Assembly: GCF_022698145.1 (NCBI RefSeq)
Contig: NZ_JALDAX010000011.1
Coordinates: 186,001 to 250,000 of the forward strand
Direction: 5' to 3'
DNA length: 64,000 bases
DNA from: Streptomyces spinosisporus
GTDB lineage: Bacteria; Actinomycetota; Actinomycetes; Streptomycetales; Streptomycetaceae
The stretch's first letter is position 1; every line of letters begins with the position of its first letter. The translations under genes and the position numbers were made by a program. Positions 1-64,000 of this stretch are shown here, piece after piece. A model generated the notes under the pieces. The model was given only the letters and a program-made list of their open reading frames with translations. It had not been told where the DNA came from and ran no database searches.

Positions 1-218
1 GCACCGAACAACTGGGCGTGCACGTGCGCGATCCAGAACACCACGCCGGTCAGCAGCAACAGCAGCACCAGCTCCAGACGCGGGAACGAGCCGAGAGCGC
101 CCGCCCCGATCACCACCGAGGCGGCGAGCATGGATCCGTAGACGCCTCCGGTGTAGTCCGCGTGGGCCCGGCGCTCGGCCGTGCGCTCGTGGACGGTGGT
201 GGGGTCGGTCCTGGACAT
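1..218 (-). CDS. Hypothetical membrane protein, N-terminal part only
   Basis: The gene starts with ATG at 218 on the minus strand and runs off the left edge, so only about 72 residues are visible. A GGGGGC stretch lies just upstream of the ATG as ribosome binding site. The visible part is a hydrophilic, Arg/Glu-rich start of about 25 residues followed by two hydrophobic segments (about residues 25-43 and 48-66), with Ile-Ala-His-Val-His-Ala near the second. I do not recognise the family. It points away from the LAL regulator gene, with which it is codirectional. Confidence 0.6.
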   Translation of the reverse strand, partial: MSRTDPTTVHERTAERRAHADYTGGVYGSMLAASVVIGAGALGSFPRLELVLLLLLTGVVFWIAHVHAQLFG

Positions 219-301
219 CGCGCCCCCTGTGGTCAGCCCCTTCGATCGCACCGGAGGCGGAGCGACGGCGCCTCACCCGTCGCGGGCGAGGCCCGCAGCG
301 G

Positions 302-2962
302 TCACAGCAGCCGCAGGTCGCGCCCGCGGCGCGCGGCGTCGCTGCGGCGGTTCACGCCGAGCTTGCGGTACAGGCTCTTGAGGTGGGTCTTCACCGTGTT
401 CACCGACACGAACAGATCCGCGGCGATCTCCTGCGTCGACATCATCTGGGCCAGCCGCTCCAGGACGTCCTGCTCGCGGGTGCTCAGCTCCTCCACCACG
501 ATCGGCCAGGGCGGACCGCCGGGCCCGCCCGGTGCGCCGTACGACGAGGAATCGGGCCTCAGCCACCCCGCCGCCAGCTGGTGCAGCGGAGCCGTGACCA
601 GCAGCGGCCGCAGCCACCGGCCTGCGTCGAGGAAGGGCCGCCGCAGCCGCTCGCGCCGCGCCTCATGCAGGGCCAGCGCGACCAGCCTGCGCGCCCCGGC
701 CGCGTCCCCCGCGGCATCCGCGGCCTGGGCGCGCACCAGCATCGCCCGGACGGTCACCGCGGGGCCCGCGGCGGGGTGCGCGCCGGGAACGCTGTCGAGG
801 AGGTCGATCGCGGCCCCCGCATCGCCCACGGCGAGCTGGATACGGGCGGCTTCCACGGCACACACCGGCTGACCGTCGCCCAGCTGCCGCAGGACCTCGG
901 CGGCGCTCTCGTACCGGCCCTCGGCCAGATGGGCGGCCGACGTCACCAGCGTCTCGTGGCTGTCCGCCCAGGGAGAGGCGACGTCGGCCGCGACGGCCGG
1001 GTCCGCCGCCTCGACGGCGGCGCGTGTGTTGCCCCGGGCCAGCTGCAGCCGGGCCGTCACCATGGCCCGCCCGGCGGCCGTCACCGGATCGTGCAGCGAG
1101 GCGGGCGGCCCGTCCGTCTCGTCCAGCAGGGCCTCGGCCCGGGCCAGCTCGTTGCGGTCCACGGCCACGGCGGCCAGGACCACCCGCCCGATGCCCGAGC
1201 CGCCCGGCCCGAAGGGGCCGCACTGCTCGGTCCCGTTCACCGACTCCAGGGCCTGGTGCTCCGCCCTGCCCGTCCATCCGTTCAGATAGTCGATCAGGGC
1301 CAGATGGCCCATGGACTCCTCGCGTGCGAGCAGGGTGGCGGCCCGGCCGGGGGAGTCGGCCACCCTGGACAGGGAGACGCGGGCGTCCTCGAAGCGCCCG
1401 GCCCACACCTGTGCGGAGCCGAGATGCGTCAGCAGCAGCGCGGGCAGTTCGGGGTGCCGGTCCAACAGGTGCGCCGGGACCTCCGGCTGTACCTCGTCGG
1501 CCGATTCGGCGGCCCGTTCCGCGCGCGCGGGGGAGCCGCTCAGCCGGGCGGCCAGCGCCTCCAGCAGCGCGCAGCACAGCTGCGCGGCCGCCGGATCGGC
1601 CCTGCCGGTGGCGAGCCGGGCCTCGGCGTGCCGCAGATGGGCCGTGCCGCGGCCGAGATCGCTCTGCGACAGCTCACGGGCCGCCCGCACCAGGTCGGTC
1701 GCCGGACTGGTGGCGCCGGGATCCATCCGGGAGAACAGCCGGGCCAGGTCGTCGGAGCGCAGGCCCGTGAAGAACTGCCCGATCGCCAGGTCGTCCACCA
1801 GGGCACCGGCGGTGAACTCCCAGTCGCCCGCCGCGGCGCCATGGCTGAGCGTCTCCGGCAGCGAACCGGCCCGCCGCAGCCACCGCGCGGCCCGCCGGTG
1901 CAGCTCGGGCTCCAGACCGGGGCGGCGCACCCGCAGATGAGCGCGGAGTATCTCGCCGAACAGCGGGTGCAGGCGGTACCAGGAGTGCCCGAGCTGTTCG
2001 ACGAACGCGTTGCCGCGACACAGCTCGGACAGGATGCGTTCGGCATCGGTACGCCCGGTCAGCGCGTTCACCAGGTCCGGGCAGAGGCGGTCCAGGACGC
2101 TGACGCGCAGCAGCAGGTCCTGGGTCTGCTCCGGCTGCCGCTTGAGCACCTCGGCCAGCAGGAAGTCGGCGACGGTGCTCCGGCTCGCCTCGAACTCCTT
2201 GAGATACGTCTCCGGGTCCGGGCTCTGCTGTGCGGCGAGCGCGCTCAGCCGCAGCCCGGCGGCCCAGCCGCGGGTGCGGTCCACGAGGGCGCGTGCCGTG
2301 CCGACGGGCAGGCTCAGCCCGTGCCCCTCCAGCAGCGCCGCCGCCTCCTCGGGCGTGAAGGCCAGCTCGGCGTTGCGGATCTCGGTCAACGCTCCGGCCG
2401 CCCGGTACCGGTGCAGCGACAGCATCGGTTCCGTACGGGTCACCAGGACCAGACGCAGTCCCTGACCGGCATGCTGCAGCACGAAGTCCAGCTGCTCCGC
2501 GACCTCCGGCACGGTCACCCGGTCGTACTCGTCGAGCACGACGGTCACGGCCGGGCTGCGGGCCTGAAGATCCTCGGCGATCGCCGACAGCACCCGGCGG
2601 TTCACATGATTCGCGTCGGCCGGCCCGCCGACCTGTTCGGAGATCGGGCTGCCCCACGCCCGCAGGGCGTGCAGGAAGTACGCCCAGAACATCCCGGGCC
2701 GCTCCTCCTCCGCCTCCATGGTGAGCCAGGCCGGCGGCTGCGCCAGGCCCGCCGCCCAGTCGGCGACCAGCAGCGTCTTTCCCGCCCCCGCCGCGCCGTT
2801 GACCATCGTCAGCGGTGTCCGCAGCGCCTGGTCGAGGTGCCTGGTCAGCCGTGGCCGCCGCAGGAAGGTCACGGGTCTGGCCGGCAGGGCGAAACAGGTG
2901 CGCAGAAAAGGGTCCCCGAGCGGATCGACACGGTGTTCGGCCGATGTCGGACTGCTCTCCAT
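302..2962 (-). CDS. LAL-type (MalT-like) LuxR family transcriptional regulator
   Basis: An 886-residue protein with the layout of large ATP-binding LuxR regulators. A P-loop GAAGAGKT is at residues 56-63, followed by a STAND-type NTPase region, a long helical TPR-like middle rich in Ala and Leu, and a C-terminal LuxR helix-turn-helix (about residues 820-880, with LSTREQDVLERLA, then NTVKTHLKSLYRKLGV). Such proteins bind ATP and an inducer, oligomerise and activate transcription. I chose the ATG at 2962; upstream in-frame codons include four consecutive GTGs, so a start about three to six codons earlier is possible. It is codirectional with the GH15 gene but 154 bp away, so co-transcription is uncertain. 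The effector is unknown. Confidence 0.9.
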   Translation of the reverse strand: MESSPTSAEHRVDPLGDPFLRTCFALPARPVTFLRRPRLTRHLDQALRTPLTMVNGAAGAGKTLLVADWAAGLAQPPAWLTMEAEEERPGMFWAYFLHALRAWGSPISEQVGGPADANHVNRRVLSAIAEDLQARSPAVTVVLDEYDRVTVPEVAEQLDFVLQHAGQGLRLVLVTRTEPMLSLHRYRAAGALTEIRNAELAFTPEEAAALLEGHGLSLPVGTARALVDRTRGWAAGLRLSALAAQQSPDPETYLKEFEASRSTVADFLLAEVLKRQPEQTQDLLLRVSVLDRLCPDLVNALTGRTDAERILSELCRGNAFVEQLGHSWYRLHPLFGEILRAHLRVRRPGLEPELHRRAARWLRRAGSLPETLSHGAAAGDWEFTAGALVDDLAIGQFFTGLRSDDLARLFSRMDPGATSPATDLVRAARELSQSDLGRGTAHLRHAEARLATGRADPAAAQLCCALLEALAARLSGSPARAERAAESADEVQPEVPAHLLDRHPELPALLLTHLGSAQVWAGRFEDARVSLSRVADSPGRAATLLAREESMGHLALIDYLNGWTGRAEHQALESVNGTEQCGPFGPGGSGIGRVVLAAVAVDRNELARAEALLDETDGPPASLHDPVTAAGRAMVTARLQLARGNTRAAVEAADPAVAADVASPWADSHETLVTSAAHLAEGRYESAAEVLRQLGDGQPVCAVEAARIQLAVGDAGAAIDLLDSVPGAHPAAGPAVTVRAMLVRAQAADAAGDAAGARRLVALALHEARRERLRRPFLDAGRWLRPLLVTAPLHQLAAGWLRPDSSSYGAPGGPGGPPWPIVVEELSTREQDVLERLAQMMSTQEIAADLFVSVNTVKTHLKSLYRKLGVNRRSDAARRGRDLRLL

Positions 2963-3116
2963 GGCACTCACCACCACCACTGTGTGACAGGCCTCGGGCG
3001 GCGCTTCCCTGCGCTCAGAGTCCCATTGTTCGCGCGCACGCGCCCGGCACAGGTGGTCCGGTGGTCCCTCCACCCGGCCGACCGGCCCTCATCGAGGGGC
3101 CGATGGGCCCAACGGC

Positions 3117-4949
3117 CTACGCCGCGACCCGGGTGGCCCGGTTCATCTGCCGGTCCAGGGAGAGCGCGGCGGTGATCAGGGCGAGGTGGGTGAAGGCCTG
3201 CGGGAAGTTGCCGAGCTGTTCTCCCGTCGGACCGATCTCCTCCGCGAACAGACCCGCGTGGTTCGCGTACGTCAGCATCTTGTCGAAGGCGTACCGCGCC
3301 GGTCCCAGCTGCCCCGACCGCGCGAGCGCGTCGACGTACAGGAAGCTGCACAGCGAGAACGTGCCCTCGCTGCCGCGCAGCCCGTCCGGGGAGGCCGCCG
3401 GGTCGTAGCGGTGGACCAGACTGTCCGAGACCAGCTCCTGCTCCATGGCCTGCAGCGTGGACAGCCAGCGGGGGTCGTTCGCCGAGACGAACCCGACCTG
3501 GGGCATGAGCAGCAGGGAGGCGTCCAGGGTGGTGTCGTCGTACTGCTGGACGAAGGCCTGGCGCTTCGGACTCCAGCCCCGTTCCATCACCTGCCGCAGG
3601 ATGTCGTCGCGGGCCGTGATCCACTGCGCGGTGTCGGCGGGCCTGGCGTACCGCTGGGCCATCCGCACCCCCCGGTCGAAGGCTGCCCAGCACATCAGCC
3701 GGCTGTAGGTGAAGTCCTTCTGGCCGCCGCGGGTCTCCCAGATCCCCTCGTCGGGCCGGTCCCAGGCCTTCACCAGCCAGTCCAGCACCCCCGCCAGGGC
3801 CTGCCAGCCGTCGTACGGCGGCACGTCGGCGACGTCGTCCACGGACTGGGCGAGCGCCAGCGCCGCCTCGCCGTAGATGTCGAGCTGGAGCTGACCGGCG
3901 GCGCCGTTGCCGACGCGCACCGGCGCCGAGCCGCGGTAGCCCTCGAAGTGGTCGAGGACTTCCTCCGGCAGTTCCGGGTCGCCGTCGATCCGGTACATGA
4001 TCTGCAGCGGCTCACCGCTGACCGTGCGGCCCGCCCGGATCCGGTCGCCCAGCCACCGGCGGAAGGCCACCGCTTCGTCGACGTGGCCGAGCCCGAGCAG
4101 GGCGCCCACCGACAGGGAACCGTCGCGCACCCAGGTGTAGCGGTAGTCCCAGTTGCGCCCGCCGCCGATCTGCTCGGGCAGACCCATGGTGGCCGCCGCG
4201 ACGGGCGCCCCGGTGGGCGCGTAGGTGAGCAGCTTCAGGGTGATGGCCGACCGGTTCACCATGTCCTGCCAGCGTCCGTCATAGGTGCTGCGGCGCATCC
4301 AGCCGTGCCAGAAGTCCCGGGTCCGCTCGAACAGTTCCCTGATCTGCCCCGCCCCGACCGGAGCGACCCGCAGGTCCTGCGAGGTCCCGAGCGTCAGCAC
4401 CACGGCGGCCAACTCGTCCTGGCCGAGCGTGAGTTCACCGGTCACGTCGTCGCCGTCCCTGCTCCATCGCAGCGGACCCGCGCTCTGCAGCACGGCGCGG
4501 GCGCCGGTGCTCTCGAAGCGGATCGCGTCCTCGCCCATGTCCAGGCGGTGCGCGGCACGCCCGTAGTCGAAGCGGGGGCGGCACTCGAGCGAGAAGCGCA
4601 CCCGGCCCCGCGCCACCCGGAAGACCCTGACGAGACGGTGCGTGTCCGCGGCCTGTTCGGGGCGGTCCACCGGCATGAAGTCGATCACCTCGCCCACGCC
4701 CTCCTCGGCGAGGAAGCGGGTCACGAGGATCGCCGTGTCCTGCAGATACAGCTGGACCGGGGGCCCTGTGCTGTCGGCGGTGACGCCGAAGTACCCGCCG
4801 TGCTCGTGATCGAGGATCGACGCGAACACGCTGGGCGAGTCGAACCGCGGCGCGCACAGCCAGTCGACGGTTCCCTCCGACGAGACCAGTGCCGCCGTCT
4901 GCAGGTCTCCCACCAGCCCGTGGTTCTCGATCGGGGCATAGCGTCGCAT
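3117..4949 (-). CDS. Glycoside hydrolase family 15 protein (glucoamylase/trehalase-like)
   Basis: The 610-residue product begins [20 protein letters not shown] and [17 protein letters not shown], the N-terminal beta-sandwich signature of bacterial GH15 proteins. The catalytic (alpha/alpha)6 barrel includes [15 protein letters not shown] in the middle and the [26 protein letters not shown] segment towards the C-terminus. In actinobacteria members of this family act as trehalases or glucan 1,4-alpha-glucosidases in the cytoplasm; which activity applies here cannot be read from sequence alone. There is no signal peptide. GGGAAGGAGAACC immediately upstream of the ATG at 4949 sets the start. It is divergent from the DHA2 exporter gene. 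Confidence 0.9.
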
Positions 4950-5167
4950 GACAGGTTCTCCTTCCCGCCGCGCGCCCCCGGGCACCCGCGTGCCGCGACC
5001 GCGCCGCCCACCTCCGCCCAACGTGGCAACCCCGCACCGGGAGGGCTTCACCCCCGGAGGGTGAGGCAGTGCCCCGGGCGCTGCCGAACCCTGGACGAGG
5101 GCAGGCGGTGACGGGCCCCTGTCCGGGCTTGCGTCCGATGCCGAAGGCGCTCCAGGGGGCGACAGCA

Positions 5168-6583
5168 GTGGTCGAGACGGCCGAGCGGAAGCAGACGGCG
5201 GGAAGCGGACGCGTCCTGGCCGCCCTGGCCCTCGCCCAGTTCATCTGCAGCTTCGCCGGCTCCAACATGAACGTGATGATCAACGACATCAGCAAGGACC
5301 TGGACACCACCGTCCAGGGCGTGCAGGTGGCCATCACCCTCTTCCTGCTGGTGATGGCGGCGCTGATGATCCCCGGCGGCAAGCTCACCGAGCGCTACGG
5401 ACGCAAACGCTGCTTCCTGCTCGGTCTGGTCGTCTACGCCGTCGGTGCCCTGCTGTGCGCGGCCGCTCCGGGACTGGGTGTGCTGATCCTCGGCAACTCC
5501 CTCCTGGAGGGCGTCGGGACCGCCCTGCTCATCCCGCCCGTGTACATCCTCGCCACGCTCACGTACCCGGACGTGACCTCCCGTGCCCGCGCCTTCGGGG
5601 TGATCATGGCGCTGGGCGGTCTCGGTGCCGCGGCCGGACCGCTGATCGGCGGGCTCATCACCTCGGGCATCAGCTGGAGGGCGGCCTTCGTCTTCCAGGC
5701 CCTGGTCATCGGGGTGATCGTGCTCCTCAGCCTGCGCATGACCGATCCGCTGCCACCCGATCCGACCTCCTCCTTCGACACCTTCGGAGCGGTGCTCGCC
5801 GCCGTAGGCCTCGTCCTCGTCGTCCTGGGCATCCTCGCCGCCGACGACAACATCTGGCTGATGATCGGCCTCATGGTCCTCGGCGCACTCGTTCTGGGGT
5901 GGTTCTTCCACCACGTCCGCGCCAAGGAGACCGCCGGACAGGAACCACTGCTGCCGCGCAGCCTGTTCCGCAACCGCACGTCCAATCTCGGGCTGGTCAC
6001 CCAGAACGTGCAGTGGCTGATGCTCATGGGCACCTCCTTCACGGTGGCGGCCTACCTCCAGGTCGTCCGCGGATACGACGCCATAGAGACCGGGGTCATC
6101 TTCACCGCGGCCACCCTGGGACTGCTGTTCACGTCCCTGGCGGCCGAGCGCATGGCGAGACGGTGCTCCCAACGCCTGCTCATCACGACCGGATTCGCCG
6201 TCGCCATCGCGGGCATCGTCGTCCTGATCGTCCTGGCCGGCGCCTTCACCACCGCCTGGGCCTTCGTCCCGGGACTGGTGCTGATCGGACTGGGCCTCGG
6301 CATGATGCTGACCCCGTCGGTCAACGTGGTGCAGTCGAGCTTCCCGGAGGAGCAGCAGGGGGAGATCTCGGGCCTGTCCCGCAGCGTGTCGAACCTCGGC
6401 TCGTCGTTCGGCACGGCCATCGCCGGGACCATCCTCGTGTCCGGGCTGACCAAGGGCGCCTACGCCGCGGCGATGTCCTGCCTGGCCGTGATCGGAGTCG
6501 TCGGCCTCGTCGCCGCCACACGCCTTCCCCGGGACACGGGCACGGCCGAGGCGGACGTTCCGCGGGCCACCGCCCCGCTGTAG
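5168..6583 (+). CDS. MFS transporter, DHA2 (drug:H+ antiporter) type
   Basis: A hydrophobic protein of about 471 residues with roughly fourteen predicted membrane segments. It has the loop motif GGKLTERYGRKR between TM2 and TM3 (MFS motif A) and GGLGAAAGPLIGGLI (motif C, typical of drug antiporters). It probably exports a toxic or secondary metabolite through the cytoplasmic membrane. I prefer the GTG at 5168 because GGGGG lies 8 bases upstream; an in-frame ATG at 5138 has no visible ribosome binding site and would add ten residues. The gene is divergent from the GH15 gene and has no regulator of its own next to it. Confidence 0.87.
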   Translation: MVETAERKQTAGSGRVLAALALAQFICSFAGSNMNVMINDISKDLDTTVQGVQVAITLFLLVMAALMIPGGKLTERYGRKRCFLLGLVVYAVGALLCAAAPGLGVLILGNSLLEGVGTALLIPPVYILATLTYPDVTSRARAFGVIMALGGLGAAAGPLIGGLITSGISWRAAFVFQALVIGVIVLLSLRMTDPLPPDPTSSFDTFGAVLAAVGLVLVVLGILAADDNIWLMIGLMVLGALVLGWFFHHVRAKETAGQEPLLPRSLFRNRTSNLGLVTQNVQWLMLMGTSFTVAAYLQVVRGYDAIETGVIFTAATLGLLFTSLAAERMARRCSQRLLITTGFAVAIAGIVVLIVLAGAFTTAWAFVPGLVLIGLGLGMMLTPSVNVVQSSFPEEQQGEISGLSRSVSNLGSSFGTAIAGTILVSGLTKGAYAAAMSCLAVIGVVGLVAATRLPRDTGTAEADVPRATAPL

Positions 6584-6648
6584 CATCGGCGTGCGGTGGA
6601 TCAACGCTCGTGAGGGTCTGTCACTCACCGCCGGGCGAGGGGACGAAG

Positions 6649-7224
6649 GTGCCGGAGAGAAACATCGAGTTCGGTGCGTACGGAGCTCGTGGCGTCAAAG
6701 GACACGAGGCCGTCGCCCGACGGCTCGACGCGCTCGCCGGCTTCATCGCCACCCCTGTCACGACGCAGCGTGGCCTGCTCGCCCGTCTGCACTACCTCAC
6801 CCGGACCGAGCACTCCCGCCGGGCCGCCCGGGCGGCCGGACTGACCGTCACCGACCGCACGCTCAGGGCATGGCTGGAGGGCCGCCGCAGCCCGTCGCGG
6901 AAGAACCTGCGGAACATCGAATCCGCCTATCGGACCGTGCGCCGCCACAACGTCTCCCGCTATCTGCTCGCCCGGCTCAACCGCGAAGGACGGGGCACGC
7001 GCGTCGAGTTCCACCCGCTCAACCAGAGCCAGGTGCCCAGGCCCCGCCAGCGCGTGATCGAATACCGCACCCTCAACGTCCGCCACTGGGACCGCATCGT
7101 CCAGGCCTGGGCCGAGGACGACGACGCCGCTCTGGACGACGCCTGGGTGAACGACGCCACGGTGGACCTGGGCAGCCAGTGGGGCGAGTACGAGTACGTC
7201 ACCACCATCGGCTTTGCCGCCTGA
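6649..7224 (+). CDS. Hypothetical protein with helix-turn-helix-like central region
   Basis: A 191-residue basic protein. The GTG at 6649 is chosen because GAGGGG ends six bases before it. The central part (about residues 55-95: AARAAGLTVTDRTLRAWLEGR followed by SPSRKNLRNIESAYRTVRR, given here in two pieces) looks like a helix-turn-helix in which a tip helix reads DNA. The C-terminus is acidic and Trp/Tyr-rich. The organisation is reminiscent of small DNA-binding proteins carried on actinobacterial plasmids and linear-replicon ends, but I cannot assign it to a family. It stands alone between the exporter and the FGE gene. Confidence 0.7.
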   Translation: MPERNIEFGAYGARGVKGHEAVARRLDALAGFIATPVTTQRGLLARLHYLTRTEHSRRAARAAGLTVTDRTLRAWLEGRRSPSRKNLRNIESAYRTVRRHNVSRYLLARLNREGRGTRVEFHPLNQSQVPRPRQRVIEYRTLNVRHWDRIVQAWAEDDDAALDDAWVNDATVDLGSQWGEYEYVTTIGFAA

Positions 7225-7322
7225 CTCTCTACGGCGCCCGTCAGTTGCGGTGGCTGTCGCATCGGCGGCTTCGGAGCATGTCGTAGCCTCGGCAGCTGAG
7301 GGATCACGAGGCGGGAGGTCGT

Positions 7323-8276
7323 ATGGCGGGGTCCGAGACGGAGTCCGGGAGCTGTTGTACGCCGGGACGTGCGGGGCGGGCGGAGTCCCCCGGGCCGGTG
7401 GTGGCGGCCGACGGGCGCACGGGTGCGACCGACGGCATGGTGCTGCTGCCGGGCGGCACTTTCCGCATGGGCACCGAGGACCCGGACGGCTTCCGCGAGG
7501 ACGCGGAAGGGCCCGTTCGCGACATCACGGTGTCGCCCTTCTGGATCGACGTCCACGCCGTGACCAATGAGCGGTTCGCCGCCTTCGTGGACGCGACCGG
7601 GTATGTCACCGAGGCCGAGCGGTTCGGCTGGTCGTTCGTGTTCGCGGGGTTCCTGCCGGCCGCGCTGCGGCGCGGAGCGGCGCGCCCCGAGCAGACGCCC
7701 TGGTGGTGCGGGGTGGAAGGGGCGTACTGGCGGGCGCCGGAAGGGCCCGGCAGCGCGTTGGCGGACCGCGGTGACCACCCGGTGGTCCATGTCTCGTGGC
7801 ACGACGCGCTGGAGTACTGCCGCTGGGCCGGAACCCGGCTGCCCACCGAGGCCGAGTGGGAGTACGCCGCCCGGGGCGGGCTCGACCAGCGCCGCTATCC
7901 GTGGGGCGACGAACTGACGCCGGGCGGCGAGCACCGCTGCAACATCTGGCAGGGGCACTTCCCCACCAAGAACACGGCGGAGGACGGTTATCGCGGCACC
8001 GCGCCCGTCGACGCCTACGAGCCCAACGGCTTCGGTCTGCACAACATGTCCGGCAACGTCTGGGAGTGGTGCGCCGACCGGTGGGGCACCGCCCACGGCG
8101 GCCGTCCGCGCACGAACCCGAAGGGCCCGGAGCGTGGCACGTCCCGGGTCATGCGCGGCGGTTCGTATCTGTGCCACCGCTCCTACTGCAACCGCTACCG
8201 CGTGGCCGCCCGCACCTCCAACACCCCGGACAGCAGCACCGGGAACCTGGGGTTCCGCACCGTCCGCGACGCGTGA
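7323..8276 (+). CDS. Formylglycine-generating enzyme (FGE/SUMF1 family)
   Basis: The 317-residue product carries the FGE-sulfatase fold: FRMGTEDPDGF near residue 50, HPVVHVSWHDALEYCRWAG at 152-170, RLPTEAEWEYAARGG at 172-186, GNVWEWCADRW near 245 and RGGSYLCHRSYCNRYRVAAR at 278-297. The pair Cys284 and Cys289 matches the copper-binding catalytic cysteines of true FGEs, so this is not merely an FGE-like domain. It should oxidise the Cys of a CxPxR motif in a sulfatase to formylglycine using O2, in the cytoplasm. The client is most likely the CTPAR sulfatase 4 kb downstream. GGGAGG lies five bases before the ATG. Unusually its own N-terminus contains C-T-P-G-R at residues 12-16. Confidence 0.95.
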   Translation: MAGSETESGSCCTPGRAGRAESPGPVVAADGRTGATDGMVLLPGGTFRMGTEDPDGFREDAEGPVRDITVSPFWIDVHAVTNERFAAFVDATGYVTEAERFGWSFVFAGFLPAALRRGAARPEQTPWWCGVEGAYWRAPEGPGSALADRGDHPVVHVSWHDALEYCRWAGTRLPTEAEWEYAARGGLDQRRYPWGDELTPGGEHRCNIWQGHFPTKNTAEDGYRGTAPVDAYEPNGFGLHNMSGNVWEWCADRWGTAHGGRPRTNPKGPERGTSRVMRGGSYLCHRSYCNRYRVAARTSNTPDSSTGNLGFRTVRDA

Positions 8277-8420
8277 ACCGGCCCGGCGCGCAGTCGCTGC
8301 GGCCCGGCGCGCGCCGCTCACTGTTGCGGGCGTATAAAAATCCTCCGCCCATGTGCAGCTCGCGGAAGCCCACTTGACCTGCGCCTTTGCGCGTGTTCGG
8401 GGAGGGGGCCCGCCAATTTT

Positions 8421-8448
8421 ATTTTTTCCGGGCTGTTGACGAAAAAAT
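8421..8448. promoter_or_regulatory. Candidate ROK operator: AT-rich inverted repeat
   Basis: ATTTTTTC at 8421-8428 and GAAAAAAT at 8441-8448 form a perfect 8-bp inverted repeat with a 12-bp spacer, in a strikingly AT-rich island (about 8410-8450) of an otherwise very GC-rich region. It sits 25 bp upstream of the ROK start. NagC/Mlc-type ROK repressors bind AT-rich dyads, so autoregulation is a reasonable inference. A TTGACG hexamer lies inside the spacer. Confidence 0.45.
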
Positions 8449-8472
8449 ACGAGCGTCCCCATGCTGTGGCCC

Positions 8473-9642
8473 ATGCCACTGCACCACGACGGCCCGCTGG
8501 CGCGGCTGCGCCGCGGCCACGAAGAGCTCGTACTCGGGCTGCTGCGCAAGCACGGCCCGCTCAGCCGCGCCGAGTTGGGCCGCCACAGCGGACTGTCCCG
8601 GACGACGCTCTACGACATCGTCGGCGCGCTCGTCGACAGCGGCGCGGTCGTCGCCACGGCGCCCGCAGCGGGGGAGCGCAGGCGCGGGCGGCCGGTGGAG
8701 ACGCTGACGCTGCACCCCGAGGCGGGCCAGGTGATCGGCATCGACTTCGCCCGGCGCGCGGTGCACGTGGCCGCGATCAACGTCGCCCACGAGGTGATGG
8801 GTTCGGCCGGCGAGGCCCATGAGCCCGACCTGCCCTGGCAGGAGCGAGTGGACGTCGCCGAACGGCTCGTCGGCTCACTGGCCGGTGGCACCCTGCGGCT
8901 GGGCTCGCTGGGAGCGATCGGCGTCGGTGTCGTCGGCCCGGTGCAGGACACGGCGGCCGAGGAGCACGACGGCACCGAGCCCCGCCGCGACCTCCCGCTG
9001 CTGCTGCGCAAGAGGTTCGGCGTCCCCGTCCTCGTCGACAACAACACCCGCCTCGCCGCGCTCGCCGAGGCGACCTGGGGAGCCGCCGCGGGCGATCAGG
9101 ACGTGCTGTATCTGCGGCTCTCGCACGGAGTCGGCGGAGGGCTGGTCGTGGGCGGCTCGCTGCACCGCGGCGCCTACGGGCTGTCGGGGGAGTTCGGGCA
9201 CATCACCGTCGAGCCGGACGGGCGCCGATGTTCGTGCGGCGGGCGAGGGTGTCTGGAGACGGTCGCCTCCGTCGGGGCCGTGCTCGAGGCCCATGACGGG
9301 GCGGACGATCTGCCCACCCTCCTCGCCGACCCCGCCGCGGCCACCCTGCTGGACGGTGTCGGTGCCAAGGTCGGCACCGTACTGGCCGCCGTGTGCAACG
9401 CGATCGGTCCCGGCGTCGTCGTCATCGGCGGCGAACTCGCCGAAGCGGGCGAGGCGTTGTTCGGCGGTGTGGGCCGGGCCCTGGCCGCCGACCTCATGCC
9501 GATCTCACGCAACCGCGTCGATCTGCGACCGGCCGCCCTCGGCGAAGCCGCCGGTGCGCTCGGTGCCATCGCCCTGGTCCTGCACGAGTCGCCCCTGCTC
9601 GCCCGCTACCCCGCATCCCCCGACTCCGAGGAGCACACATGA
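8473..9642 (+). CDS. ROK family transcriptional regulator
   Basis: The 389-residue protein has an N-terminal winged helix-turn-helix (about residues 12-60: [20 protein letters not shown]) and a C-terminal ROK sugar-kinase-like domain. The latter has [16 protein letters not shown], the ROK signature around [26 protein letters not shown] with the Cys/His zinc-binding cluster, and [11 protein letters not shown] near the end. ROK repressors generally sense a sugar or sugar derivative. It heads the ABC-importer/sulfatase/GH43 genes on the same strand (25 bp to the permease) and likely controls them. No ribosome binding site is visible before 8473; an ATG four codons earlier (8461) is also possible, and translation may be leaderless. 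Confidence 0.9.
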
Positions 9643-9667
9643 CACCCGCGCACCGGGCGAGGCCGCC

Positions 9668-10474
9668 ATGGCAGTGATCACCGCCCCCGACAAGACACCC
9701 ACGACCTCCACGCCCCGCCGCAGCCGGCGGCGGGTGCCCGCGCTGCTGCTCAATCTGATCGCCCTGGTCGTCGGCGTCGCGGCCTGGGCCCTGATCGCCT
9801 CGGCCCAACTCGCCGACGTGCCCGGCCCGTTGTCCGTCTCCTCCCGGGCGCTCGACCTGATCGAGGACGGCACGCTGGTCGACGACGCGCTGGCCAGTCT
9901 GCGCCGCGTCTTCCTCGGCTTCGCGCTCGGCACGCTGCTCGCCGTGCCGGTCGGCTTCCTGATGGGCTGGTACCCGCTCGCGCGCGGCCTGCTGGAGCCG
10001 TACGTCCAGTTCTTCCGCACCATCCCACCCCTCGCGATCATCCCGCTGGCGATCGTGCTGATGGGCATCGGGGAGACGCCGAAGGTCTTCGTCATCTTCC
10101 TCGCGGCGTTCCTGTCCTGCGTGGTGGCCGCGTTCCAGGGCGTGGTCGGCGTGGACAGCACCCTGATCAACGCGGCCCGGGTGCTGGGCGCCCCGGACCG
10201 CGTCATCTTCCTCAAGGTGGTCATCCCCGCGGCCACGCCGTTCCTGCTCGTCGGCATGCGGATCGGCCTCGGCTCCGCCTGGGCGACCGTGGTGGCGGCC
10301 GAACTCATCGCCGCGGACAAGGGGTTGGGCTACGAGATGACGCACGCCCAGACCTACTACGACATCCCCACGATCTTCGTGGGCCTCATCACGATCGGAG
10401 TGATCGGCCTGGTGATGGACCGTCTGCTGCTCCTCGCGGAACGGCGGTTGACCGGATGGCAGGAGCGCCGATGA
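9668..10474 (+). CDS. ABC importer permease, SsuC/TauC-like
   Basis: A 268-residue integral membrane protein with about six hydrophobic segments, and the binding-protein-dependent transport signature around residues 160-190 ([23 protein letters not shown], with the EAA-loop Gly and I/P residues in a 23-residue stretch at roughly 168-190). It matches the permease subunit of the nitrate/sulfonate/taurine importer group. The stop overlaps the ATPase start (ATGA at 10471-10474), so the two are translationally coupled. In context it should import an organosulfur compound or sulfate ester for the sulfatase encoded downstream. The exact substrate is inferred from neighbours only. Confidence 0.9.
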
Positions 10475-11292
10475 GCACGGACCTCGACAGGGCGGACCCG
10501 GCACCCGGCCGGGCCGACGCGAAGATCTCGTTCCGGGACGTGGTCAGGACGTTCCCGATGAAGGGCGGCGAGTTCACCGCCCTGGACCGGGTGTCGCTGG
10601 ACGTGGGGGAGAGGGAGTTCGTCACCGTCGTCGGGCCCTCGGGCTGCGGCAAGTCGACCCTGCTCAACCTGGCCGCCGGACTGGTGGAGCCGACCTCGGG
10701 AGAGGTGCTCGTCGACGGCAGGCGGGTGGCCGGACCCGGCCCCGAACGGGGCGTCATCTTCCAGCAGTACGCCCTCTTCCCGTGGCTGACCGTGCGCGGC
10801 AACGTCGAGTTCGGGCTGAAGCTCACCTCCCTCGCCGCGGACGAGCGCCGGCGCCGGGCCGAGCAGGCCATCGACCTGGTCGGACTGTCCGACTTCGCCG
10901 ACGCACTGCCCAAGACGCTCTCCGGTGGCATGAAGCAGCGCTGCGCGATCGCCCGGGCCTACGCCGTCGACCCCGAAGTCCTGCTCATGGATGAGCCGTT
11001 CGGCGCGCTCGACGCCCTGACCCGGGTGCAGCTGCAGGATCAGCTCCTGGACACCTGGAGCCGCCGCAAGCGCACGGTCGTGTTCATCACCCACGACGTC
11101 GACGAGGCCGTCTACCTCGCGCGGCGCGTCGTCGTGATGGCCGCCCGACCGGGCCGCATCCACCGGATCATCGACGTCGACCTGCCCTACCCGCGGACCG
11201 AAGAGCTGCGCCTGTCACCGGAGTTCGCACGGATCCGCAACGAGGTCTGGCACTCCGTCTACCACCAGACACCGGCGGGCTCGGCCGCCTGA
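10471..11292 (+). CDS. ABC importer ATP-binding protein, SsuB/TauB-like
   Basis: A 273-residue nucleotide-binding subunit. Walker [10 protein letters not shown], signature LSGGMKQR, Walker [17 protein letters not shown] and the switch His in [14 protein letters not shown] are all present and intact. It follows the permease with a 4-bp ATGA overlap and AGGAG upstream of the ATG. The family powers uptake of taurine, alkanesulfonates, nitrate or pyrimidines; the adjacent sulfatase favours a sulfur-containing substrate. It acts on the inner face of the membrane. Confidence 0.92.
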
Positions 11293-11331
11293 CCTCCCTC
11301 ACTCGCACGGCACTTCTAAGGAACGTATGTC

Positions 11332-12309
11332 ATGAGCATGTCTCGACGCGGCTTCATCACGGCCCTGTCCGCCACCTCCCTCTCCCTGCCGCTCGCCGCA
11401 TGCGGCTCCTCCGGCAGCGGCAGCGGCGGCAGCAGCGTCCGGTTCGGGTACATCGCCGACTACAACGGCGCGAGCCTGCTGGCCATCGCCGACGAGCGGG
11501 GCCTGTGGAAGAAGCACGGCGTCTCCGCCTCGTACAAGGTGTTCGTCAACGGCCCCATCCAGATCCAGGCCCTCGGCACCCACAACCTCGACTACGGCTA
11601 CATCGGCCCGGGCGCCATGTGGCTGCCCGCCTCCGGCAAGTCGAAGATCGTCGCGATCGACACCCTGACCTTCGCGGACCGGGTCATCGCCCAGCCCGGC
11701 ATCACCTCCATCGCCGGCTTGAAGGGCAAGAAGGTCGGCGTGCCCGAGGGGACGTCCGGTGAGATGGTGCTCCATCTGGCGCTGCAGAAGGCCGGGATGA
11801 GCATGGACGACATCAAGAAGGTCGCGATGGAGCCGGCCACCGTCGTCTCCGCGTTCGCGTCCGGGCAGATCGACGGCGCCGGCATCTGGTATCCGCTGAT
11901 CGACACGATCAAGCAGAAGTTGCCGAAGCTGGTCGAGGTGGCCGGCACCCAGGAGATCGGCGGAGACTTCCCCACCGCGTTTGTCGCCGGTGACAAGGTC
12001 GCACCCGCCACCAACGAGAAGGTCGTCAAGGTCCTTCAGGAGGCCAACGACTGGCGGGCCGCGCATCCGAAGGAGTCGGTCGCGCTCGCCTCGAAACTGC
12101 TCAAGATCCCCGAGGACAAGGTCGCGTCCGACGCGAGCCATGTGAAGCAGATGACGACCGCCGACCTCGTCGCCAAGACCAAGGACGGCACCGTCGCCAA
12201 GTGGCTCGACGGCATGAGCGACTTCTTCGTCGGCACCGGACAGCTGAAGAAGGCCCCCGCCGCGGATACCTTCTACGACGCCGACGTCTACACGAAGGCG
12301 GCCGGGTGA
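11332..12309 (+). CDS. ABC importer substrate-binding lipoprotein, SsuA/NMT1-like
   Basis: The 325-residue product begins with SRRGFIT, a twin-arginine-like motif, then a hydrophobic stretch and the lipobox LAAC with Cys24, predicting a Tat-exported lipoprotein. The mature part starts after a Gly/Ser linker with VRFGYIADYNGASLLAIAD and has the periplasmic-binding type II fold of the SsuA/THI5/NMT1 group (KGKKVGVPEGTSGEM, ATVVSAFASGQIDGAGIW). It captures the substrate for the importer. It is 39 bp after the ATPase and its stop overlaps the sulfatase GTG start. Confidence 0.9.
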   Translation: MSMSRRGFITALSATSLSLPLAACGSSGSGSGGSSVRFGYIADYNGASLLAIADERGLWKKHGVSASYKVFVNGPIQIQALGTHNLDYGYIGPGAMWLPASGKSKIVAIDTLTFADRVIAQPGITSIAGLKGKKVGVPEGTSGEMVLHLALQKAGMSMDDIKKVAMEPATVVSAFASGQIDGAGIWYPLIDTIKQKLPKLVEVAGTQEIGGDFPTAFVAGDKVAPATNEKVVKVLQEANDWRAAHPKESVALASKLLKIPEDKVASDASHVKQMTTADLVAKTKDGTVAKWLDGMSDFFVGTGQLKKAPAADTFYDADVYTKAAG

Positions 12310-13778
12310 ACCTCCTCTTCCTGATGACCGATCAGCACCGGGTCGACACCCTGGGCTGTTACGGCAACCCGCACGTGGCCACCCCCAATTTGGACCGGCT
12401 CGCGGCCACCGGAACCCGCTTCGACCGCTTCTACACCCCCACCGCCATCTGCACCCCGGCCCGCGCCAGCCTGCTCACCGGCCAGGCCCCGTTCCGCCAC
12501 CGGCTGCTCGCCAACCACGAGCGCAACGTCGGCTACCTGGAGGACCTGCGCGAGGACGCCTTCACCTTCCCCGCAGCCCTCGCCGAACGCGACTACCAGC
12601 TCGGCCTGATCGGCAAGTGGCACGTCGGCACCCACCGCAACGCCGCCTCGTACGGCTTCGAGGGCCCCGACCTGCCCGGCTGGCACAACCCGGTGGACCA
12701 CCCCGACTACCTCGCCTACCTGGAGGAGCGCGGACTGCCGCCGTACCGCATCACCGAGCCGGTACGCGGCACCACCCCCAACGGTAACCCCGGCAACCTC
12801 CTCGCCGCCCGCCTGCAGCAGCCCGTGGAAGCCACCTTCGAGTACTACCTGGCCACCCGCGCCATCGAGCAACTGGACAAGTACGCGGCGGACGGCCGGC
12901 CCTTCTTCCTGGCCACCCACTTCTTCGGCCCTCATCTGCCCTATCTGCTGCCCGACGCCTACTACGACCTGTACGACCCCGAACTCGTCGACCTGCCACC
13001 GTCGATCGCCGAGACCTTCGAGGGCAAACCACCCGTGCAGCGCAACTACAGCGCCCACTGGGCCTTCGACACCATGCCGCTCGACGTCACCCGCAAACTC
13101 ATCGCGGTCTACTGGGGATACGTCACGCTCGTCGACGAACAGATCGGCCGCATCCTCGCCCGCATGGACGAACTCGGCCTCACCGACGACACCGCCGTCT
13201 TCTTCACGGCCGACCATGGCGAGTTCACCGGCGCCCACCGTCTGCACGACAAGGGCCCCGCGATGTACGAGGACATCTACCGCATCCCCGGAATCATCCG
13301 GGTGCCCGACCAACCCCCGCAGGTGCGCGAGGAGTTCGTGACCCTCACCGACTGCACGGCCACCCTCCTCGAACTCGCCGGCAGTGACACCCGACCGGCC
13401 ACCGACAGCCGCAGCCTGCTCCCGCTCGTACGGGGTGAACACCCCGACTGGCCAGGGGAGTTGCTTGCGGAGTTCCACGGCCACCACTTCCCCTACCCGC
13501 AGCGGATGCTCCGCGACGAGCGCTACAAGCTCGTCGTCAACCCGGAGTCCGTCAACGAGCTCTACGACCTCACCGCCGACCCGCACGAACTGTCCAACCG
13601 CTACGAACACCCCGAACTCGCCTCCGTACGACGCCGGTTGATGCGCCGCATGTACGACCTGCTGAGGGAGCGGGGCGACAACTTCTACCACTGGATGACG
13701 CCGATGTACGACATCGGCACCTCCGACTACGACCCCACGCTGAGCTCCTTCGAACAGAAAGGCCCGTCGCCGTCATGA
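12306..13778 (+). CDS. Type I (formylglycine-dependent) sulfatase
   Basis: The 490-residue product starts at GTG 12306, overlapping the preceding stop as GTGA. It opens with VNLLFLMTDQHRVDTLGCYG (metal ligands Asp9/Gln10) and has the modification motif C-T-P-A-R with Cys49 in ICTPARASLLTGQ. Further sulfatase features are GLIGKWHVG, FFTADHGEF near residue 300 and NELYDLTADPHELSN near the C-terminus. The last segment is typical of sulfatases acting on sugar or small sulfate esters. There is no signal peptide, so it acts in the cytoplasm on an imported ester, where the FGE encoded at 7323 can mature it. It is coupled to the GH43 gene by ATGA. Confidence 0.93.
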   Translation: MNLLFLMTDQHRVDTLGCYGNPHVATPNLDRLAATGTRFDRFYTPTAICTPARASLLTGQAPFRHRLLANHERNVGYLEDLREDAFTFPAALAERDYQLGLIGKWHVGTHRNAASYGFEGPDLPGWHNPVDHPDYLAYLEERGLPPYRITEPVRGTTPNGNPGNLLAARLQQPVEATFEYYLATRAIEQLDKYAADGRPFFLATHFFGPHLPYLLPDAYYDLYDPELVDLPPSIAETFEGKPPVQRNYSAHWAFDTMPLDVTRKLIAVYWGYVTLVDEQIGRILARMDELGLTDDTAVFFTADHGEFTGAHRLHDKGPAMYEDIYRIPGIIRVPDQPPQVREEFVTLTDCTATLLELAGSDTRPATDSRSLLPLVRGEHPDWPGELLAEFHGHHFPYPQRMLRDERYKLVVNPESVNELYDLTADPHELSNRYEHPELASVRRRLMRRMYDLLRERGDNFYHWMTPMYDIGTSDYDPTLSSFEQKGPSPS

Positions 13779-16090
13779 GCCGCAGACGCATCCATGGCAC
13801 CCTCGCCGCGCTGACCGGCCTGCTCCTCGCGGCGCTGCTGCCGCCGTCGCACCCAGCGGCCGCCGCCGCGCCGTCACCGACGTACCGCAATCCGGTGACC
13901 GCCGGCACCGTGGACACCTTCCCCGACCCCACAATGATCCGCGGCAAGGACGGCTACTGGTACGCCTACGGCACCCAGAACCCCGTCTTCCAGAGCAAGG
14001 GGGAGAGCGGCGAACGCATGCTGCCCATCCTGCGCTCGCCGGACATGACGCACTGGGAGTACGCCGGGCAGGTGTTCACGCCCGAGACCCAGCCCGCCTG
14101 GCACGACGGCTCCCGGCTCTGGGCCCCCGACATCCGGTACACGAACGGCCACTACAACCTCTTCTACTCGGTGCCCGGCAAGGACACCGTGGGCGTGGCC
14201 ACCGCTCCGACCCCCACCGGCCCGTGGCACGACGAGGGGGCCGTGATGCCCGCGGACAGCGGCTGCGCCACCGGCGACATCGACGAGGCCCAGTTCACGG
14301 ACGTGGGCGGACAGCCGTATCTGTACTGGGGCAGCTACGACACCATCTGCGTGGCCAAAATGAACGGCGACCGTACCCGGATCGAGGGCCCGGTCACCGA
14401 GGTCGCCCAGGGCCGACGCATGGAGGGCGGCTTCGTCGTCCACCGCGGCGGCCACTACTACCTCTTCTACTCGGACGCCGGATGCTGCGACGGCGCCTTC
14501 AGCGGCTACCAGGTCAAGGTCGGCCGAGCCACCAGCCCTACGGGTCCGTTCACCGACGACCAGGGCGTCGACCTGATGGCCCCGACCAGCAAGGGCGGGG
14601 TGGTCGTCGCGGGCGACGGCAAGTGGATCGGCCCCGGGCACAACGCCTTGCAGACCGACCTGTCCGGACAGGACTGGCTCGTCTACCACGCGATCCCCGC
14701 CGAGCACCCCGACCTCGATCCCGTGCCCGGCATCGACCGCACGCTCAGCACCCGCCCGATGCTCGTCGACCGGCTCGACTGGATCAACGGCTGGCCCGTC
14801 GTCCGCGCCGGCGCGGGCCCCTCCGAGGGTGACCAGCAGGCGCCTGTCACCACGTGGAGCGCGGGCGGCACCTTCAACGACGGCTCGCTGTCCGGCTGGC
14901 GGGCCGAGGGTGGGGGCGACTGGGCCACCGCCACCGACCAGGACTCGGGCGGATACGTCACCCACCGCACCACATCCAGCGACCCGGCCTATCTGGTGAC
15001 GGCGGCGGCAGCCCCGGCCCAGGTGCGTGCCGAGGCGGATCTGCGCGTCACCTCGGCCGGATCGGCTGCCGGACTCGTGATCGCGGGCAAGGGCCCGGAC
15101 AACCAGGTCGTCGCCTGGCTGGACCGCGACCGGCAGGCGCTGGTGACCGACGTACGGGTGAAGGGCGTCAGCATGGGGGAGCGGTCCACGCCGCTGCCGT
15201 CCGGTTTCCAGTGGGGCGCCTGGCGCAATGTCTCGGCCGAAGTGCGCGGCACCCGGCTGACCGTGGAGATCAGCGCCGACCGGCTGCACGACCCCGTGGC
15301 CGTGCAGCAACGTACGCTGCCCGCAGCCGCCGTCCATGCGGGAAGCGTCGGCGTCGCGGCCCGGGGAGCGGGGGCGCAGGCGGACAACGTGGGCGCCGCA
15401 CGCCTGTACACACCGGTCACCACCCGGGTCCCGGCCCCCGCCACCGGAGCCGAACTGCCCGCCTACAGCGACGAGTTCACGGGCGACACGCTCTCACCGC
15501 AGTGGTCCTGGGTCCGCGGCCCGGCGACCGGAGCCGGCCTCGGCGGCGGCACCCTGTCCTGGCCGACCCAGAACGCCGAGCTCTACCTCGACACCAACAC
15601 GGCGTCCGTGCTGACCAGACCGGCACCGCAGGGCGACTTCATCGTGGAGACCAAGCTCCACCTGGCCAACGGGCCCGGCAACCAGCAGGCAGGGCTCGTG
15701 CTGTACGGCAACGACGACCGGTACTTCAAGCTCGTCCACTCCGTTCTGCCGCTCAGCCACACGGACGGGAAGGTCACCCATGTCACGGAGTTCGGCAAGG
15801 AGGGAGCACGGCCCACGACCACGCCGCCGACGGCGGTGGCGTACGGCCCCATGTTCGGCGGACCGGCCGCCGACACGCTGTGGCTGCGGCTGTCGTACCA
15901 CCACGACACGTCCGGCGCCGAACACGAGGTGCGCGCGGCCAGTAGCACGGACGGGAAGCACTGGACCTGGACCGGTGCATGGACCCTGCCCGCCGAACAG
16001 GCCCTGCGGATCGGCCTGGTGTCGATGAACACGGCCGGAGCGACAGCGCAGTTCGACTACGTACGCACCTACCGGACGGCCCGACCCTGA
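13775..16090 (+). CDS. Secreted multidomain GH43 family protein
   Basis: A 771-residue protein with a signal peptide (RRR, hydrophobic core, cleavage near AAAAAP at about residue 32). The N-terminal five-bladed propeller, about residues 36-350, has FPDPTMIRGKDGYWYAYGTQ with the likely catalytic base Asp, WAPDIRY, GDIDEAQF and RRMEGGFVVH with the likely general acid Glu. A middle lectin-like region (about 365-550) and a C-terminal DUF1349/beta-xylosidase-type sandwich (about 570-770) follow. GH43 enzymes cleave arabinans, xylans or galactans. Being the last gene of the sulfatase operon, it probably releases oligosaccharides from a sulfated or mixed glycan outside the cell. Confidence 0.88.
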   Translation: MSRRRIHGTLAALTGLLLAALLPPSHPAAAAAPSPTYRNPVTAGTVDTFPDPTMIRGKDGYWYAYGTQNPVFQSKGESGERMLPILRSPDMTHWEYAGQVFTPETQPAWHDGSRLWAPDIRYTNGHYNLFYSVPGKDTVGVATAPTPTGPWHDEGAVMPADSGCATGDIDEAQFTDVGGQPYLYWGSYDTICVAKMNGDRTRIEGPVTEVAQGRRMEGGFVVHRGGHYYLFYSDAGCCDGAFSGYQVKVGRATSPTGPFTDDQGVDLMAPTSKGGVVVAGDGKWIGPGHNALQTDLSGQDWLVYHAIPAEHPDLDPVPGIDRTLSTRPMLVDRLDWINGWPVVRAGAGPSEGDQQAPVTTWSAGGTFNDGSLSGWRAEGGGDWATATDQDSGGYVTHRTTSSDPAYLVTAAAAPAQVRAEADLRVTSAGSAAGLVIAGKGPDNQVVAWLDRDRQALVTDVRVKGVSMGERSTPLPSGFQWGAWRNVSAEVRGTRLTVEISADRLHDPVAVQQRTLPAAAVHAGSVGVAARGAGAQADNVGAARLYTPVTTRVPAPATGAELPAYSDEFTGDTLSPQWSWVRGPATGAGLGGGTLSWPTQNAELYLDTNTASVLTRPAPQGDFIVETKLHLANGPGNQQAGLVLYGNDDRYFKLVHSVLPLSHTDGKVTHVTEFGKEGARPTTTPPTAVAYGPMFGGPAADTLWLRLSYHHDTSGAEHEVRAASSTDGKHWTWTGAWTLPAEQALRIGLVSMNTAGATAQFDYVRTYRTARP

Positions 16091-16126
16091 CGAACCGCAC
16101 GCGCCCTGCCGGGAACCGGACCTCGC

Positions 16127-16729
16127 TCAGCTCCGCCCGGCGTCCGTCGCTCCCGTAGCCTCCTTGGCTCCGACGAGACGCCTCAGCGGTCCGGTGATCG
16201 GCTGGGCCGTGAGGGAGGGGTCGACCAGGCGGTGCAGCACCAGGCCGTCCAGCAGGGCGCTGAAGACGACCGCGGTGGCCTCCGCGTCGTCCAGGCCGGC
16301 ACTGGCGCGCAGCCAGTCGGCCAGGGCGGCGCGGAACTCGCGGATCAGAACGGCCAGTTCGGCGCGGAGCCGCTCGTGGCGCGTGGCCGCGAGCAGCACC
16401 TCGGTGAACAGGACCGTCAACTGGTCGTCCGGGGTGTACGCCTCGGCCATCGCGAGCACCTGCTCCACACCGGCGGCCGGGTCGATCTCCTGGCGCAGCG
16501 CCGCGAGGGACCTTTCCACCTCACGGCGCACCTCTCCGAGGGACGCCTCGACGAGCAGGTCGGTCACCGTGCTGAAGTGGTAGTGGACGAGGCCGGGACG
16601 CAGACCGGCCCGCTCCGCCACCTTGCGCGTCGTCACGGCGCCCCAGCCTTCTTCCGCGATGAGCCGGGAGGCGGCGTCGAGCAGCCGTACGCGGGTCTCC
16701 TTGCCGCGCTCGGCGGAGGTCGGGGTCAC
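16127..16729 (-). CDS. TetR family transcriptional regulator
   Basis: A 200-residue regulator with an N-terminal TetR helix-turn-helix (VRLLDAASRLIAEEGW, VTTRKVAERAGLRPGLVHYHF) and an all-helical ligand-binding domain. The start is the GTG at 16729, preceded by GGAAAGGAGA; the longer ATG reading from 16789 would begin inside the palindrome upstream. It lies downstream of, and codirectional with, the FtsX-type ABC exporter genes and probably regulates itself and perhaps that exporter. The ligand is unknown. Confidence 0.88.
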   Translation of the reverse strand: MTPTSAERGKETRVRLLDAASRLIAEEGWGAVTTRKVAERAGLRPGLVHYHFSTVTDLLVEASLGEVRREVERSLAALRQEIDPAAGVEQVLAMAEAYTPDDQLTVLFTEVLLAATRHERLRAELAVLIREFRAALADWLRASAGLDDAEATAVVFSALLDGLVLHRLVDPSLTAQPITGPLRRLVGAKEATGATDAGRS

Positions 16730-16773
16730 GGTGGCCCGGTCTCCTTTCCGGTCGAACGCACAGGACGATCGTC

Positions 16774-16789
16774 TTGGACGTATGTCCAA
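16774..16789. promoter_or_regulatory. Candidate TetR operator
   Basis: TTGGAC-gtat-GTCCAA is a perfect 6-bp inverted repeat with a 4-bp spacer located 45 bp upstream of the tetR start. On the minus strand the sequence TTAAAT directly abuts it and could be part of the promoter, so binding would block transcription. The site belongs to the tetR promoter; the gap to the ABC permease stop is only 47 bp. Confidence 0.6.
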
Positions 16790-16836
16790 TTTAACACAGA
16801 AGGACCCGGGTCCCGTTCTGAGCTATTGGGCCCGTG

Positions 16837-19191
16837 CTATTGAGCCCGTTCCCGTACGACCCGGGCGATGTCCAGGCCGCGGACCATGCGGATCGCGGGA
16901 ATCTGTGACAGCAGCGATGCCGCGAGGACGGCGACGACGGCGGAGGCCAACGTGCCCCAGTCCAGGGTGAGTTCCATGTGGAACATGTCGCTGCTGAAGG
17001 ACTCCAGTGCCTCCCACGCCGCGGCGGCTCCCGCCACCAGTCCCACGGGCACGGCGAGGAGGGTGGCGGTGAGGTTCTCCGTCGCGAGGATGCCCGCGAT
17101 GCGACGCAGCGGAACACCCGCCGCGCGCAACGTGGCCAGTTCACCGGTGCGTTCGGCGACATTGACGGTCATCGTCACATAGATGACGGTGAGGGCGAGG
17201 ATCGCGCCGAGGACGAGCATGGCGCCGGCGAAGAGCCAGAACAGACCGAGGTATTTGTCGAACTGGCTCTGCAGGGCCTTGGCGTCGGTGTAGGCGACCA
17301 CGCCGTGCATGGTGCTGATCGTGGCACGGGCGTCGTCGCGGGCGTGCTCGGGCAGGGAGCGGTCGAAGCGCAGCTGGTAGGAGTTGACGCCGGCGCCGGT
17401 GAGGGCGTGCGTGGTGGCGTCCGTGGCGTAGACGGACGTGCCGATCGGCTCGTCCAGCAGACCGGCGAGACGGGCCTGTCTGCTCACTCCGCCGGGGGAG
17501 GCGACGGTCACCGTGTCGCCGACCCGCACGTCCAGTCGGCTCGCGATCGCCCGGCCCGCGAGCACGCCCCGAGCGGGCAGGTTCGTGGTGCCGCCGCCGG
17601 GTGTAAGGAAGCCGTGCATGACGGTGTCCTGCCGGTATCCGGTGAGCGAGGTGCCGTAGGAGCGACCGTGGGCCGAGACGATCACCGCGACCGTGGTGAC
17701 CGGTTCGACGCGGGCGACCCCGGGGACCTTGCGCAGGCTGCTCTCCAGGCCGGACGCGTGGATGTCCGCGGTGATCGTGGCGTCCTCCTGCTGCACCGTG
17801 CCGTACTGCACGCTCACCAGCGACCGCATGCTGGTGATCATCCCGACGGAGGCGAGCACGAGGACGAGCGAGAGCACGGTGCCGGTCATGGTGGCCAGCG
17901 TGCGGCGCCGGCTGCGGGTCAGCTCACGCAGCGTCAGCCGGGCGACGACGGGGAGCCCGTGGGCCCGGGCGACCGTACGGCTCCACGGCCCGGGCGGCTT
18001 GAGGGTGCCGCCGTCGCCGCGCATGGCCTCGGCCGGCGCCTCGCGGGATGCCGCCAGGGCGGGGGCGATGCCACCGGCCAGGCCGACCAGCAGGCCGAAG
18101 ACCAGACCGGCCACGGCGACGGGCCAGCGGTGCTCGATGACGGTGTCCGGGACCTTGAGCGCGCTGGTGTAGGCGCGGGTGACGGCGTCGGTGGACAGGG
18201 TGCCGAGCACGAGTCCCGCGACCGCGCCGGCGGTTCCGGCCAGGGTGCCGTGACTGAGGTAGTGCCGGACGACGAGCCTGCGCGGGGCACCGGCCGCGAG
18301 GAACGTGGCGATCACCTTGCGCTCGGACAGGACGAGACGGGTGATGAGCACATACGCCGCGACCGCGGCCGCCGCCAGGAACAACAGCGGGAACGTCAGG
18401 CCAAGTTGCTGGAATCCGGTCAGATCCTCCTTGAGGGTGGCGACCGAGGCCTGTTCGGAACGGGGGGTGACGTCGACGGCACCCGCCTTGCGCAGATCCG
18501 CCGCCCGCTTCGTGGTGGCGCTGCCGCGGGCGTCGTCGGTGAACCGCACGAGAGTCTGGCTCGTGGCGCCGGGCCCGGCCAGGCTGCGGGCGGTGGCCTC
18601 GGGGGCGAAGATCACGGCGAACGAGTGCGGGTCGTCGAGGGAGTCCTGCCTGCTGCGGGCGGGCCAGAGGTACTCGGCCGAGTCGACGATGCCCCGCACG
18701 GTGACGGTGCGCCAGGCCGAGCCGTCGAAGGCGCGCAGCCGGTCGCCCGGTGACAGCGCGAAGGTCTTGGCGGCGTGGCTCTCGACCAGGACGCCGGTCG
18801 GGTCGCCGGGATCGAGGTAGCGGCCGGAGGTGACGTCGACCCGGTCGACCGCGGGCTGGGCGCCGGCGGGCAGCCCGACGACCCGGCCCAGCAGCTTGTC
18901 GCCCCCGATGCGCAGTGGCAGATCACCCTGCGTACGGCTGCTCACGGCCGACACTCCGGACATGTGCCGGGCGGCCGCCGCGACCTGCCGGGGGTCGCCG
19001 CCGGTCGCCGTGACGTCGGCGAAGTGCAGACGGGCGTAGGTGCGGTCGTAGGAGGCGCGGAGGTTCTGGTAGGCCTCGTAGCTGGAGATGAACAGCACGA
19101 CGCCGACCATCACGGTCACGGCGACGGCGGCGAACTGGGGGAGCCGGCGGCGCAGGTCGCGGCGGGTCTTGGTGAGCAGGATGCGGTGCAT
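16837..19191 (-). CDS. ABC transporter permease, FtsX/MacB-like
   Basis: A 784-residue membrane protein with a duplicated FtsX layout: TM1 near residues 18-38, a large extracytoplasmic domain (about 40-265), three TM segments around 268-395, a second N-terminal TM at about 435-455, another extracytoplasmic domain (about 460-640) and a last three-TM block. The last block has ERTGELATLRAAGVPLRRI, the FtsX signature. Such permeases pair with a LolD/MacB ATPase to move lipoproteins, peptides or antibiotics, or to drive mechanotransmission rather than classical transport. The ATPase gene lies 4 bp upstream and GGTGAGGGC precedes the ATG. Confidence 0.92.
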   Translation of the reverse strand: MHRILLTKTRRDLRRRLPQFAAVAVTVMVGVVLFISSYEAYQNLRASYDRTYARLHFADVTATGGDPRQVAAAARHMSGVSAVSSRTQGDLPLRIGGDKLLGRVVGLPAGAQPAVDRVDVTSGRYLDPGDPTGVLVESHAAKTFALSPGDRLRAFDGSAWRTVTVRGIVDSAEYLWPARSRQDSLDDPHSFAVIFAPEATARSLAGPGATSQTLVRFTDDARGSATTKRAADLRKAGAVDVTPRSEQASVATLKEDLTGFQQLGLTFPLLFLAAAAVAAYVLITRLVLSERKVIATFLAAGAPRRLVVRHYLSHGTLAGTAGAVAGLVLGTLSTDAVTRAYTSALKVPDTVIEHRWPVAVAGLVFGLLVGLAGGIAPALAASREAPAEAMRGDGGTLKPPGPWSRTVARAHGLPVVARLTLRELTRSRRRTLATMTGTVLSLVLVLASVGMITSMRSLVSVQYGTVQQEDATITADIHASGLESSLRKVPGVARVEPVTTVAVIVSAHGRSYGTSLTGYRQDTVMHGFLTPGGGTTNLPARGVLAGRAIASRLDVRVGDTVTVASPGGVSRQARLAGLLDEPIGTSVYATDATTHALTGAGVNSYQLRFDRSLPEHARDDARATISTMHGVVAYTDAKALQSQFDKYLGLFWLFAGAMLVLGAILALTVIYVTMTVNVAERTGELATLRAAGVPLRRIAGILATENLTATLLAVPVGLVAGAAAAWEALESFSSDMFHMELTLDWGTLASAVVAVLAASLLSQIPAIRMVRGLDIARVVRERAQ

Positions 19192-19195
19192 GCCC

Positions 19196-19936
19196 TCACC
19201 AGCTCACGGCTGCCGCGTCGGCGGGCTCGGCGTTGCGCTCCATGGACTGGACGCGGCCGTCGCGCATGGTGATGACGCGGTGCGCCATCGAGGCGATGGA
19301 CGCGTTGTGCGTGACCATCAGCACGCCACGGCCCTGACGGTTGGCCTCCTGGAGGAGGTTGAGGACGGTCTTGCCGGTGGCCACGTCCAGGGCGCCGGTC
19401 GGTTCGTCGGCGAGCAGCAGGTCGGGATCAGTGGCCAGGGCGCGGGCGATGGAGACCCGCTGCTGCTGACCGCCGGAGAGCTGGGCGGGGAAGTGGTCCA
19501 TGCGGTCGGCGAGCCCGACCTGCTCCAACAGCCCTGGCACCTCGGCCCGTTGCCCGCGGCCGGTCAACTCGACGATCACTTCGACGTTCTCACGCGCCGT
19601 CAGGGTCGGGACCAAATTGAAGAACTGGAACACGAAGCCCACGCGGTCACGGCGGAAGGCGACGAGTTCCCTGGGCGCCCGGCCGGTCAACGTGGTTCCC
19701 GCGACGGTCAGTTCACCGCCGTCGGGGCACTCGATGCCGCCGATCACGTTGAGGAGCGTGGTCTTGCCCGAGCCGCTGGGGCCGAGCACCACCACCAGCT
19801 CGCCCGGTTCGATGTCCAGGTCCACGCCGTCGAGCGCGTTGAGCCTCGCATCGCCGGTGCCGTACGTCTTGGTGACGCCGCGCAGACGGACCCCGCCGCG
19901 CGGCGCCGGGACCCTGAACGCTCTCACGTCCGCCAT
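19196..19936 (-). CDS. ABC transporter ATP-binding protein, MacB/LolD-like
   Basis: A 246-residue ATPase with Walker [10 protein letters not shown], signature [16 protein letters not shown], Walker [13 protein letters not shown] and switch region [11 protein letters not shown], all intact. The family is characterised by the [15 protein letters not shown] start and [20 protein letters not shown]-loop region. It is the first gene of a two-gene unit with the FtsX-like permease. AAGGGACAGG precedes the ATG at 19936. A nested dyad about 56-100 bp upstream may be its control site. Confidence 0.92.
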
Positions 19937-19991
19937 TCCGCCTGTCCCTTCCCGCCGTACGCGATGCGCCGCAGTAAGCGCTCGACATGGG

Positions 19992-20035
19992 TTTGGGCGA
20001 TCGCCTAGGTCAATCACCTTGGTCGTTCGCCCTAA
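19992..20035. promoter_or_regulatory. Nested dyad upstream of the FtsX-type ABC operon
   Basis: An outer pair TTTGGGCGA (19992-20000) and TCGCCCTAA (20027-20035) matches at 8 of 9 positions, and an inner pair CCTAGGT (20004-20010) and ACCTTGG (20016-20022) at 6 of 7. Both are centred near 20013. It lies 56-100 bp upstream of the ATPase start and is a plausible regulator site or overlapping promoter. The binding protein is not evident; the arms do not match the TetR palindrome at 16774. Confidence 0.35.
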
Positions 20036-20125
20036 CCGTAGCACTGGGGCTGTCCGCTGCGAAGGGGACTGTTGGAGGGGGACCGTTGGAAGGGGACCGT
20101 TGGGGAGGGGGCCGCGCTCTCCCGG

Positions 20126-20932
20126 TCAGGCCTTGGTGGCGAGCGGCCGCCAGGCGTTCCAGGTGTCGAGACGCTGCCGGTAGGCGGCCTCCACGACGGG
20201 GTAGGGGTAGGCGCCGAGGAAGAGCCGCAGGGGCGGTTCGTCGAGGTCGACCAGTTCGAGGAGAACCTCGGCGGTGACCTGCGGATCCTGCGGGGCACGC
20301 GCCGCGGCACCGGCCCGGCGGGCCTCGCGGACGGGCTCGTACGCGGCGATCGGCTCAGTGTGCTCCGCGGACGTACCGGACCAGTCGGTGCCGTAGGGGC
20401 CCGGTTCGACGATGGTGACATGGATGCCGAGGGGGCCGACCTCCTGGGCGAGGGCCTCGCTCATGCCTTCGAGCGCCCACTTGGAGGCGTTGTACAGCCC
20501 GAGAGTGGGGAAGGCGGCGAGGCCGCCGAGGCTGGAGACCTGCACGATGTGCCCGCTGCGCTGGGCGCGCAGGATCGGCAGTGCCGCCTGAGTCACCCAC
20601 AGCGGGCCGAGCAGATTGGTGTCGAGCTGGGCGCGCGCCTGCTCCTCGGTGGTCTCCTCGACCATGCCGAACAGGCCGTAGCCCGCGTTGTTGACGACGA
20701 CGTCGAGGCGGCCGAAGGCATCCGCGGCCCGCTGGACGGCGGCGGTGGCCGCGGCCCGGTCGGTGACGTCGAGACGCAGCGGCAGTACGCGGTCGCCGTA
20801 GCTGTCCACGAGGGGTTGCAGCAGTTCGGGGCGGCGTGCGGTGGCGGCGACGCGGTCGCCGCGGGAGAGGGCGGCGGTGGCCCAGGTCCGGCCGAAGCCG
20901 CGGGACGCGCCGGTGATGAACCAGGTCTTCAT
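20126..20932 (-). CDS. Short-chain dehydrogenase/reductase
   Basis: A 268-residue classical SDR with cofactor motif TGASRGFG near the N-terminus, VNNAGYGLFG, the catalytic Ser in VQVSSLGGLAAFP and YNASKWALEGMSE supplying the catalytic Tyr and Lys. It probably uses NADP(H) and reduces a carbonyl compound, or the reverse; the substrate is not predictable. The start is the ATG at 20932. It is divergent from the XRE-type regulator gene with 63 bp between the two starts, which suggests that regulator controls it. Confidence 0.9.
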   Translation of the reverse strand: MKTWFITGASRGFGRTWATAALSRGDRVAATARRPELLQPLVDSYGDRVLPLRLDVTDRAAATAAVQRAADAFGRLDVVVNNAGYGLFGMVEETTEEQARAQLDTNLLGPLWVTQAALPILRAQRSGHIVQVSSLGGLAAFPTLGLYNASKWALEGMSEALAQEVGPLGIHVTIVEPGPYGTDWSGTSAEHTEPIAAYEPVREARRAGAAARAPQDPQVTAEVLLELVDLDEPPLRLFLGAYPYPVVEAAYRQRLDTWNAWRPLATKA

Positions 20933-20995
20933 GCCTCGACCCTCCGCGATGCGCGGACCGGCAGCCAGCACCCCCGGAGGGTTACCCTTCAGTCC

Positions 20996-21781
20996 ATGGC
21001 GACCGACAACGCCCTGGGCGAGTTCATCAAGGCCCGGCGGGGACGGATCCCGCCCTCCCGCGTGGCACTTCCGGCCCCGGGAAGGCGCCGGGTCGCGGGA
21101 CTGCGGCGCGAGGAGCTGGCCCGACTGGCGGGCATCAGCGAGCCGTATCTCGTCCGGCTGGAACAGGGCGTCGACCGGCATCCCTCACCGCAGGTGCTGC
21201 GGGCGCTCGCACAGGCCCTGGAACTCGACGCCGACGGTGCGGCGCATCTGTTCGCTCTCGCCGCCCCCGAACCCGTGGGACCGTCGCGGACCGAGGTCAC
21301 CGCGGATGTGCACCAGCTGCTCGACGCATGGGTCGGCACCCCGGCGTATGTGCGCGACCGCCGCTTCGAGGTACTGGCCGCGAACAAGTGGGCGCGCGCA
21401 CTCGCCCCGATGTACGAGCCCGGGCACAACCTGGCCCAGGACGTCTTCCGCGACCCCGCGGCACGGCGCCTCTTCCCCGACTGGCGTCAGATCGCCGCCC
21501 AGACCGCCGCGGCCCTGCGCGCCGAGGCCGACCCGCGCGATCCCGGCACCGCGCACCTGATCGAGGAGCTTCGGACGGACGACGACTTCCGTGACCTGTG
21601 GGCCCGGCACGACGTACGGCCCTCCCGCGACGAGCTCAAGCGGTTCGCACACCCGGTCGTCGGGGATCTCGCCCTGCGGCGGCAGGCCCTGACCGTCGGC
21701 GGCGCGGAACAACAGGTGATCATCGTGTACCAGGCGGCCCCGGGGAGCGCGTCCGCGGCGGCGCTGGCCCGGCTGATCTGA
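20996..21781 (+). CDS. XRE/HTH regulator with MmyB-like ligand-binding domain
   Basis: A 261-residue protein with an N-terminal helix-turn-helix (LGEFIKARRGRIPPSRV, then GLRREELARLAGISEPYLVR) and a C-terminal MmyB-like PAS-type domain (VRDRRFEVLAANKWARAL, WARHDVR, HPVVGDL). These regulators commonly sit divergent from an SDR gene and repress it. There is no ribosome binding site next to the ATG at 20996, but TACCCT stands seven bases before it, fitting a -10 element for a leaderless transcript. This arrangement is frequent for the family in streptomycetes. Confidence 0.9.
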   Translation: MATDNALGEFIKARRGRIPPSRVALPAPGRRRVAGLRREELARLAGISEPYLVRLEQGVDRHPSPQVLRALAQALELDADGAAHLFALAAPEPVGPSRTEVTADVHQLLDAWVGTPAYVRDRRFEVLAANKWARALAPMYEPGHNLAQDVFRDPAARRLFPDWRQIAAQTAAALRAEADPRDPGTAHLIEELRTDDDFRDLWARHDVRPSRDELKRFAHPVVGDLALRRQALTVGGAEQQVIIVYQAAPGSASAAALARLI

Positions 21782-21819
21782 GCCGAGTCGCCGGCGGCTA
21801 TCCGGAGCGGCGGCGGGCT

Positions 21820-21836
21820 ATTACTCGTGGGGTAAT
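21820..21836. promoter_or_regulatory. Short inverted repeat upstream of the DUF1330 gene
   Basis: ATTAC and GTAAT arms flank a 7-bp centre, in a local AT-richer patch 70-86 bp upstream of the DUF1330 start. It could be an operator or part of a promoter. Only 5-bp arms are present, so chance occurrence is quite possible. Confidence 0.25.
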
Positions 21837-21905
21837 CGACGGTCCTCCGGCCCACTGCCAGGATCATCGGCGTAACCAGTCCGGCTCTTCTCGGAAGGGG
21901 ACGTC

Positions 21906-22250
21906 ATGTCCGCCTACGCGATTGCTCATCTGCAGGAAGCCGCCCCGCACCCGGAGATCGCCGACTACATCGAGCGCATCACGGCGACCTTCGCCCCCTA
22001 CGGCGGCCGGTTCCTCGTGCACGGCGCCCAGCACGAGGTGAAGGAGGGCGCATGGCCCGGGCACGTCGTAGTGATCGGCTTTCCGTCGATGACGGACGCA
22101 CAGGCCTGGTGGGATTCGGCCCCCTACCAGGAGATCGCCCCCTTGCGCTCACGGCACATCGACGGGGACATCATCCTGGTACCGGGCGTCCCGGACGACT
22201 ACGACGCCACTGCCACGGCACGGAAGATGCGGGGGGCGCTGCACGACTGA
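21906..22250 (+). CDS. DUF1330 domain-containing protein
   Basis: A 114-residue soluble protein covering the DUF1330 domain almost exactly: YAIAHLQEAAPHPEIADYIE at the start, then FAPYGGRFLVHGAQHEVKEG and HVVVIGFPSMTDAQAWWDS. The fold is a dimeric alpha-beta barrel (ferredoxin-like), as in monooxygenase-type proteins. No enzymatic role is established for the family. GGAAGGGGACGTC gives a good ribosome binding site before the ATG. It is followed by the araC gene on the same strand. Confidence 0.88.
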   Translation: MSAYAIAHLQEAAPHPEIADYIERITATFAPYGGRFLVHGAQHEVKEGAWPGHVVVIGFPSMTDAQAWWDSAPYQEIAPLRSRHIDGDIILVPGVPDDYDATATARKMRGALHD

Positions 22251-22322
22251 CGGTCCTGCCCGGTGGTCCCTGCGGACGTCGTCGCGAGGCGGTGCGGCGG
22301 GCCACCGGTAGACTGCCACGTC

Positions 22323-23135
22323 ATGCCCGTAGGCCGCCACACTCCAGGACCCGGCGCGACGACATCCCTCCTGTGGCCGTCCGGAGGGGCGCATCAATGG
22401 CCATCGGGGGCGACGACGTCGGTGCAGTCCCACCCCCGCGGACATCTGGTGTACGCGGCCGGGGGCGTCCTGTCGGTGCACACCGAGAGCGGCACGTCGA
22501 TCGTTCCCGCCAACCGCGTGGCGTGGACCCCCGCCGGGTTCACGCACTACCACCGCGCGCACGGGCACACCGATATGCGGATCCTGTTCCTGCCCGCGTC
22601 CCTGGCCCGGCTCGTACCCAGCCGTCCCGCCGTGTTCCTGGTCTCCGACCTCGCCCGCGAGATGCTGCTCGCCCTCACGGGCCCGCGCAACTACGACCCG
22701 ACGGCGGACAGGTACGACCGCGCCGCCCACGCCCGGCTCCGTCGCGCACTCGTCGACGAACTCCGCGAGGCGCACGAGCAGCCACTGCAGCTGCCCGAAC
22801 CACGCGACGATCGCCTGCAGGCCGTCGCACGGATCCTGTACGAACAGCCCGCGGACAATTCCTCACTGGCGGAACTGGGGCGCAGGACCGGAGCCGGCGC
22901 CCGCACGCTCAGCCGGCTGTTCCACGACGAACTCGGCATGACCTTCTACGAATGGCGCACTCAACTCCGCATCCACCACGCCCTCGTACTCCTCGCCGAC
23001 GACCACGACACCACCCACGTCGCCCACGCCTGCGGCTGGTCGAACCCCAGCAGCTTCATCGCCGCCTTCAACCACATCATCGGCACCACACCGGGCCGCT
23101 ACCGATCCGACGAACAGCGCCGCAGCGCACACTGA
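22323..23135 (+). CDS. AraC family transcriptional regulator
   Basis: A 270-residue regulator with an N-terminal cupin-like sensing domain (HPRGHLVYAAGGVLSVHTES, TPAGFTHYHRAHGHTD) and a C-terminal double helix-turn-helix of the AraC type (about residues 160-260: SLAELGRRTGAGARTLSRLF and VAHACGWSNPSSFIAAFNHI, ending TPGRYR). I start it at ATG 22323; TAGACT eight bases before it may be a -10 element of a leaderless promoter, as no ribosome binding site is visible. It may act on the preceding DUF1330 gene or on a distant target. Confidence 0.88.
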   Translation: MPVGRHTPGPGATTSLLWPSGGAHQWPSGATTSVQSHPRGHLVYAAGGVLSVHTESGTSIVPANRVAWTPAGFTHYHRAHGHTDMRILFLPASLARLVPSRPAVFLVSDLAREMLLALTGPRNYDPTADRYDRAAHARLRRALVDELREAHEQPLQLPEPRDDRLQAVARILYEQPADNSSLAELGRRTGAGARTLSRLFHDELGMTFYEWRTQLRIHHALVLLADDHDTTHVAHACGWSNPSSFIAAFNHIIGTTPGRYRSDEQRRSAH

Positions 23136-23268
23136 CGTGAGCACCGCCTTTCGTAGGAGAGGGCTCGTGTGCACGTAGGCCTTGCTGGTCATCAAGCCCG
23201 CACTACACCCGAGTTGCGAGTCGGCGACGGCCCGTTTGAGGAAACGCATTCCGTACGACCGTAGAAGC

Positions 23269-23607
23269 ATGCCATCACCTTCCGACGAGCCGTCCTCCCG
23301 AGCGGCGGGCGCCTTTGCGACCGGTTGCGTCCTGGTGCTCGTGTTGATGGCGGACGTGTTCGCCGGGCTGCTCGTCCTCATCGTGCTCGCCGTACGGGGG
23401 CTGGGCCGGATGGACGCCGGTGCCGGGCAGCCGCCGTCCGGGCCGCCGCCCGTGGACTGGACGCCCGTGCTGGGGTGGGGGGTTCTGGGAGTGGCGGCAG
23501 GAGTGACCGGCCTGCTCTTCCTGCGGGGTGGAAGCCGGGGCATCGGGGCCCTGCAGCTGGCGGTGGGCGTCGTTCTGGTAGGTGCCGCGATGTCGGCCTG
23601 GCCCTGA
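23269..23607 (+). CDS. Small hypothetical membrane protein
   Basis: A 112-residue protein with three predicted membrane segments (about residues 15-43, 66-84 and 90-110) separated by a Pro/Gly-rich loop. I do not recognise a family. The ATG at 23269 has no clear ribosome binding site; the open frame extends 29 codons further upstream. It converges with the Stealth gene pair (19 bp apart). Hydrophobicity and codon use support a real gene moderately. Confidence 0.55.
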   Translation: MPSPSDEPSSRAAGAFATGCVLVLVLMADVFAGLLVLIVLAVRGLGRMDAGAGQPPSGPPPVDWTPVLGWGVLGVAAGVTGLLFLRGGSRGIGALQLAVGVVLVGAAMSAWP

Positions 23608-23626
23608 ACCGCCATGCCGGGCAGGG

Positions 23627-25486
23627 CTATTGGCTGTGGCCCTCGTGCTGGACTCCTCCGTTGTGCTGCCGGACTTCACCGAGGGTCACTTGTTGGGGGA
23701 GCTTCGTCATTCGGGGGGCGGCCGGGTGGGAGACCGGTCGTGTCGTGGTCCCCTCGAAGCGGCTCGGGAAGGGGAACTTGCGCTCCAGGAAACCGTGGAT
23801 GGCGGCCTGCGCCTCCGCTCGCGCCTCCGGAGGAGTGTCCACGTCGTTGAGGCAGAAGAAGTCGATGTCCTCACCGGCGGTCAGCCGGGCCAGGCGGCGC
23901 CGCATGTCCGGGGTGCCCAACTGTACGTAGCGGAAGCGGTAGTGGGCCGGGACGGCGCGGCCGGTCGCGATGGCCCAGTGATGGTGGAGCGTGGAGGCGG
24001 GCGCGACGTCGGAGGTGGAGCGGAAGCGCGAGTAGGAGGTGCGCTCCAGTTCGTCGATGCCGAGGCTCTCCATCTCCTGCATGACCGACAGCAGTTGGGG
24101 GTGCGGGGTGTGCAGCGACTTGTGCGTGACGTACCGGCCGTGGAAGCGCCTGATCACCTCGCGGGCGTTCTTGCCCGCGGAGTTGGGGGCGGGCTCCAGG
24201 GAATGCGGGGCCCCGAGACCGAGCTTCAGAGGCGAGAGCGGGATACGTGCGATGCCGTTGCCGTGGAAGAAGTGCTCTGCCCGCACCGGCCGGTTGATGA
24301 AGACGTCGTCGTTGAAGTAGAGGTAGTGGCTCGACAGCCCCGGTATGTGGTGCAGACTGCTCTCGATCGCATGGGAGTTGAAGACGGGGAGCGCGGCGGC
24401 CGGGAGGATGTCCTGGTGGTCGACGACCGTCAGGCCCGCCGCGTCCGGGTTCAGCCAGGCCGGGATCTGGGAGTCGGTCACGAGGTACACGTGCCGCACG
24501 AACCCGGCGTACATGTCCAACGAGCGCAGCGCGTACTTGAGTTCGTCATGACTCGTGTAGCGCGAGGCACCGGTCTCGCGCGGGGCGATGGCGTTGTCGT
24601 AGTCGTAGATCCGCTGATGCGCACGGCGTTTGGCGGCCATGGTGGGGTCGTCCCCGTCGACCCAGGTGAAGACCACGTCGACGGGGAACCGCACCTCGTC
24701 GACGGTGGACTCGGCGAACGGCGCGAACGTCGGCACACGGCGCCGCGGCCCGGTCACCGCGGCGGGCTGCTGCGCCACCGCGGGGAGCACCTCGGAGACG
24801 GCGTTGCGGCGCGGGGCGACGAGCGCCGGGCCGTAGACGTCCCCCAACTGGCTGCCGGGCACGGTGAACCAGGAGGGATCGGTCCCCGGCGCGGTGCCCA
24901 GGTCCCTGCCGTGCCGCCAGAACTCGATGTCACAGCCGGCCTCGGTCCCGCTCAGCACCTGCCCCGCGGGGCCCAGGCGCACCACCCCGGTCCGGAGCAC
25001 CGACGCCTGCCCCACCGCCCGCGGCAGGCTTCCGTCGGCCCACAGCACCGCACGCGTCACGGCGCCGTCCGGTCCGACGGCCCCGACGTACTCGGGCGTC
25101 CGGGCGAAGCGCTGCGCGGCGCGGGCGAGGACCGTCTCGCGGTACGACTCCTCGACACCGACGACAGGGGGCCGGGGCGTGCCGTCGCTCTGGTCGGAAG
25201 GGACCTGGAAGTACGGCACTCCGACCGCCTCCAGCAGGGTGCAGACCCGCTCGAGGTCGGCCTCGTCGGCGTCCGCGGCGGTGTAGGCGGCGACCGTCGG
25301 CCCGTACAGCCGTACCGGCCCGAACGCGACCGGGCGCAGCCCGGGGACCGCGGCCCTCAGGCGTCGTCTGGCCCGCATGCTGCGCACTGTCCAGAACCGG
25401 GCCCACAGTGCGAGCCGGAAGCGCACCAGCAGATCCCGACCGGCTCGCAGGCCCGCGGGCATCGCGGGGCGGTGGCGGATGTCCAT
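23627..25486 (-). CDS. Stealth-family capsular polysaccharide phosphotransferase (copy 1)
   Basis: A 619-residue protein with all the conserved regions of Stealth proteins: CR1 FPVDVVFTWVDGDDP, CR2 RYTSHDELKYALRSLDMYAG leading to HVYLVTDSQIPAWL, CR3 FNSHAIESSLHHIPGLS plus HYLYFNDDVF, and CR4 near the C-terminus (DIDFFCLNDVD). The family transfers hexose-1-phosphate units from UDP-sugars to build phosphodiester-linked capsule or cell-wall polymers. The N-terminal 250 residues precede the catalytic core and are basic at the start. It follows the second Stealth gene after 13 bp, so they form one unit. The acceptor polymer is unknown. Confidence 0.92.
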   Translation of the reverse strand: MDIRHRPAMPAGLRAGRDLLVRFRLALWARFWTVRSMRARRRLRAAVPGLRPVAFGPVRLYGPTVAAYTAADADEADLERVCTLLEAVGVPYFQVPSDQSDGTPRPPVVGVEESYRETVLARAAQRFARTPEYVGAVGPDGAVTRAVLWADGSLPRAVGQASVLRTGVVRLGPAGQVLSGTEAGCDIEFWRHGRDLGTAPGTDPSWFTVPGSQLGDVYGPALVAPRRNAVSEVLPAVAQQPAAVTGPRRRVPTFAPFAESTVDEVRFPVDVVFTWVDGDDPTMAAKRRAHQRIYDYDNAIAPRETGASRYTSHDELKYALRSLDMYAGFVRHVYLVTDSQIPAWLNPDAAGLTVVDHQDILPAAALPVFNSHAIESSLHHIPGLSSHYLYFNDDVFINRPVRAEHFFHGNGIARIPLSPLKLGLGAPHSLEPAPNSAGKNAREVIRRFHGRYVTHKSLHTPHPQLLSVMQEMESLGIDELERTSYSRFRSTSDVAPASTLHHHWAIATGRAVPAHYRFRYVQLGTPDMRRRLARLTAGEDIDFFCLNDVDTPPEARAEAQAAIHGFLERKFPFPSRFEGTTTRPVSHPAAPRMTKLPQQVTLGEVRQHNGGVQHEGHSQ

Positions 25487-25499
25487 GGACGCGGCCCCG

Positions 25500-27197
25500 T
25501 CAGTTCCGCTTCTCGAAGGGACTCGGGAACGGGAAGTAGTGTTCGAGGAAGTCGTTCATCCGGGCGCCGACCAACTCCCGTTCCTCCGGCGGCACATCGA
25601 CGTCGTTGAGGCAGAAGAAGTCGAAGCGGCGGGTCCGGCGCAGATCGTGCAGGCGCTTCTCGGCGTCCGGGCGGCTGATGTTGACGTACCGGAAGCTGAA
25701 GCTGCCCGGCACGCCACGGCCGGTCATCAGCGCGTACTGGTAGAGCAGCGGCGCCGTCATCGCCACGTCCTGCGGGGAGCGGAAACGGGACGCGGTGGTC
25801 CGGCGGATGTCCTCCGCGAAGAGCTCCTCCAGCGCCAGCAGCGTCTCGCGCTGCTGCGGCAGCGGAGTGTGCATGAAGTTGTTCGTGGTCATCCGCCCGA
25901 ACTTCTCCCACAGCAGCCGACGGACGTTCTTGCTGGCGGAGTTGGTGGCCGTCTCCTCGGCGTGCGGCTTGCCGATGCCGATCTTGAGGGGGGACACCGG
26001 CACCTTCATGAGCCCGCTGCCGTGGAAGAAGTGCTCCGCGGTGACCCGACGGCCCACGAACACGTCGTCGTTGAAGTACAGATAGTGGTCCGACAGACCC
26101 TCGATGTGGTGCAACCGGGTCTCGATGGCATGCGAGTTGAAGACCGGCAGCACGTCCGCCGGGAAGATGTCGCGGTGGTCGACGACGGTGATGCCGGGGG
26201 CCTCGTCGTCGAGCCAGTGCGGCTTCTGCCCGTCGGTGACGAGGTAGATGTGCCGGACGAAGTCCGCGTACATCGCCAGCGAGCGCAGCGAGTACTTCAG
26301 TTCGTCATGGCTGGTGTAGCGGGAGGCGTTGGTCTCCTTGTCCAGGATCTCGGCGGTGCCCCGCCCCTGGTAGCGGGCCCGCTTGGCGCGCATCTCGGGC
26401 TGCTCGCCGTCCACCCAGGTGTAGACGACGTCGACGGGGAAGGTCACGTCGTTCACCGTCGGCCGGGTGAACGGCACGAAGCTCGGCAGCTCACGGTCGC
26501 CGACCTGCACGGTGGCCGGCTTCTGCTCGGAAGCGGGAAGCACGTCGGTGACGCCGTTGTTCCGGGGCGCGATCAGGGATTCGGCGAAGATGTCGGCGGA
26601 GGCCTGCGGCTGGACCTTGGCCAGTCGGCGCGGTCCTTCCTCCGAGGCCATGAGCGCGGCCCCGTCCTCCCAGAACTCGATGTCACAGGCGAGTTCGGGC
26701 CCGGCGAGCAACTGGCCCGCGGGCCCCAGGTGGTTCTCGCCGATCCGCAGCGTGGGCGCCGTGCGCAGGGCGGCGGGCAGCACGCCGTCCATGAACAGTG
26801 CGGGGTGCAGCAGCTTTCCGCCGGGCAGCGGCCTGCCGATGAACACGGCCTTGCCCGCGTTCTGAGCCTCCAGCGCGGTGAGGAACCGCTCCCGGTCGAC
26901 GGCGTTGACGCCGACCGTGTGCCGCGTACGAGAGCCCGGCACCAGGAAATGGGGGATTCCCTCCTGCTCCAGGGCGGCCACGACCAGACCGAGATTCGAG
27001 GCGGCGGCCTCGGCCGCGCTGAAGCCGGTCACCACGCGTCCGTAGAACCACTGGCCGCGCACGGCCACCGGGCGCAGCACCGGGTCGGTGACCGCGGCCC
27101 GCCGACGGCGCCGCATGGTGCGCAACTGCCACACCCTCTCGGCGGCCTTCCGCTCGACTCGTGGGCGCATCCGCCGGGCAAAAGAGCGCACGGTCAC
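25500..27197 (-). CDS. Stealth-family capsular polysaccharide phosphotransferase (copy 2)
   Basis: A 565-residue paralogue of the next gene with CR1 FPVDVVYTWVDGEQP, CR2 RYTSHDELKYSLRSLAMYAD, CR3 FNSHAIETRLHHIEGLS with HYLYFNDDVFVGR, and CR4 FDFFCLNDVDVPPEER. It starts at GTG 27197 with GAGGAG upstream. It is first in the two-gene unit. The N-terminal domains of the two copies (FYGRVVTGFSAAEAAASNLG here) are clearly related but more diverged than the cores, suggesting separate acceptor or donor specificities. It probably contributes to a phosphate-linked surface glycopolymer. Confidence 0.92.
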   Translation of the reverse strand: MTVRSFARRMRPRVERKAAERVWQLRTMRRRRRAAVTDPVLRPVAVRGQWFYGRVVTGFSAAEAAASNLGLVVAALEQEGIPHFLVPGSRTRHTVGVNAVDRERFLTALEAQNAGKAVFIGRPLPGGKLLHPALFMDGVLPAALRTAPTLRIGENHLGPAGQLLAGPELACDIEFWEDGAALMASEEGPRRLAKVQPQASADIFAESLIAPRNNGVTDVLPASEQKPATVQVGDRELPSFVPFTRPTVNDVTFPVDVVYTWVDGEQPEMRAKRARYQGRGTAEILDKETNASRYTSHDELKYSLRSLAMYADFVRHIYLVTDGQKPHWLDDEAPGITVVDHRDIFPADVLPVFNSHAIETRLHHIEGLSDHYLYFNDDVFVGRRVTAEHFFHGSGLMKVPVSPLKIGIGKPHAEETATNSASKNVRRLLWEKFGRMTTNNFMHTPLPQQRETLLALEELFAEDIRRTTASRFRSPQDVAMTAPLLYQYALMTGRGVPGSFSFRYVNISRPDAEKRLHDLRRTRRFDFFCLNDVDVPPEERELVGARMNDFLEHYFPFPSPFEKRN

Positions 27198-27383
27198 CTT
27201 TTGAGCTCCTCTTCACCAACTCCTGTACGTACCTGCGATATCCAGACCGACGCGCGTGACGAAAGGTTGTACGAGATGTCTCCGGGAATTTACGTGGCGC
27301 ACAGCCAACGCACTGCTGTTTGTGCTAGCGGTGGCGGAATATGCCGGCGGGCGATGAGTTCCGGAGCCGGGCGCGGTCTACCT

Positions 27384-27405
27384 CAGTACAAGGGCAGTAC
27401 AAGGG
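27384..27405 (+). repeat. Perfect 11-bp tandem direct repeat upstream of the DUF899 gene
   Basis: CAGTACAAGGG occurs twice head to tail (27384-27394, 27395-27405), ending 29 bp before the DUF899 ATG. An 11-bp period puts both copies on the same face of the helix, as in direct-repeat activator sites such as those of SARP proteins. No regulator gene is adjacent. Confidence 0.4.
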
Positions 27406-27434
27406 ACAGCTGCGCACGAATTCTGTGAGGGATC

Positions 27435-28130
27435 ATGACCACCCACGCACTACCACCCGTCGTCGACGCCGCGACCTGGGAGCGCCGGCTCGAAGCGCTG
27501 CGCGCCCGCGAGAAGGCCGCCACACGGGAGCTCGACGCCATCGCGGCCGAGCGCCGCCGCCTGCCCATGGTGGAGATGCCCGACTACGTCCTGGAGGGCG
27601 AGGACGGCCCGGTCCGGCTGGCGGAGATCTTCGAGGGCAAGAGCCAATTGATCGTCTACAACCACATGTGGTTCGCCGGCAAGGAATGGCAGTGCCCGGG
27701 CTGTACGGGATTCACCTCGCAGTTCACCCGGCTGGAGTTCCTGGACAGCTACGACGCGCGCTTCGTGATCGTCACTCAGGGGCCGATCAAGGAAGCGCTC
27801 GCCTACAAGGAGCGCGTCGGCAACCGCATGACCTGGTATTCGACGGCGAACAGCTCGTTCGGAACCGACGTCGGCGCACCGCCCGACGGTGGATTCGCGG
27901 TCAATGTGTTTCTGCGGGACGGCGACAGGGTCTATCGCACCTGGCACACCAATGGCAGGGGAACCGAGCAGCTCAGCCACACTTTCGCACTGATCGACAC
28001 GCTGCCGTTCGGCCGGCAGGAGGAATGGCAGGACTCTCCCGAGGGCTGGCCGCAGTCGCCCACCTACAGCCGGTGGCCGCGCTCCCAGGACATCGCCGCG
28101 CTCTACGGCCCGGAGCCGGGCGCGAGCTGA
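27435..28130 (+). CDS. DUF899 family thioredoxin-like protein
   Basis: A 231-residue soluble protein. The N-terminal helical part (TWERRLEALRAREKAATREL) is followed by a thioredoxin-like domain with LIVYNHMWFAGKEWQCPGCTGF, containing a CPGC redox-type motif, then FVIVTQGPIKEALAYKERVG and FAVNVFLRDGDRVYRTWHT. The family is widespread and of unknown function; a redox role is an inference from the CxxC. GAGGGATC precedes the ATG. A strong hairpin 14 bp after the stop ends the transcript. Confidence 0.87.
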   Translation: MTTHALPPVVDAATWERRLEALRAREKAATRELDAIAAERRRLPMVEMPDYVLEGEDGPVRLAEIFEGKSQLIVYNHMWFAGKEWQCPGCTGFTSQFTRLEFLDSYDARFVIVTQGPIKEALAYKERVGNRMTWYSTANSSFGTDVGAPPDGGFAVNVFLRDGDRVYRTWHTNGRGTEQLSHTFALIDTLPFGRQEEWQDSPEGWPQSPTYSRWPRSQDIAALYGPEPGAS

Positions 28131-28143
28131 ACGGCCGGCCCGA

Positions 28144-28185
28144 CGGGCGGAGGGCGTACCGCTGCCGCGGTGTGCCCTCCGCCCG
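28144..28185 (+). terminator. Stem-loop terminator after the DUF899 gene
   Basis: CGGGCGGAGGGC (28144-28155) and GCCCTCCGCCCG (28174-28185) are perfect 12-bp inverted arms with an 18-bp loop, starting 14 bp after the stop codon. There is no U-tract, as usual for actinobacterial terminators. Confidence 0.75.
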
Positions 28186-28271
28186 CGGGGCCACACAGGG
28201 CGACCGTCGGTGACGCAAGGTGGTTCAGCAGCGGATGGGGGCGTTGGGGCGGCCCTGTGAGACTGTGAACC

Positions 28272-29075
28272 ATGGATATCGCTCGGCGGAACAACATCAC
28301 CGTCACCGGCAACCCGCAGGGACCCACCGTGGTGCTCGCGCACGGGTTCGGATGTGATCAGAACATGTGGCGGCTGACGGTGCCCGCGCTGACCGAGGAC
28401 CACCGTGTGGTGCTGTTCGACTACGTGGGCTCGGGCCGCTCGGACCCCGCCGCGTTCTCGGCGGAGCGGTACTCCTCCCTGGAGGGATACGCCCGGGACG
28501 TCGTGGAGGTGTGCGAGGCGCTCGACCTTCGCGAGGCGGTGTTCGTGGGCCACTCGGTGAGCGCGATGATCGGGGTGCTGGCCGCCGACCTGGCTCCGGA
28601 GCGGATCGGCGCACTGGTGATGATCGCCCCCTCCCCGCGCTACATAGATGACGACGGCTACCGCGGCGGTTTCGGAGCCGACGACATCGAGGAACTGCTG
28701 CAGTCCCTGGAGTCGAACTACCTGGGCTGGTCGGCGGCCATGGCACCGGTGATCATGGGCAACGCGGACCGGCCCGAACTCGGCGAGGAGCTCAAGAACA
28801 GCTTCTGCGCCACCGACCCCGACATGGCGCGCGTCTTCGCGCGGACCACGTTCCTCTCGGACTCGCGAGACGATCTGAAGCGTGTGAACGTCCCCACGCT
28901 GGTGCTGGACTGCACCCACGACGCCATCGCTCCCCGTGAGGTCGGCGCGTTCGTCAGCCGGGCGATCCCCGGATCGACGCTCGTCACGCTGGACGCGACC
29001 GGCCACTGTCCGCACCTGTCGGCACCCGAAGCGGCCAACGAGGCCCTACGCGCCTTTCTCGCGGACCTGCGATGA
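28272..29075 (+). CDS. rsbQ: RsbQ-like alpha/beta hydrolase
   Basis: A 267-residue alpha/beta hydrolase that closely resembles Bacillus RsbQ as I know it: HGFGCDQNMWRLTVPAL, EDHRVVLFDYVGSG and VCEALDLREAVFVGHSVSAMIG. The catalytic triad is Ser95, Asp217 (CTHDAIAP) and His245 (GHCPHLS). RsbQ is required for the PAS-domain phosphatase RsbP to respond to energy stress, probably by supplying or processing a hydrophobic ligand. The stop overlaps the next start by ATGA, and that next gene encodes exactly such a phosphatase, which strongly supports the assignment. The same fold also occurs in the strigolactone/karrikin receptors D14 and KAI2. Confidence 0.9.
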   Translation: MDIARRNNITVTGNPQGPTVVLAHGFGCDQNMWRLTVPALTEDHRVVLFDYVGSGRSDPAAFSAERYSSLEGYARDVVEVCEALDLREAVFVGHSVSAMIGVLAADLAPERIGALVMIAPSPRYIDDDGYRGGFGADDIEELLQSLESNYLGWSAAMAPVIMGNADRPELGEELKNSFCATDPDMARVFARTTFLSDSRDDLKRVNVPTLVLDCTHDAIAPREVGAFVSRAIPGSTLVTLDATGHCPHLSAPEAANEALRAFLADLR

Positions 29076-30361
29076 CCTGCCGCTCCGGGCACTCCGACCC
29101 GTCCGACGCCGACGGCGACCGGATGGCGGACGCGGCATTCGCCGCACTGCTGGAGGACAGTGCCGAGGAGCTGTACGAGAGCGCCCCGTGCGGGTACCTG
29201 TCCACCCTGATGGACGGCACCGTCGCGAAGATCAATGCCACGCTGCTGGGCTGGCTCGGCTTGGAACGTGCGGCGGTGGTGGGCCGGATGCGGTTCAGCG
29301 ACATGCTGAGCGTGGGCGGAAAGCTGTACCACGAGACGCACTTCGCGCCACTGCTGCAACTTCAGGGCGAGATCAGCGGCATCGCCTTCGAGATCAAGCA
29401 GGCGGACGGCGGCCGGATGCCAGTGCTGGTCTCCTCGGTGGTCAAGCGTGCCACCGACGGCGAGCCCCTGCTCATCCGCACCACGCTCTTCGACGCCCGG
29501 GACCGCCGTGCGTACGAGGAGGAGCTCCTACGACGCCGCAAACTGGCCGACGAGGCGCGCATGCGGGCGGAGGTCGACCGTGCCAGGCTGCAGGACGCCC
29601 TCGCCGTCCTCCAGCGGTCACTGCTGCCGGACACGCTGGTGCGGGTGCCCGGACTGGAGACGGCGGCCCACTACCACACGGCCTCTCCCGACCGGCTCGG
29701 CGGCGACTTCTACGACCTCTTCCCGCTCGACGACAAGCGCTACGCCTTCTTCCTCGGAGATGTCTGTGGCAAGGGACCCCAGGCCGCCGCCGTCACCTCG
29801 CTGACCCGCTACACGCTGCGGGCGGCCGCACTGCACGACGCCGACCCCGTGAAGGCCCTCGCCACCCTCAACACGGTGCTGCACGAGCGCTACACCGGCA
29901 GCGGTGACCCCCGCCACTGCACCGTCGTCTTCGGGACGCTCGAACCGGACCCGGTGACGGGCCGGGTCGGCGTCCACCTCGCCTCGGGCGGTCACCCCCC
30001 GGCCCTGGTGCTGCGTGCCGACGGCACGGCCGCCTTCCTACCGACGCCCGGCGGCCTCCTGGTCGGCGTCCTGCCCTCCGCGACCTTCGCCACCGCCATG
30101 ACGGTTCTCGCCCCCGGCGACACCCTCCTGCTCTACACCGACGGCCTCACCGAGGCCCGCACCGGCGAAGACCGCACCTCCCTGTACGGGGAGGACGCCC
30201 TGTTGGCCTTTGTCACGGAGCGCGCCGGAGAGCCTCCGAGCGCCGTGATCAAGGCCCTGACGGACCTGCTGGACAGCTTCGGCGACGGCCTCGACGACGA
30301 CACCGCCCTGCTCGCCCTCGGCATACCGGACGCCAACTCACGGGCGGACGACGGATGGTGA
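29072..30361 (+). CDS. rsbP: RsbP-like PAS-SpoIIE protein phosphatase
   Basis: A 429-residue protein with an N-terminal PAS domain (about residues 30-148: LYESAPCGYLSTLMDGTVAK, VVGRMRFSDML), a coiled-coil linker (about 148-185) and a PP2C/SpoIIE phosphatase domain (about 195-418). The metal-binding acidic residues appear in RLGGDFYDLF, FLGDVCGKG and DDDTALLAL. It should dephosphorylate an anti-sigma antagonist (RsbV-type) and so release a stress sigma factor, with the PAS domain and the RsbQ partner providing the input. Translational coupling to rsbQ fixes stoichiometry. The target antagonist is not encoded with it in an obviously phosphorylatable form; the convergent STAS-ANTAR protein lacks the Ser. 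Confidence 0.9.
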   Translation: MTCRSGHSDPSDADGDRMADAAFAALLEDSAEELYESAPCGYLSTLMDGTVAKINATLLGWLGLERAAVVGRMRFSDMLSVGGKLYHETHFAPLLQLQGEISGIAFEIKQADGGRMPVLVSSVVKRATDGEPLLIRTTLFDARDRRAYEEELLRRRKLADEARMRAEVDRARLQDALAVLQRSLLPDTLVRVPGLETAAHYHTASPDRLGGDFYDLFPLDDKRYAFFLGDVCGKGPQAAAVTSLTRYTLRAAALHDADPVKALATLNTVLHERYTGSGDPRHCTVVFGTLEPDPVTGRVGVHLASGGHPPALVLRADGTAAFLPTPGGLLVGVLPSATFATAMTVLAPGDTLLLYTDGLTEARTGEDRTSLYGEDALLAFVTERAGEPPSAVIKALTDLLDSFGDGLDDDTALLALGIPDANSRADDGW

Positions 30362-30422
30362 GCGTGCTGCGGCTCCTGTTGCGCTAAAAACCGCGGCCCT
30401 CCGCCCCTACGCTGCTGACCCC

Positions 30423-31136
30423 TTACCCCGCTGAACTGCCGTGCACCCGTACGGCCGTGGCCAGATGGTCGGCAAGGGGTGCGGGCAGCGCGCTGCCGTC
30501 GGTGGTCCGCAGGAGGGCGTCGGCGATCAGGCGCAGTTTCGTGTTGCTGTGCTGGGACACGGTCACGAGCACCTCCCAGGACTGCTGGGCGTTCAGCCGG
30601 AACGACGCCATGAGCATGCCCCGGGCCAGGTCGATCGCCGCGTGGCTCTCCAACGCCTGGTGCAGCTGGGCGTTCTCGGCCGCGATGTCGGCGCCGGGCG
30701 GGTCCGCCTCGCGCGTCGTTCCGATCGCCGGCGGCCCGGAGTCCGCAGCTCCGGCCGCGAAGAGGGGGAGAACGCCGGTCAGGGCGAGCAGACGTTGAAC
30801 GGCCGGGCTGGTGGTCCGCAGCACGAAGCGCTTGGCGCTCGCGCGCGCCCGGTCGTGCACGTCCAGCAGCACGTTGAGGGCCGCGCAGTCGCAGAAGTCG
30901 ACGCCGGCGAGGTCCAGTTCGAGACCCCCGGAGGTACGGTCGAGCGCATCGTTCAACGTCTGCTGGAGCAGTTGGTCGCTCTCCAGGTCGAGTTCGCCTG
31001 AGACCGTGACCACGAGCCGGTCCCCGGACATGTCGAGGCTCAGCGTCACCGGCGCGGGCAACTGCGTCGGCCAGGCCGCCGTGCCGCACTCGGGGCAGGG
31101 CTCGTCGCCGTGGGGAAGGGCCGTGTGATGGGACAT
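30423..31136 (-). CDS. STAS-ANTAR fusion protein with N-terminal CxxC
   Basis: A 237-residue protein with a short N-terminal CPECG motif (Cys14, Cys17), a STAS domain (about 28-130: LVVTVSGELDLESDQLLQ, LELDLAGVDFCDCAALNVLL) and a C-terminal ANTAR domain (about 150-212: AENAQLHQALESHAAIDLAR, GMLMASFRLNAQQSWEVLV). ANTAR domains bind paired hairpins in RNA to prevent termination. At the usual STAS phosphorylation spot the sequence reads D-C-A-A instead of D-S-S/T-G, so phosphorylation is unlikely. GGGAGC precedes the ATG at 31136. It converges on the RsbP-like gene (61 bp) and diverges from a small winged-helix gene. Confidence 0.85.
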   Translation of the reverse strand: MSHHTALPHGDEPCPECGTAAWPTQLPAPVTLSLDMSGDRLVVTVSGELDLESDQLLQQTLNDALDRTSGGLELDLAGVDFCDCAALNVLLDVHDRARASAKRFVLRTTSPAVQRLLALTGVLPLFAAGAADSGPPAIGTTREADPPGADIAAENAQLHQALESHAAIDLARGMLMASFRLNAQQSWEVLVTVSQHSNTKLRLIADALLRTTDGSALPAPLADHLATAVRVHGSSAG

Positions 31137-31256
31137 GGATGCTCCCGGCACATACCGTCTTCTCGACTGCCTCCCAGCATCGCTCCCCGGTGCGTTCAAC
31201 GTCAACCAGCACACGAAAAGGGATTCGTTCTTCGGGATGCGTGAACTGTTGGCCGT

Positions 31257-31631
31257 ATGATGTCCTTCATGGACCGAGCGCCGGAATCGCATGCAGGCTG
31301 GACGTTCCTGACCAACCACTCCCGTGTGCTGGCTGCCATCGCCGACGACCGCACCACCCGTGTCCGTGACATCGCGGCCCGCTGCCGACTCACCGAACGG
31401 GCCGTGCAGAAGATCATCGCCGACCTGGAGGGGGGCGGTTACCTCACCCATGTCCGGGAGGGCCGCTCCAACGTCTACAGCGTGGCGACCGACAAGCGAC
31501 TGCGCCATCCCGCGGACGCCCCGGCCACGGTCGCGGAGTTGCTGTCGATCCTGATCCACCACGAATCGACGTACGCGTCCGCCTCGTCCGCCCCGACCGC
31601 CTCGTCCGTCGAGGGTCATGAGGCGCCGTAG
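31257..31631 (+). CDS. Small winged helix-turn-helix regulator (MarR-like)
   Basis: A 124-residue protein with one winged helix domain: NHSRVLAAIADDRTTRVRDI, ARCRLTERAVQKIIADLE and GGYLTHVREGRSNVYSV. It is a single-domain DNA-binding protein of the MarR/ArsR-like fold common in streptomycetes, with a Ser/Ala-rich tail. ATG codons at 31257, 31260 and 31269 are all possible; no good ribosome binding site is seen. It is divergent from the STAS-ANTAR gene with 120 bp between, so it may regulate it. Confidence 0.75.
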   Translation: MMSFMDRAPESHAGWTFLTNHSRVLAAIADDRTTRVRDIAARCRLTERAVQKIIADLEGGGYLTHVREGRSNVYSVATDKRLRHPADAPATVAELLSILIHHESTYASASSAPTASSVEGHEAP

Positions 31632-31766
31632 AGAACGGTCTTCGCCGTATCCGCAAGCGCCGTCGGGACGGTCTGCTACGGTTCACTTAACCGATCTAGT
31701 TGCGCGTTCGTGACCGTTCGGCGGGGCGGCGACGGATCGCAGGTGCGCAGGATCAGGAGGACCTCC

Positions 31767-33128
31767 GTGGACAGGGCCGAGGCGCAGCGCAGCACATACG
31801 AAGCGGTTCAGCGGCTGAGGGACGCACCCTTCGTCGCCGAGCGGCCCGCCTACTTCAGCCCGGCCGCGGCGGCCCAGGACAGGAGCAACGACCAAGGGTC
31901 CTTCGCCCACTTCGCCCAGACCCTGCTCCCCCTCGAGTACACCAACTGGGCCGAGGAGTGCGCCGCGCATGTCACCGCCTGCTACATCGGCGACTGGTCC
32001 AGTCTGCACAAGGTCCTCGTGCGGGGCCGGGAGGCCCGGGACTTCCTCGCCTGGCTGGGCATGAGGGATCTGTCCCGCTTCGAACTCGGGCAGATCAAGC
32101 ACCATGTGCAGCTCGACGCCAACGGCTGGGTGGCGTCCGAGGGAGTCCTCTGCAGGCTGGGCGAGGAGGAGTTCCTCTATACGGCCGGCAGCGGGGACTG
32201 GCTGATCTGGCAGTTGGGTCAAGGGAGTTGGGACGCACAGGCGGTGGACGTCAGCCCCGACCGGTTCATCTTCGGAGTGCAGGGACCCGCGGCCCTGGAC
32301 ACGCTGGAGAAGCTGACGGGGGAGAGCCTGCGCGACATCGCCTTCAGCCGGAGCCGGATGTCCCGTGTCGCCGGGATCCCCGTACGGGTCCTGCGCACGG
32401 GCATCTCGGGCGAGCTCGGCTACGAGCTGCACGGTTTTGCCGCGTACGCCAACGAGATCTGGTCGGCCACCGTCGAGTGCGGCGGGCCGTTCGGGATCCG
32501 CCAGCTCGGCCTCAGATCACAGCCCGTGCAGCACATCGAGGCGGGCATCGCCACCAACGGCCTCGACTACCTGCCCGCATCGATCCTGACGCCGGGCGCG
32601 CCGACACAGTTCAGGAGGGGCAGGCCCGGCGGCAGCTACGTACCGGACAACGGCATCTCGGACTACTTCCGCAAGCCCGGCGAGTTGGGCTGGGGCTTTC
32701 GCAAGGCGGTGCCCGACCGTGACTTCCTGGGCCGGGAGGCGCTGGCCGCCGATGCCGCCGGGGGAGGCCCCGGTCGGACGCTGGTGGGCCTGCGCTGGAA
32801 CGCGGAGGACGTCGCCGGCATCCTCACCGCACACCTCGGTGAGGGCGAGCTGCCCGACGCCATGGAAGTCCCGCGCGGCCGCGGACCGGCCTTCGATCAA
32901 GTACTCGTCGACGGGCGGCAGTCGGGCGTGTCCACCGGCCGCACCCTCAGCGTGAACCTGCGCGCGACCATCTCCCTCTGCGTGATCGACGAGGCCCACG
33001 CCACCCCCGGACGCGACGTGGTGGTGCTGTGGGGGCGCTCGGACACCCCCCAGCGCGAGGTCCGCGCGACAGTGACCCCACTGCCCTTCAAGCCGGACCG
33101 TCGGCGGACGGACGTGTCGCTGCTGTGA
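31767..33128 (+). CDS. Aminomethyltransferase-family O-demethylase (LigM/DesA-like)
   Basis: A 453-residue GcvT-fold protein. FIFGVQGPAALDTLEKLTGE, RVAGIPVRVLRTGISGELGYELHG and YLPASILTPGAPTQFRRGRP, and a C-terminal domain with TLVGLRWNAEDV, fit the tetrahydrofolate-dependent O-demethylases that act on vanillate, syringate or 3-O-methylgallate. They pass a methoxyl methyl group to tetrahydrofolate. The start is GTG 31767, set by AGGAGG seven bases upstream. Its neighbours are gentisate-pathway genes, so a methoxylated benzoate that yields 3-hydroxybenzoate or a related acid is a reasonable substrate. Assignment within the family is by overall resemblance. Confidence 0.78.
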   Translation: MDRAEAQRSTYEAVQRLRDAPFVAERPAYFSPAAAAQDRSNDQGSFAHFAQTLLPLEYTNWAEECAAHVTACYIGDWSSLHKVLVRGREARDFLAWLGMRDLSRFELGQIKHHVQLDANGWVASEGVLCRLGEEEFLYTAGSGDWLIWQLGQGSWDAQAVDVSPDRFIFGVQGPAALDTLEKLTGESLRDIAFSRSRMSRVAGIPVRVLRTGISGELGYELHGFAAYANEIWSATVECGGPFGIRQLGLRSQPVQHIEAGIATNGLDYLPASILTPGAPTQFRRGRPGGSYVPDNGISDYFRKPGELGWGFRKAVPDRDFLGREALAADAAGGGPGRTLVGLRWNAEDVAGILTAHLGEGELPDAMEVPRGRGPAFDQVLVDGRQSGVSTGRTLSVNLRATISLCVIDEAHATPGRDVVVLWGRSDTPQREVRATVTPLPFKPDRRRTDVSLL

Positions 33129-33164
33129 GCGGACGGTGTGCGCGGCCCCGACCTGCGCCGAGGC

Positions 33165-34658
33165 CTACGACTGGTCGCCCTGCCGGCGCACCATCTCGGT
33201 GATCCAGGTCGGCGCGAAGGGGGATGTGCAGCCGGGGGACGTCGGGTAGTCCTTGAGGACTTCCAGGCGCTCACCGATCGCGATGGCACGGGTGCGGTAC
33301 TCGGCGTGGGAGATGCCGATCTGCGCCAGGCAGTGGTTCATCGCCCACTGCAGCCGGTCCGGGGCGTCCTTCATCTCCGCCTCGATGACGTCGAGCAGAC
33401 CCGGGAGGTCGAGGCCCTCGGGCTTCTTCGCGACGCGTTCGGTGGTCAGGGCCCAGCCGGCACTGGCGACCACGGGGTCCGGGTCGTCCGACCAGGCAAG
33501 GCGCAGCTCTTCGGCGTGCGGGTTCTTCTTCACCACGTAGTTGACGAGCCAGTCGTGCACCTTGGGTGAGCGCGCCTGCCGCAGCATGACGTCCAGCTCG
33601 TCACGTGCGAACGCCTTCGGGCGGCAGATCAGAAGCGCCAGCAGACGTGCCGCGGTGTCGTCCGTCTCCCAGAGCCGACGCGCGAGGTCCTGCTGCGTCT
33701 TCAGCCGCTTCGCGAGGGCCCGCAGCTTGGAGAGGTTCACACCGTGATCGTCACCGTGGCGCTCGTTCACCGCACGGATCTTCGGGTCCTCCAAGGTGGC
33801 CAGCTCGGCCATCACCTCGGCGACCGTCGTCCCGGTCAGCGCTGTCCCGGCCATCTCGGCCTCCTGTGTCTCACGTGGGCGTGGGCCTTGTTCGGCCAGA
33901 TCCTTCTCCAGGGCCCGCGCCGTGGCGTCCAGGGTCGCGACCAGCGACTGGAGGTGGTGCGGGTCGTAGCGCATGCTGGGCATGGACACGGACAGGCCGG
34001 CCAGCGCGGTGCCGTCCGGGTCGCGCACGAGCACGCCGACGGCCACGAGACCACGCTCGGACCGCTCCTTGTTGACCGCGAACCCGGTGCGGCGCAGCCG
34101 CTTCAGCTCCGTGCGCAGCCGGGCGAGATCCGGCCGGTCGGCCGGACGGTCACGGTACCGCTCAGGGGCGTAGGCGGCGTCCAGCTCCTCGTCGGTGAGC
34201 TCGGCGAGCAGCAACAGGCCCGCCGTCGTGCGGTGGGCCGGGAAGACCATGCCCTCGCGGGAGCCGACCCGCAGCGCCTGCCGGCATTCGACGCTGGCGA
34301 TGAACCGGGCCGTGTCGCGGGTCCGCACGATCAGGTTCGTGGTCTCGTCCAGCAGATCGACGATCCGCTGCAAATGGGGCAGGGCCGTCGTACGCAGCCG
34401 TGACACCAGGGACGGCGACTGCGCGGCGGGCTCCAGCACGGGCCCCGGCCGGTAGACGCGGCCCTCGTCCTGCACGGCGAAGTCCCGGTGGACGAGCATC
34501 GCCAGCAGCCGGTGCGCGGTCGACCGGGCCACGCCCAGCCGCTCGGCGATCTGCGACACCGTCGCTCCGCCCTCCATCTGCAGGATGGTCGCCGCTCGCA
34601 GCGCGTGGTCCACACTGGCGATCGGATACGGCGGCGGAGTCCTGAGCGGCTTGTCCAT
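33165..34658 (-). CDS. IclR regulator in frame with an AlkD-like DNA alkylation repair domain
   Basis: One uninterrupted frame of 497 codons. Residues 1-270 form an IclR regulator: winged helix (VDHALRAATILQMEGGATVS, IAERLGVARSTAHRLLAML) and the effector domain (VGSREGMVFPAHRTTAGLLL, RGLVAVGVLVRDPDGTALAG). Residues 269-497 form a full-length AlkD/HEAT-like DNA alkylation repair protein (VAEVMAELATLEDPKIRAV, WLVNYVVKKNPHAEELRL). No stop codon separates them. An internal ATG at 33854 with AGGAGG upstream would start a free-standing 229-residue AlkD-like protein. The IclR part is divergent from the gentisate dioxygenase gene and probably controls that operon. A true fusion, a lost stop codon or a sequencing error are all possible. 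Confidence 0.85.
   Translation of the reverse strand: MDKPLRTPPPYPIASVDHALRAATILQMEGGATVSQIAERLGVARSTAHRLLAMLVHRDFAVQDEGRVYRPGPVLEPAAQSPSLVSRLRTTALPHLQRIVDLLDETTNLIVRTRDTARFIASVECRQALRVGSREGMVFPAHRTTAGLLLLAELTDEELDAAYAPERYRDRPADRPDLARLRTELKRLRRTGFAVNKERSERGLVAVGVLVRDPDGTALAGLSVSMPSMRYDPHHLQSLVATLDATARALEKDLAEQGPRPRETQEAEMAGTALTGTTVAEVMAELATLEDPKIRAVNERHGDDHGVNLSKLRALAKRLKTQQDLARRLWETDDTAARLLALLICRPKAFARDELDVMLRQARSPKVHDWLVNYVVKKNPHAEELRLAWSDDPDPVVASAGWALTTERVAKKPEGLDLPGLLDVIEAEMKDAPDRLQWAMNHCLAQIGISHAEYRTRAIAIGERLEVLKDYPTSPGCTSPFAPTWITEMVRRQGDQS
33852..33865 (-). promoter_or_regulatory. Internal ribosome binding site and start for the AlkD-like domain
   Basis: On the minus strand AGGAGG (33865-33860) stands five bases before ATG (33854-33852), inside the IclR frame and exactly where free-standing AlkD-like proteins begin. 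It would permit separate translation of the repair domain (229 residues). Confidence 0.6.
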
Positions 34659-34730
34659 GGCACGTCCCTCGACATTCTGCTCTCCAGAATCTACCCGTCC
34701 CCCTGCCGGACGCGTAGCACGCTGAGAAAC

Positions 34731-35900
34731 GTGACGCAGTCCTCCCTCGCCCATGACACCGCCCAGGGCTCCCCGGTCCGGCTGCGGGCCGTCTCCGCCG
34801 CGGGGCAGCCCGAGGTCACCCCGGCACTGCAAGAGCTGTACCGGGGCTTCGAACGGGAACTCCTCGTCCCGCTGTGGACCGAGATCGGCGACCTGATGCC
34901 CGCCCACCCCCGCTCACGCGCCGTGCCGCATGTCTGGCGCTGGGAGCGCCTGCGGGAACTGGCCGCGCAGGCAGGCGAGTTGGTCCCGGTCGGCCGCGGC
35001 GGCGAGCGGCGCGCCATCGCGCTGGCCAACCCCTCCCTCGGGGGGAGGCCGTTCGCCACGCCGACCCTGTGGGCCGCCGTCCAGTATCTGATGCCCGGCG
35101 AGGACGCCCCGGAGCATCGCCACACCCAGCACGCCTTCCGGTTCGTCGTCGAGGGCGAAGGAGTGTGGACCGTCGTGGGCGGTGACCCCGTTGCCATGCG
35201 GCGCGGCGACTTCCTGCCGCAGGCGGGCTGGAACTGGCACGCCCACCACAACGCCACCGCCGCGCCGATGGCCTGGATCGACGGACTGGACATCCCGTTC
35301 CAGTACGTCACCGAGGCGCAGTTCTTCGAGTTCGGACGCGACGAGATCGGTGACGCCGAGCGTGCCACTCCCGACCGCTCGCGCTCCGAGCGACTGTGGG
35401 GCCACCCCGGACTGCGCCCGGTCTCCGCCACCGCCACCGGGCCCGGTTCGCCGCTGCTGGCCTACCGCTGGGAGCACACCGACCGGGCCCTGAACGACCA
35501 ACTCGCCCTCGAAGCCGAGGGATTCGGCGCCGCGGTCGAGCCCGGACACGCCGCCGTACGCTTCAGCGACCCGGCGACCGGTGCCGATGTCCTGCCCACC
35601 CTGCGCGCCGAGATGCACCGGATCGCACGCGACGCCGAGACCGCTCCCGTCCAGGAGACCGGCTCGTCCGTCTACCAGGTCTTCGACGGCTCGGGCCGGG
35701 TCACCGTCGGCGACCGCAGCTGGACGGTCACGCGCGGCGACCTGTTCGCCGTGCCCTCCTGGCAGCCGCTGTCCGTGCGCTCCGAGGCCGGCGCCACCGA
35801 CTCCGACTCGGGCGCCCTGGACCTCTTCCGTTTCAGCGATTCCCCGGTCTTCGAGGCCCTCGGACTCGGTCGCACCCAGGTGGAAGGAACCACCCGATGA
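34731..35900 (+). CDS. Gentisate 1,2-dioxygenase
   Basis: A 389-residue bicupin. The first cupin has APEHRHTQHAFRFVVEGEGV with iron ligands His129 and His131, followed by WNWHAHHN containing His170. The second cupin (SSVYQVFDGSGRVTVGDRSW, DLFAVPSWQP) is degenerate, as in this family. It opens gentisate between C1 and C2 to maleylpyruvate using Fe(II) and O2. The start is GTG 34731, preceded only by a weak GAGAAAC. It is the first gene of a four-gene set and divergent from the IclR gene (72 bp between starts). Confidence 0.9.
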   Translation: MTQSSLAHDTAQGSPVRLRAVSAAGQPEVTPALQELYRGFERELLVPLWTEIGDLMPAHPRSRAVPHVWRWERLRELAAQAGELVPVGRGGERRAIALANPSLGGRPFATPTLWAAVQYLMPGEDAPEHRHTQHAFRFVVEGEGVWTVVGGDPVAMRRGDFLPQAGWNWHAHHNATAAPMAWIDGLDIPFQYVTEAQFFEFGRDEIGDAERATPDRSRSERLWGHPGLRPVSATATGPGSPLLAYRWEHTDRALNDQLALEAEGFGAAVEPGHAAVRFSDPATGADVLPTLRAEMHRIARDAETAPVQETGSSVYQVFDGSGRVTVGDRSWTVTRGDLFAVPSWQPLSVRSEAGATDSDSGALDLFRFSDSPVFEALGLGRTQVEGTTR

Positions 35901-36736
35901 AGCTCGCGACCATCCGGACCGACGGGACGACCCGGGCCGTACGGCTCGACGGCGAGGTCCTGGTCGATCTGGGCCTGCCCGACGTGGGCACCCTGCTGAA
36001 ACAGGACGGCTGGGCGGAGTCGGCCGCATCGGCGACAGGTACGGAGCTTGCGGCGGCGGACGCCGACTTCGCGCCGGTCGTCCCCGCCCCCTCGAAGGTG
36101 GTGTGCGTCGGCCTCAACTACCGCAGTCACATCGAGGAGTTGGGTCGCGAGCTGCCCGAACACCCGACGCTGTTCGCCAAGTTCGCCGACTGTCTGATCG
36201 GCGCGTACGACGCCGTCGTCCGGCCCGAGGAGACCGAGCAGTTGGACTGGGAGGTCGAACTGGCCGTGGTCGTCGGCACACAGGTGCGCCGGGCCCGGGG
36301 CGCCGAGGCGGAGGCCGCGATCGCCGGGTTCTGCGTCCTGAACGACATCACGTGCCGCGACTGGCAGTTCCGTACCCGCGAATGGCTGCAGGGCAAGACG
36401 TGGGACTCCAGCACACCGGTCGGCCCCTGCCTCGTCACCCCCGACGAACTGCCCGGCGGAGTGCGCCCCGCCCTCGACGTACGCCTGAGTGTCGACGGCG
36501 AGGTGATGCAGTCCGCGTCCACCGGCGACCTGCTCTTCGACCCGGTCGACCTGGTCGAGTACGTCTCCACGATCGTCCGCCTCAACCCGGGCGACATCAT
36601 CGCCACCGGCACCCCCGGAGGCGTGGGCCACGCCCGCAGGCCCGAGCGCTACCTCTCCGGCGGCGAGACCGTCGTCGCCGAGATCCAGGGCGTGGGCCGT
36701 CTGGAGAACCGGGTCGTCAAGGAGAACACGTCATGA
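35897..36736 (+). CDS. Fumarylacetoacetate hydrolase family protein, probable fumarylpyruvate hydrolase
   Basis: A 279-residue FAH-family enzyme. KVVCVGLNYRSHIEEL, LDWEVELAVVVG with metal-binding acidic residues, GFCVLNDITCRDWQ and GDIIATGTPGGVG are typical. In this context it hydrolyses fumarylpyruvate to fumarate and pyruvate, the last step of the gentisate pathway. It overlaps the dioxygenase stop (ATGA) and the isomerase start. Confidence 0.9.
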   Translation: MKLATIRTDGTTRAVRLDGEVLVDLGLPDVGTLLKQDGWAESAASATGTELAAADADFAPVVPAPSKVVCVGLNYRSHIEELGRELPEHPTLFAKFADCLIGAYDAVVRPEETEQLDWEVELAVVVGTQVRRARGAEAEAAIAGFCVLNDITCRDWQFRTREWLQGKTWDSSTPVGPCLVTPDELPGGVRPALDVRLSVDGEVMQSASTGDLLFDPVDLVEYVSTIVRLNPGDIIATGTPGGVGHARRPERYLSGGETVVAEIQGVGRLENRVVKENTS

Positions 36737-37434
36737 CGCGCCGGACCTTCGACGACTCCCGGCGCTGGACGCGTCTCGGCACCGAGCTGTTCCTCAAGGC
36801 GACCGAGGCCGGCCAGGACGGCCCCAGCGCCCTGCCCGGCTGGAGTCGTGGACATGTGATCGCCCATGTGGCCGCCAACGCCGACGCGTTGGGCAACCTA
36901 GTGCACTGGGCCGCGACCGGCGAGCCGACCCCGATGTACTCCTCGCCCGAGGAACGCGCCGCCGGGATCGAGAGCGGCGCCCGGCTGCCGGCGGCCGAAC
37001 TCACGGCATGGCTGCGCCGGTCCGCCGACGCACTCGCCGCGTCCATGGACGCGCTCGACGAACCGCGGTGGCGGGCGCCCGTGGTGACCGCCCAGGGGCG
37101 TACCGTCCCGGCGAGCGAACTGCCGTGGATGCGGGCCCGTGAAGTGTGCGTGCACGCCGTCGACCTCGCCGCCGACGTCTCCTTCGCCGACCTGCCCACC
37201 GACTTCCTCACCGCCCTGTGCGACGACGTGGCCGCCAAGCGCGCCGCGGCCCCGGGCCCTGCCGTGACCCTGCGGGCACCGTCCGCCCGAGCCGCCTGGA
37301 AACTGCCCGGCCACGGCGAAACCGCCCTGGTCGCAGGCGAGTTGACGGACATCGCGGCCTACCTCACCGGGCGGAGCGCCGACCCGCACACCGCCGACGG
37401 CGCGCCCGCACCCCCGCTGGGCGCCTGGCTCTGA
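36733..37434 (+). CDS. Maleylpyruvate isomerase, mycothiol-dependent type
   Basis: A 233-residue DinB-fold protein. GWSRGHVIAHVAANADALGN and MRAREVCVHAVDL contain the His/Glu/His metal ligands of the mycothiol-dependent enzyme family, followed by a C-terminal SCP2-like sandwich (LRAPSARAAWKLPGHGETAL). It isomerises maleylpyruvate to fumarylpyruvate with mycothiol as cofactor, fitting an actinobacterial host. ATG overlaps the preceding stop by four bases. Confidence 0.9.
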   Translation: MTRRTFDDSRRWTRLGTELFLKATEAGQDGPSALPGWSRGHVIAHVAANADALGNLVHWAATGEPTPMYSSPEERAAGIESGARLPAAELTAWLRRSADALAASMDALDEPRWRAPVVTAQGRTVPASELPWMRAREVCVHAVDLAADVSFADLPTDFLTALCDDVAAKRAAAPGPAVTLRAPSARAAWKLPGHGETALVAGELTDIAAYLTGRSADPHTADGAPAPPLGAWL

Positions 37435-37467
37435 GCCGGGCACGTCCCGCGACCGAAGGAGCCGATC

Positions 37468-38793
37468 ATGAACTCTGCAGCCACGACCGCCCGGCAGCCC
37501 GACGTCCTCGTGGTCGGCGGCGGCATCGGCGGTCTCAGCGCCGCCTGCGCCCTGGCCCGCCAAGGACTACGGGTACGGGTCCTCGAACGCACCAAGGAGT
37601 TCGGCGAGGTGGGCGCCGGACTGCAGATCGCGCCCAACTGCACGCGCATCCTCGCCGAGTACGGCCTGCTGGAGGAAGCCAGATCCCTCGGCGTCGTCCC
37701 CGAGCACATGGTCATGCGCGACGCGCTGGACTCCCGGGAGCTGACCAGGCTCGACCTGCGCGACCTCGAACGCCGCTACGGCTTCCCGTACATGGTCATC
37801 CACCGCACCGATCTGCACGCGATCTTCCTGCGCGCCTGCGAACACGCCGGTGTCGAGCTGCTGACCGACCAGGACGTCGTCGGCTACGAGAACACCGAGG
37901 GCGGTGCCAGGGTCCTGCTGCGCAACGGCCGGTCTGAGTTTGCACCGCTCGTGGTTGCCGCCGACGGACTGCACTCGGTGGCCCGCCGCCTGCTGGTGGG
38001 CGACGACCTGGTCAGCTCCGACTACGTCGCCTACCGCGCGGCCGTGCCCATCGAGCAGGTGCGGGACAACGGCATCTCCGAGCGGGACGTCACCGTCTAC
38101 ATCGGCCCCCACTGCCACTTCGTCCAGTACGCCCTGCGCCGCGGCGACATGTTCAACCAGGTCGCCGTGTTCCGCTCGCCCAAAGCCCTTGCCGGACACG
38201 CCGATTGGGGCACGCCGGACGAGCTGGACGCGGCGTTCGCGCCGGCCTGCGACCCGGTGCGCAGAGGCGTTGCGCTGATGTGGCGGGACCGCTGGTGGCA
38301 GATGCTCGACCGCGACCCGGTGGAGAACTGGGTGCACGGCCGCATCGTCCTGCTCGGCGACGCGGCCCATCCGCCGCTGCAGTACATGGCGCAGGGCGCG
38401 ATCATGGCCATCGAGGACGGCTGGGTGCTCGCCCGCCACCACGCCCGCCACCACGCCCGCCGGGCCGCGGCAGCCGGAGCGGGCGGCGCGCCGGACTGGG
38501 ACGCCGTCCTCGCCGCATACGAGGCGGTCCGCGTCGAACACTGCCGCCGGGTGCAGAACACGGCCCGCGCCTGGGGCGAGCTGTGGCACGTCGACGGGGT
38601 ACGCCGACTGCAGCGCAACGCCCTCATGCGCCAGCGCGACGCGTACGACTACAGCTTCACCGACTGGGTGTACGGCCCCACCGCGCTGACCCCGGACGAG
38701 GAGCCCCCCATGTTCACACCGATCCCGTTGTCCTCGGCGTCGTTCGAGGACCCGGACGGTGCATTGACGGTCGCAGGGCGCGGCACGTCCTGA
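37468..38793 (+). CDS. FAD-dependent 3-hydroxybenzoate 6-hydroxylase
   Basis: A 441-residue class A flavoprotein hydroxylase: Rossmann VLVVGGGIGGLSAACALA at the start, a DG motif in VVAADGLHSVARRLL and the FAD/ribityl motif GRIVLLGDAAHPPLQYMAQG. FGEVGAGLQIAPNCTRIL and the C-terminal RRVQNTARAWGELWH segment match salicylate/3-hydroxybenzoate 6-hydroxylases. Para-hydroxylation of 3-hydroxybenzoate by NADH and O2 yields gentisate for the upstream dioxygenase. AAGGAG precedes the ATG; 33 bp separate it from the isomerase. Confidence 0.9.
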   Translation: MNSAATTARQPDVLVVGGGIGGLSAACALARQGLRVRVLERTKEFGEVGAGLQIAPNCTRILAEYGLLEEARSLGVVPEHMVMRDALDSRELTRLDLRDLERRYGFPYMVIHRTDLHAIFLRACEHAGVELLTDQDVVGYENTEGGARVLLRNGRSEFAPLVVAADGLHSVARRLLVGDDLVSSDYVAYRAAVPIEQVRDNGISERDVTVYIGPHCHFVQYALRRGDMFNQVAVFRSPKALAGHADWGTPDELDAAFAPACDPVRRGVALMWRDRWWQMLDRDPVENWVHGRIVLLGDAAHPPLQYMAQGAIMAIEDGWVLARHHARHHARRAAAAGAGGAPDWDAVLAAYEAVRVEHCRRVQNTARAWGELWHVDGVRRLQRNALMRQRDAYDYSFTDWVYGPTALTPDEEPPMFTPIPLSSASFEDPDGALTVAGRGTS

Positions 38794-39505
38794 GCGCAGG
38801 GAGCGGTACGTCCCGGCAATCGGCGCTCCCTCGACCACCGCGCGAACGCCGGTCGACCGGCCGACCACGGCGGACTCGGCCACGGCAGACCGAATCGCGG
38901 GCTGTCGCAGGAGAGCCCGGTCGTTCTAGGCTGCGGGCAGGAGGGGAGTCCACACCTCCTGCGCCCCCAGTCCTCGGGCATGCCCAAAACACCGCGCGCA
39001 TCGGGCGGCCGGAGCCCACCTCGTCCCGCACATGAGCCTTCAGCGGGCCCCGGCCTTCGTCCTCGCGGCTGACTCGAGCTGGGGCTCACTCCCGCAGGCC
39101 CCAGAGCCGCCAGGACGTACCCGCGCGGGGTCCTCGCGCCGGGGGACGGCGCGAGCCCTCGCGCACAGCGGCCGTCGCCTTCGCCGACAACAGGCGGCGG
39201 CCGCTCCTAAGCCTTCCCAGGGATCGGGCCTCCGGCACCCCTCGAAGTGCAGAAGTTGTACGGAGCACTCATGGGATGCCCGGAGGAACCCTTTCCGGCA
39301 TGACGTAGATCACGTCAATCCGCGGGTCGATCTTGGAATGCGCGGCGCCCTGTCCGTGCTGCACTGTTGGTGGGTTCGCCCTGCTTGGGGGTGCGCGGGC
39401 AATGGTGCTCGACGCGGCCGGCCGGAGGATCTCGACGACCTCGGCCCGGGACCGCTCCCTTGTCCCCGTTGTTGTACTGCTTTCGTTGAAAGGTTCCCCC
39501 GCACC
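38794..39505. other. 712-bp stretch without a convincing gene
   Basis: Both strands have long open frames here, but all are Pro/Arg/Ser-rich with no recognisable domain, ribosome binding site or family match, and I treat them as GC-driven. The part next to the hydroxylase has small dyads such as GGTCGACC repeats around 38850. The right part holds a perfect 6-bp dyad (39301-39317) and the promoter region of the MFS exporter. A degraded gene cannot be excluded. Confidence 0.5.
39301..39317. promoter_or_regulatory. Candidate operator upstream of the MFS exporter
   Basis: TGACGT-agatc-ACGTCA is a perfect 6-bp inverted repeat with a 5-bp spacer, 189 bp upstream of the exporter ATG. It could bind a homodimeric regulator. 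No regulator gene is adjacent, and the distance suggests a long leader or a different promoter. Confidence 0.4.
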
Positions 39506-40738
39506 ATGCCTCTGGCTCTGCTGGCCCTGGCTGTCGTCGCGTTCGGCATCGGCACCACCGAGTTCGCCACGATGGGGCTGCTGCCCCAGATCGCAGACGG
39601 GGTCGGCGTGTCGGTGCCCCACGCGGGCAACCTCGTCTCGGCGTACGCGCTCGGCGTGGTGGTCGGCGCCCCGCTGCTGACCGGCATCGGCGCACGCGTC
39701 CCGCACAAACGGCTCCTGCTCCTGCTGTCGGGACTGTTCGTGGTCGGCAACCTCGCGTCCGCCTTCGCCCCCGGCTTCGGCCTGCTGTTCGCCGCGCGCT
39801 TTCTGGCGGGCCTTCCGCACGGCGCGCTCTTCGGCGTGGGCGCGGTCGTCGCCTCCCGCCTGGTCGCCCCCGAACGGGCCGCGCGCGCCGTCTCGAAGAT
39901 GTTCCTCGGACTGACGGTCGCCAACATCGTCGGCGTTCCGGCCGGCACCGCCCTCGGGCAGCAGCTGGGCTGGCGGGCCGCGTACGGCGCCGTCGCCGTC
40001 ATCGGCCTGGTCGCCCTGGCCGCGCTGGCCCGTTTCGTCCCGCACCAGCCGCGCGGCCGGCAGTCCGGCATCCGGCACGAACTGCGGGCCATGGGCAACC
40101 GGCAGGTCGCGATCGGTCTGGCCACGGCGGTGGTCGGCTTCGGCGGGTTCTTCGCCGTCTACAGCTACCTGGTGCCGATGCTGACGCACCTCACGGGCCT
40201 CTCCGACTCCTCGACCACCCTGGTCCTGGCCCTGTACGGCGTCGGCATGACGGCCGGCACGCTGATCGCCGGCCCCCTCACGGACCGTGCGCTGCGCCCG
40301 ACGCTCTACGCGGGCCTCGCCCTGCTCGCTGCGGGACTGGTGACGTTCTACTTCACCGTGCACAGCACCGTTCCGGCCCTGCTGACGATCACCTTCATCG
40401 GTGCGATGGGTGCTTTCGTCACCACGCCCGTGCAGATGCTGCTGATGGCCAAGGCGAAGAACGCGCCGACCATGGCCGCGGCCTCCAACCACTCCGCGTT
40501 CAACCTGGCCAACGCGGGCGGCGCCTGGCTCGGAGGGCTGGCCATCTCCGCGGGCTGGGGCTGGGCCTCGCCCGACCTCGTCGGGGCCGCGCTCGCCGTC
40601 GCGGGTCTCGGGCTCGCCTTCACGGGCGGCCTCATGGACCGCGGCAGCCGACGCTCCGAGGTGATCACGTCGTCCATGGAGACGCCGCTGGACGCGGCCC
40701 ACGCGGAGGCGGCCCGACCCGACGGACACGGCCGCTGA
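39506..40738 (+). CDS. MFS transporter, DHA1 type (AraJ/chloramphenicol-resistance-like)
   Basis: A 410-residue transporter with twelve predicted membrane segments. It opens ALLALAVVAFGIGTTEFATM, the hallmark of the AraJ/YdhP-like sugar or drug efflux group, with GLLPQIADGVGVSVPHAGNL and ARFLAGLPHGALFGVGAVVA following. It likely exports arabinose-like sugars or drugs. I chose the ATG at 39506, where the first membrane segment begins; GAAAGG lies about 12 bases upstream. The open frame extends further upstream without features. Confidence 0.88.
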   Translation: MPLALLALAVVAFGIGTTEFATMGLLPQIADGVGVSVPHAGNLVSAYALGVVVGAPLLTGIGARVPHKRLLLLLSGLFVVGNLASAFAPGFGLLFAARFLAGLPHGALFGVGAVVASRLVAPERAARAVSKMFLGLTVANIVGVPAGTALGQQLGWRAAYGAVAVIGLVALAALARFVPHQPRGRQSGIRHELRAMGNRQVAIGLATAVVGFGGFFAVYSYLVPMLTHLTGLSDSSTTLVLALYGVGMTAGTLIAGPLTDRALRPTLYAGLALLAAGLVTFYFTVHSTVPALLTITFIGAMGAFVTTPVQMLLMAKAKNAPTMAAASNHSAFNLANAGGAWLGGLAISAGWGWASPDLVGAALAVAGLGLAFTGGLMDRGSRRSEVITSSMETPLDAAHAEAARPDGHGR

Positions 40739-40956
40739 CGTAGCTCCGCCTCGGACGGGGTCCGGCGGGTCCGGGCCGAAAGCCTTCGGACAGCTGTGCC
40801 AGATGCCCGCGCAGCACCGCCAGGACCGTGTCCGGCCGCACCTGCCACGCAGCAGACGCCGAACCCGCACTGCTGATGAACAAACGCACGCAACTGCCGG
40901 AGGGGGCACAGGCGTGATGGTGGGGGAGAGGTGCGGCCGCGCAGGGGGGAGCGGGT

Positions 40957-41673
40957 GTGCAGTTCATCGAGGTCACCGGCCTTGCCGGGGTGCGATCGTC
41001 CGTCATCCGGTTCACCCGGCCGGGGACGGGCCTGGCGTTCATGCTCTTCCCCATGATCCATCTGGCGGAGGCGGCCTTCTACGCCGAAGTGGAGGCACGC
41101 CTGCGCAGCAGCTGCGACCTGGTGGTCGCCGAGGGGGTCGGGGAGGGCTCGCCCGGCGCCGAGGCGCTGGTGGCGTCGTACCGGCGGCTGGAGGGGCATG
41201 AACGCCTGGGGTTGGTGGTGCAGGACATCGACTACGCGGCGCTCGGACTGCCCGTGGTGTGCCCGGACATGAGCGGTGCGCAGTTCGAGGCGGGATTTCG
41301 CCAACTGCCTCTCAAGGAGCGCGCGTTGGTGGCCACGGTCGTCCCGGCCATGACGGCCGCCATGGGGCTGGTGGGGACGCGCCGCTGGCTCGCCCGGCAT
41401 CTGGAGCTGGAGGACCTGGTGAGTGAGGGCGAGGAGGCCGCGGCCGACTTCTGGCCGGGCCTCGACGACCTGGTGCTGCGGCGCCGCGACCGCCTGCTGA
41501 TCAGGACCCTGACCGATTTCCACCGGGGATACACAGGACGGACCGGCACGTTCACCATCGCCGTCGTCTACGGCGCCAGGCACATGCGCGCCGCCTCCGA
41601 GGCCCTGTCCGGCCTGGGCTACCACGCCGCCGACGCCGAGTGGCTCACCGTCTTCACGCTGGACCCGCAGTGA
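40957..41673 (+). CDS. TraB/GumN-like hypothetical protein
   Basis: A 238-residue soluble protein starting at GTG 40957 behind GGGGGGAG. LAFMLFPMIHLAEAAFYAEV followed by CDLVVAEGV resembles the N-terminal motif of the TraB/GumN/TIKI group, and VVYGARHMRAASEALSGLGY resembles its C-terminal H-containing motif. In the metalloprotease members these regions hold metal-binding residues; here His is present in both motifs (IHL and RHM). The family link is my reading of motifs only. Role unknown. Confidence 0.6.
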   Translation: MQFIEVTGLAGVRSSVIRFTRPGTGLAFMLFPMIHLAEAAFYAEVEARLRSSCDLVVAEGVGEGSPGAEALVASYRRLEGHERLGLVVQDIDYAALGLPVVCPDMSGAQFEAGFRQLPLKERALVATVVPAMTAAMGLVGTRRWLARHLELEDLVSEGEEAAADFWPGLDDLVLRRRDRLLIRTLTDFHRGYTGRTGTFTIAVVYGARHMRAASEALSGLGYHAADAEWLTVFTLDPQ

Positions 41674-41736
41674 CGGCGCGAGACGGTCGGTCGTAGGCGC
41701 GGGCTTGAGTGCGTTCGGTCGGGATACCCGGCGGAT

Positions 41737-42801
41737 ATGGCAAAGCTTCATCTTCCAGGACGGCATCGTGAACACGACCGCGACGAGGACCCGGAGGCCC
41801 GGGTGCCGTCGCCGGAGGAGGTGGGGCCGGACCAGGAGGTCGAACAGGCCGCTCCGGACACGCCGATCAAGCTGCCCAAGGGCGCCTGGGTCGCCGTGCT
41901 CAAGGGCAGCCTCAAGGAGTTCAAGGACGACGAGCTGACGGACCGGGCCGCGGCGCTGACCTACTACGGCGTGCTGTCCCTGTTCCCGGCGCTGCTGGTG
42001 CTGGTCTCCCTTCTGGGGGTCGCCGGCAAGTCGGCCACCGACAAGGTGCTGGACAACTTGCAGCAGCTGACTCCGGGCTCCGCGCGCGACATCATCACGA
42101 GGGCCGTCGAACAACTGCAGAACAACTCCGGTACCGGCTCGCTGATGGCCCTGCTGGGCATCGTCCTCGCGGTGTGGTCGGCGTCCGGTTATGTGGCCGC
42201 GTTCATCCGTTCCGCGAACGCCGTCTACGACATGCCGGAGGGCCGGCCGGGGTGGAAGATCCTGCCGGTGCGGGTGGGAGTGACCGTGGTCCTCATGGTG
42301 CTCGCGGTGCTCAGCTCGCTGATCGTGGTCTTCACCGGCGGCCTCGCCCGGCAGACCGGGCAGGCACTCGGGGTCGGGGACACCGCGCTGACGGTGTGGT
42401 CGATCGCCAAGTGGCCGGTCCTGGTGCTCCTGGTCACCGTCATGATCGCGATCCTCTACTGGGCCACCCCGAACGCCAAGGTCAAGGGCTTCAGGTGGAT
42501 CACCCCGGGCAGTTTGCTGGCCCTGGTGATCTGGCTGCTCGCCTCCGCCGGGTTCGCCTTCTACGTCGCCAACTTCGCCTCGTACAACAAGACCTACGGC
42601 ACCATGGCGGGCGTCATCGTCTTCCTCGTCTGGCTGTGGATCAGCAACCTCGCGATCCTGCTGGGCCTGGAGTTCGACGCGGAGAGCGTGCGCCAGCGGG
42701 CCATCGCGGGCGGGCACCCGCCCGAGGCCGAGCCCTATACCCAGCCGCGCGACACCCGGACGTGGGACGAGGAGGACGTCCGCCGCCTCGGCGAGGTGTG
42801 A
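41737..42801 (+). CDS. YihY/BrkB family inner membrane protein
   Basis: A 354-residue protein with an acidic, Pro/Glu-rich N-terminal tail of about 50 residues and six predicted membrane segments. DRAAALTYYGVLSLFPALLV, GLARQTGQALGVGD, FRWITPGSLLALVIWLLAS, FASYNKTYGTMAGVIVFLVW and LGLEFDAE are the family signatures. The old label ribonuclease BN is wrong for this family; function is uncertain. It converges closely on a small membrane protein gene (12 bp). Confidence 0.92.
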   Translation: MAKLHLPGRHREHDRDEDPEARVPSPEEVGPDQEVEQAAPDTPIKLPKGAWVAVLKGSLKEFKDDELTDRAAALTYYGVLSLFPALLVLVSLLGVAGKSATDKVLDNLQQLTPGSARDIITRAVEQLQNNSGTGSLMALLGIVLAVWSASGYVAAFIRSANAVYDMPEGRPGWKILPVRVGVTVVLMVLAVLSSLIVVFTGGLARQTGQALGVGDTALTVWSIAKWPVLVLLVTVMIAILYWATPNAKVKGFRWITPGSLLALVIWLLASAGFAFYVANFASYNKTYGTMAGVIVFLVWLWISNLAILLGLEFDAESVRQRAIAGGHPPEAEPYTQPRDTRTWDEEDVRRLGEV

Positions 42802-42813
42802 TCGGCGGCGGAC

Positions 42814-42987
42814 TCAGCGGGCCACGCGGTGCTTCCGGCCACCACGCCGGAAGCGCACGGCCGCGTACGCGAGAGCGACGAGCAGGACGACGGCGCCGAT
42901 GATCAGCAGATAGAAGAGCCCCTCCGCGGCGAATCCGATGATGCCCAGCACGACGGCCACGAGGACGAGGAACAGAAACAGGCTCAT
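42814..42987 (-). CDS. Small hydrophobic membrane protein, 57 residues
   Basis: A short gene with ATG at 42987 preceded by GGGAGGGCCG and a TGA at 42814. The translation opens MSLFLFLVLVAVVLGIIGF, continues through a second hydrophobic stretch (LFYLLIIGAVVLLVALAYAA) and ends with a basic tail RFRRGGRKHRVAR. That gives two membrane helices and a positive cytoplasmic end. Such small proteins are common in streptomycetes and annotated as hydrophobic proteins of unknown function. Confidence 0.8.
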   Translation of the reverse strand: MSLFLFLVLVAVVLGIIGFAAEGLFYLLIIGAVVLLVALAYAAVRFRRGGRKHRVAR

Positions 42988-43015
42988 CGGCCCTCCCAGA
43001 GGCTTCGGTCACTTC

Positions 43016-43101
43016 GGTGTCGTCGGTGGTGCCGGTGTCGTCGGACGGCCGGTGTCGTCGGTCGGCTGGTGTCGTCGGTCGGCTGGTGTCGCCGGTTTCG
43101 T
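43016..43101 (+). repeat. 17-bp tandem repeat, about five copies
   Basis: Two identical units GGTGTCGTCGGTCGGCT occupy 43051-43067 and 43068-43084. Degenerate units flank them at 43016-43033 (18 bp), 43034-43050 and 43085-43101. The array lies between two minus-strand genes and is not translated in a recognised gene. It may be a variable-number repeat. Confidence 0.8.
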
Positions 43102-43108
43102 CGGCGGC

Positions 43109-43465
43109 TCAGCGTCGGCCGAGCCGGCGTTCACCGCCGGCACCGGACTTGTAGTCGAGTTCGTAGTGGGCGAAGATCTCCGGCTCGTCCTCGGCCGGCA
43201 GCTCCCCGTCGACGTCGATCGCGGGGGCCTTCTTGACCACGTCCTTGGGCTGGGTGATCTTGAGATAGCCCGGTCCTACGGTCGCGCCGGTCAGCGGCGC
43301 GAACACCAGCCGCCGGCGGGTGGGAAGACCCACGGTCACCGTCGCGAAGAAGGGCTGGTCCGTCGCGGTGTCGACATAGATCGCCTCCAGAACGCCGATC
43401 TTGTGACCCTCGGAGTCGACCACGTCGTGCCCACGCCACTCGCGAATATCGCCTGCCTCGAACAT
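43109..43465 (-). CDS. PRC-barrel domain protein
   Basis: A 118-residue protein with a PRC-barrel domain: FEAGDIREWRGHDVVDSEGH, KIGVLEAIYVDTATDQPFF, VTVGLPTRRRLVFAPLTGA. PRC barrels occur in RNA-processing (RimM) and photosynthetic reaction-centre proteins and in many stand-alone stress-type proteins. Two adjacent ATG codons exist; I chose 43465, which gives GGAGG a six-base spacing. It lies upstream of the small membrane protein gene and downstream of an MFS gene on the same strand. Confidence 0.85.
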   Translation of the reverse strand: MFEAGDIREWRGHDVVDSEGHKIGVLEAIYVDTATDQPFFATVTVGLPTRRRLVFAPLTGATVGPGYLKITQPKDVVKKAPAIDVDGELPAEDEPEIFAHYELDYKSGAGGERRLGRR

Positions 43466-43550
43466 CATGAACCTCCACAGAGGGGGTACCCCCGGATCGC
43501 GTCCCTGATGTCTGGCCGAGGGCGCGCCCACCCGGACGCACCCTGCGGTC

Positions 43551-44969
43551 CTACGGCGCCACGTCCTCCAGGCTGCGCCCGCTGGTCTCCTCCGCCCCGG
43601 CCGTGGCCGTGAGCGAGCCGATGAGGGCGACGGCGGCGAGGGTCACGAAGACCGTGCCGATCGCGCCGCCCGCGTAGACAGCACCCACCACGATCGGTCC
43701 GAGGACGATGCCCAGGCGGTTCATGGCGCCGCCCATGCTGGCGCCCAGCGCCCGGATCCGGGTGGGGAAGAGTTCGGGCGTGTAGAGGTAGAGGCAGATG
43801 TTGCAGCCGAAGAGGAAGACCGCGGCCAGGGACGTCCAGATCAGGACGCCTACGGCGGTGCCGGTCGCCGACAGGCCGAGGACGAGCAGGCAGAGCGCGG
43901 CGGCCGCGAAGCACCAGATCACCGTGTTGCGGCGGCCGACCCGGTCCACCGTGAGCGCGACGATCAGACAGCCGAGGAGTCCCGTGCAGCTGGTGACGGT
44001 CGAGTAGAGGAGGGCCGTCGACAAGTCCAGGTGGAAGTGGGACTTGTAGATGGTCGGCAGCCAGGACGTGATGCCGTAGTTCGCGAAGTAGCCGGTGAAC
44101 CAGAGGAGTCCGACGACGATCATGCGCTTGCGGTAGCGGTCGCCGAACAGCTCGCGCAGTCCGCCCTTGCCCTGCGGCCAGCCCTTGCCCTGGGGCGGCA
44201 CGACGGACGGCGTCGGCTCCGGCGGGGGCAGCGGGGCGCCCGTGATCCTCTCGACCTTCGTCTCGATCGACGCCATCGTGGCGAGCGCCTGCTCGTGCCG
44301 GCCGTGGTCCGCGAGCCAGCGCGGCGATTCGGGCACGTAGCGCAGGACCACGAGACTCAGGACGACCGGCAGGGCCGCGAGACCGAACATCCAGCGCCAG
44401 CCGAGCAGCGGCACCAGCCAGTAGGCGACCAGCGCGCCCGCGGTCAGGCCGACCGGGAAGACGAGCTCGAAGAGGAGCACGAACCGGCCGCGCTGGTGGG
44501 CGCGGGTGATCTCCGCGATGAACGTGGCGGCGATCGGCACCTCACCGCCGATGGCCATGCCCTGCACGAAGCGGACCGCCATGAACGGCTCGGGCGAGGT
44601 GCACAGCGTTAGCAGCAGATTGCACAGACTGGCAAGAGCGATGCAGCCCGCGATCACCTTGACGCGGCCGACCCGGTCGGCGAGCCGTCCCGAGACCAGC
44701 GCACCGCCCAGCATGCCGACCGAGCCGACGGTCATCAGAGCGGTGGTGTGGCCGGTGTCGAGGTTCCACTCGGTGCGCAGCTGGGGGAGCGCGTACGCGA
44801 TCAGGAGCTGGTCGAAGGCCTCGAAGAACGTGGCGGTGCCGACGACGAGCCGGACCATCACCTGCCAGCGGCACAGCGGCAGGCGTTCGAAGCGGGCGCC
44901 GATGGCGGCCGCGAGCGCCGGTGTGTCGCCGGGTCGCTCGGCGGCGGCGCGTTGAGCGTCGATCGTCAT
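43551..44969 (-). CDS. MFS transporter, sugar porter/aromatic acid:H+ symporter type
   Basis: A 472-residue transporter with twelve predicted membrane segments. Features are GRLADRVGRVKVIAG in the first inner loop, FVQGMAIGGEVPIAATFIAE, YVPESPRWLADHGRHEQAL after TM6 and LFPTRIRALGASMGGAMNRL. The PESPRWL motif is shared by the sugar-porter and aromatic-acid symporter groups. Being divergent from a large oxygenase operon, it probably imports its substrate. GGAGGCCATCC sets the start. Confidence 0.9.
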   Translation of the reverse strand: MTIDAQRAAAERPGDTPALAAAIGARFERLPLCRWQVMVRLVVGTATFFEAFDQLLIAYALPQLRTEWNLDTGHTTALMTVGSVGMLGGALVSGRLADRVGRVKVIAGCIALASLCNLLLTLCTSPEPFMAVRFVQGMAIGGEVPIAATFIAEITRAHQRGRFVLLFELVFPVGLTAGALVAYWLVPLLGWRWMFGLAALPVVLSLVVLRYVPESPRWLADHGRHEQALATMASIETKVERITGAPLPPPEPTPSVVPPQGKGWPQGKGGLRELFGDRYRKRMIVVGLLWFTGYFANYGITSWLPTIYKSHFHLDLSTALLYSTVTSCTGLLGCLIVALTVDRVGRRNTVIWCFAAAALCLLVLGLSATGTAVGVLIWTSLAAVFLFGCNICLYLYTPELFPTRIRALGASMGGAMNRLGIVLGPIVVGAVYAGGAIGTVFVTLAAVALIGSLTATAGAEETSGRSLEDVAP

Positions 44970-45107
44970 GGATGGCCTCCGGATCCGTGCGGCACGGTTT
45001 GGGGGACGGGACCGCACGGGAGGGTTCGGGCCGCGAGGGTACGACGGTATCCCGGTACCGGGCGGCTGTGAGGGCTGGGGCTGGGACGGCGGGCCCCAAT
45101 TCCATAG

Positions 45108-45130
45108 GTGCTGAACATCTCAGCGCTTAA
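45108..45130. promoter_or_regulatory. Candidate MarR operator, site 1
   Basis: GTGCTGAACATCTCAGCGCT, followed by TAA, is itself near palindromic: GTGCTGA and TCAGCGC around a 5-bp centre. It matches 18 of 23 positions with the inverted site at 45221-45243 and resembles the site at the marR promoter (55998). It lies 139 bp upstream of the MFS start. Confidence 0.55.
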
Positions 45131-45149
45131 AGTTCTACCGGTATCCCTC

Positions 45150-45168
45150 CGAGGTTAGGCAAGCCTTA
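45150..45168. promoter_or_regulatory. Candidate iron box (DtxR/DmdR/IdeR type)
   Basis: CGAGGTTAGGCAAGCCTTA matches the 19-bp actinobacterial iron box (TTAGGTTAGGCTAACCTAA with A/T freedom at several positions) at about 16 of 19 positions. It lies between the two candidate MarR sites in the divergent promoter region. Iron control would suit an operon with Rieske and extradiol-type iron enzymes. This is a match by eye. Confidence 0.45.
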
Positions 45169-45220
45169 GCCCTGACCTCGTGAAAATTTCCCGGACGGCA
45201 CCCCCTTGCGGTCGAAATAG

Positions 45221-45243
45221 TTAAGCCCTTAGATTTCTAGCAC
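45221..45243. promoter_or_regulatory. Candidate MarR operator, site 2
   Basis: On the minus strand the site reads GTGCTAGAAATCTAAGGGCT then TAA, 18 of 23 identical to site 1 in the opposite orientation, 90 bp away. It ends 38 bp before the aldehyde dehydrogenase ATG, a position fit for repression. Confidence 0.55.
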
Positions 45244-45280
45244 TTCGACACCGCACTCGACGCCTCATCCGGAGGTCCCC

Positions 45281-46768
45281 ATGCCGCGCATCCCCGCCGA
45301 CGAGATCCTCATCGCGGGCCGCTGGCGTCGCGGTCGCGGTGTGCCCATCCACACCGCGGACCCGGCCGATGGCACCGTTCTCACCACCGTCCACGCCGCC
45401 TCCGTCGAGGACGTGGAGGAGGCCGCGCATGCCGCCGCCGGGGCCGCCGCCGCGCCCGAATGGCGCGATCTGCTGCCGCACGAACGGGCGCGTGTCCTGC
45501 ACCGGATCGGCGACGCCATCGAGGAGCACGCAGAGGAACTGTCCGCGTTGCAGACCGCCGACACCGGCAAGACCCTCGGCGAGACCCGCGCCCTCGCGCT
45601 GAGCGCCGCGGGCACCTTCCGGTACACGGCGGCGGCGTTGGAGACCGCCGAGGATGCGCTCACGCCGTCACGCGGCCCGTATCTGACGATGAGCGTCCAC
45701 GAGCCGATCGGCGTCGTCGGCGCCATCAACCCCTGGAACTCGCCGATCGCCTCCGACGCGCAGAAGGTCGCGCCCGCACTGGCCGGCGGGAACGCGGTCC
45801 TGCTCAAACCCGCCGAGTGGACACCGCTGGTCTCCCTCGCCCTCGGCCGCATCGTCCACCGGGTGCTGGCAGGGGCCGGGCTGCCGACCGCGCTGCTCGC
45901 GGTGCTGCCGGGCAAGGGCAGCATCGTGGGCGACGCGATCGTCCGGCACCCGCTCGTCGGCCGCATCGGCTTCACCGGCGGCACGGGCACCGGACGCGGC
46001 ATCGCCCACGTGGCCGCCGACAAGCTCATCCCCGCCTCGCTCGAACTCGGCGGCAAGTCGCCGACGATCGTGCGCGAGGACGCCGACGTCGAACAGGCCC
46101 TCTCGGGTGTGATGTACGGGATCTTCTCCTCCAGCGGCCAGTCCTGCATCGCCGGATCGCGCCTCTTCGTCCAGGCCGGCCTCTACGACACCTTCGTCGG
46201 TGAGCTTGTCGACCGCGTAAGGAAGTTGAGAGTCGGTCCGGGCACCTCGCCCGACACGCAGGTGGCCCCGCTCGTGCACCACAGGCACCGCGACGCGGTC
46301 GCCGCGTACGTGGACCTGGCGCGCGAGGAAGGTGGCCGGGTGCTCTGCGGCGGCGCCGCACCGGAGGGGGAGGCGTACGCGAAGGGCGCCTACTACCTGC
46401 CCACCGTGATCGGCGGACTGCCGAACACCGCGCGCACCTGCCAGGAGGAGATCTTCGGCCCCGTACTCGTGGCACTTCGCTACGACGACGAGGACGAACT
46501 CGTCGCACAGGCCAACGACTCCGACTTCGGGCTCGCCTGCGGCATCTGGACCCGGGACGCGCGTGCCGCCTGGCGGCTCGGGCGGCGGATCGACGCCGGG
46601 ACCGTCTGGATCAACACGTACAAGCAGTTCTCCATCTCCACCCCCTTCGCGGGGATGAAGGACTCCGGACTCGGCACCGAGAAGGGACGCGAGCTGATCC
46701 GCGCCTACCAGCGGCAGAAGTCCCTGTACTGGAGCACCGACTCCACACCGCTGCCCTGGGCCAACTGA
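45281..46768 (+). CDS. Aldehyde dehydrogenase (NAD(P)+-dependent)
   Basis: A 495-residue ALDH superfamily enzyme: PIGVVGAINPWNSPIASDAQ, the catalytic Glu motif LELGGKSPTIV, the catalytic Cys in SSGQSCIAGSR and EEIFGPVLVALRYDDEDE. The overall look is that of betaine-aldehyde/hydroxymuconic-semialdehyde dehydrogenases. As first gene of the operon it may oxidise a semialdehyde produced by ring cleavage or by the TPP enzyme. GGAGG lies seven bases upstream of the ATG, downstream of candidate MarR and iron-box sites. Confidence 0.92.
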   Translation: MPRIPADEILIAGRWRRGRGVPIHTADPADGTVLTTVHAASVEDVEEAAHAAAGAAAAPEWRDLLPHERARVLHRIGDAIEEHAEELSALQTADTGKTLGETRALALSAAGTFRYTAAALETAEDALTPSRGPYLTMSVHEPIGVVGAINPWNSPIASDAQKVAPALAGGNAVLLKPAEWTPLVSLALGRIVHRVLAGAGLPTALLAVLPGKGSIVGDAIVRHPLVGRIGFTGGTGTGRGIAHVAADKLIPASLELGGKSPTIVREDADVEQALSGVMYGIFSSSGQSCIAGSRLFVQAGLYDTFVGELVDRVRKLRVGPGTSPDTQVAPLVHHRHRDAVAAYVDLAREEGGRVLCGGAAPEGEAYAKGAYYLPTVIGGLPNTARTCQEEIFGPVLVALRYDDEDELVAQANDSDFGLACGIWTRDARAAWRLGRRIDAGTVWINTYKQFSISTPFAGMKDSGLGTEKGRELIRAYQRQKSLYWSTDSTPLPWAN

Positions 46769-46791
46769 CCCTCTCGTCTGGGAGATTGCAC

Positions 46792-47730
46792 ATGAACCAC
46801 CCCCCGATCGCCCGGCTGCGCGCGCTGCGCTCGGTCGAGCTGCTCACCCCGAACTTCGCCGAGGCCGCCGGCTTCTACGAGGAGGCGTGGGGCCTGGAGG
46901 TCGTCGAGGCCGGGCACAGTGCGAGCTGGCTGCGCGGCACCGGCACCGAGCACCACGCCCTCCAGCTGACCCGCTCCGAGAAGATCGGCCTCGGCCGCCT
47001 CGCCTTCGCCGTCGGCACACCCGCCGAGGTGGACGAGGCCGCACGCCGACTGGAGGCACGCGGCATCACTCTCGTCACCGAGCTCGGCCCCCTCGACCAG
47101 GTCGGCGGCGGCTACGGGCTGCGCTTCCACGACCTCGACGGACGCCTCGTCGAACTCTCCGCCGACACCTGGGCGGTCGCCGCGCGCGGCCGGGACGAGG
47201 CGCTGCCCGTCGGCGTCACGCACGCGGTCCTCAACACCACGGACATCGACGCGGCCGTCGCCTTCTACCGCGATGTGCTCGGCATGCGGGTCTCGGACTG
47301 GTCCGAGCACCAGATGGCGTTCCTGCGCTGCAACACCGACCACCACTGCATCGCCTTCAACCAGGCGCCCTGGGTCTCCCTCAACCACGTGGCGTACGAG
47401 ATGAGTTCGCTCGACCACTTCATGCGCGGACTCGGCCGGCTCCGGCACCACGGCATCACTCCGGAGTGGGGCCCCGGCCGGCACGGCCCCGGCAACAACA
47501 CCTTCTCCTACTTCACCGACCCGACGGGTCTGGTGTGCGAGTACACGTCCGAGGTCGCGCAGATCGTCGAGGACGCGTGGATCTGCCGTACCTGGCGGCG
47601 GACCCCTGAACTGTCCGACACCTGGGGCACCGCGGGCCTGCCCTCGAAGCTGATCCGCGCCCACATGGTGGGCACATCCGACGGCAGCCCCGTCGTCCCG
47701 CCCGTCGACGCCGAAGGAGTCGCAGCATGA
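46792..47730 (+). CDS. VOC-family extradiol dioxygenase-like protein
   Basis: A 312-residue protein with two vicinal-oxygen-chelate modules, about residues 12-125 and 140-255. In the second, His144 (VTHAVLNT), His199 (LNHVAYEM) and Glu250 (VCEYTSEV) form the 2-His-1-carboxylate iron site of type I extradiol dioxygenases such as catechol 2,3-dioxygenase. It could open a catechol-type ring by meta-cleavage. It starts at ATG 46792 behind GGGAG and overlaps the next gene by ATGA. Confidence 0.85.
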   Translation: MNHPPIARLRALRSVELLTPNFAEAAGFYEEAWGLEVVEAGHSASWLRGTGTEHHALQLTRSEKIGLGRLAFAVGTPAEVDEAARRLEARGITLVTELGPLDQVGGGYGLRFHDLDGRLVELSADTWAVAARGRDEALPVGVTHAVLNTTDIDAAVAFYRDVLGMRVSDWSEHQMAFLRCNTDHHCIAFNQAPWVSLNHVAYEMSSLDHFMRGLGRLRHHGITPEWGPGRHGPGNNTFSYFTDPTGLVCEYTSEVAQIVEDAWICRTWRRTPELSDTWGTAGLPSKLIRAHMVGTSDGSPVVPPVDAEGVAA

Positions 47731-48524
47731 GCAGGGTGCGCAAGGTCGGTCTCATCGGCTGGGGAGCCATCGGCCGCGTGGTCGGAGGGGCCGTCGCCGC
47801 CGGTGGCGTGCCGGGCGCCGAACTGGTGGCCGTCGTCGACAACCGGCCCCTCGGAGACGCGGTCCCCGCACCGCAGATGACCGTGGAACAGGTCGTCGAA
47901 CACTGCGACTTGATCGTCGAGGCGGCCGGTCAGGGTGTCGTACGGGGCTGGGGCGAGACCATCCTCGCCTCCGGCACCGACCTCCTCGTGGCGTCCACGG
48001 GAGCCCTGACCGACGAGGAGCTGTCGAAGAAGCTGCTGACCACCGGACCCGGGCGGGTGTATTTCACCGGGGGAGCGGTCGGCGGACTCGACGTGCTCCA
48101 GGCGGTCCGCGCCATGGGGCCGCTGAGCGAGATCAGGCTGACCACCACCAAGCTGCCCTCGACGCTCGAACAGCCGTGGATGGACGAGCAGTTGCTGACC
48201 GCGATGCGGACCGCGACCGGGCCTGTCGAGGTGATGCGCGGCACCGCGCGCGAGGTGCCGGTCAGGTTCCCGAAGTCGACCAACGTCGCCGCCTCCGTGG
48301 CGCTCGCGGTAGGGGACCTCGACGCGGTGCGGGTCAGCGTCGTCGCCGACCCGGCCGCCGTGCACACCTCGCACGTCATCGAGGCGAACGGACCGCAGGG
48401 CTCGTACCGCTTCGAGGTCAGGCACCAGCCGGACCCGGCCAACCCCGCCACCAGCCAGGTCGTTCCGTACGCGGTCCTGCGCTCCCTCGCGGCACTCGCC
48501 GGGCGTTCGGGGCAGATCCTGTGA
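47727..48524 (+). CDS. Aspartate dehydrogenase-like protein (NadX/DUF108)
   Basis: A 265-residue protein: Rossmann VGLIGWGAIGRVVGGAVAAG, IVEAAGQGVVR, and a C-terminal DUF108 domain with FTGGAVGGLDVLQAVRAMG, FPKSTNVAASVALAVGD and HVIEANGPQGSYRFEV. The NSTNVAA-like segment and the His in SHVIEA are typical of L-aspartate dehydrogenases. Here, in an aromatic catabolic operon, it may deaminate or reduce another substrate rather than make NAD precursors. It is coupled on both sides (ATGA, GTGA). Confidence 0.87.
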   Translation: MSRVRKVGLIGWGAIGRVVGGAVAAGGVPGAELVAVVDNRPLGDAVPAPQMTVEQVVEHCDLIVEAAGQGVVRGWGETILASGTDLLVASTGALTDEELSKKLLTTGPGRVYFTGGAVGGLDVLQAVRAMGPLSEIRLTTTKLPSTLEQPWMDEQLLTAMRTATGPVEVMRGTAREVPVRFPKSTNVAASVALAVGDLDAVRVSVVADPAAVHTSHVIEANGPQGSYRFEVRHQPDPANPATSQVVPYAVLRSLAALAGRSGQIL

Positions 48525-49330
48525 CGGCGTATGGCATCGCCGGGCTGCACCTCGAACAGGCGGGCGCCGGTGGACCGCTGGTGCTGTGCCTGCACGGCAT
48601 CGGGTCGTCCTCCGCCGCCTTTTCGCCCCAACTACAGGCGCTTGCGGGCAACTTCAGGGTGCTTGCGTGGGATGCGCCGGGTTACGCCAAGTCGGCGGAC
48701 CCGGAAAGGGAGTTGAGCCTCGACGACTACGCCGACGCCGCGGCCGCGGTCATCCGCGCACATGACGGCGGCGGTGGCGCACATGTCCTCGGCGTCTCCT
48801 GGGGCGGCGTGATCGCGCTGCGGCTCGCCACCCGCCACCCGGACCTCGTCGCCTCGCTGACGATCGCCGACTCCACCCCCGGTTCCGGCACGACCCCAGA
48901 GAAGGCCGCTGGGATGCGCGCCCGCATCGCCGAACTCGCCGAGCTCGGACCGCGCGCCTTCGCCGAGCGGCGCGGCCCCCGCCTGCTCTCCGCCGGAGCG
49001 CCGAACGAGCTTCTCCGGCGCGTCGTCGACACCATGGCCGACTCGATCCGCCTGCCCGGCTACGGATACGCGGCCGAGTCCATGGCCACCACCGACCTGC
49101 GCGGAGAACTCGCCCGGGTCACCGCGCCCACCCTCGTCCTGTGCGGCGACCAGGACCGCGTCACCGGTCCCGAAGCCTCACAGGTCCTGGCCGGCGGTCT
49201 GCACAGGACCGCGTACGTGATCGTCAAGGACGCCGGTCACCTGGCCAACCAGGAGCAGCCCGAGCACTTCAACGCCTGGCTGCTGTCCCACCTGCACATC
49301 GTCACCAACTCCCGGACCAGCAAGGGATGA
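48521..49330 (+). CDS. Alpha/beta hydrolase, meta-cleavage-product-hydrolase-like
   Basis: A 269-residue enzyme: oxyanion motif LCLHGIGSSSAAF, RVLAWDAPGYAKS, nucleophile elbow VLGVSWGGVIALRLA, acid VLCGDQDRVTGP and His in DAGHLANQEQPEHF. The fold and context, next to an extradiol dioxygenase-like gene, suit a C-C bond hydrolase acting on a ring-cleavage product, though an ester or lactone hydrolase is equally compatible. It starts at GTG 48521, overlapping the preceding stop. Confidence 0.87.
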   Translation: MTAYGIAGLHLEQAGAGGPLVLCLHGIGSSSAAFSPQLQALAGNFRVLAWDAPGYAKSADPERELSLDDYADAAAAVIRAHDGGGGAHVLGVSWGGVIALRLATRHPDLVASLTIADSTPGSGTTPEKAAGMRARIAELAELGPRAFAERRGPRLLSAGAPNELLRRVVDTMADSIRLPGYGYAAESMATTDLRGELARVTAPTLVLCGDQDRVTGPEASQVLAGGLHRTAYVIVKDAGHLANQEQPEHFNAWLLSHLHIVTNSRTSKG

Positions 49331-49857
49331 CCACCATGCCGATCACCACCACCGAGTACGACAACGGCGGCGACCTCGCCAAGTACACCGACGCCCTCAT
49401 CGCCACCAAGAACTCCCGCGAGCCCGACTGGGGCACCCTGTCCTTCCAGGAGAAGGCCGGCCCGCAGTACAAGCGCGCACAGATCCGCTACGTCGGCTCC
49501 GGCGCCACCGGCAACCACGAGAACGACAACCGCATCCTCCCCTCCGGCGGCTTCACCTTCTCCAACATGCTGCTGCCGCCCGGCGCCGAGGGCCCGGCCC
49601 ACACCCACCACGACGTCGAGGAGGCCTTCTTCGTCCTGGAGGGCCAGGTCCGCGTCGGCATCCACCGCGGTCCGGACGAGGTCGAGTACCGCACCCTCGG
49701 CTACCGCGACATGATCGTGGTGCCGGCCGGGGTGACCCGTTCGCTGAAGAACGAGGGCGACACGGACGCACTGTTCTGCGTGATCATCGGCACGCAGAAG
49801 CCGCAGGTGCCGACCTACCCCGAGTACTCGCCGCTGTACGGCATCACCCGTGACTGA
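49327..49857 (+). CDS. Cupin domain protein
   Basis: A single-domain cupin of 176 residues: GPAHTHHDVEEAFFVLEGQV with the HxHH...E metal-binding set, and RDMIVVPAGVTRSLKNEGDT as the second motif. Catalytic role unknown; small cupins in catabolic operons can be dioxygenases, isomerases or decarboxylases. The ATG at 49327 overlaps the previous stop, but ATG 49336 has a better placed AAGGG and may be the true start. Confidence 0.85.
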   Translation: MTTMPITTTEYDNGGDLAKYTDALIATKNSREPDWGTLSFQEKAGPQYKRAQIRYVGSGATGNHENDNRILPSGGFTFSNMLLPPGAEGPAHTHHDVEEAFFVLEGQVRVGIHRGPDEVEYRTLGYRDMIVVPAGVTRSLKNEGDTDALFCVIIGTQKPQVPTYPEYSPLYGITRD

Positions 49858-50593
49858 GCAGCCGCGAACGGTCGTCGTCACCGGTGGGGGCCGTGGTCTG
49901 GGGGAGGCCATGGCCCGCCGGGCCGGCGCGGACGGCTACCGGGTCGTCGTCGCCGAGCTGAACGAGCAGTGGGGCCGACGGACGGCTCGGGCCGTCCAAG
50001 AGGCGGGCGGCGAGGCGGAGTTCGTACCACTGGACGTCGCCGACCCGGCCTCGGTCGAGGCACTGGCCGCCTGGCTGGCACCTCGCGGCGCCGTCCACGG
50101 ACTGGTCAACAACGCGGCACTCGCCAACGGCGTCGGCGGCAAGTACTTCCAGGACATCGACGTCGAGGTGTGGGACCGGCTGATGGCGGTCAACGCGCGC
50201 GGGCCCTGGCTCGTCGCCAAGCACCTGCTCCCGCTGATGGCGTGGCCCGGCCGCATCGTCAACATCGCCTCGGACGCCGCCCTCTACGGCTCACCGCGGC
50301 TCGCCCACTACATCGCCTCCAAGGGCGCCGTCATCGCGCTGACCCGGGCGATGGCCCGTGAGCTGGGCCCCGAGGGCATCACGGTGAACGCCGTGGCGCC
50401 CGGCCTGACGGAGATCGAGGCGACCGAGACCGTACCCGCCGAACGCCATGCGCTGTACGCGCAGAACCGGGCGATCGCACGGCCCCAGCAGGCCGACGAC
50501 CTGGTCGGGACGGTGTCGTTCCTCCTCGGAGCGGAGTCCGGCTATCTCACGGGTCAAGTGATCGCCGTCAACGGCGGCTTCACGATGCACTGA
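49850..50593 (+). CDS. SDR family oxidoreductase (canonical)
   Basis: A 247-residue SDR with TGGGRGLGEAMARRA, LVNNAALANG, catalytic Ser in NIASDAALYG, and HYIASKGAVIALTRAMA providing Tyr and Lys, plus YLTGQVIAVNGGF at the end. It should be an active NAD(P)-dependent dehydrogenase, for instance for a cis-diol or hydroxy acid formed by the Rieske oxygenase. It starts at GTG 49850, overlapping the cupin stop by eight bases. Confidence 0.9.
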   Translation: MTEQPRTVVVTGGGRGLGEAMARRAGADGYRVVVAELNEQWGRRTARAVQEAGGEAEFVPLDVADPASVEALAAWLAPRGAVHGLVNNAALANGVGGKYFQDIDVEVWDRLMAVNARGPWLVAKHLLPLMAWPGRIVNIASDAALYGSPRLAHYIASKGAVIALTRAMARELGPEGITVNAVAPGLTEIEATETVPAERHALYAQNRAIARPQQADDLVGTVSFLLGAESGYLTGQVIAVNGGFTMH

Positions 50594-50634
50594 CCCACCC
50601 CTGCGTCCCGCACCACCACTTCCAAGGAGTTCTC

Positions 50635-51426
50635 ATGGACCTCGGCCTCGCCGACCGCACCGTGCTGGTCACCGGGGGCAGTTCGGGTGTCGGCCTGGCC
50701 ACCGTCCGGGCCCTGCTCGACGAAGGCGCCAACGTCGCCACCTGCGGCCGCGACGCCGAACGGCTCGCCAAGGCGGCCGCGCACCTGGGCGCCGGTTCCG
50801 ACCGGCTGTTCCACAGCGTGTGCGACGTACGGGACTCCGACGCCGTGGGCGACTTCGTCGAGCGCGCGGCGGACCGCTTCGGCGGGCGCCTCGACGCGCT
50901 CGTCAACAACGCGGGCCAGTCCCGTATGAAGCCGCTCGACGAGACGACCGCCGAGGACTGGCGCGACGAACTGGAGCTGAAGTTCGCCGGCGTGCTCAAC
51001 CCCCTTGCCGCCGCCCGCGGTTACCTGCGCGCCTCGGACGCGGCGGCGATCGTCAACGTCAACGCCGTCCTCGCCAAGCAGCCGGAGACCCGGCTGATCA
51101 CGACGAGCGCCGCGCGCGCCGGCATCCTCAACCTCTCCAAGTCCCTGGCCACCGAGCTCGCCAAGGACGGCATCCGCGTCAACTCCGTCTGCCTCGGCCT
51201 CATCGACACCGGCCAGTGGACGCGCCGCCACGCGGCCACCGCCGGCGACCTCGGCCACGAGGAGTGGCAGGCCGAGCTCGCCGCCGACCGGGGCGTCGCG
51301 CTCGGCCGGCTGGGCCGCGCCGAGGAGGTCGCGTACGCCATCGTCTCCCTGCTCTCCCCACGCGCCTCGTACATCACCGGAACCAGCATCGACGTCTGCG
51401 GCGGAGTCGGCCGCGGCATCCTCTGA
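50635..51426 (+). CDS. SDR-like protein with degenerate active site
   Basis: A 263-residue SDR fold protein with an intact cofactor motif (TGGSSGVGLATVRAL) and VNNAGQSRMKP, but the catalytic region is changed. The usual Ser position reads NVNAVLA (residues 141-147), and the YxxxK position reads T157-S-A-A-R161 in ITTSAARAGILNLSKS. The C-terminal cofactor contacts (NSVCLGLIDTG, YITGTSIDVCGG) remain. It may bind NAD(P) without classical SDR catalysis, or use other residues. AAGGAG precedes the ATG. Confidence 0.87.
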   Translation: MDLGLADRTVLVTGGSSGVGLATVRALLDEGANVATCGRDAERLAKAAAHLGAGSDRLFHSVCDVRDSDAVGDFVERAADRFGGRLDALVNNAGQSRMKPLDETTAEDWRDELELKFAGVLNPLAAARGYLRASDAAAIVNVNAVLAKQPETRLITTSAARAGILNLSKSLATELAKDGIRVNSVCLGLIDTGQWTRRHAATAGDLGHEEWQAELAADRGVALGRLGRAEEVAYAIVSLLSPRASYITGTSIDVCGGVGRGIL

Positions 51427-51436
51427 GGAGCCCTCC

Positions 51437-53077
51437 ATGACCCCTGTGACCCACCGCAATGGAGGCGAACTCCTCGCCGCCCACCTCACCTCGCTGGGCA
51501 TCGACGCCGTCTTCGGCATTGTCTCCGTGCACAACCTTCCGCTGGTGGAGGCCATCGAGGCCGACCCGGGGCTGCGTTTCGTACCCGTACGCCACGAGGC
51601 CACCGCCGTGAACGCCGCCGACGCGTACGGCCGCGCACGCGGCAGCATCGGCTGCGCGCTCACCTCGACCGGCACCGGCGCGGGCAACGCGGCCGGATCC
51701 CTCGTCGAGTCCCTGTCCGCGGGGACGGCCGTCCTGCACATCACGGGACAGGTCGAATCCGCGTACCTCGGCAGTGGGCGGGGCTTCATCCACGAGACGA
51801 AGGACCAGCTCGGGATGCTCACCGCGGTGTCGAAATACGCCGCGACCGTCACCTCCACCCGTGACGCGGGGCGCATCCTGCGCGAGGCGTCCGCCGCCGC
51901 CCTTACCGCTCCCGCCGGGCCCGCGAGCGTCGAGTGGCCGATCGACCTGCAGTACGCGGCACAGCAAGACGACGGTTCCACGCCTCAGGCCGTCGAGCCC
52001 CCGGTCCCCGACAAGGCACAACTCGCCGCCGCACGCGCGCTGTTGGCGTCCGCCCGGCAACCGCTGATCTGGGCGGGCGGCGGCGCGAACACCGCGCGGG
52101 CCGAACTCCTGGCACTCGTCGAGGCGACCGGCGCGGGTCTGCTCACCTCCAACTCCGGGCGTGGCGCCGTACCGGAGGACCACGAGCAGGTCATCGGCAA
52201 CTTCGCCACCACGCCCGCCGTTCGCGCCCTGCTGAAGGACGCCGACGTCCTCGTCACCGTCGGCACCCACTTCCGCTCCAACGAGACCGCCGACTACGGG
52301 CTCGAACTGCCCACCGCCCACATCCAGATCGACATCGACACCGCCGCACTCGGCCGCGTGTACCCGGCCCGGCACGCACTCCACGGTGCCGCGTCCGCCG
52401 TCCTGCCCGAACTCACCACGGCAGCCAGGCGCGCGAACGCCGCCTGGACGGACCGTGTTCGTCGCGTCCGCGAAGAGGTCCGCGCCACACTGCACGACAC
52501 CATCGGCCCCCAGGCCGCCCTCTGCGACGCCCTCGCCGACGCCCTGCCCCGTGGTGCCGTCGTCGCCCGCGACGTCACCATCCCGTCCTCCTCCTGGGGC
52601 AACCGCCTGCTGCCGCTGCACGATCCGCGCGCCAACGTCTTTCCGCGCGGCGGCGGCATCGGGCAGGGCCTCGGCATGGGCATCGGCGCGGCCGTCGCCC
52701 GCCCGGACGAACCGACCGTCGTCATCGCCGGCGACGGCGGACTCGCGGTCCACCTCGGCGAACTGCTCACACTGGCCCAGGAGCGACCGCGCCTGACACT
52801 CGTCGTCTTCAACGACGGCGGCTACGGCGTGCTGCGCAACATGCAGGACAAGTACAGCGAACGCCGCTCCGGAGTCGACCTGTTCACCCCGGACTTCGCC
52901 ACGCTCGCCACCGCCTGCGGCCTGACGTACGCGCGCATCTCCGACGCGTCCGACGCCGCGGCCGTCATCAAAGCCGCCGTCGCCCATGACGGACCCACGC
53001 TCGTCGAGGTGGACCTCGCCGCGCTCGGCCCCATGAAGAACCCGTTCACCCCGCCCGTGAAGATCCCCACCGCGTAG
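51437..53077 (+). CDS. Thiamine diphosphate-dependent enzyme (acetolactate synthase/benzoylformate decarboxylase-like)
   Basis: A 546-residue TPP enzyme with the three-domain layout. The N-terminal Pyr domain has the cofactor-activating Glu54 in VRHEATAVNAADAYGRA; a central domain follows; and the PP domain has GDGGLAVHLGELLTLAQ leading to VVFNDGGYG (the GDG...N metal/diphosphate motif). Members decarboxylate 2-oxo acids or make/break acyloins. In this operon a 2-oxo acid intermediate giving an aldehyde for the ALDH is a coherent guess. GGAGCCC lies before the ATG. Confidence 0.9.
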   Translation: MTPVTHRNGGELLAAHLTSLGIDAVFGIVSVHNLPLVEAIEADPGLRFVPVRHEATAVNAADAYGRARGSIGCALTSTGTGAGNAAGSLVESLSAGTAVLHITGQVESAYLGSGRGFIHETKDQLGMLTAVSKYAATVTSTRDAGRILREASAAALTAPAGPASVEWPIDLQYAAQQDDGSTPQAVEPPVPDKAQLAAARALLASARQPLIWAGGGANTARAELLALVEATGAGLLTSNSGRGAVPEDHEQVIGNFATTPAVRALLKDADVLVTVGTHFRSNETADYGLELPTAHIQIDIDTAALGRVYPARHALHGAASAVLPELTTAARRANAAWTDRVRRVREEVRATLHDTIGPQAALCDALADALPRGAVVARDVTIPSSSWGNRLLPLHDPRANVFPRGGGIGQGLGMGIGAAVARPDEPTVVIAGDGGLAVHLGELLTLAQERPRLTLVVFNDGGYGVLRNMQDKYSERRSGVDLFTPDFATLATACGLTYARISDASDAAAVIKAAVAHDGPTLVEVDLAALGPMKNPFTPPVKIPTA

Positions 53078-53089
53078 GGAGGCCCCACC

Positions 53090-54037
53090 ATGAGCAGCAC
53101 CGAAGAGCAGGAGCTCGACCTCCTGGTCCACCGGATGACCTGGGAGGCCGAGGGCGTCCTCTCCGTCGAACTGACCCACCCCGACGGCAAACCGCTCCCG
53201 GCCTGGACACCCGGCGCGCACCTGGACCTTCATGTCGGCGGCCACGTGCGGCAGTACAGCCTGTGCGGCGACCCGGCGAACAGCGCCGTGTACCGGCTCG
53301 GCATCCTCAACGAGCCGTCCTCACGCGGCGGTTCGCGCCATGTGCACAGCAGCCTGCGGCCCGGCCACACTGTGCGGGTGGCCGGGCCGCGCAACCACTT
53401 CGCGCTGGAACCCGCCGCCTCCTACGTCTTCATCGCCGGCGGCATCGGCATCACACCCATCCTGGCGATGGCCCGACAGGCACAACGCGACGGCACCCCC
53501 TATCGGTTGGTCCACGGAGGGCGCACACGGGCGTCGATGGCGTTCGGCAGCGAGCTCGCCGCGCTCACCGGCGGCCAGGTCGGCTTCGTACCGCAGGACG
53601 AGCAGGGCCACATCGATCTGGCGGGCATCCTCGCGGACCTTCCCGCCGACGCCCTCGTGTACTGCTGCGGCCCGGAACCACTGTTGCAGGCGGTCGAAGA
53701 CGCCGTCCCCGAAGCGCAGTTGAGAACCGAGCGGTTCGCCGCTCCGGTCGTGGAACGCGGCGCCGACGACAGCTCCTTCGACGTCGAATGCCGTACGTCG
53801 GGGGTGACCCTGAACGTCGGCCCCGACACCTCCATCCTGGAGGCCGCCGAGAACGCAGGCCTTGACGTCAACTCCTCGTGCCGTGACGGAATCTGCGGCT
53901 CCTGCGAGACCCGCGTCCTCGCCGGTACCCCCGATCACCGCGACTTCCTGCTCACCGAGGCCGAGCACGCGGCGGGCCGGACGATGATGATCTGCGTCTC
54001 GCGCTGCGTCTCGGACCGACTGGTCCTGGACCTCTGA
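53090..54037 (+). CDS. Phthalate dioxygenase reductase/VanB-type oxidoreductase
   Basis: A 315-residue reductase with an FMN-binding barrel (RQYSLCGDP), a NAD-binding domain (FIAGGIGITPILAMAR, YCCGPEPLLQAVEDA) and a C-terminal plant-type [2Fe-2S] ferredoxin (CRDGICGSCETRV and the distal Cys in MMICVSRC). It passes electrons from NADH to the Rieske oxygenase encoded at 54352. Order FMN-NAD-Fe/S is that of VanB and phthalate dioxygenase reductase. It follows the TPP gene by 12 bp. Confidence 0.92.
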   Translation: MSSTEEQELDLLVHRMTWEAEGVLSVELTHPDGKPLPAWTPGAHLDLHVGGHVRQYSLCGDPANSAVYRLGILNEPSSRGGSRHVHSSLRPGHTVRVAGPRNHFALEPAASYVFIAGGIGITPILAMARQAQRDGTPYRLVHGGRTRASMAFGSELAALTGGQVGFVPQDEQGHIDLAGILADLPADALVYCCGPEPLLQAVEDAVPEAQLRTERFAAPVVERGADDSSFDVECRTSGVTLNVGPDTSILEAAENAGLDVNSSCRDGICGSCETRVLAGTPDHRDFLLTEAEHAAGRTMMICVSRCVSDRLVLDL

Positions 54038-54125
54038 TTTCTCTCGGTCGCCGCGTGTCCGGACCCCGCCGACACCCGACCGCTCCGCAACCCCTCTGGA
54101 CCTCTGAGACCCGTACGGATACCTG

Positions 54126-54350
54126 ATGCCCGACACCTGGCCCCACCTGGACCCCCACCAGACCCGAGACCACGAACCCACCCCGTACGAGCTGAAGCTC
54201 GCGCGCACCCTCGAGGACATCTTCACCAACGACGGCCATGAGCTCAGCGACGTGCTCGCGGGCCTCAACTCCCGTCAGCTGCACACCCCCACGGGAGAAC
54301 CCTGGACCGAGGAGTCCTTCCGCGCCGAGATGCACCGCCTGGGAGCCTGA
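54126..54350 (+). CDS. Small recombinase-like helix domain protein
   Basis: A 74-residue protein: TPYELKLARTLEDIFTNDGH, then ELSDVLAGLNSRQLHTPTGE and PWTEESFRAEMHRLGA. It resembles the helical DNA-recognition segment of serine recombinases (the GxxTPxGxxWTxxSFxxxL pattern) but stands alone. Such short proteins occur beside Rieske oxygenase genes; their role is not established. It sits directly before the oxygenase gene (1-bp gap). No strong ribosome binding site before the ATG. Confidence 0.75.
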   Translation: MPDTWPHLDPHQTRDHEPTPYELKLARTLEDIFTNDGHELSDVLAGLNSRQLHTPTGEPWTEESFRAEMHRLGA

Positions 54351-54351
54351 C

Positions 54352-55386
54352 ATGACGCTTTCCACCCACGACACCGCCGAGCACATCTACGCCCACGGCC
54401 TGCGCAACCAGTGGCACCCCGTCGTGCCGTCGCACTTCGTCGAGCCCGGCGGCATGCGCAAGGTGACCGCCCTCGGCGAGAACTGGCTGCTCTTCCGCAG
54501 GTCCGACGGCACCCTCTCGATGCTCGCCGACCGCTGCCCGCACCGCGGCGCCCCGCTGTCGCTCGGCAAACACCTGGGCGACCGGGTCGCCTGCTGGTAC
54601 CACGGCGTCGAGGTCGACGGCACCGGCAAGGTCACCTCCGTGCCCGGCCTGCCCGGCTGCAATCTGGAGGGCAAGACCCTCGTCACCTCCCTGCCCGTGC
54701 GCGAGGTGGGCGGCGCGATCCTCGCGTACTTCGGCGACGAGGAGCACCCCGAACCGGTCGACCTCACGCTCCCGGACCCGCTGGCCGACGACGGCATCGA
54801 CGCCTTCCTCTGCTACGCCGAATGGAACGTCCCGTGGCGCTACGCCATGGAGAACCTGCTCGACCCGATGCACGGCGCGTTCCTGCACAACGAGTCCCAC
54901 ACGATGTTCGCCGGGGACACGACGGCGAAGTTCCGCATCCGGGAGACCGACCGCGGCTACTTCTTCGAGAAGACCGACCAGCGCGGTGTGAACTTCGACT
55001 GGGTCGAGCTGTGCCACACCGGCGTCGACTGGGTGGACCTGTCCATCCCCTACCCGCCCTCGGCCGGACCCGGCGGCCCCTTCGGCATCGTCGGCATGGC
55101 CTGCCCGGTGGACGCGGGCCGTACCGGCGTCTTCTTCTGGCGCTACCGCAAGGTGCGGGACTGGCAGCGGGACACCTGGCGCTTCCTCTACAAGACCCTC
55201 ATCGAGGCCCGTCACTGGGAGGTCCTGGAGCAGGACCGCGTCATGCTCGAAGCCATGCCGCACGATGCCGACCAGCGCGAGAACCTCTACCAGCACGACC
55301 TCGGCATCGTCCGCCTCCGCCGTCTCTACCAGGCGCGGGCCAGGCAGCAGTCGAAGGCGGTACCGCCCGCCGGCGCGGCCGTATGA
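54352..55386 (+). CDS. Rieske non-heme iron oxygenase, terminal oxygenase subunit
   Basis: A 344-residue oxygenase. The Rieske cluster ligands are Cys62 and His64 (RCPHRGAPL) and Cys81 and His84 (CWYHGVEV). The mononuclear iron site is in NLLDPMHGAFLHNE with Asp171, His174 and His179. The single-subunit size is that of vanillate demethylase/phthalate-type oxygenases. It works with the VanB-type reductase encoded upstream and probably starts the pathway by demethylation or ring hydroxylation. It ends 19 bp before the convergent marR gene. Confidence 0.92.
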   Translation: MTLSTHDTAEHIYAHGLRNQWHPVVPSHFVEPGGMRKVTALGENWLLFRRSDGTLSMLADRCPHRGAPLSLGKHLGDRVACWYHGVEVDGTGKVTSVPGLPGCNLEGKTLVTSLPVREVGGAILAYFGDEEHPEPVDLTLPDPLADDGIDAFLCYAEWNVPWRYAMENLLDPMHGAFLHNESHTMFAGDTTAKFRIRETDRGYFFEKTDQRGVNFDWVELCHTGVDWVDLSIPYPPSAGPGGPFGIVGMACPVDAGRTGVFFWRYRKVRDWQRDTWRFLYKTLIEARHWEVLEQDRVMLEAMPHDADQRENLYQHDLGIVRLRRLYQARARQQSKAVPPAGAAV

Positions 55387-55405
55387 GTCAGCCGCGGCCA
55401 CCGGC

Positions 55406-55972
55406 TCAGCTCGGGTTCGGCCCGGCCTCCACGGCCTCGTTGGACGTCACCGCCTCGTCGGACTCCACGATCGAACGCTCCAACTTGGAGAGCAGACCGC
55501 CGAGTTGACGCCGCTCGGCGGGTGACAGCCCGCCGAGCATCCGGCGTTCGTTCTCCAGGTGGGCGGCGAAGACCTCGTCGATCTTCTTCAACCCGGCCTC
55601 GGTCAGGCGTGAGTACACGACCCGGCGGTCCTCGGCGTCCCGCTCCCGCACGAGCAGCCCGTCCTTCTCGAGCCGGTCCAGGCGCAGGGTCACCCCGGCC
55701 GACGAGATCAGCCCCGAGGCGGCGAGCTGTCCCGCCGTGAGCCGGTACGGCGCCCCCGACCGGCGCAGCGCGGTGAGCACGTCGAACCCGGCGACGGACA
55801 GGCCGTGCGCATCGAGCTGCGAGGTCATCCGCGACTGGTACTGCAGATACGAGCGGTGCAGCCGGGCCAGCACCTCCAGCGGCGTCGTGTCGAGCTCGGG
55901 CCGCTCACGGGCCCAGTCGTCGACGATCCCCGAAACGGCGTCGGGCCGCTTCGCCGACCTGCGCTGCGCCAT
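55406..55972 (-). CDS. MarR family transcriptional regulator
   Basis: A 188-residue regulator with a winged helix: FDVLTALRRSGAPYRLTAGQ, LAASGLISSAGVTLRLDRLE, KDGLLVRERDAEDRRVVYSR. Flanking helices form the dimerisation region. Start ATG 55972 has GAGGGGA upstream; ATG 55990 is possible but lacks a site. It converges on the oxygenase operon. A site in its own promoter (55998) resembles two sites in the operon/MFS promoter, so it likely represses all three units until a pathway compound binds. Confidence 0.9.
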   Translation of the reverse strand: MAQRRSAKRPDAVSGIVDDWARERPELDTTPLEVLARLHRSYLQYQSRMTSQLDAHGLSVAGFDVLTALRRSGAPYRLTAGQLAASGLISSAGVTLRLDRLEKDGLLVRERDAEDRRVVYSRLTEAGLKKIDEVFAAHLENERRMLGGLSPAERRQLGGLLSKLERSIVESDEAVTSNEAVEAGPNPS

Positions 55973-55997
55973 GTCTTCCCCTCGCGGCATATATCTG

Positions 55998-56016
55998 GTG
56001 TTGAAATCTTAGCCCT
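55998..56016. promoter_or_regulatory. Candidate MarR operator, site 3 (autoregulation)
   Basis: GTGTTGAAATCTTAGCCCT resembles site 1 (GTGCTGAACATCTCAGCGCT) with one gap and three substitutions. It lies 26 bp upstream of the marR ATG in a locally AT-rich promoter. Confidence 0.5.
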
Positions 56017-56087
56017 GAGGGAAAGCGCCGCTCATTACGTGGGTCGTGGTGGCCCCGGTGGGTCGTGGTGGCCCCGGCGGGACGCGG

Positions 56088-56525
56088 TCAGCCCCGGTCC
56101 GGGTCGAATTCCATCACCTGAGTGAGACGGATGTTGTTGCCCGAGGGGTCGCGGAACGACGTGTCGATGCCGTACGGCTGCACCGTCGGCGGGTCGTTGA
56201 ACTCGACACCGCGGGCGGACAGCTCGTCGTAGGCGGCCTTGCAGTCGTCCGTCTCCAGGAACAGTGTGCCGCCCGCACCCTTGGCCACCAGATCGGAGAG
56301 CTGGGCACTGGCGGTCTCGTCCAGCATGGGCTGCCGCGGCACGGGCATCAGCACCAGCGCCGGACCGTCCCCACCGGGCGGGCCGACGCACAGCCACCGG
56401 AAGCTCCATGCCTCCATGGTCACGTCCGCCCGGACCTCCCAGCCCAGCTTGTCGGTGTAGAAGGCGAGCGCCTCGTCCTGGTCGTGCACCCAGAACTGCG
56501 CATTGGCGATCTTGATGCTTGTCAT
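56088..56525 (-). CDS. VOC family (glyoxalase/bleomycin-resistance-like) protein
   Basis: A 145-residue single VOC-fold protein: IKIANAQFWVHDQDEALAFY, DKLGWEVRADVTMEAWSFRW, DPSGNNIRLTQ at the end. Such proteins range from lyases to antibiotic-binding resistance proteins; no specific role can be given. AAGGAG precedes the ATG. It follows the araC-type gene by 34 bp and is probably co-transcribed with it. Confidence 0.87.
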   Translation of the reverse strand: MTSIKIANAQFWVHDQDEALAFYTDKLGWEVRADVTMEAWSFRWLCVGPPGGDGPALVLMPVPRQPMLDETASAQLSDLVAKGAGGTLFLETDDCKAAYDELSARGVEFNDPPTVQPYGIDTSFRDPSGNNIRLTQVMEFDPDRG

Positions 56526-56559
56526 GGCCGCTCCTTGGTCGACTTGCCTGGGAACGACG

Positions 56560-57003
56560 CTAGGCAGTGGACGCGGACGTGTCTTCTCGAAACGTGCGGT
56601 TCTGCGGACGCGCGTAGGCCATGGCCACACAGCGGGGGATGCGCACATGCCGCGCGGCGGGCGGATGGGCCGCCCGGTAGGCCTGCGGGGTCGTCCCGTA
56701 CATCCTGCGGAAACTCGTCGTGAACGATCCGATGCTCTGCGCACCCACGGCAACCGCGATCGTGGCCACAGTCCAGTCGGTCGTCACCAGCAGCGACGCG
56801 GCCCGCTCCAGGCGACGGGTCAGCAGGTACTGGTGCGGCGACTCACCGAACGCGGCCTTGAAACGCCGGCTGAAGTGCGCCGGGGACAGCGCGGCGGCCG
56901 CGGCCATGTCGGCGACGGTGAGTGCCTCGCAGTAGCGCGCGTCGGCGAGATCCTTGGCGCGGAGCAGATGACGAGCGATCGGTACGGGGGCCACGTAGAC
57001 CAT
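56560..57003 (-). CDS. Short AraC family regulator
   Basis: A 147-residue protein that is essentially an AraC DNA-binding domain: LTVADMAAAAALSPAHFSRR, FKAAFGESPHQYLLTRRLER and IGSFTTSFRRMYGTTPQAYR. No N-terminal sensor domain is present. The ATG at 57003 is the best start; upstream reading would be Pro/Arg-rich. It may regulate the downstream VOC gene. It is divergent from an alpha/beta hydrolase gene. Confidence 0.87.
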   Translation of the reverse strand: MVYVAPVPIARHLLRAKDLADARYCEALTVADMAAAAALSPAHFSRRFKAAFGESPHQYLLTRRLERAASLLVTTDWTVATIAVAVGAQSIGSFTTSFRRMYGTTPQAYRAAHPPAARHVRIPRCVAMAYARPQNRTFREDTSASTA

Positions 57004-57109
57004 TGTGCGGCGGGCGGGCGCCGCCGGTCGTGGGGGTGCGGGTGGCCGGCCGGGTGGGTCTGCTGTGATGGGGAAGGGGTACCGGCCTGAGCGAGCGGTG
57101 GGAGCGGTG

Positions 57110-57964
57110 ATGACCGAGCGTGTTGTCGAGGTGGACGGCATCGAACTGTGCGTCGAGTCCTTCGGCGACCCGTCGCAACCGCCCGTCCTGCTCGTCATGG
57201 GCACCGGGGCCTCGATGCTCTGGTGGGAGGACGGCTTCTGCCGGATGCTCGCCGAGGGCGGTCGCTTCGTGATCCGCTACGACCACCGCGACACCGGCCG
57301 ATCGGTCACGTACGAGGTGGGTCGACCCGGGTACACCGGCGCTGACCTCGTCGCTGACGCCGCCCGAGTGCTCGACGCCCATGAGATCCCGGCGGCGCAC
57401 ATCGTGGGTGTCTCTGCCGGAGGAGCGCTCGCGCAGCTGCTCGCGCTCGACCACCCGGACCGCGTCAGCTCGCTCGTCCTGATCAGCACGTCGTGCGCCG
57501 TGTCGATCGATTGCGAACTTCCCCCGCCGACCGAGGAGTTCATGCGCTTCTTCTCGGACGCGCACGTCGACTGGTCGGACACCGGCTCGGTGATCGACCA
57601 CCAAGTGGCGTACGCGCGCGTGCTCGCCGGGGGCCGCCGCCCGTTCGACGAAGCTGCCGCGCGCAGCCTTGTGCGGCGCGATGTCGAGCGCGCACACGAC
57701 TTCATGGCGGTCCGCAATCACGACGCACTGCCGGACGGCGAACTGCCGGATGCACCCCTGTCCTCGATCGCCGCGCCCACGCTGGTGATCCACGGCAGCG
57801 CCGATCCCCTGTTCCCGCTCCGGCACGGCGAGGTCCTCGCCGAACACATCCCCGGCGCAAGGATGCTGACCCTGCCGGACGCCGGCCATGGCGTCGAGCG
57901 CGCCGACTGGACGACGATCGCCGCCGCGATCCTGGAGCACACCGCTGCCAACGGCCGCCAGTGA
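57110..57964 (+). CDS. Alpha/beta hydrolase
   Basis: A 284-residue hydrolase: LLVMGTGASMLWWEDGFCRM, IRYDHRDTGRS, nucleophile elbow IVGVSAGGALAQLLALD, acid LVIHGSADPLFP and His in LPDAGHGVERAD. The group includes TAP-like and aclacinomycin methylesterase-type enzymes acting on esters; substrate unknown. GGGAG lies seven bases before ATG 57110. It is divergent from the AraC gene and followed by pseudogene debris. Confidence 0.9.
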   Translation: MTERVVEVDGIELCVESFGDPSQPPVLLVMGTGASMLWWEDGFCRMLAEGGRFVIRYDHRDTGRSVTYEVGRPGYTGADLVADAARVLDAHEIPAAHIVGVSAGGALAQLLALDHPDRVSSLVLISTSCAVSIDCELPPPTEEFMRFFSDAHVDWSDTGSVIDHQVAYARVLAGGRRPFDEAAARSLVRRDVERAHDFMAVRNHDALPDGELPDAPLSSIAAPTLVIHGSADPLFPLRHGEVLAEHIPGARMLTLPDAGHGVERADWTTIAAAILEHTAANGRQ

Positions 57965-58046
57965 CACGGATGTTGATGCGAGACGCTGCCGTACAGCCGT
58001 TCGCGTCAGGGGCGACGTGGCGGTCGGTGAGGGGAGAGGCTCACAG

Positions 58047-58175
58047 GAGGTGGCCGTCCTCCACTTCCTCACCGACGCCGAGAAGCCCGACCGGATCGTC
58101 ACCACCCCGCGCGACGCGCTGCCGGACGGCAGCTTCGTGGTCCTCTCGCACGCCACCGTCCGCCCGGTCCGAGAA
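58047..58175 (+). pseudogene. Remnant of a SAM-dependent methyltransferase (Methyltransf_19-like)
   Basis: A fragment translating to EVAVLHFLTDAEKPDRIVTT, PRDALPDGSFVVLSHATVRP matches the core of the S-adenosyl-L-methionine methyltransferases common in actinobacteria (VLHFL, ALxxGSxLxLSHAT). There is no cofactor-binding N-terminus, and the sequence is lost downstream, with hints of continuation in another frame (EKVGFYGG). It is a decayed piece, not a gene. Confidence 0.65.
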
Positions 58176-58274
58176 GGTTGGCTTCTACGGCGGCGGGCGC
58201 GCGCAAGTCCCGCCGATCGCTCCTGGCGGAAATGTCATAGGAACCGATCTTGCCCTGATGATGTCTGGGCGAAC

Positions 58275-58715
58275 ATGGCGAGTCTTGCGTTTCTCATCCT
58301 GGTGTTCGCGCCGTTCCTCATGCCGTTGGTGGTGGTGGGCGCCGGTGCGGCCCTGATCCGGCGGGCCGCCACCCGGCAGCCGATCAGCGGCCTGCGCCTG
58401 CCCAGCGGTACGACCTGCACGCTGGTGGCCGTTCTGGCCGGGGCGGCGGCGCTGGGCGCATACGCGTGGGGCGTGATGTCGGGCTTCTACATCCTGGACC
58501 CGGACCAGATGTGCGCGGCACGCGGCGCCCGGGGTGATCACATCGTGACCCGTGCGACCCTGCCGGTCAGCGCTCAGTGCGTCACCTCGGACGGCGTGGG
58601 GACCGAACTGGTGCCGGCCTGGGTGAACCCGGTGGTTTTCGTGGGCCTGACACTCTTCGTCCTCGCCGTCGTGACGGGAATCATCGGGCTGACGCGCCGG
58701 GGCCGTGCCCGCTGA
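58275..58715 (+). CDS. Hypothetical membrane protein
   Basis: A 146-residue protein with three predicted membrane segments (about residues 2-28, 45-65 and 112-136). Between the last two is an exported-looking stretch with two Cys (DPDQMCAARGARGD and VSAQCVTSDG), which could form a disulfide. The family is unknown to me. The reading frame is open into the upstream methyltransferase remnant, so the start is uncertain; ATG 58275 begins just at the first membrane helix. Confidence 0.6.
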   Translation: MASLAFLILVFAPFLMPLVVVGAGAALIRRAATRQPISGLRLPSGTTCTLVAVLAGAAALGAYAWGVMSGFYILDPDQMCAARGARGDHIVTRATLPVSAQCVTSDGVGTELVPAWVNPVVFVGLTLFVLAVVTGIIGLTRRGRAR

Positions 58716-58789
58716 GGGGCCGCAAGCAGCCCGCCATGCTGCGACGTGTCTGATCGACCGGTGATCTGGATGTCATGGTCGGAACAGGC

Positions 58790-58810
58790 TTGACCTTGAC
58801 GCTGGGTCAA
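58790..58810. promoter_or_regulatory. Candidate MerR-type operator/promoter
   Basis: TTGACC (58790-58795) and GGTCAA (58805-58810) are perfect 6-bp arms around a 9-bp centre, 63-84 bp upstream of the ABC ATPase ATG. This is the layout of sites bound by MerR-family regulators, where the left arm is also the -35 hexamer. The merR gene is the third gene of the same unit. Confidence 0.6.
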
Positions 58811-58873
58811 CCCTCCAAGCTTCCGGCAGGAGCTTCCTCGCAGTCGCCGGGGACGACTCCACGAAGGAGGCAG

Positions 58874-59688
58874 ATGACCATGACGGCCCGATCGATCGCC
58901 GGCCCGGTAATTCGCGTGCGGGGTTTGGAGAAGGCGTACGAGAAGCTGGAAGTGTTGCGCGGGGTCGACTTCGAGGTGGCGCGGGCACCATTTTCGCCCT
59001 ACTCGGCTCCAACGGGGCAGGCAAGACCACGACCGTGCGGATCCTCGCCACGCTCCTGAAGGCCGACGCGGGGACGGCAACCGTCCACGGCTTCGACGTC
59101 GCCGAGCAACCGGCGGATGTGAGGGAGTCCATCAGCCTCACCGGGCAGTTCGCGGCCGTCGACGAGATCCTCAGCGGCCGGGAGAACCTCGTCCTCGTCG
59201 CCAGGCTGCGCCACCTCAAGGACCCGGGCGCGATCGCGGACGACCTGCTGAGGCGTTTCTCGCTGACCGATGCCGGCCTGCGCAAGGTGTCCATGTATTC
59301 GGGTGGAATGCGCCGCCGGCTGGACATCGCGATGAGTCTCATTGGAGCTCCATCCGTGATCTTCCTGGACGAGCCTACGGCCGGACTCGACCCCGAGGCA
59401 CGCATCGGGGTATGGCATGCCGTAAGGGAACTCGCCGAGTACGGCACGACGGTGCTGCTCACCACGCAGTACCTGGACGAGGCCGAGCAGCTCGCCGACC
59501 GGATCGCGATCCTCCACCAGGGTCGGATCATCGTGAACGGCACCCTCAGCGAGCTCAAGCAGCTCTTCCCGCCCGCCAAGGTCGAGTACGTCGAGAAGCA
59601 GCCGACCCTGGAGGAGATCTTCCTCGCAGTCATCGGCAGCGGCGACAAGAGCGAAGCCACCAGCAGGACAGCCGGGGGACAAGGATGA
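58874..59688 (+). pseudogene. DrrA-like ABC transporter ATP-binding protein, frameshifted
   Basis: Two frames together make a complete DrrA-type ATPase. The first (from ATG 58874, AAGGAGG upstream) encodes VIRVRGLEKAYEKLEVLRGV, DFEVAR; after about 58984 the sense continues one frame back as GTIFALLGSNGAGKTTTVRI, with Walker A, then YSGGMRRRLDIAMSLIG and VIFLDEPTAGLDPEAR. One G appears missing in GCGGGCACC; with GCGGGGCACC the protein is intact. It could be a sequencing error, a recent mutation or, less likely, frameshifting, as no slippery heptamer is seen. The product would power drug export with the next gene. Confidence 0.85.
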
Positions 59689-60446
59689 CTGCGTACTTCT
59701 TCAGCGACACTGCCGCGCTCACGGGGCGGACCCTGCGCCACGTCACACGCAGCATGGACACCATCATCACGACCGTCATCACGCCCGTCGCCATGATGCT
59801 GATGTTCGTCTATGTGTTCGGCGGCGCCATTGACACCGGGTCGGTCTCGTACGTGAACTACATGCTGCCCGGCATCCTTCTCATGACCATCGCTTCGGGC
59901 ATTTCCTACACCGCGTACCGATTGTTCATCGACGTGCAGAGCGGGATCTTCGAGCGGTTCCAGTCCATGCCGATCGCACGCTCGGGTGTGCTGTGGGCCC
60001 ACGTCGTCACCTCCCTGGTCGCCAACCTGATCGCGCTCGTGCTCGTCGTCGGCGTCGCTCTGCTCATGGGCTTCCGCTCAGGGGCTGGAGTGTCGGCATG
60101 GCTCGCGGTCGCCGGCATCCTGCTCCTGTTCACCCTGGCGCTGACCTGGCTCGCCGTGATCCCCGGTCTCTCCGCGTCGTCGGTCGAGGGGGCCGGCGCG
60201 TTCGCCTACCCGCTCATCTTCCTGCCGTTCGTCAGCTCGGCGTTCGTGCCCACCAGGACGATGCCCGGCCCGGTGCGCTGGTTCGCCGAACATCAGCCGG
60301 TGACGTCGATCGTCAACACGATCCGCAGCCTGTTCGCCCGGCAGTCGGTCGGCGACGACATCTGGACCGCCCTCGCCTGGTGCCTCGGCATCCTCGTCGT
60401 GGCGTACGTCTTCGCGATGGCCGTCTACCGCCGGAAGATCGCCTGA
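59685..60446 (+). CDS. ABC-2 type transporter permease, DrrB-like
   Basis: A 253-residue permease with six predicted membrane segments, including MLPGILLMTIASGISYTAYR, GIFERFQSMPIARSGVLWAH (the ABC-2 signature region) and LPFVSSAFVPTRTMPGPVRW. It pairs with the DrrA-like ATPase, whose stop it overlaps (ATGA), forming an export system like that for anthracyclines. The permease reading frame is intact even though the ATPase is not. Confidence 0.9.
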   Translation: MTAYFFSDTAALTGRTLRHVTRSMDTIITTVITPVAMMLMFVYVFGGAIDTGSVSYVNYMLPGILLMTIASGISYTAYRLFIDVQSGIFERFQSMPIARSGVLWAHVVTSLVANLIALVLVVGVALLMGFRSGAGVSAWLAVAGILLLFTLALTWLAVIPGLSASSVEGAGAFAYPLIFLPFVSSAFVPTRTMPGPVRWFAEHQPVTSIVNTIRSLFARQSVGDDIWTALAWCLGILVVAYVFAMAVYRRKIA

Positions 60447-60461
60447 GGCAGGGTGGGACCC

Positions 60462-61256
60462 ATGCTCACCATCAGCCGGCTTGCGGCGTACGCCGGGGTC
60501 ACTGTGCGGGCAGTACGCCACTATCACCGGATCGGGTTGCTGCCGGAGCCCGCACGCGACCGGTCCGGATACCGGACCTACGACGCCGTTGCGGTCGTAC
60601 GACTGATCCGGATCCGCACCCTGGCCGACGCAGGCGTGCCGCTGGCCCGGGTGCAGGAGCTCCTCGACGCCGGCACGAAGGAGTTCGCCGGCGGCGTCCA
60701 GGAGATCGACAAGGCCCTGCGCGCCGAGATCCGGCGCTTGCAGGATACTCGCGGCCGTCTCGCCAGGCTTGCCGCCGGGGAGCACCTGGCGCTTCCGCAG
60801 AGCGTTGTGGACTATCTCGACCGGCTGCGCGGTCTCGGCGTTGAGGAGCGGTACATCGAGATGGAGCGGGACGCCTGGATCATGATCGCCGCCCAGGTGC
60901 CGCATTCGATCGACGCCGTGATCGCCAAGAAGCACGAGGAGCTGGACGACCCCGACACGGTGAGGCTCTACAGCCTGCTCAGCGGGGCACTCGACTGGCC
61001 GGCCGACGATCCGCGGATCGTCGAGGTCGCCGACATCATGGAACGCTTGATGGTGCGCGCCATGGAGGCCGGCGAGGTGGGTGCCGATGACGGTATCGAC
61101 GATCAGTTCGTCGACCTGCTGGACTCGGCCATGGTCGAGTCCTCACCGCACGCCGCGCGGCTGTTGGCGATTCTGGAGGAGCGGGGCTGGAAGGGCTGGA
61201 CGCGCATCGAGCGAGTGCCTGCCGACAGACTCAACACTGAGCCGCCGCCATCGTGA
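60462..61256 (+). CDS. MerR family transcriptional regulator
   Basis: A 264-residue regulator with the MerR DNA-binding domain at the N-terminus (LTISRLAAYAGVTVRAVRHY, HRIGLLPEPARDRSGYRTYD) and a coiled-coil dimerisation helix (about 80-115), then a helical C-terminal domain of the TipA-like-length class that may bind drugs. It probably activates the ABC unit through the dyad at 58790. ATG 60462 is 15 bp after the permease stop; GTG 60453 is an alternative. Confidence 0.9.
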   Translation: MLTISRLAAYAGVTVRAVRHYHRIGLLPEPARDRSGYRTYDAVAVVRLIRIRTLADAGVPLARVQELLDAGTKEFAGGVQEIDKALRAEIRRLQDTRGRLARLAAGEHLALPQSVVDYLDRLRGLGVEERYIEMERDAWIMIAAQVPHSIDAVIAKKHEELDDPDTVRLYSLLSGALDWPADDPRIVEVADIMERLMVRAMEAGEVGADDGIDDQFVDLLDSAMVESSPHAARLLAILEERGWKGWTRIERVPADRLNTEPPPS

Positions 61257-61406
61257 TGACAGGTCAGGGTCCTGGAGCGACGCCATTCGGGGGCATGCAG
61301 GAGGGCACCTGTGGTGTCGTCGAGCAGGGGTCAGGGTCCAGCCGACGGCTCCGGGGGGCCGAACCCGACGGATCTTGCCGGTGAGCTGCCCCCAGCCGAG
61401 CGGGGA

Positions 61407-61690
61407 GTAGTGGTCCGGCCGGGAGGGCGTACGGCACGAGTGCGCGCGGCAGTGCTGCAGGCCGCCTGGGGACGCCTCGGCGGAGCAGAGCTTTGCCCAC
61501 CTGGATCTCACTGACCACGCGCGCCGCGACGACGTGGGAAAGATGACCGTCTACCGGCGCTGAGGAACGGTCACCAGCCTCGTGCTCGACCTGCTGACGG
61601 ACATGACCGAGCAGTCACTGCCGCGCACCGAGACCGGCTCGCTGCTCGGCGACCTCGAGGCCAACGCCCCGCTCGTGCAAAGCACTGGTG
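61407..61690 (+). pseudogene. TetR family regulator remnant
   Basis: Reading across frames gives TetR-like segments: GRTARVRAAVLQAAWGRLGG in one frame, then HLDLTDHARRDDVGKMTVYR and, after an in-frame TGA at 61561 where a Trp is expected, GTVTSLVLDLLTDMTEQSLP and TGSLLGDLEANAPLVQST. A frameshift near 61480, a nonsense codon and loss of the C-terminal half at about 61690, where the cupin gene end begins, show that it is broken. It may have regulated the adjacent ABC or cupin genes. Confidence 0.8.
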
Positions 61691-61707
61691 ACACTGCAGC
61701 GAGCCGA

Positions 61708-62223
61708 TCACGCAGGCCGCTCCAGCGCAGCCCGCCACGCGGGGCTGTCGACATAGTGATTGTCGAACCGCTCCGAGGACTCGGCGATCTCCTTGGGGTC
61801 TGCCTCGCCGCGCGTGACGCGGCCGAGCAGCCGTAGGTAGTCGAACCGGCCCATGCCGGGGGTGAAGACGAACAGGACGTCCGCTTCGCAGCCCGGAGCG
61901 GCTGCGAAGGCGTGCGGGGTGTGGGGAGGCACCGCGAGGAAGTCTCCTTCGTTCAGGATGGTGACTTCCTCGCCGATCAGGACCTGAAGAGACCCGCTGA
62001 TGACGAAGAACAATTCCGTGGCGCGGGTGTGGAAGTGGGCCGGGGCTCCCGCCCCGCCCTTCGCGAAGTGGGAGCGGTAGCTCGTGAAACCGTCCGCGGT
62101 CGCGCCCGACTCGGCCAGCAGGGTGATCACGCTGCTCGGGTCGGCGCAGGTCTCGGCATCGGTGTGGCGGGTCAGCACGGGCGAGGTGGTGGGTGCGGGG
62201 GCGGCGGGTGTCTGCTCGTTCAT
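61708..62223 (-). CDS. Cupin domain protein
   Basis: A 171-residue single cupin: GAPAHFHTRATELFFVISGS with the HxH...E metal ligands, LNEGDFLAVPPHTPHAFAAA as second motif, and a C-terminal helical extension (LLGRVTRGEADPKEIAESSE). Quercetinase-like and other dioxygenase cupins have this build; substrate unknown. AGGAGCAACATC precedes the ATG. It follows the MFS gene by 93 bp on the same strand. Confidence 0.88.
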   Translation of the reverse strand: MNEQTPAAPAPTTSPVLTRHTDAETCADPSSVITLLAESGATADGFTSYRSHFAKGGAGAPAHFHTRATELFFVISGSLQVLIGEEVTILNEGDFLAVPPHTPHAFAAAPGCEADVLFVFTPGMGRFDYLRLLGRVTRGEADPKEIAESSERFDNHYVDSPAWRAALERPA

Positions 62224-62316
62224 GATGTTGCTCCTGGGTCAATGAGCGGATTCCGTACGGGGGATGCATTGCCGCGGCGCGGCGCGGCGCGAGGTGGGGC
62301 GAGGGGGCCGGGCGCT

Positions 62317-63549
62317 TCAGCCGCCCAGCGTGAGCAAGGCCGCGATCGCCGGTCCGAAGGCTCCGCCGAGCTGGTAGCAAAGGCTGAACAGACCGATGGC
62401 CGTGGGGCGTTGGGCGGTCGGCGAGGCCTGGATGGCGTACACCGCGAGCGTCGCCTGGCCACCGCTCGTCGCGAACACGGCCACCGTCGCGACCAGCAGG
62501 AGCAGCGGGGCCCAGGGGGTCAGTGCCGCGGTGAGCGGGGCCGCTGCCCCGGCCGCGATCAGGAGCGTCAGGACTCGCGGACGGCTCATACGGGCGGAGG
62601 CCGCGGCCAGACCCATGGAAAGTGCCGAGCCTGCGAGGAGGGCGATCAGCTGGCCGGTGCCGATCGTGGAGGTCGACCAGCCGGTACGGTCGCCCAGCAG
62701 CTGCGGGACGGTGAAGAGCAGTGTGAAGTACGAGGTCGCGAGCGTGCAGGCGAGCAGGGCGGAGAGGACAAACGTCCGGGTGCGCAGCAGCGACGCAGGG
62801 ACGAAGCCCGCGGGCCTGTACCTGATGTGCAGGGCCAGCAGCGCGGCCGCCGCCAGGGAGGCGGCGACGGCAGGGAGTGGGTAACGCGGTACGAGGACCA
62901 AGGCCGTCGCCGTCAGCACCAGAAGGACGCAACCGCGGCCGTCGAAGGGGGTGTTGTGCCGCGGCGCGGACAGGTCCGCACGGCGCACGACCGCCGGAAG
63001 GGCGAGCAGTGCGACCGCCCCGACGCCGAGGGACACCCGCCATGAGGTCACATCCGCGATCGTCGAGCCGAGCAGCGGCCCGGCAGCGCCGAGCGTGCCG
63101 AAGCCCGCCGTGATCACGCCCATCCGGCGGACGGAGCCCGCGAGACTCATCGCCGCCGTGATCAGGCCCGCGCCGCCCATGGCCTGGGCCGCCCGGCCCG
63201 CCATCGCCAGTGGCAACCAGGGCGCCACGCAGAGGACCGCGGTGCCGGCCACGATCAGGGCCGTGCACAGCCTGAGCACACTGCCCAGCCCGCGACGGCG
63301 CAGCAAGCTCGCCATCACCGGGGTGCCGACGGCCATGGCCCACGCGAAGGCTGTGACGAGCCAGGTCGCCGTCGCGGTACGGATGCCCAGCGAGCCGGCC
63401 ATGTCGGGGAGGATCAGGACCGGGCCGTTGGCGCTCGCCGCGACCGGAGTGGCCAGCAACGCGAGCCATACGACAGGGACTTGGCGTGCCTCCTGCCCGG
63501 AAACGGTCGCGGGCGTGTGCAAGGCGGGGCGGGGTGCGAGTTCGGGCAT
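62317..63549 (-). CDS. MFS transporter
   Basis: A 410-residue transporter with about twelve membrane segments. PVVWLALLATPVAASANGPV opens it, with LGIRTATATWLVTAFAWAMA, AGRAAQAMGGAGLITAAMSL and GVITAGFGTLGAAGPLLGST (motif C of drug antiporters). It is probably a drug efflux protein. Start ATG 63549 has GAAAGGGGG upstream. It is divergent from the marR gene at 63696, with candidate operator elements in between, so MarR control is likely. Confidence 0.87.
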   Translation of the reverse strand: MPELAPRPALHTPATVSGQEARQVPVVWLALLATPVAASANGPVLILPDMAGSLGIRTATATWLVTAFAWAMAVGTPVMASLLRRRGLGSVLRLCTALIVAGTAVLCVAPWLPLAMAGRAAQAMGGAGLITAAMSLAGSVRRMGVITAGFGTLGAAGPLLGSTIADVTSWRVSLGVGAVALLALPAVVRRADLSAPRHNTPFDGRGCVLLVLTATALVLVPRYPLPAVAASLAAAALLALHIRYRPAGFVPASLLRTRTFVLSALLACTLATSYFTLLFTVPQLLGDRTGWSTSTIGTGQLIALLAGSALSMGLAAASARMSRPRVLTLLIAAGAAAPLTAALTPWAPLLLLVATVAVFATSGGQATLAVYAIQASPTAQRPTAIGLFSLCYQLGGAFGPAIAALLTLGG

Positions 63550-63583
63550 GGCGGGCGCCCCCTTTCGTTCAGCCTTGATAATC

Positions 63584-63593
63584 TCAACGTTGA
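63584..63593. promoter_or_regulatory. Candidate MarR operator core in the MFS promoter
   Basis: TCAACGTTGA is a perfect 10-bp palindrome in an AT-rich promoter patch, 35 bp upstream of the MFS start. On the minus strand the site contains ACGTTGAGA, also present at the junction of the first two 15-bp repeats downstream (63648-63656). Confidence 0.5.
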
Positions 63594-63635
63594 AATAAAA
63601 GCAGCAGGGTTCTCTCGGCGTCAAGTGTCTTAACT

Positions 63636-63695
63636 TTGAGAAGATGCACGTTGAGAAGATGTGCGCTGAGAAGACGCACGCTGAGAAGATGCGCA
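63636..63695 (+). repeat. Four tandem 15-bp repeats directly before marR
   Basis: Units TTGAGAAGATGCACG, TTGAGAAGATGTGCG, CTGAGAAGACGCACG and CTGAGAAGATGCGCA fill 63636-63695 without gaps, ending directly at ATG 63696. The shared core YTGAGAAGAYG recalls the half-site of the palindrome at 63584. It could be an operator array or, if translated from upstream, a pentapeptide repeat. Confidence 0.8.
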
Positions 63696-64000
63696 ATGAC
63701 GGGAGTGGCGGAGATGGGCGATGTGGTGGACGCGATCGTCGGGCAGTGGGCCAAGGAGCGCCCCGATGTGGTGGAGGACTTCTGGCCGGTCGAGCTCCTT
63801 GCCCGGGTCCAGCGCCTGGCCAGGGTGGTCGACAAATCCGTCAAGACCACGGCCGCCGCTCATGGAATCGAGCACGGTGAGTTCGACGTCCTCACCATCC
63901 TGCAGCGCTCGGGTCCGCCCTACATGCTCCCGGCCGGGGCTCTCCTCAAGGCGTCCATGGTGACCTCCGGTGCCATCACCAACCGCATCGACAGGATGGA
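63696..64000 (+). CDS. MarR family transcriptional regulator, N-terminal part
   Basis: Cut off by the right edge after about 101 residues. The visible part has the MarR N-terminal helices (VDAIVGQWAKERPDVVEDFW, VELLARVQRLARVVDKSVKT) and the start of the winged helix (HGEFDVLTILQRSGPPYMLP, GALLKASMVTSGAITNRIDR). ATG 63696 directly abuts the repeat array; ATG 63714, six codons later, has GGAG upstream and may be the real start. It is divergent from the MFS exporter gene. Confidence 0.85.
   Translation, partial: MTGVAEMGDVVDAIVGQWAKERPDVVEDFWPVELLARVQRLARVVDKSVKTTAAAHGIEHGEFDVLTILQRSGPPYMLPAGALLKASMVTSGAITNRIDRM

What the first reader, a model, noticed from the sequence alone, without database searches (positions are those of the whole stretch)
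45281..55386. Eleven-gene catabolic operon with no recognisable known pathway
Aldehyde dehydrogenase, extradiol-type VOC protein, aspartate dehydrogenase-like protein, alpha/beta hydrolase, cupin, normal SDR, degenerate SDR, TPP enzyme, VanB-type reductase, small helix protein and Rieske oxygenase follow each other with overlaps or short gaps, plus a divergent MFS importer and a MarR gene. A Rieske oxygenase, an extradiol enzyme and a C-C hydrolase suggest meta-cleavage, but the hydratase and aldolase of that route are absent, and an aspartate dehydrogenase with a TPP decarboxylase points to a nitrogen-containing or 2-oxo-acid intermediate. From memory, unverified, a partly similar set (ALDH, AspDH, TPP enzyme, SDRs, hydrolase, cupin) exists in Pseudomonas aeruginosa near PA3504-PA3511 without a firm function.
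Basis: partly seen in the sequence, partly recalled or inferred. Interest (0 to 1): 0.65.

Follow-up and report, generated by a model that had tools for sequence, protein, structure and literature searches.

The report
Conserved aromatic-breakdown operon, possibly kynurenate
This soil bacterium carries an eleven-gene operon, shared across distant bacteria, that most likely opens a double-ring compound such as the tryptophan waste product kynurenic acid, a pathway known from old biochemistry for which our searches found no named genes.

Summary
The operon is real: eleven open genes on one strand, a divergent MFS gene and a convergent MarR gene. All eleven recur in the same order in 13 of the 14 fetched same-genus loci with a close VOC copy. 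Nine enzymes recur in 63 of 80 named loci and on plasmids or chromids of further Proteobacteria. Catalytic residues are conserved; the second SDR lacks Tyr and Lys in 72 of 72 aligned copies.

The fourteenth locus is a natural swap: it lacks Rieske, reductase, HTH_62 and first SDR, and has an HpaB-type phenol hydroxylase and flavin reductase beside the seven remaining genes. A Vibrio plasmid may be a second case. So Rieske, reductase and first SDR most likely make a catechol; the other seven enzymes work after it.

Extradiol cleavage followed by double-bond reductase, TPP decarboxylase and aldehyde dehydrogenase matches, enzyme type by step, the kynurenate pathway of the 1960s (steps recalled; partly seen in three papers). 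The substrate is inferred: no assay, and no tryptophan genes found in the flanks. HTH_62 appears to follow the Rieske gene rather than the pathway.

The parts
43551..45017 (-). divergent MFS transporter, likely substrate importer
   Evidence: PF07690/PF00083; an MFS homologue (45-74% identity) in 12 of the 13 full-set loci L017-L029, the contig of the 13th (L021) ending there
45117..45130 (-). candidate MarR operator 1 (TTAAGCGCTGAGAT, 1 mismatch to TTAAGNNCTTAGAT)
   Evidence: inference
45221..45234 (+). candidate MarR operator 2 (TTAAGCCCTTAGAT), the site the search pattern was written from
   Evidence: 9-mer AAATCTAAG in 9 of 15 homologous upstream regions; inference
45281..46768 (+). aldehyde dehydrogenase (ALDH)
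   Evidence: PF00171 3.6e-152; C289 and E255 conserved in >=97%, n=65
46792..47730 (+). VOC-fold extradiol dioxygenase
   Evidence: PF00903; H144, H199, E250 plus H184/H185, H231, Y240 conserved, n=67; best PDB 3b59 1.8e-60
47727..48524 (+). aspartate-dehydrogenase-like enzyme (DUF108)
   Evidence: PF01958 6.2e-25, PF03447; H216 conserved, n=68
48521..49330 (+). alpha/beta hydrolase
   Evidence: PF00561; S93, D212, H240 conserved, n=72; best PDB relatives are esterases (4uhc 2.8e-22), 3kxp among them at 4.4e-16
49336..49857 (+). small single-domain cupin
   Evidence: PF07883/PF00190; H89, H91, E95/E96 kept, motif-2 position is R135, n=78
49850..50593 (+). SDR1, probable cis-dihydrodiol dehydrogenase
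   Evidence: PF13561; YxxxK in 73 of 73; no separate copy in L030 or L043
50635..51426 (+). SDR2, atypical SDR, proposed C=C reductase
   Evidence: NF005468 344.9 bits over cut-off 266; no Tyr/Lys in 72 of 72
51437..53077 (+). TPP-dependent enzyme, proposed 2-oxo-acid decarboxylase
   Evidence: NF005470 710.6 bits over cut-off 495; E54 conserved, n=69
53090..54037 (+). FNR/VanB-type reductase with C-terminal [2Fe-2S]
   Evidence: PF00175, PF00111
54126..54350 (+). HTH_62 small protein, proposed oxygenase partner
   Evidence: PF20552 8.7e-32; beside Rieske in 15 of 15 inspected HTH_62-bearing loci of the genus
54352..55386 (+). Rieske oxygenase, single-subunit (alpha-only) type
   Evidence: PF00355, PF19112; C62/H64/C81/H84, H174/H179/D295, D171 conserved, n=79; model pLDDT 80
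55406..55990 (-). MarR regulator
   Evidence: PF12802 1.6e-12; homologue in 11 of the 13 stretches L017-L029 (41-85%) and beside L030 (50%)

Best explanation
The operon encodes an aerobic pathway that opens the benzene ring of a fused N-heteroaromatic acid, most likely kynurenate (4-hydroxyquinoline-2-carboxylate), then dismantles the leftover pyridine ring. Step 1: Rieske plus reductase (with HTH_62 as partner) make a 7,8-cis-dihydrodiol. 2: SDR1 oxidises it to the 7,8-diol. 3: the VOC enzyme cleaves the 8-8a bond, leaving a 2-oxo-acid side chain on dihydroxypicolinate. 4: SDR2 reduces the side-chain double bond. 5: the TPP enzyme decarboxylates the 2-oxo acid to an aldehyde. 6: ALDH makes 5-(2-carboxyethyl)-4,6-dihydroxypicolinate. 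7: cupin, alpha/beta hydrolase and AspDH-like enzyme open that ring and deal with its nitrogen. The MFS gene imports the substrate and MarR represses. SHOWN: the gene set, its conservation, intact catalytic residues, and one clear swap of Rieske+reductase+HTH_62+SDR1 for a phenol hydroxylase. INFERRED: dioxygenation to a catechol (strong), order of steps 3-6 (moderate), kynurenate as substrate (moderate), step 7 (weak). Rough confidences: architecture 0.75; TPP/ALDH acting after ring cleavage 0.6; kynurenate or a close quinoline-2-carboxylate 0.4. (Architecture was 0.8 before I re-read the calls and weakened the Vibrio case.)
For: Set conserved: 13 of 14 fetched close-VOC loci have all eleven genes; nine enzymes in 63 of 80 named loci (a looser count gave 64); plasmid or chromid records of Caballeronia, Klebsiella, Acinetobacter, Novosphingobium, Burkholderia, Cupriavidus and, with a distant long cupin or one not detected, of Nitratireductor, Pseudosulfitobacter, Paracoccus. 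Active sites intact. Module swap: L030 keeps ALDH-cupin-VOC-AspDH-ABH-SDR2-TPP (50-65% identity) and has HpaB (PF11794 4.6e-90) plus a flavin reductase (9.7e-42) next on the same strand, with no Rieske, reductase, HTH_62 or separate SDR1; its genome has no HTH_62 and its best Rieske match is partial, 5e-18. A phenol hydroxylase replacing Rieske AND SDR1 means both serve to make a catechol. Weaker second case: Vibrio plasmid L043 has the same seven enzymes, no Rieske in the plasmid record, and an FAD monooxygenase of the 3-hydroxybenzoate/salicylate hydroxylase family nearby. Two unlike VOC types (23-26% identical) fill the same slot with the same catalytic residues. Reductase, decarboxylase and ALDH after extradiol cleavage is the recalled kynurenate sequence; two of its intermediates are named in a compound table of PMC11364965 (passage), bacterial kynurenate breakdown to glutamate and alanine in PMC11354673 (passage), the 7,8-dihydroxy step in a reference title of PMC5610271 (passage). 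AspDH, and RidA in L054, suit an imino-acid intermediate.
Against: No assay. No tryptophan dioxygenase, formamidase or kynureninase, and no class-I aminotransferase motif, was seen in the cluster loci fetched by then; the formamidase query found no copy but its own and the motif scan is crude, so this absence is soft. Tryptophan dioxygenase is in 147 of 150 genomes of the genus and in 31 of the 39 cluster genomes given, so it tells nothing. The Rieske fold is as close to dicamba and methylxanthine demethylases (Z 25.2, 24.7) as to carbazole dioxygenase (24.3), and 2-oxoquinoline 8-monooxygenase is lower (22.4); Foldseek ranks phthalate dioxygenase first. ALDH scores best against betaine-aldehyde and HpaE models, below cut-off in all 25 rows shown. 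AspDH is below all 8 NCBIfam cut-offs listed (best 145 of 184). Against the swap reading: Nitratireductor L037 has both a Rieske gene and an FAD monooxygenase of the same family, so in Vibrio the monooxygenase need not replace anything; the Vibrio chromosome was not searched; beside L030 a further FAD-binding hydroxylase and a hydrolase-carboxymuconolactone-decarboxylase gene lie on the other strand. Two loci (L125, L134) show no ALDH or AspDH in 21 kb. TPP homologues occur in other settings (L038, L032), and 4 of 7 plasmid VOC hits opened as such lie in other gene sets.
Confidence: 0.4

Rival explanations
1. A meta-cleavage pathway for a single-ring aromatic acid, homoprotocatechuate-like: Rieske and SDR1 (or HpaB) make a catechol, VOC cleaves it, ALDH oxidises the semialdehyde, and TPP, SDR2, AspDH, cupin and hydrolase replace the usual hydratase and aldolase.
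For: ALDH scores 437.8 bits to HpaE and VOC 93.8 to HpaD; an HpaB-family hydroxylase replaces the Rieske module in L030; Foldseek's first Rieske match is phthalate dioxygenase.
Against: Both scores are far below the equivalog cut-offs (638 and 321); no isomerase, hydratase or aldolase in the operon; needs an unknown role for both the TPP enzyme and AspDH.
Confidence: 0.25
2. An aryl-glyoxylate route: TPP enzyme and ALDH act first on an isatinate- or benzoylformate-like acid, giving an aromatic aldehyde then an acid that Rieske and VOC open.
For: TPP plus ALDH pairs of this kind are established for mandelate (recalled).
Against: No isatin-hydrolase or mandelate-type enzyme among the eleven genes; TPP and ALDH stay when the ring-activating module is swapped (L030), though that alone does not fix their order.
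Confidence: 0.12
3. Breakdown of an oxygen heterocycle (flavonoid or chromone A-ring), as in the ifc and fde clusters, with AspDH merely aminating released oxaloacetate.
For: ifc uses a glyoxalase-type enzyme for 8-hydroxydaidzein and a cupin for the leftover 4-pyranone (PMC11069340, sections 16-17); a GH3 gene sits beside the Novosphingobium cluster.
Confidence: 0.1
4. HTH_62 is a DNA-binding regulator of the operon rather than part of the oxygenase.
For: Pfam name 'recombinase-like helix-turn-helix'; in three Alphaproteobacteria it sits ahead of ABC transporter genes, not next to Rieske.
Against: It follows the Rieske gene, not the pathway: absent from the Rieske-less genome G094, kept with Rieske and reductase in the remnant L185; MarR or IclR genes already fill the regulator slot.
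Confidence: 0.2

Closest known systems
Bacterial kynurenate ('quinoline') pathway of tryptophan breakdown, 7,8-hydroxylation then ring cleavage (Taniuchi and Hayaishi 1963, Horibata et al. 1961; only titles seen, inside reference lists; steps recalled)
   Same: Same succession of enzyme types: oxygenase, dihydrodiol dehydrogenase, extradiol cleavage, side-chain reduction, decarboxylation, aldehyde oxidation
   Different: Known from Pseudomonas extracts; no genes found in my searches, so sequence membership cannot be tested
ifc isoflavone cluster of Variovorax V35 (PMC11069340, passages and sections 16-17) and fde naringenin operon of Herbaspirillum (PMC11303751, passages)
   Same: Ring A of a fused bicycle made a 7,8-diol, attacked by a glyoxalase-fold dioxygenase; a cupin acts on the remaining heterocycle (ifc)
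   Different: Flavin monooxygenase start, oxygen heterocycle; in the parts read no AspDH or TPP enzyme is named; sequences not compared
iad indole-acetate locus of Variovorax CL014 (PMC12633357, abstract and passages)
   Same: Rieske-started breakdown of an N-heteroaromatic acid, MarR regulators
   Different: Two-subunit alpha3beta3 Rieske enzyme, product anthranilate; the words cupin, thiamine and aspartate dehydrogenase do not occur in its main text
SDR 'Q9HYA2', PDB 3lf1/3lf2
   Same: Nearest solved relative of SDR2 (3.9e-66); recalled as having an atypical catalytic centre
   Different: Function not known to me; the paper is not held
Acinetobacter baumannii A1S_0956-0958 (PMC5757984, passages)
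   Same: AspDH, ALDH and acetolactate-synthase-like genes in the order seen in locus L186; listed with values 2.18-2.44 in the mucin-utilisation table, under amino acid catabolism
   Different: No pathway is named in the passage; identity with L186 rests on order and names only

Membership tests
Kynurenate (quinoline) pathway | Rieske-type oxygenase, dihydrodiol dehydrogenase, extradiol enzyme, side-chain reductase, TPP decarboxylase and ALDH all in one operon | tested here: met
   enzyme families present; that these are the steps is recalled, and the roles of SDR2 and TPP are inferred
Kynurenate (quinoline) pathway | Turnover of kynurenate to 7,8-dihydroxykynurenate | not testable with these tools
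   needs enzyme assay
Kynurenate (quinoline) pathway | Genetic link to kynurenate-forming genes | tested here: not met
   no kynA, kynB, kynU hit or class-I aminotransferase motif in the flanks (limited sensitivity); not required if the substrate is imported
Classical meta-cleavage pathway | 2-oxopent-4-enoate hydratase and aldolase, or oxalocrotonate branch enzymes | tested here: not met
   none among the eleven genes; the rest of the genome was not searched for them
Homoprotocatechuate (hpa) pathway | HpaD and HpaE equivalog scores | tested here: not met
   93.8 of 321.4 and 437.8 of 638.35 bits
iad indole-acetate pathway | alpha and beta Rieske subunits | tested here: not met
   single 344-aa Rieske, no beta subunit among the eleven genes
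ifc/fde flavonoid pathway | group A flavin monooxygenase starts the pathway | tested here: not met
   none in the operon; one lies at 37468-38790, outside it
ifc/fde flavonoid pathway | VOC and cupin homologous to IfcB/FdeC and IfcD | tested here: inconclusive
Rieske oxygenase | [2Fe-2S] ligands CxH/CxxH and 2-His-1-Asp iron site | tested here: met
   n=79; model matches Rieske enzymes, Z up to 25.2; roles of the residues recalled
VOC extradiol dioxygenase | 2-His-1-Glu iron ligands | tested here: met
   H144, H199, E250, n=67; roles recalled
Aspartate dehydrogenase | Pfam Asp_DH_C and a conserved histidine | tested here: met
   87.7 of 27 bits; H216, n=68; catalytic role recalled
Aspartate dehydrogenase | NCBIfam aspartate dehydrogenase cut-off | tested here: not met
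   best 145.1 of 184; below all 8 listed
Classical SDR (for SDR2) | catalytic Tyr and Lys | tested here: not met
   absent in 72 of 72

The most novel reading that the evidence does not exclude
The operon is the genetic basis of bacterial kynurenate breakdown, giving genes to enzymes known only by activity since the 1960s (as far as I recall and could search), together with a small protein (HTH_62) that works as a partner of a Rieske oxygenase and an SDR without Tyr/Lys that reduces a carbon-carbon double bond. The pathway is built of swappable entry modules (Rieske; HpaB; perhaps FAD monooxygenase) on one fixed seven-enzyme core, so xanthurenate-type phenols would enter through the hydroxylase variants.
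Probability: 0.35. Interest if true: 0.8.

Novelty: new variant of a known kind. Interest (0 to 1): 0.62.

Why it matters
If right, it gives testable gene assignments for the breakdown of a neuroactive tryptophan metabolite, in soil Streptomyces and in records of bacteria that live with people (Klebsiella, Acinetobacter). Even if the substrate differs, a nine-enzyme pathway conserved between Streptomyces and Proteobacteria, with an entry module that nature has swapped at least once, lets a named set of mutants and a short substrate list decide the question. It also supplies a concrete lead for PF20552 and for the atypical SDR family.

Tried and rejected
Literature (ten searches, all used): gene-type terms gave 1 paper and 6 papers, of which only PMC5757984, in both lists, was opened later; PA3505 terms gave 0; RefSeq product names gave 0; fde/ifc terms led to PMC11069340 and PMC11303751, while PMC4440368 held none of the terms sought in it; kynurenate plus gene-cluster terms gave 0; kynurenate or dihydroxypicolinate phrases gave 22, 21 listed, none on catabolic genes for kynurenate by title; kynuren + Rieske + dioxygenase + operon + catabolism gave 4, only the auxin paper opened. 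Most subscription journals are not in that library. Four papers sought by id were not held.

Indole-acetate (iad) and classical meta-cleavage were rejected on gene content. TDO near the cluster: 16 of 20 requested test stretches came back; only the Zobellella contig had the length of the cluster's contig, with a kynA-kynB-kynU set about 30 kb away (names by sequence, not family search); not counted as a link. Structures of the Rieske enzyme and cupin: good folds, no substrate told. Matching the VOC to IfcB/FdeC through Burkholderiaceae: 8 of 294 genomes had a homologue, none looking ifc-like by eye; genes of L167 were poorly called. First neighbour survey was spoiled by spurious antisense ORFs and replaced by a codon-trained one, which still calls genes poorly in low-GC loci (L079, L120, L135). 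Alignment A1 wrongly included an FAD protein of L030 and was dropped for A2. The count of 64 of 80 allowed cross-matches between the two SDRs; a stricter placement gave 63 of 80.

Full report
WHAT IS THERE. Eleven open genes lie on the + strand from 45281 to 55386: aldehyde dehydrogenase, VOC-fold enzyme, AspDH-like enzyme, alpha/beta hydrolase, cupin, SDR1, SDR2, TPP enzyme, FNR/VanB-type reductase with a ferredoxin domain, HTH_62 small protein and a 344-residue Rieske oxygenase. An MFS gene is divergent and a MarR gene convergent.

HOW CONSERVED. In 150 genomes of the genus, the window's included, the VOC gene has 22 close copies (64-100% identity) and many homologues at 37-47%. Fourteen loci of the close group other than the window were fetched: 13 (L017-L029) hold all eleven genes in the same order, though in L029 several are in pieces, and the fourteenth (L030) differs, see below. 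The six other loci fetched with them lack the set. In the class the cupin was found in 6 of 296 genomes, all of this genus. In the class of Aeromonas cavernicola (Gammaproteobacteria) the Rieske gene was found in 1 of 274 genomes and the cupin in 1 of 239, both the centre genome itself, so the set is patchy there.

A scan of named genomes with a Rieske alignment found 583 relatives, of which the best 80 were returned. Nine enzymes (all but the reductase and HTH_62) can each be placed in 63 of 80; 7 of the other 17 loci are under 17 kb long, but L125 and L134 are full-length and show no ALDH or AspDH. Median identity to the window is 60% for ALDH, 50% Rieske, 49% SDR1, 47% SDR2, 44% cupin and TPP, 33% AspDH, 32% hydrolase and 25% VOC (copies passing a length filter). 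Plasmid or chromid records of Novosphingobium, Caballeronia, Burkholderia, Cupriavidus, Klebsiella and Acinetobacter carry the set (the record of L054 ends inside it); those of Nitratireductor, Pseudosulfitobacter and Paracoccus do too, but with a longer, distant cupin gene at the edge. The redox partner changes: FNR-type reductase in Streptomyces, Cupriavidus sp. EM10 and one Caballeronia; ferredoxin plus FAD-dependent oxidoreductase in Klebsiella, Acinetobacter and other Caballeronia; FAD-dependent oxidoreductase plus a neighbour (flavodoxin-domain protein) in the Alphaproteobacteria named above (names as annotated).

ACTIVE SITES. Over 65 to 79 aligned copies each, the window's included, the Rieske [2Fe-2S] ligands and iron site, the extradiol 2-His-1-Glu site, the hydrolase triad, the ALDH Cys/Glu, the TPP glutamate and an AspDH histidine are kept in at least 97% (the roles of these residues are recalled). 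SDR1 has YxxxK in 73 of 73. SDR2 has neither Tyr nor Lys in 72 of 72 and its nearest solved relative is 3lf1. The cupin keeps HxH and E of motif 1 but has Arg where motif 2 usually has His. HTH_62 aligned in only 26 copies with 10 conserved positions.

THE MODULE SWAP. L030 (genome G094) has ALDH, cupin, VOC, AspDH, hydrolase, SDR2 and TPP genes (50-65% identity), a MarR homologue (50%), and next on the same strand a 4-hydroxyphenylacetate-3-hydroxylase family gene and a flavin reductase fused to a GntR-type domain. Rieske, reductase, HTH_62 and a separate SDR1 are absent; the weak SDR1 match is taken to be the SDR2 gene, since the placement shows no second SDR. The genome's best Rieske match is partial at 5e-18 and it has no HTH_62. 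On the opposite strand beside it lie an FAD-binding hydroxylase and a fused hydrolase-carboxymuconolactone decarboxylase, so another aromatic pathway adjoins. The Vibrio plasmid L043 keeps the same seven enzymes, has no Rieske in the plasmid record (the chromosome was not searched), and an FAD monooxygenase lies beyond an IclR gene; but Nitratireductor L037 has a monooxygenase of that family as well as Rieske, so this case is weaker. Replacement of the four-gene block by a phenol hydroxylase says that the block converts an unhydroxylated ring to a catechol and that the other seven genes act from the catechol on. It argues for dioxygenation plus diol dehydrogenation rather than demethylation. 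It rests on one clear locus and one doubtful one.

HTH_62. In 150 genomes of the genus 24 match, 22 of them strongly (E 2e-24 or better); 21 of the 22 are among the 22 with the close VOC gene. The chance of such an overlap is 2e-23 by the hypergeometric test, which ignores shared ancestry. The two exceptions: G094 has the core without Rieske and without HTH_62; G015 (L185) is a remnant with Rieske 86%, HTH_62 73%, reductase 73%, MarR 77% and only a 67-residue TPP piece. So the gene follows the oxygenase, not the pathway. In the three Alphaproteobacteria it sits in the same gene run but ahead of ABC transporter genes, about 2.7 kb from the Rieske gene. The tblastn misses those annotated copies, so its miss in L043 means little.

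WHY KYNURENATE. From memory, the pathway in Pseudomonas extracts goes: kynurenate, 7,8-dihydrodiol, 7,8-dihydroxykynurenate, cleavage at 8-8a to 5-(3-carboxy-3-oxopropenyl)-4,6-dihydroxypicolinate, reduction to the oxopropyl compound, decarboxylation to the aldehyde, oxidation to the carboxyethyl compound, then glutamate, alanine and acetate. What I could see in print: a review states that pseudomonads turn kynurenate into glutamate, alanine and organic acids and cites Horibata et al. 1961 (PMC11354673, passages); another paper cites Taniuchi and Hayaishi 1963 on 7,8-dihydroxykynurenic acid (PMC5610271, passages); a compound table names two intermediates (PMC11364965, passages). The operon has one gene of a suitable type for each of the first six steps. 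A TPP decarboxylase and an aldehyde dehydrogenase after extradiol cleavage, in place of hydratase and aldolase, is unusual and is what this route needs. The ring left over carries nitrogen, which gives the AspDH-like enzyme a role on a 2-imino-4-oxo acid, close in shape to iminosuccinate; the RidA gene in L054 fits. The hydrolase's solved relatives include alpha-(N-acetylaminomethylene)succinate hydrolase (3kxp, 4.4e-16; its place in pyridine breakdown recalled), behind several esterases. In the isoflavone pathway a cupin acts on a 2-hydroxy-4-pyranone, the oxygen analogue of a dihydroxypicolinate ring (PMC11069340, sections 16 and 17). All of this is analogy.

WHAT SPEAKS AGAINST. No kynurenine genes seen in the flanks of the loci fetched (limited sensitivity); TDO presence in the genomes is uninformative (31 of the 39 asked; 147 of 150); predicted structures do not choose a substrate; several enzymes score below curated equivalog cut-offs; TPP and VOC homologues exist in other settings. 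Single-ring meta-cleavage remains possible (0.25).

REGULATION. The MFS-ALDH gap holds two copies of a TTAAGNNCTTAGAT-like palindrome, the only two in the window at up to 2 mismatches, where 0.06 are expected; 1 of 100 shuffles also reached two. The pattern was written from one of the two sites, so the second, with one mismatch, is the real evidence. Related 9-mers recur upstream of ALDH in up to 9 of 15 regions, which share ancestry, and L030 has CTAAG..CTTAG palindromes. They are candidates for the MarR operator.

VERDICT. A real pathway conserved across distant bacteria; architecture fairly sure, substrate a reasoned proposal that a few enzyme assays would settle.

Noticed in passing
window 36733-38790 (+): Mycothiol maleylpyruvate isomerase-type gene (PF11716) followed by a flavin monooxygenase (PF01494), suggestive of a gentisate route, 6.5 kb upstream of the operon.
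   Followed up: partly
window 56091-57961: Single-domain VOC gene and AraC-family gene on the - strand, then a divergent alpha/beta hydrolase; no link to the operon seen.
   Followed up: no
L186 (Acinetobacter baumannii NZ_CP043459.1): The set with ferredoxin and IclR; AspDH-ALDH-TPP order equals A1S_0956-0958, listed at 2.18-2.44 in a mucin-utilisation table (PMC5757984, passages).
   Followed up: partly
L049/L051/L052 (Klebsiella records): The set lies between speB and tkt among housekeeping-type genes, so these records labelled plasmids look chromosomal.
   Followed up: no
L039-L041, L051, L053, L186: The extradiol slot is filled by a different VOC type, 23-26% identical to the window's over the whole alignment (L186 31% over 156 residues): non-orthologous displacement.
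   Followed up: partly
L185 (genome G015): Decayed copy: Rieske, HTH_62, reductase and MarR remain with a TPP fragment.
   Followed up: yes
L043 (Vibrio nigripulchritudo plasmid): TPP gene annotated in two pieces and FAD monooxygenase frame interrupted in the record; sequencing error or decay not told apart.
   Followed up: no
L168-L172: Homologues of the window's VOC in Burkholderiaceae; these five loci share a set with an MhpA-like monooxygenase, an FAH-like gene and an amidohydrolase-like gene (names judged by eye), another possible pathway.
   Followed up: no
L030 116-2469 (+): Beside the HpaB variant, an FAD-binding hydroxylase and a fused hydrolase-carboxymuconolactone decarboxylase, protocatechuate-type genes by family.
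   Followed up: no
L102 (Sphingomonas echinoides) 259-6339: A second, apparently two-subunit Rieske gene set with VOC and hydrolase about 4 kb from the cluster (names by similarity to window proteins and by eye).
   Followed up: no
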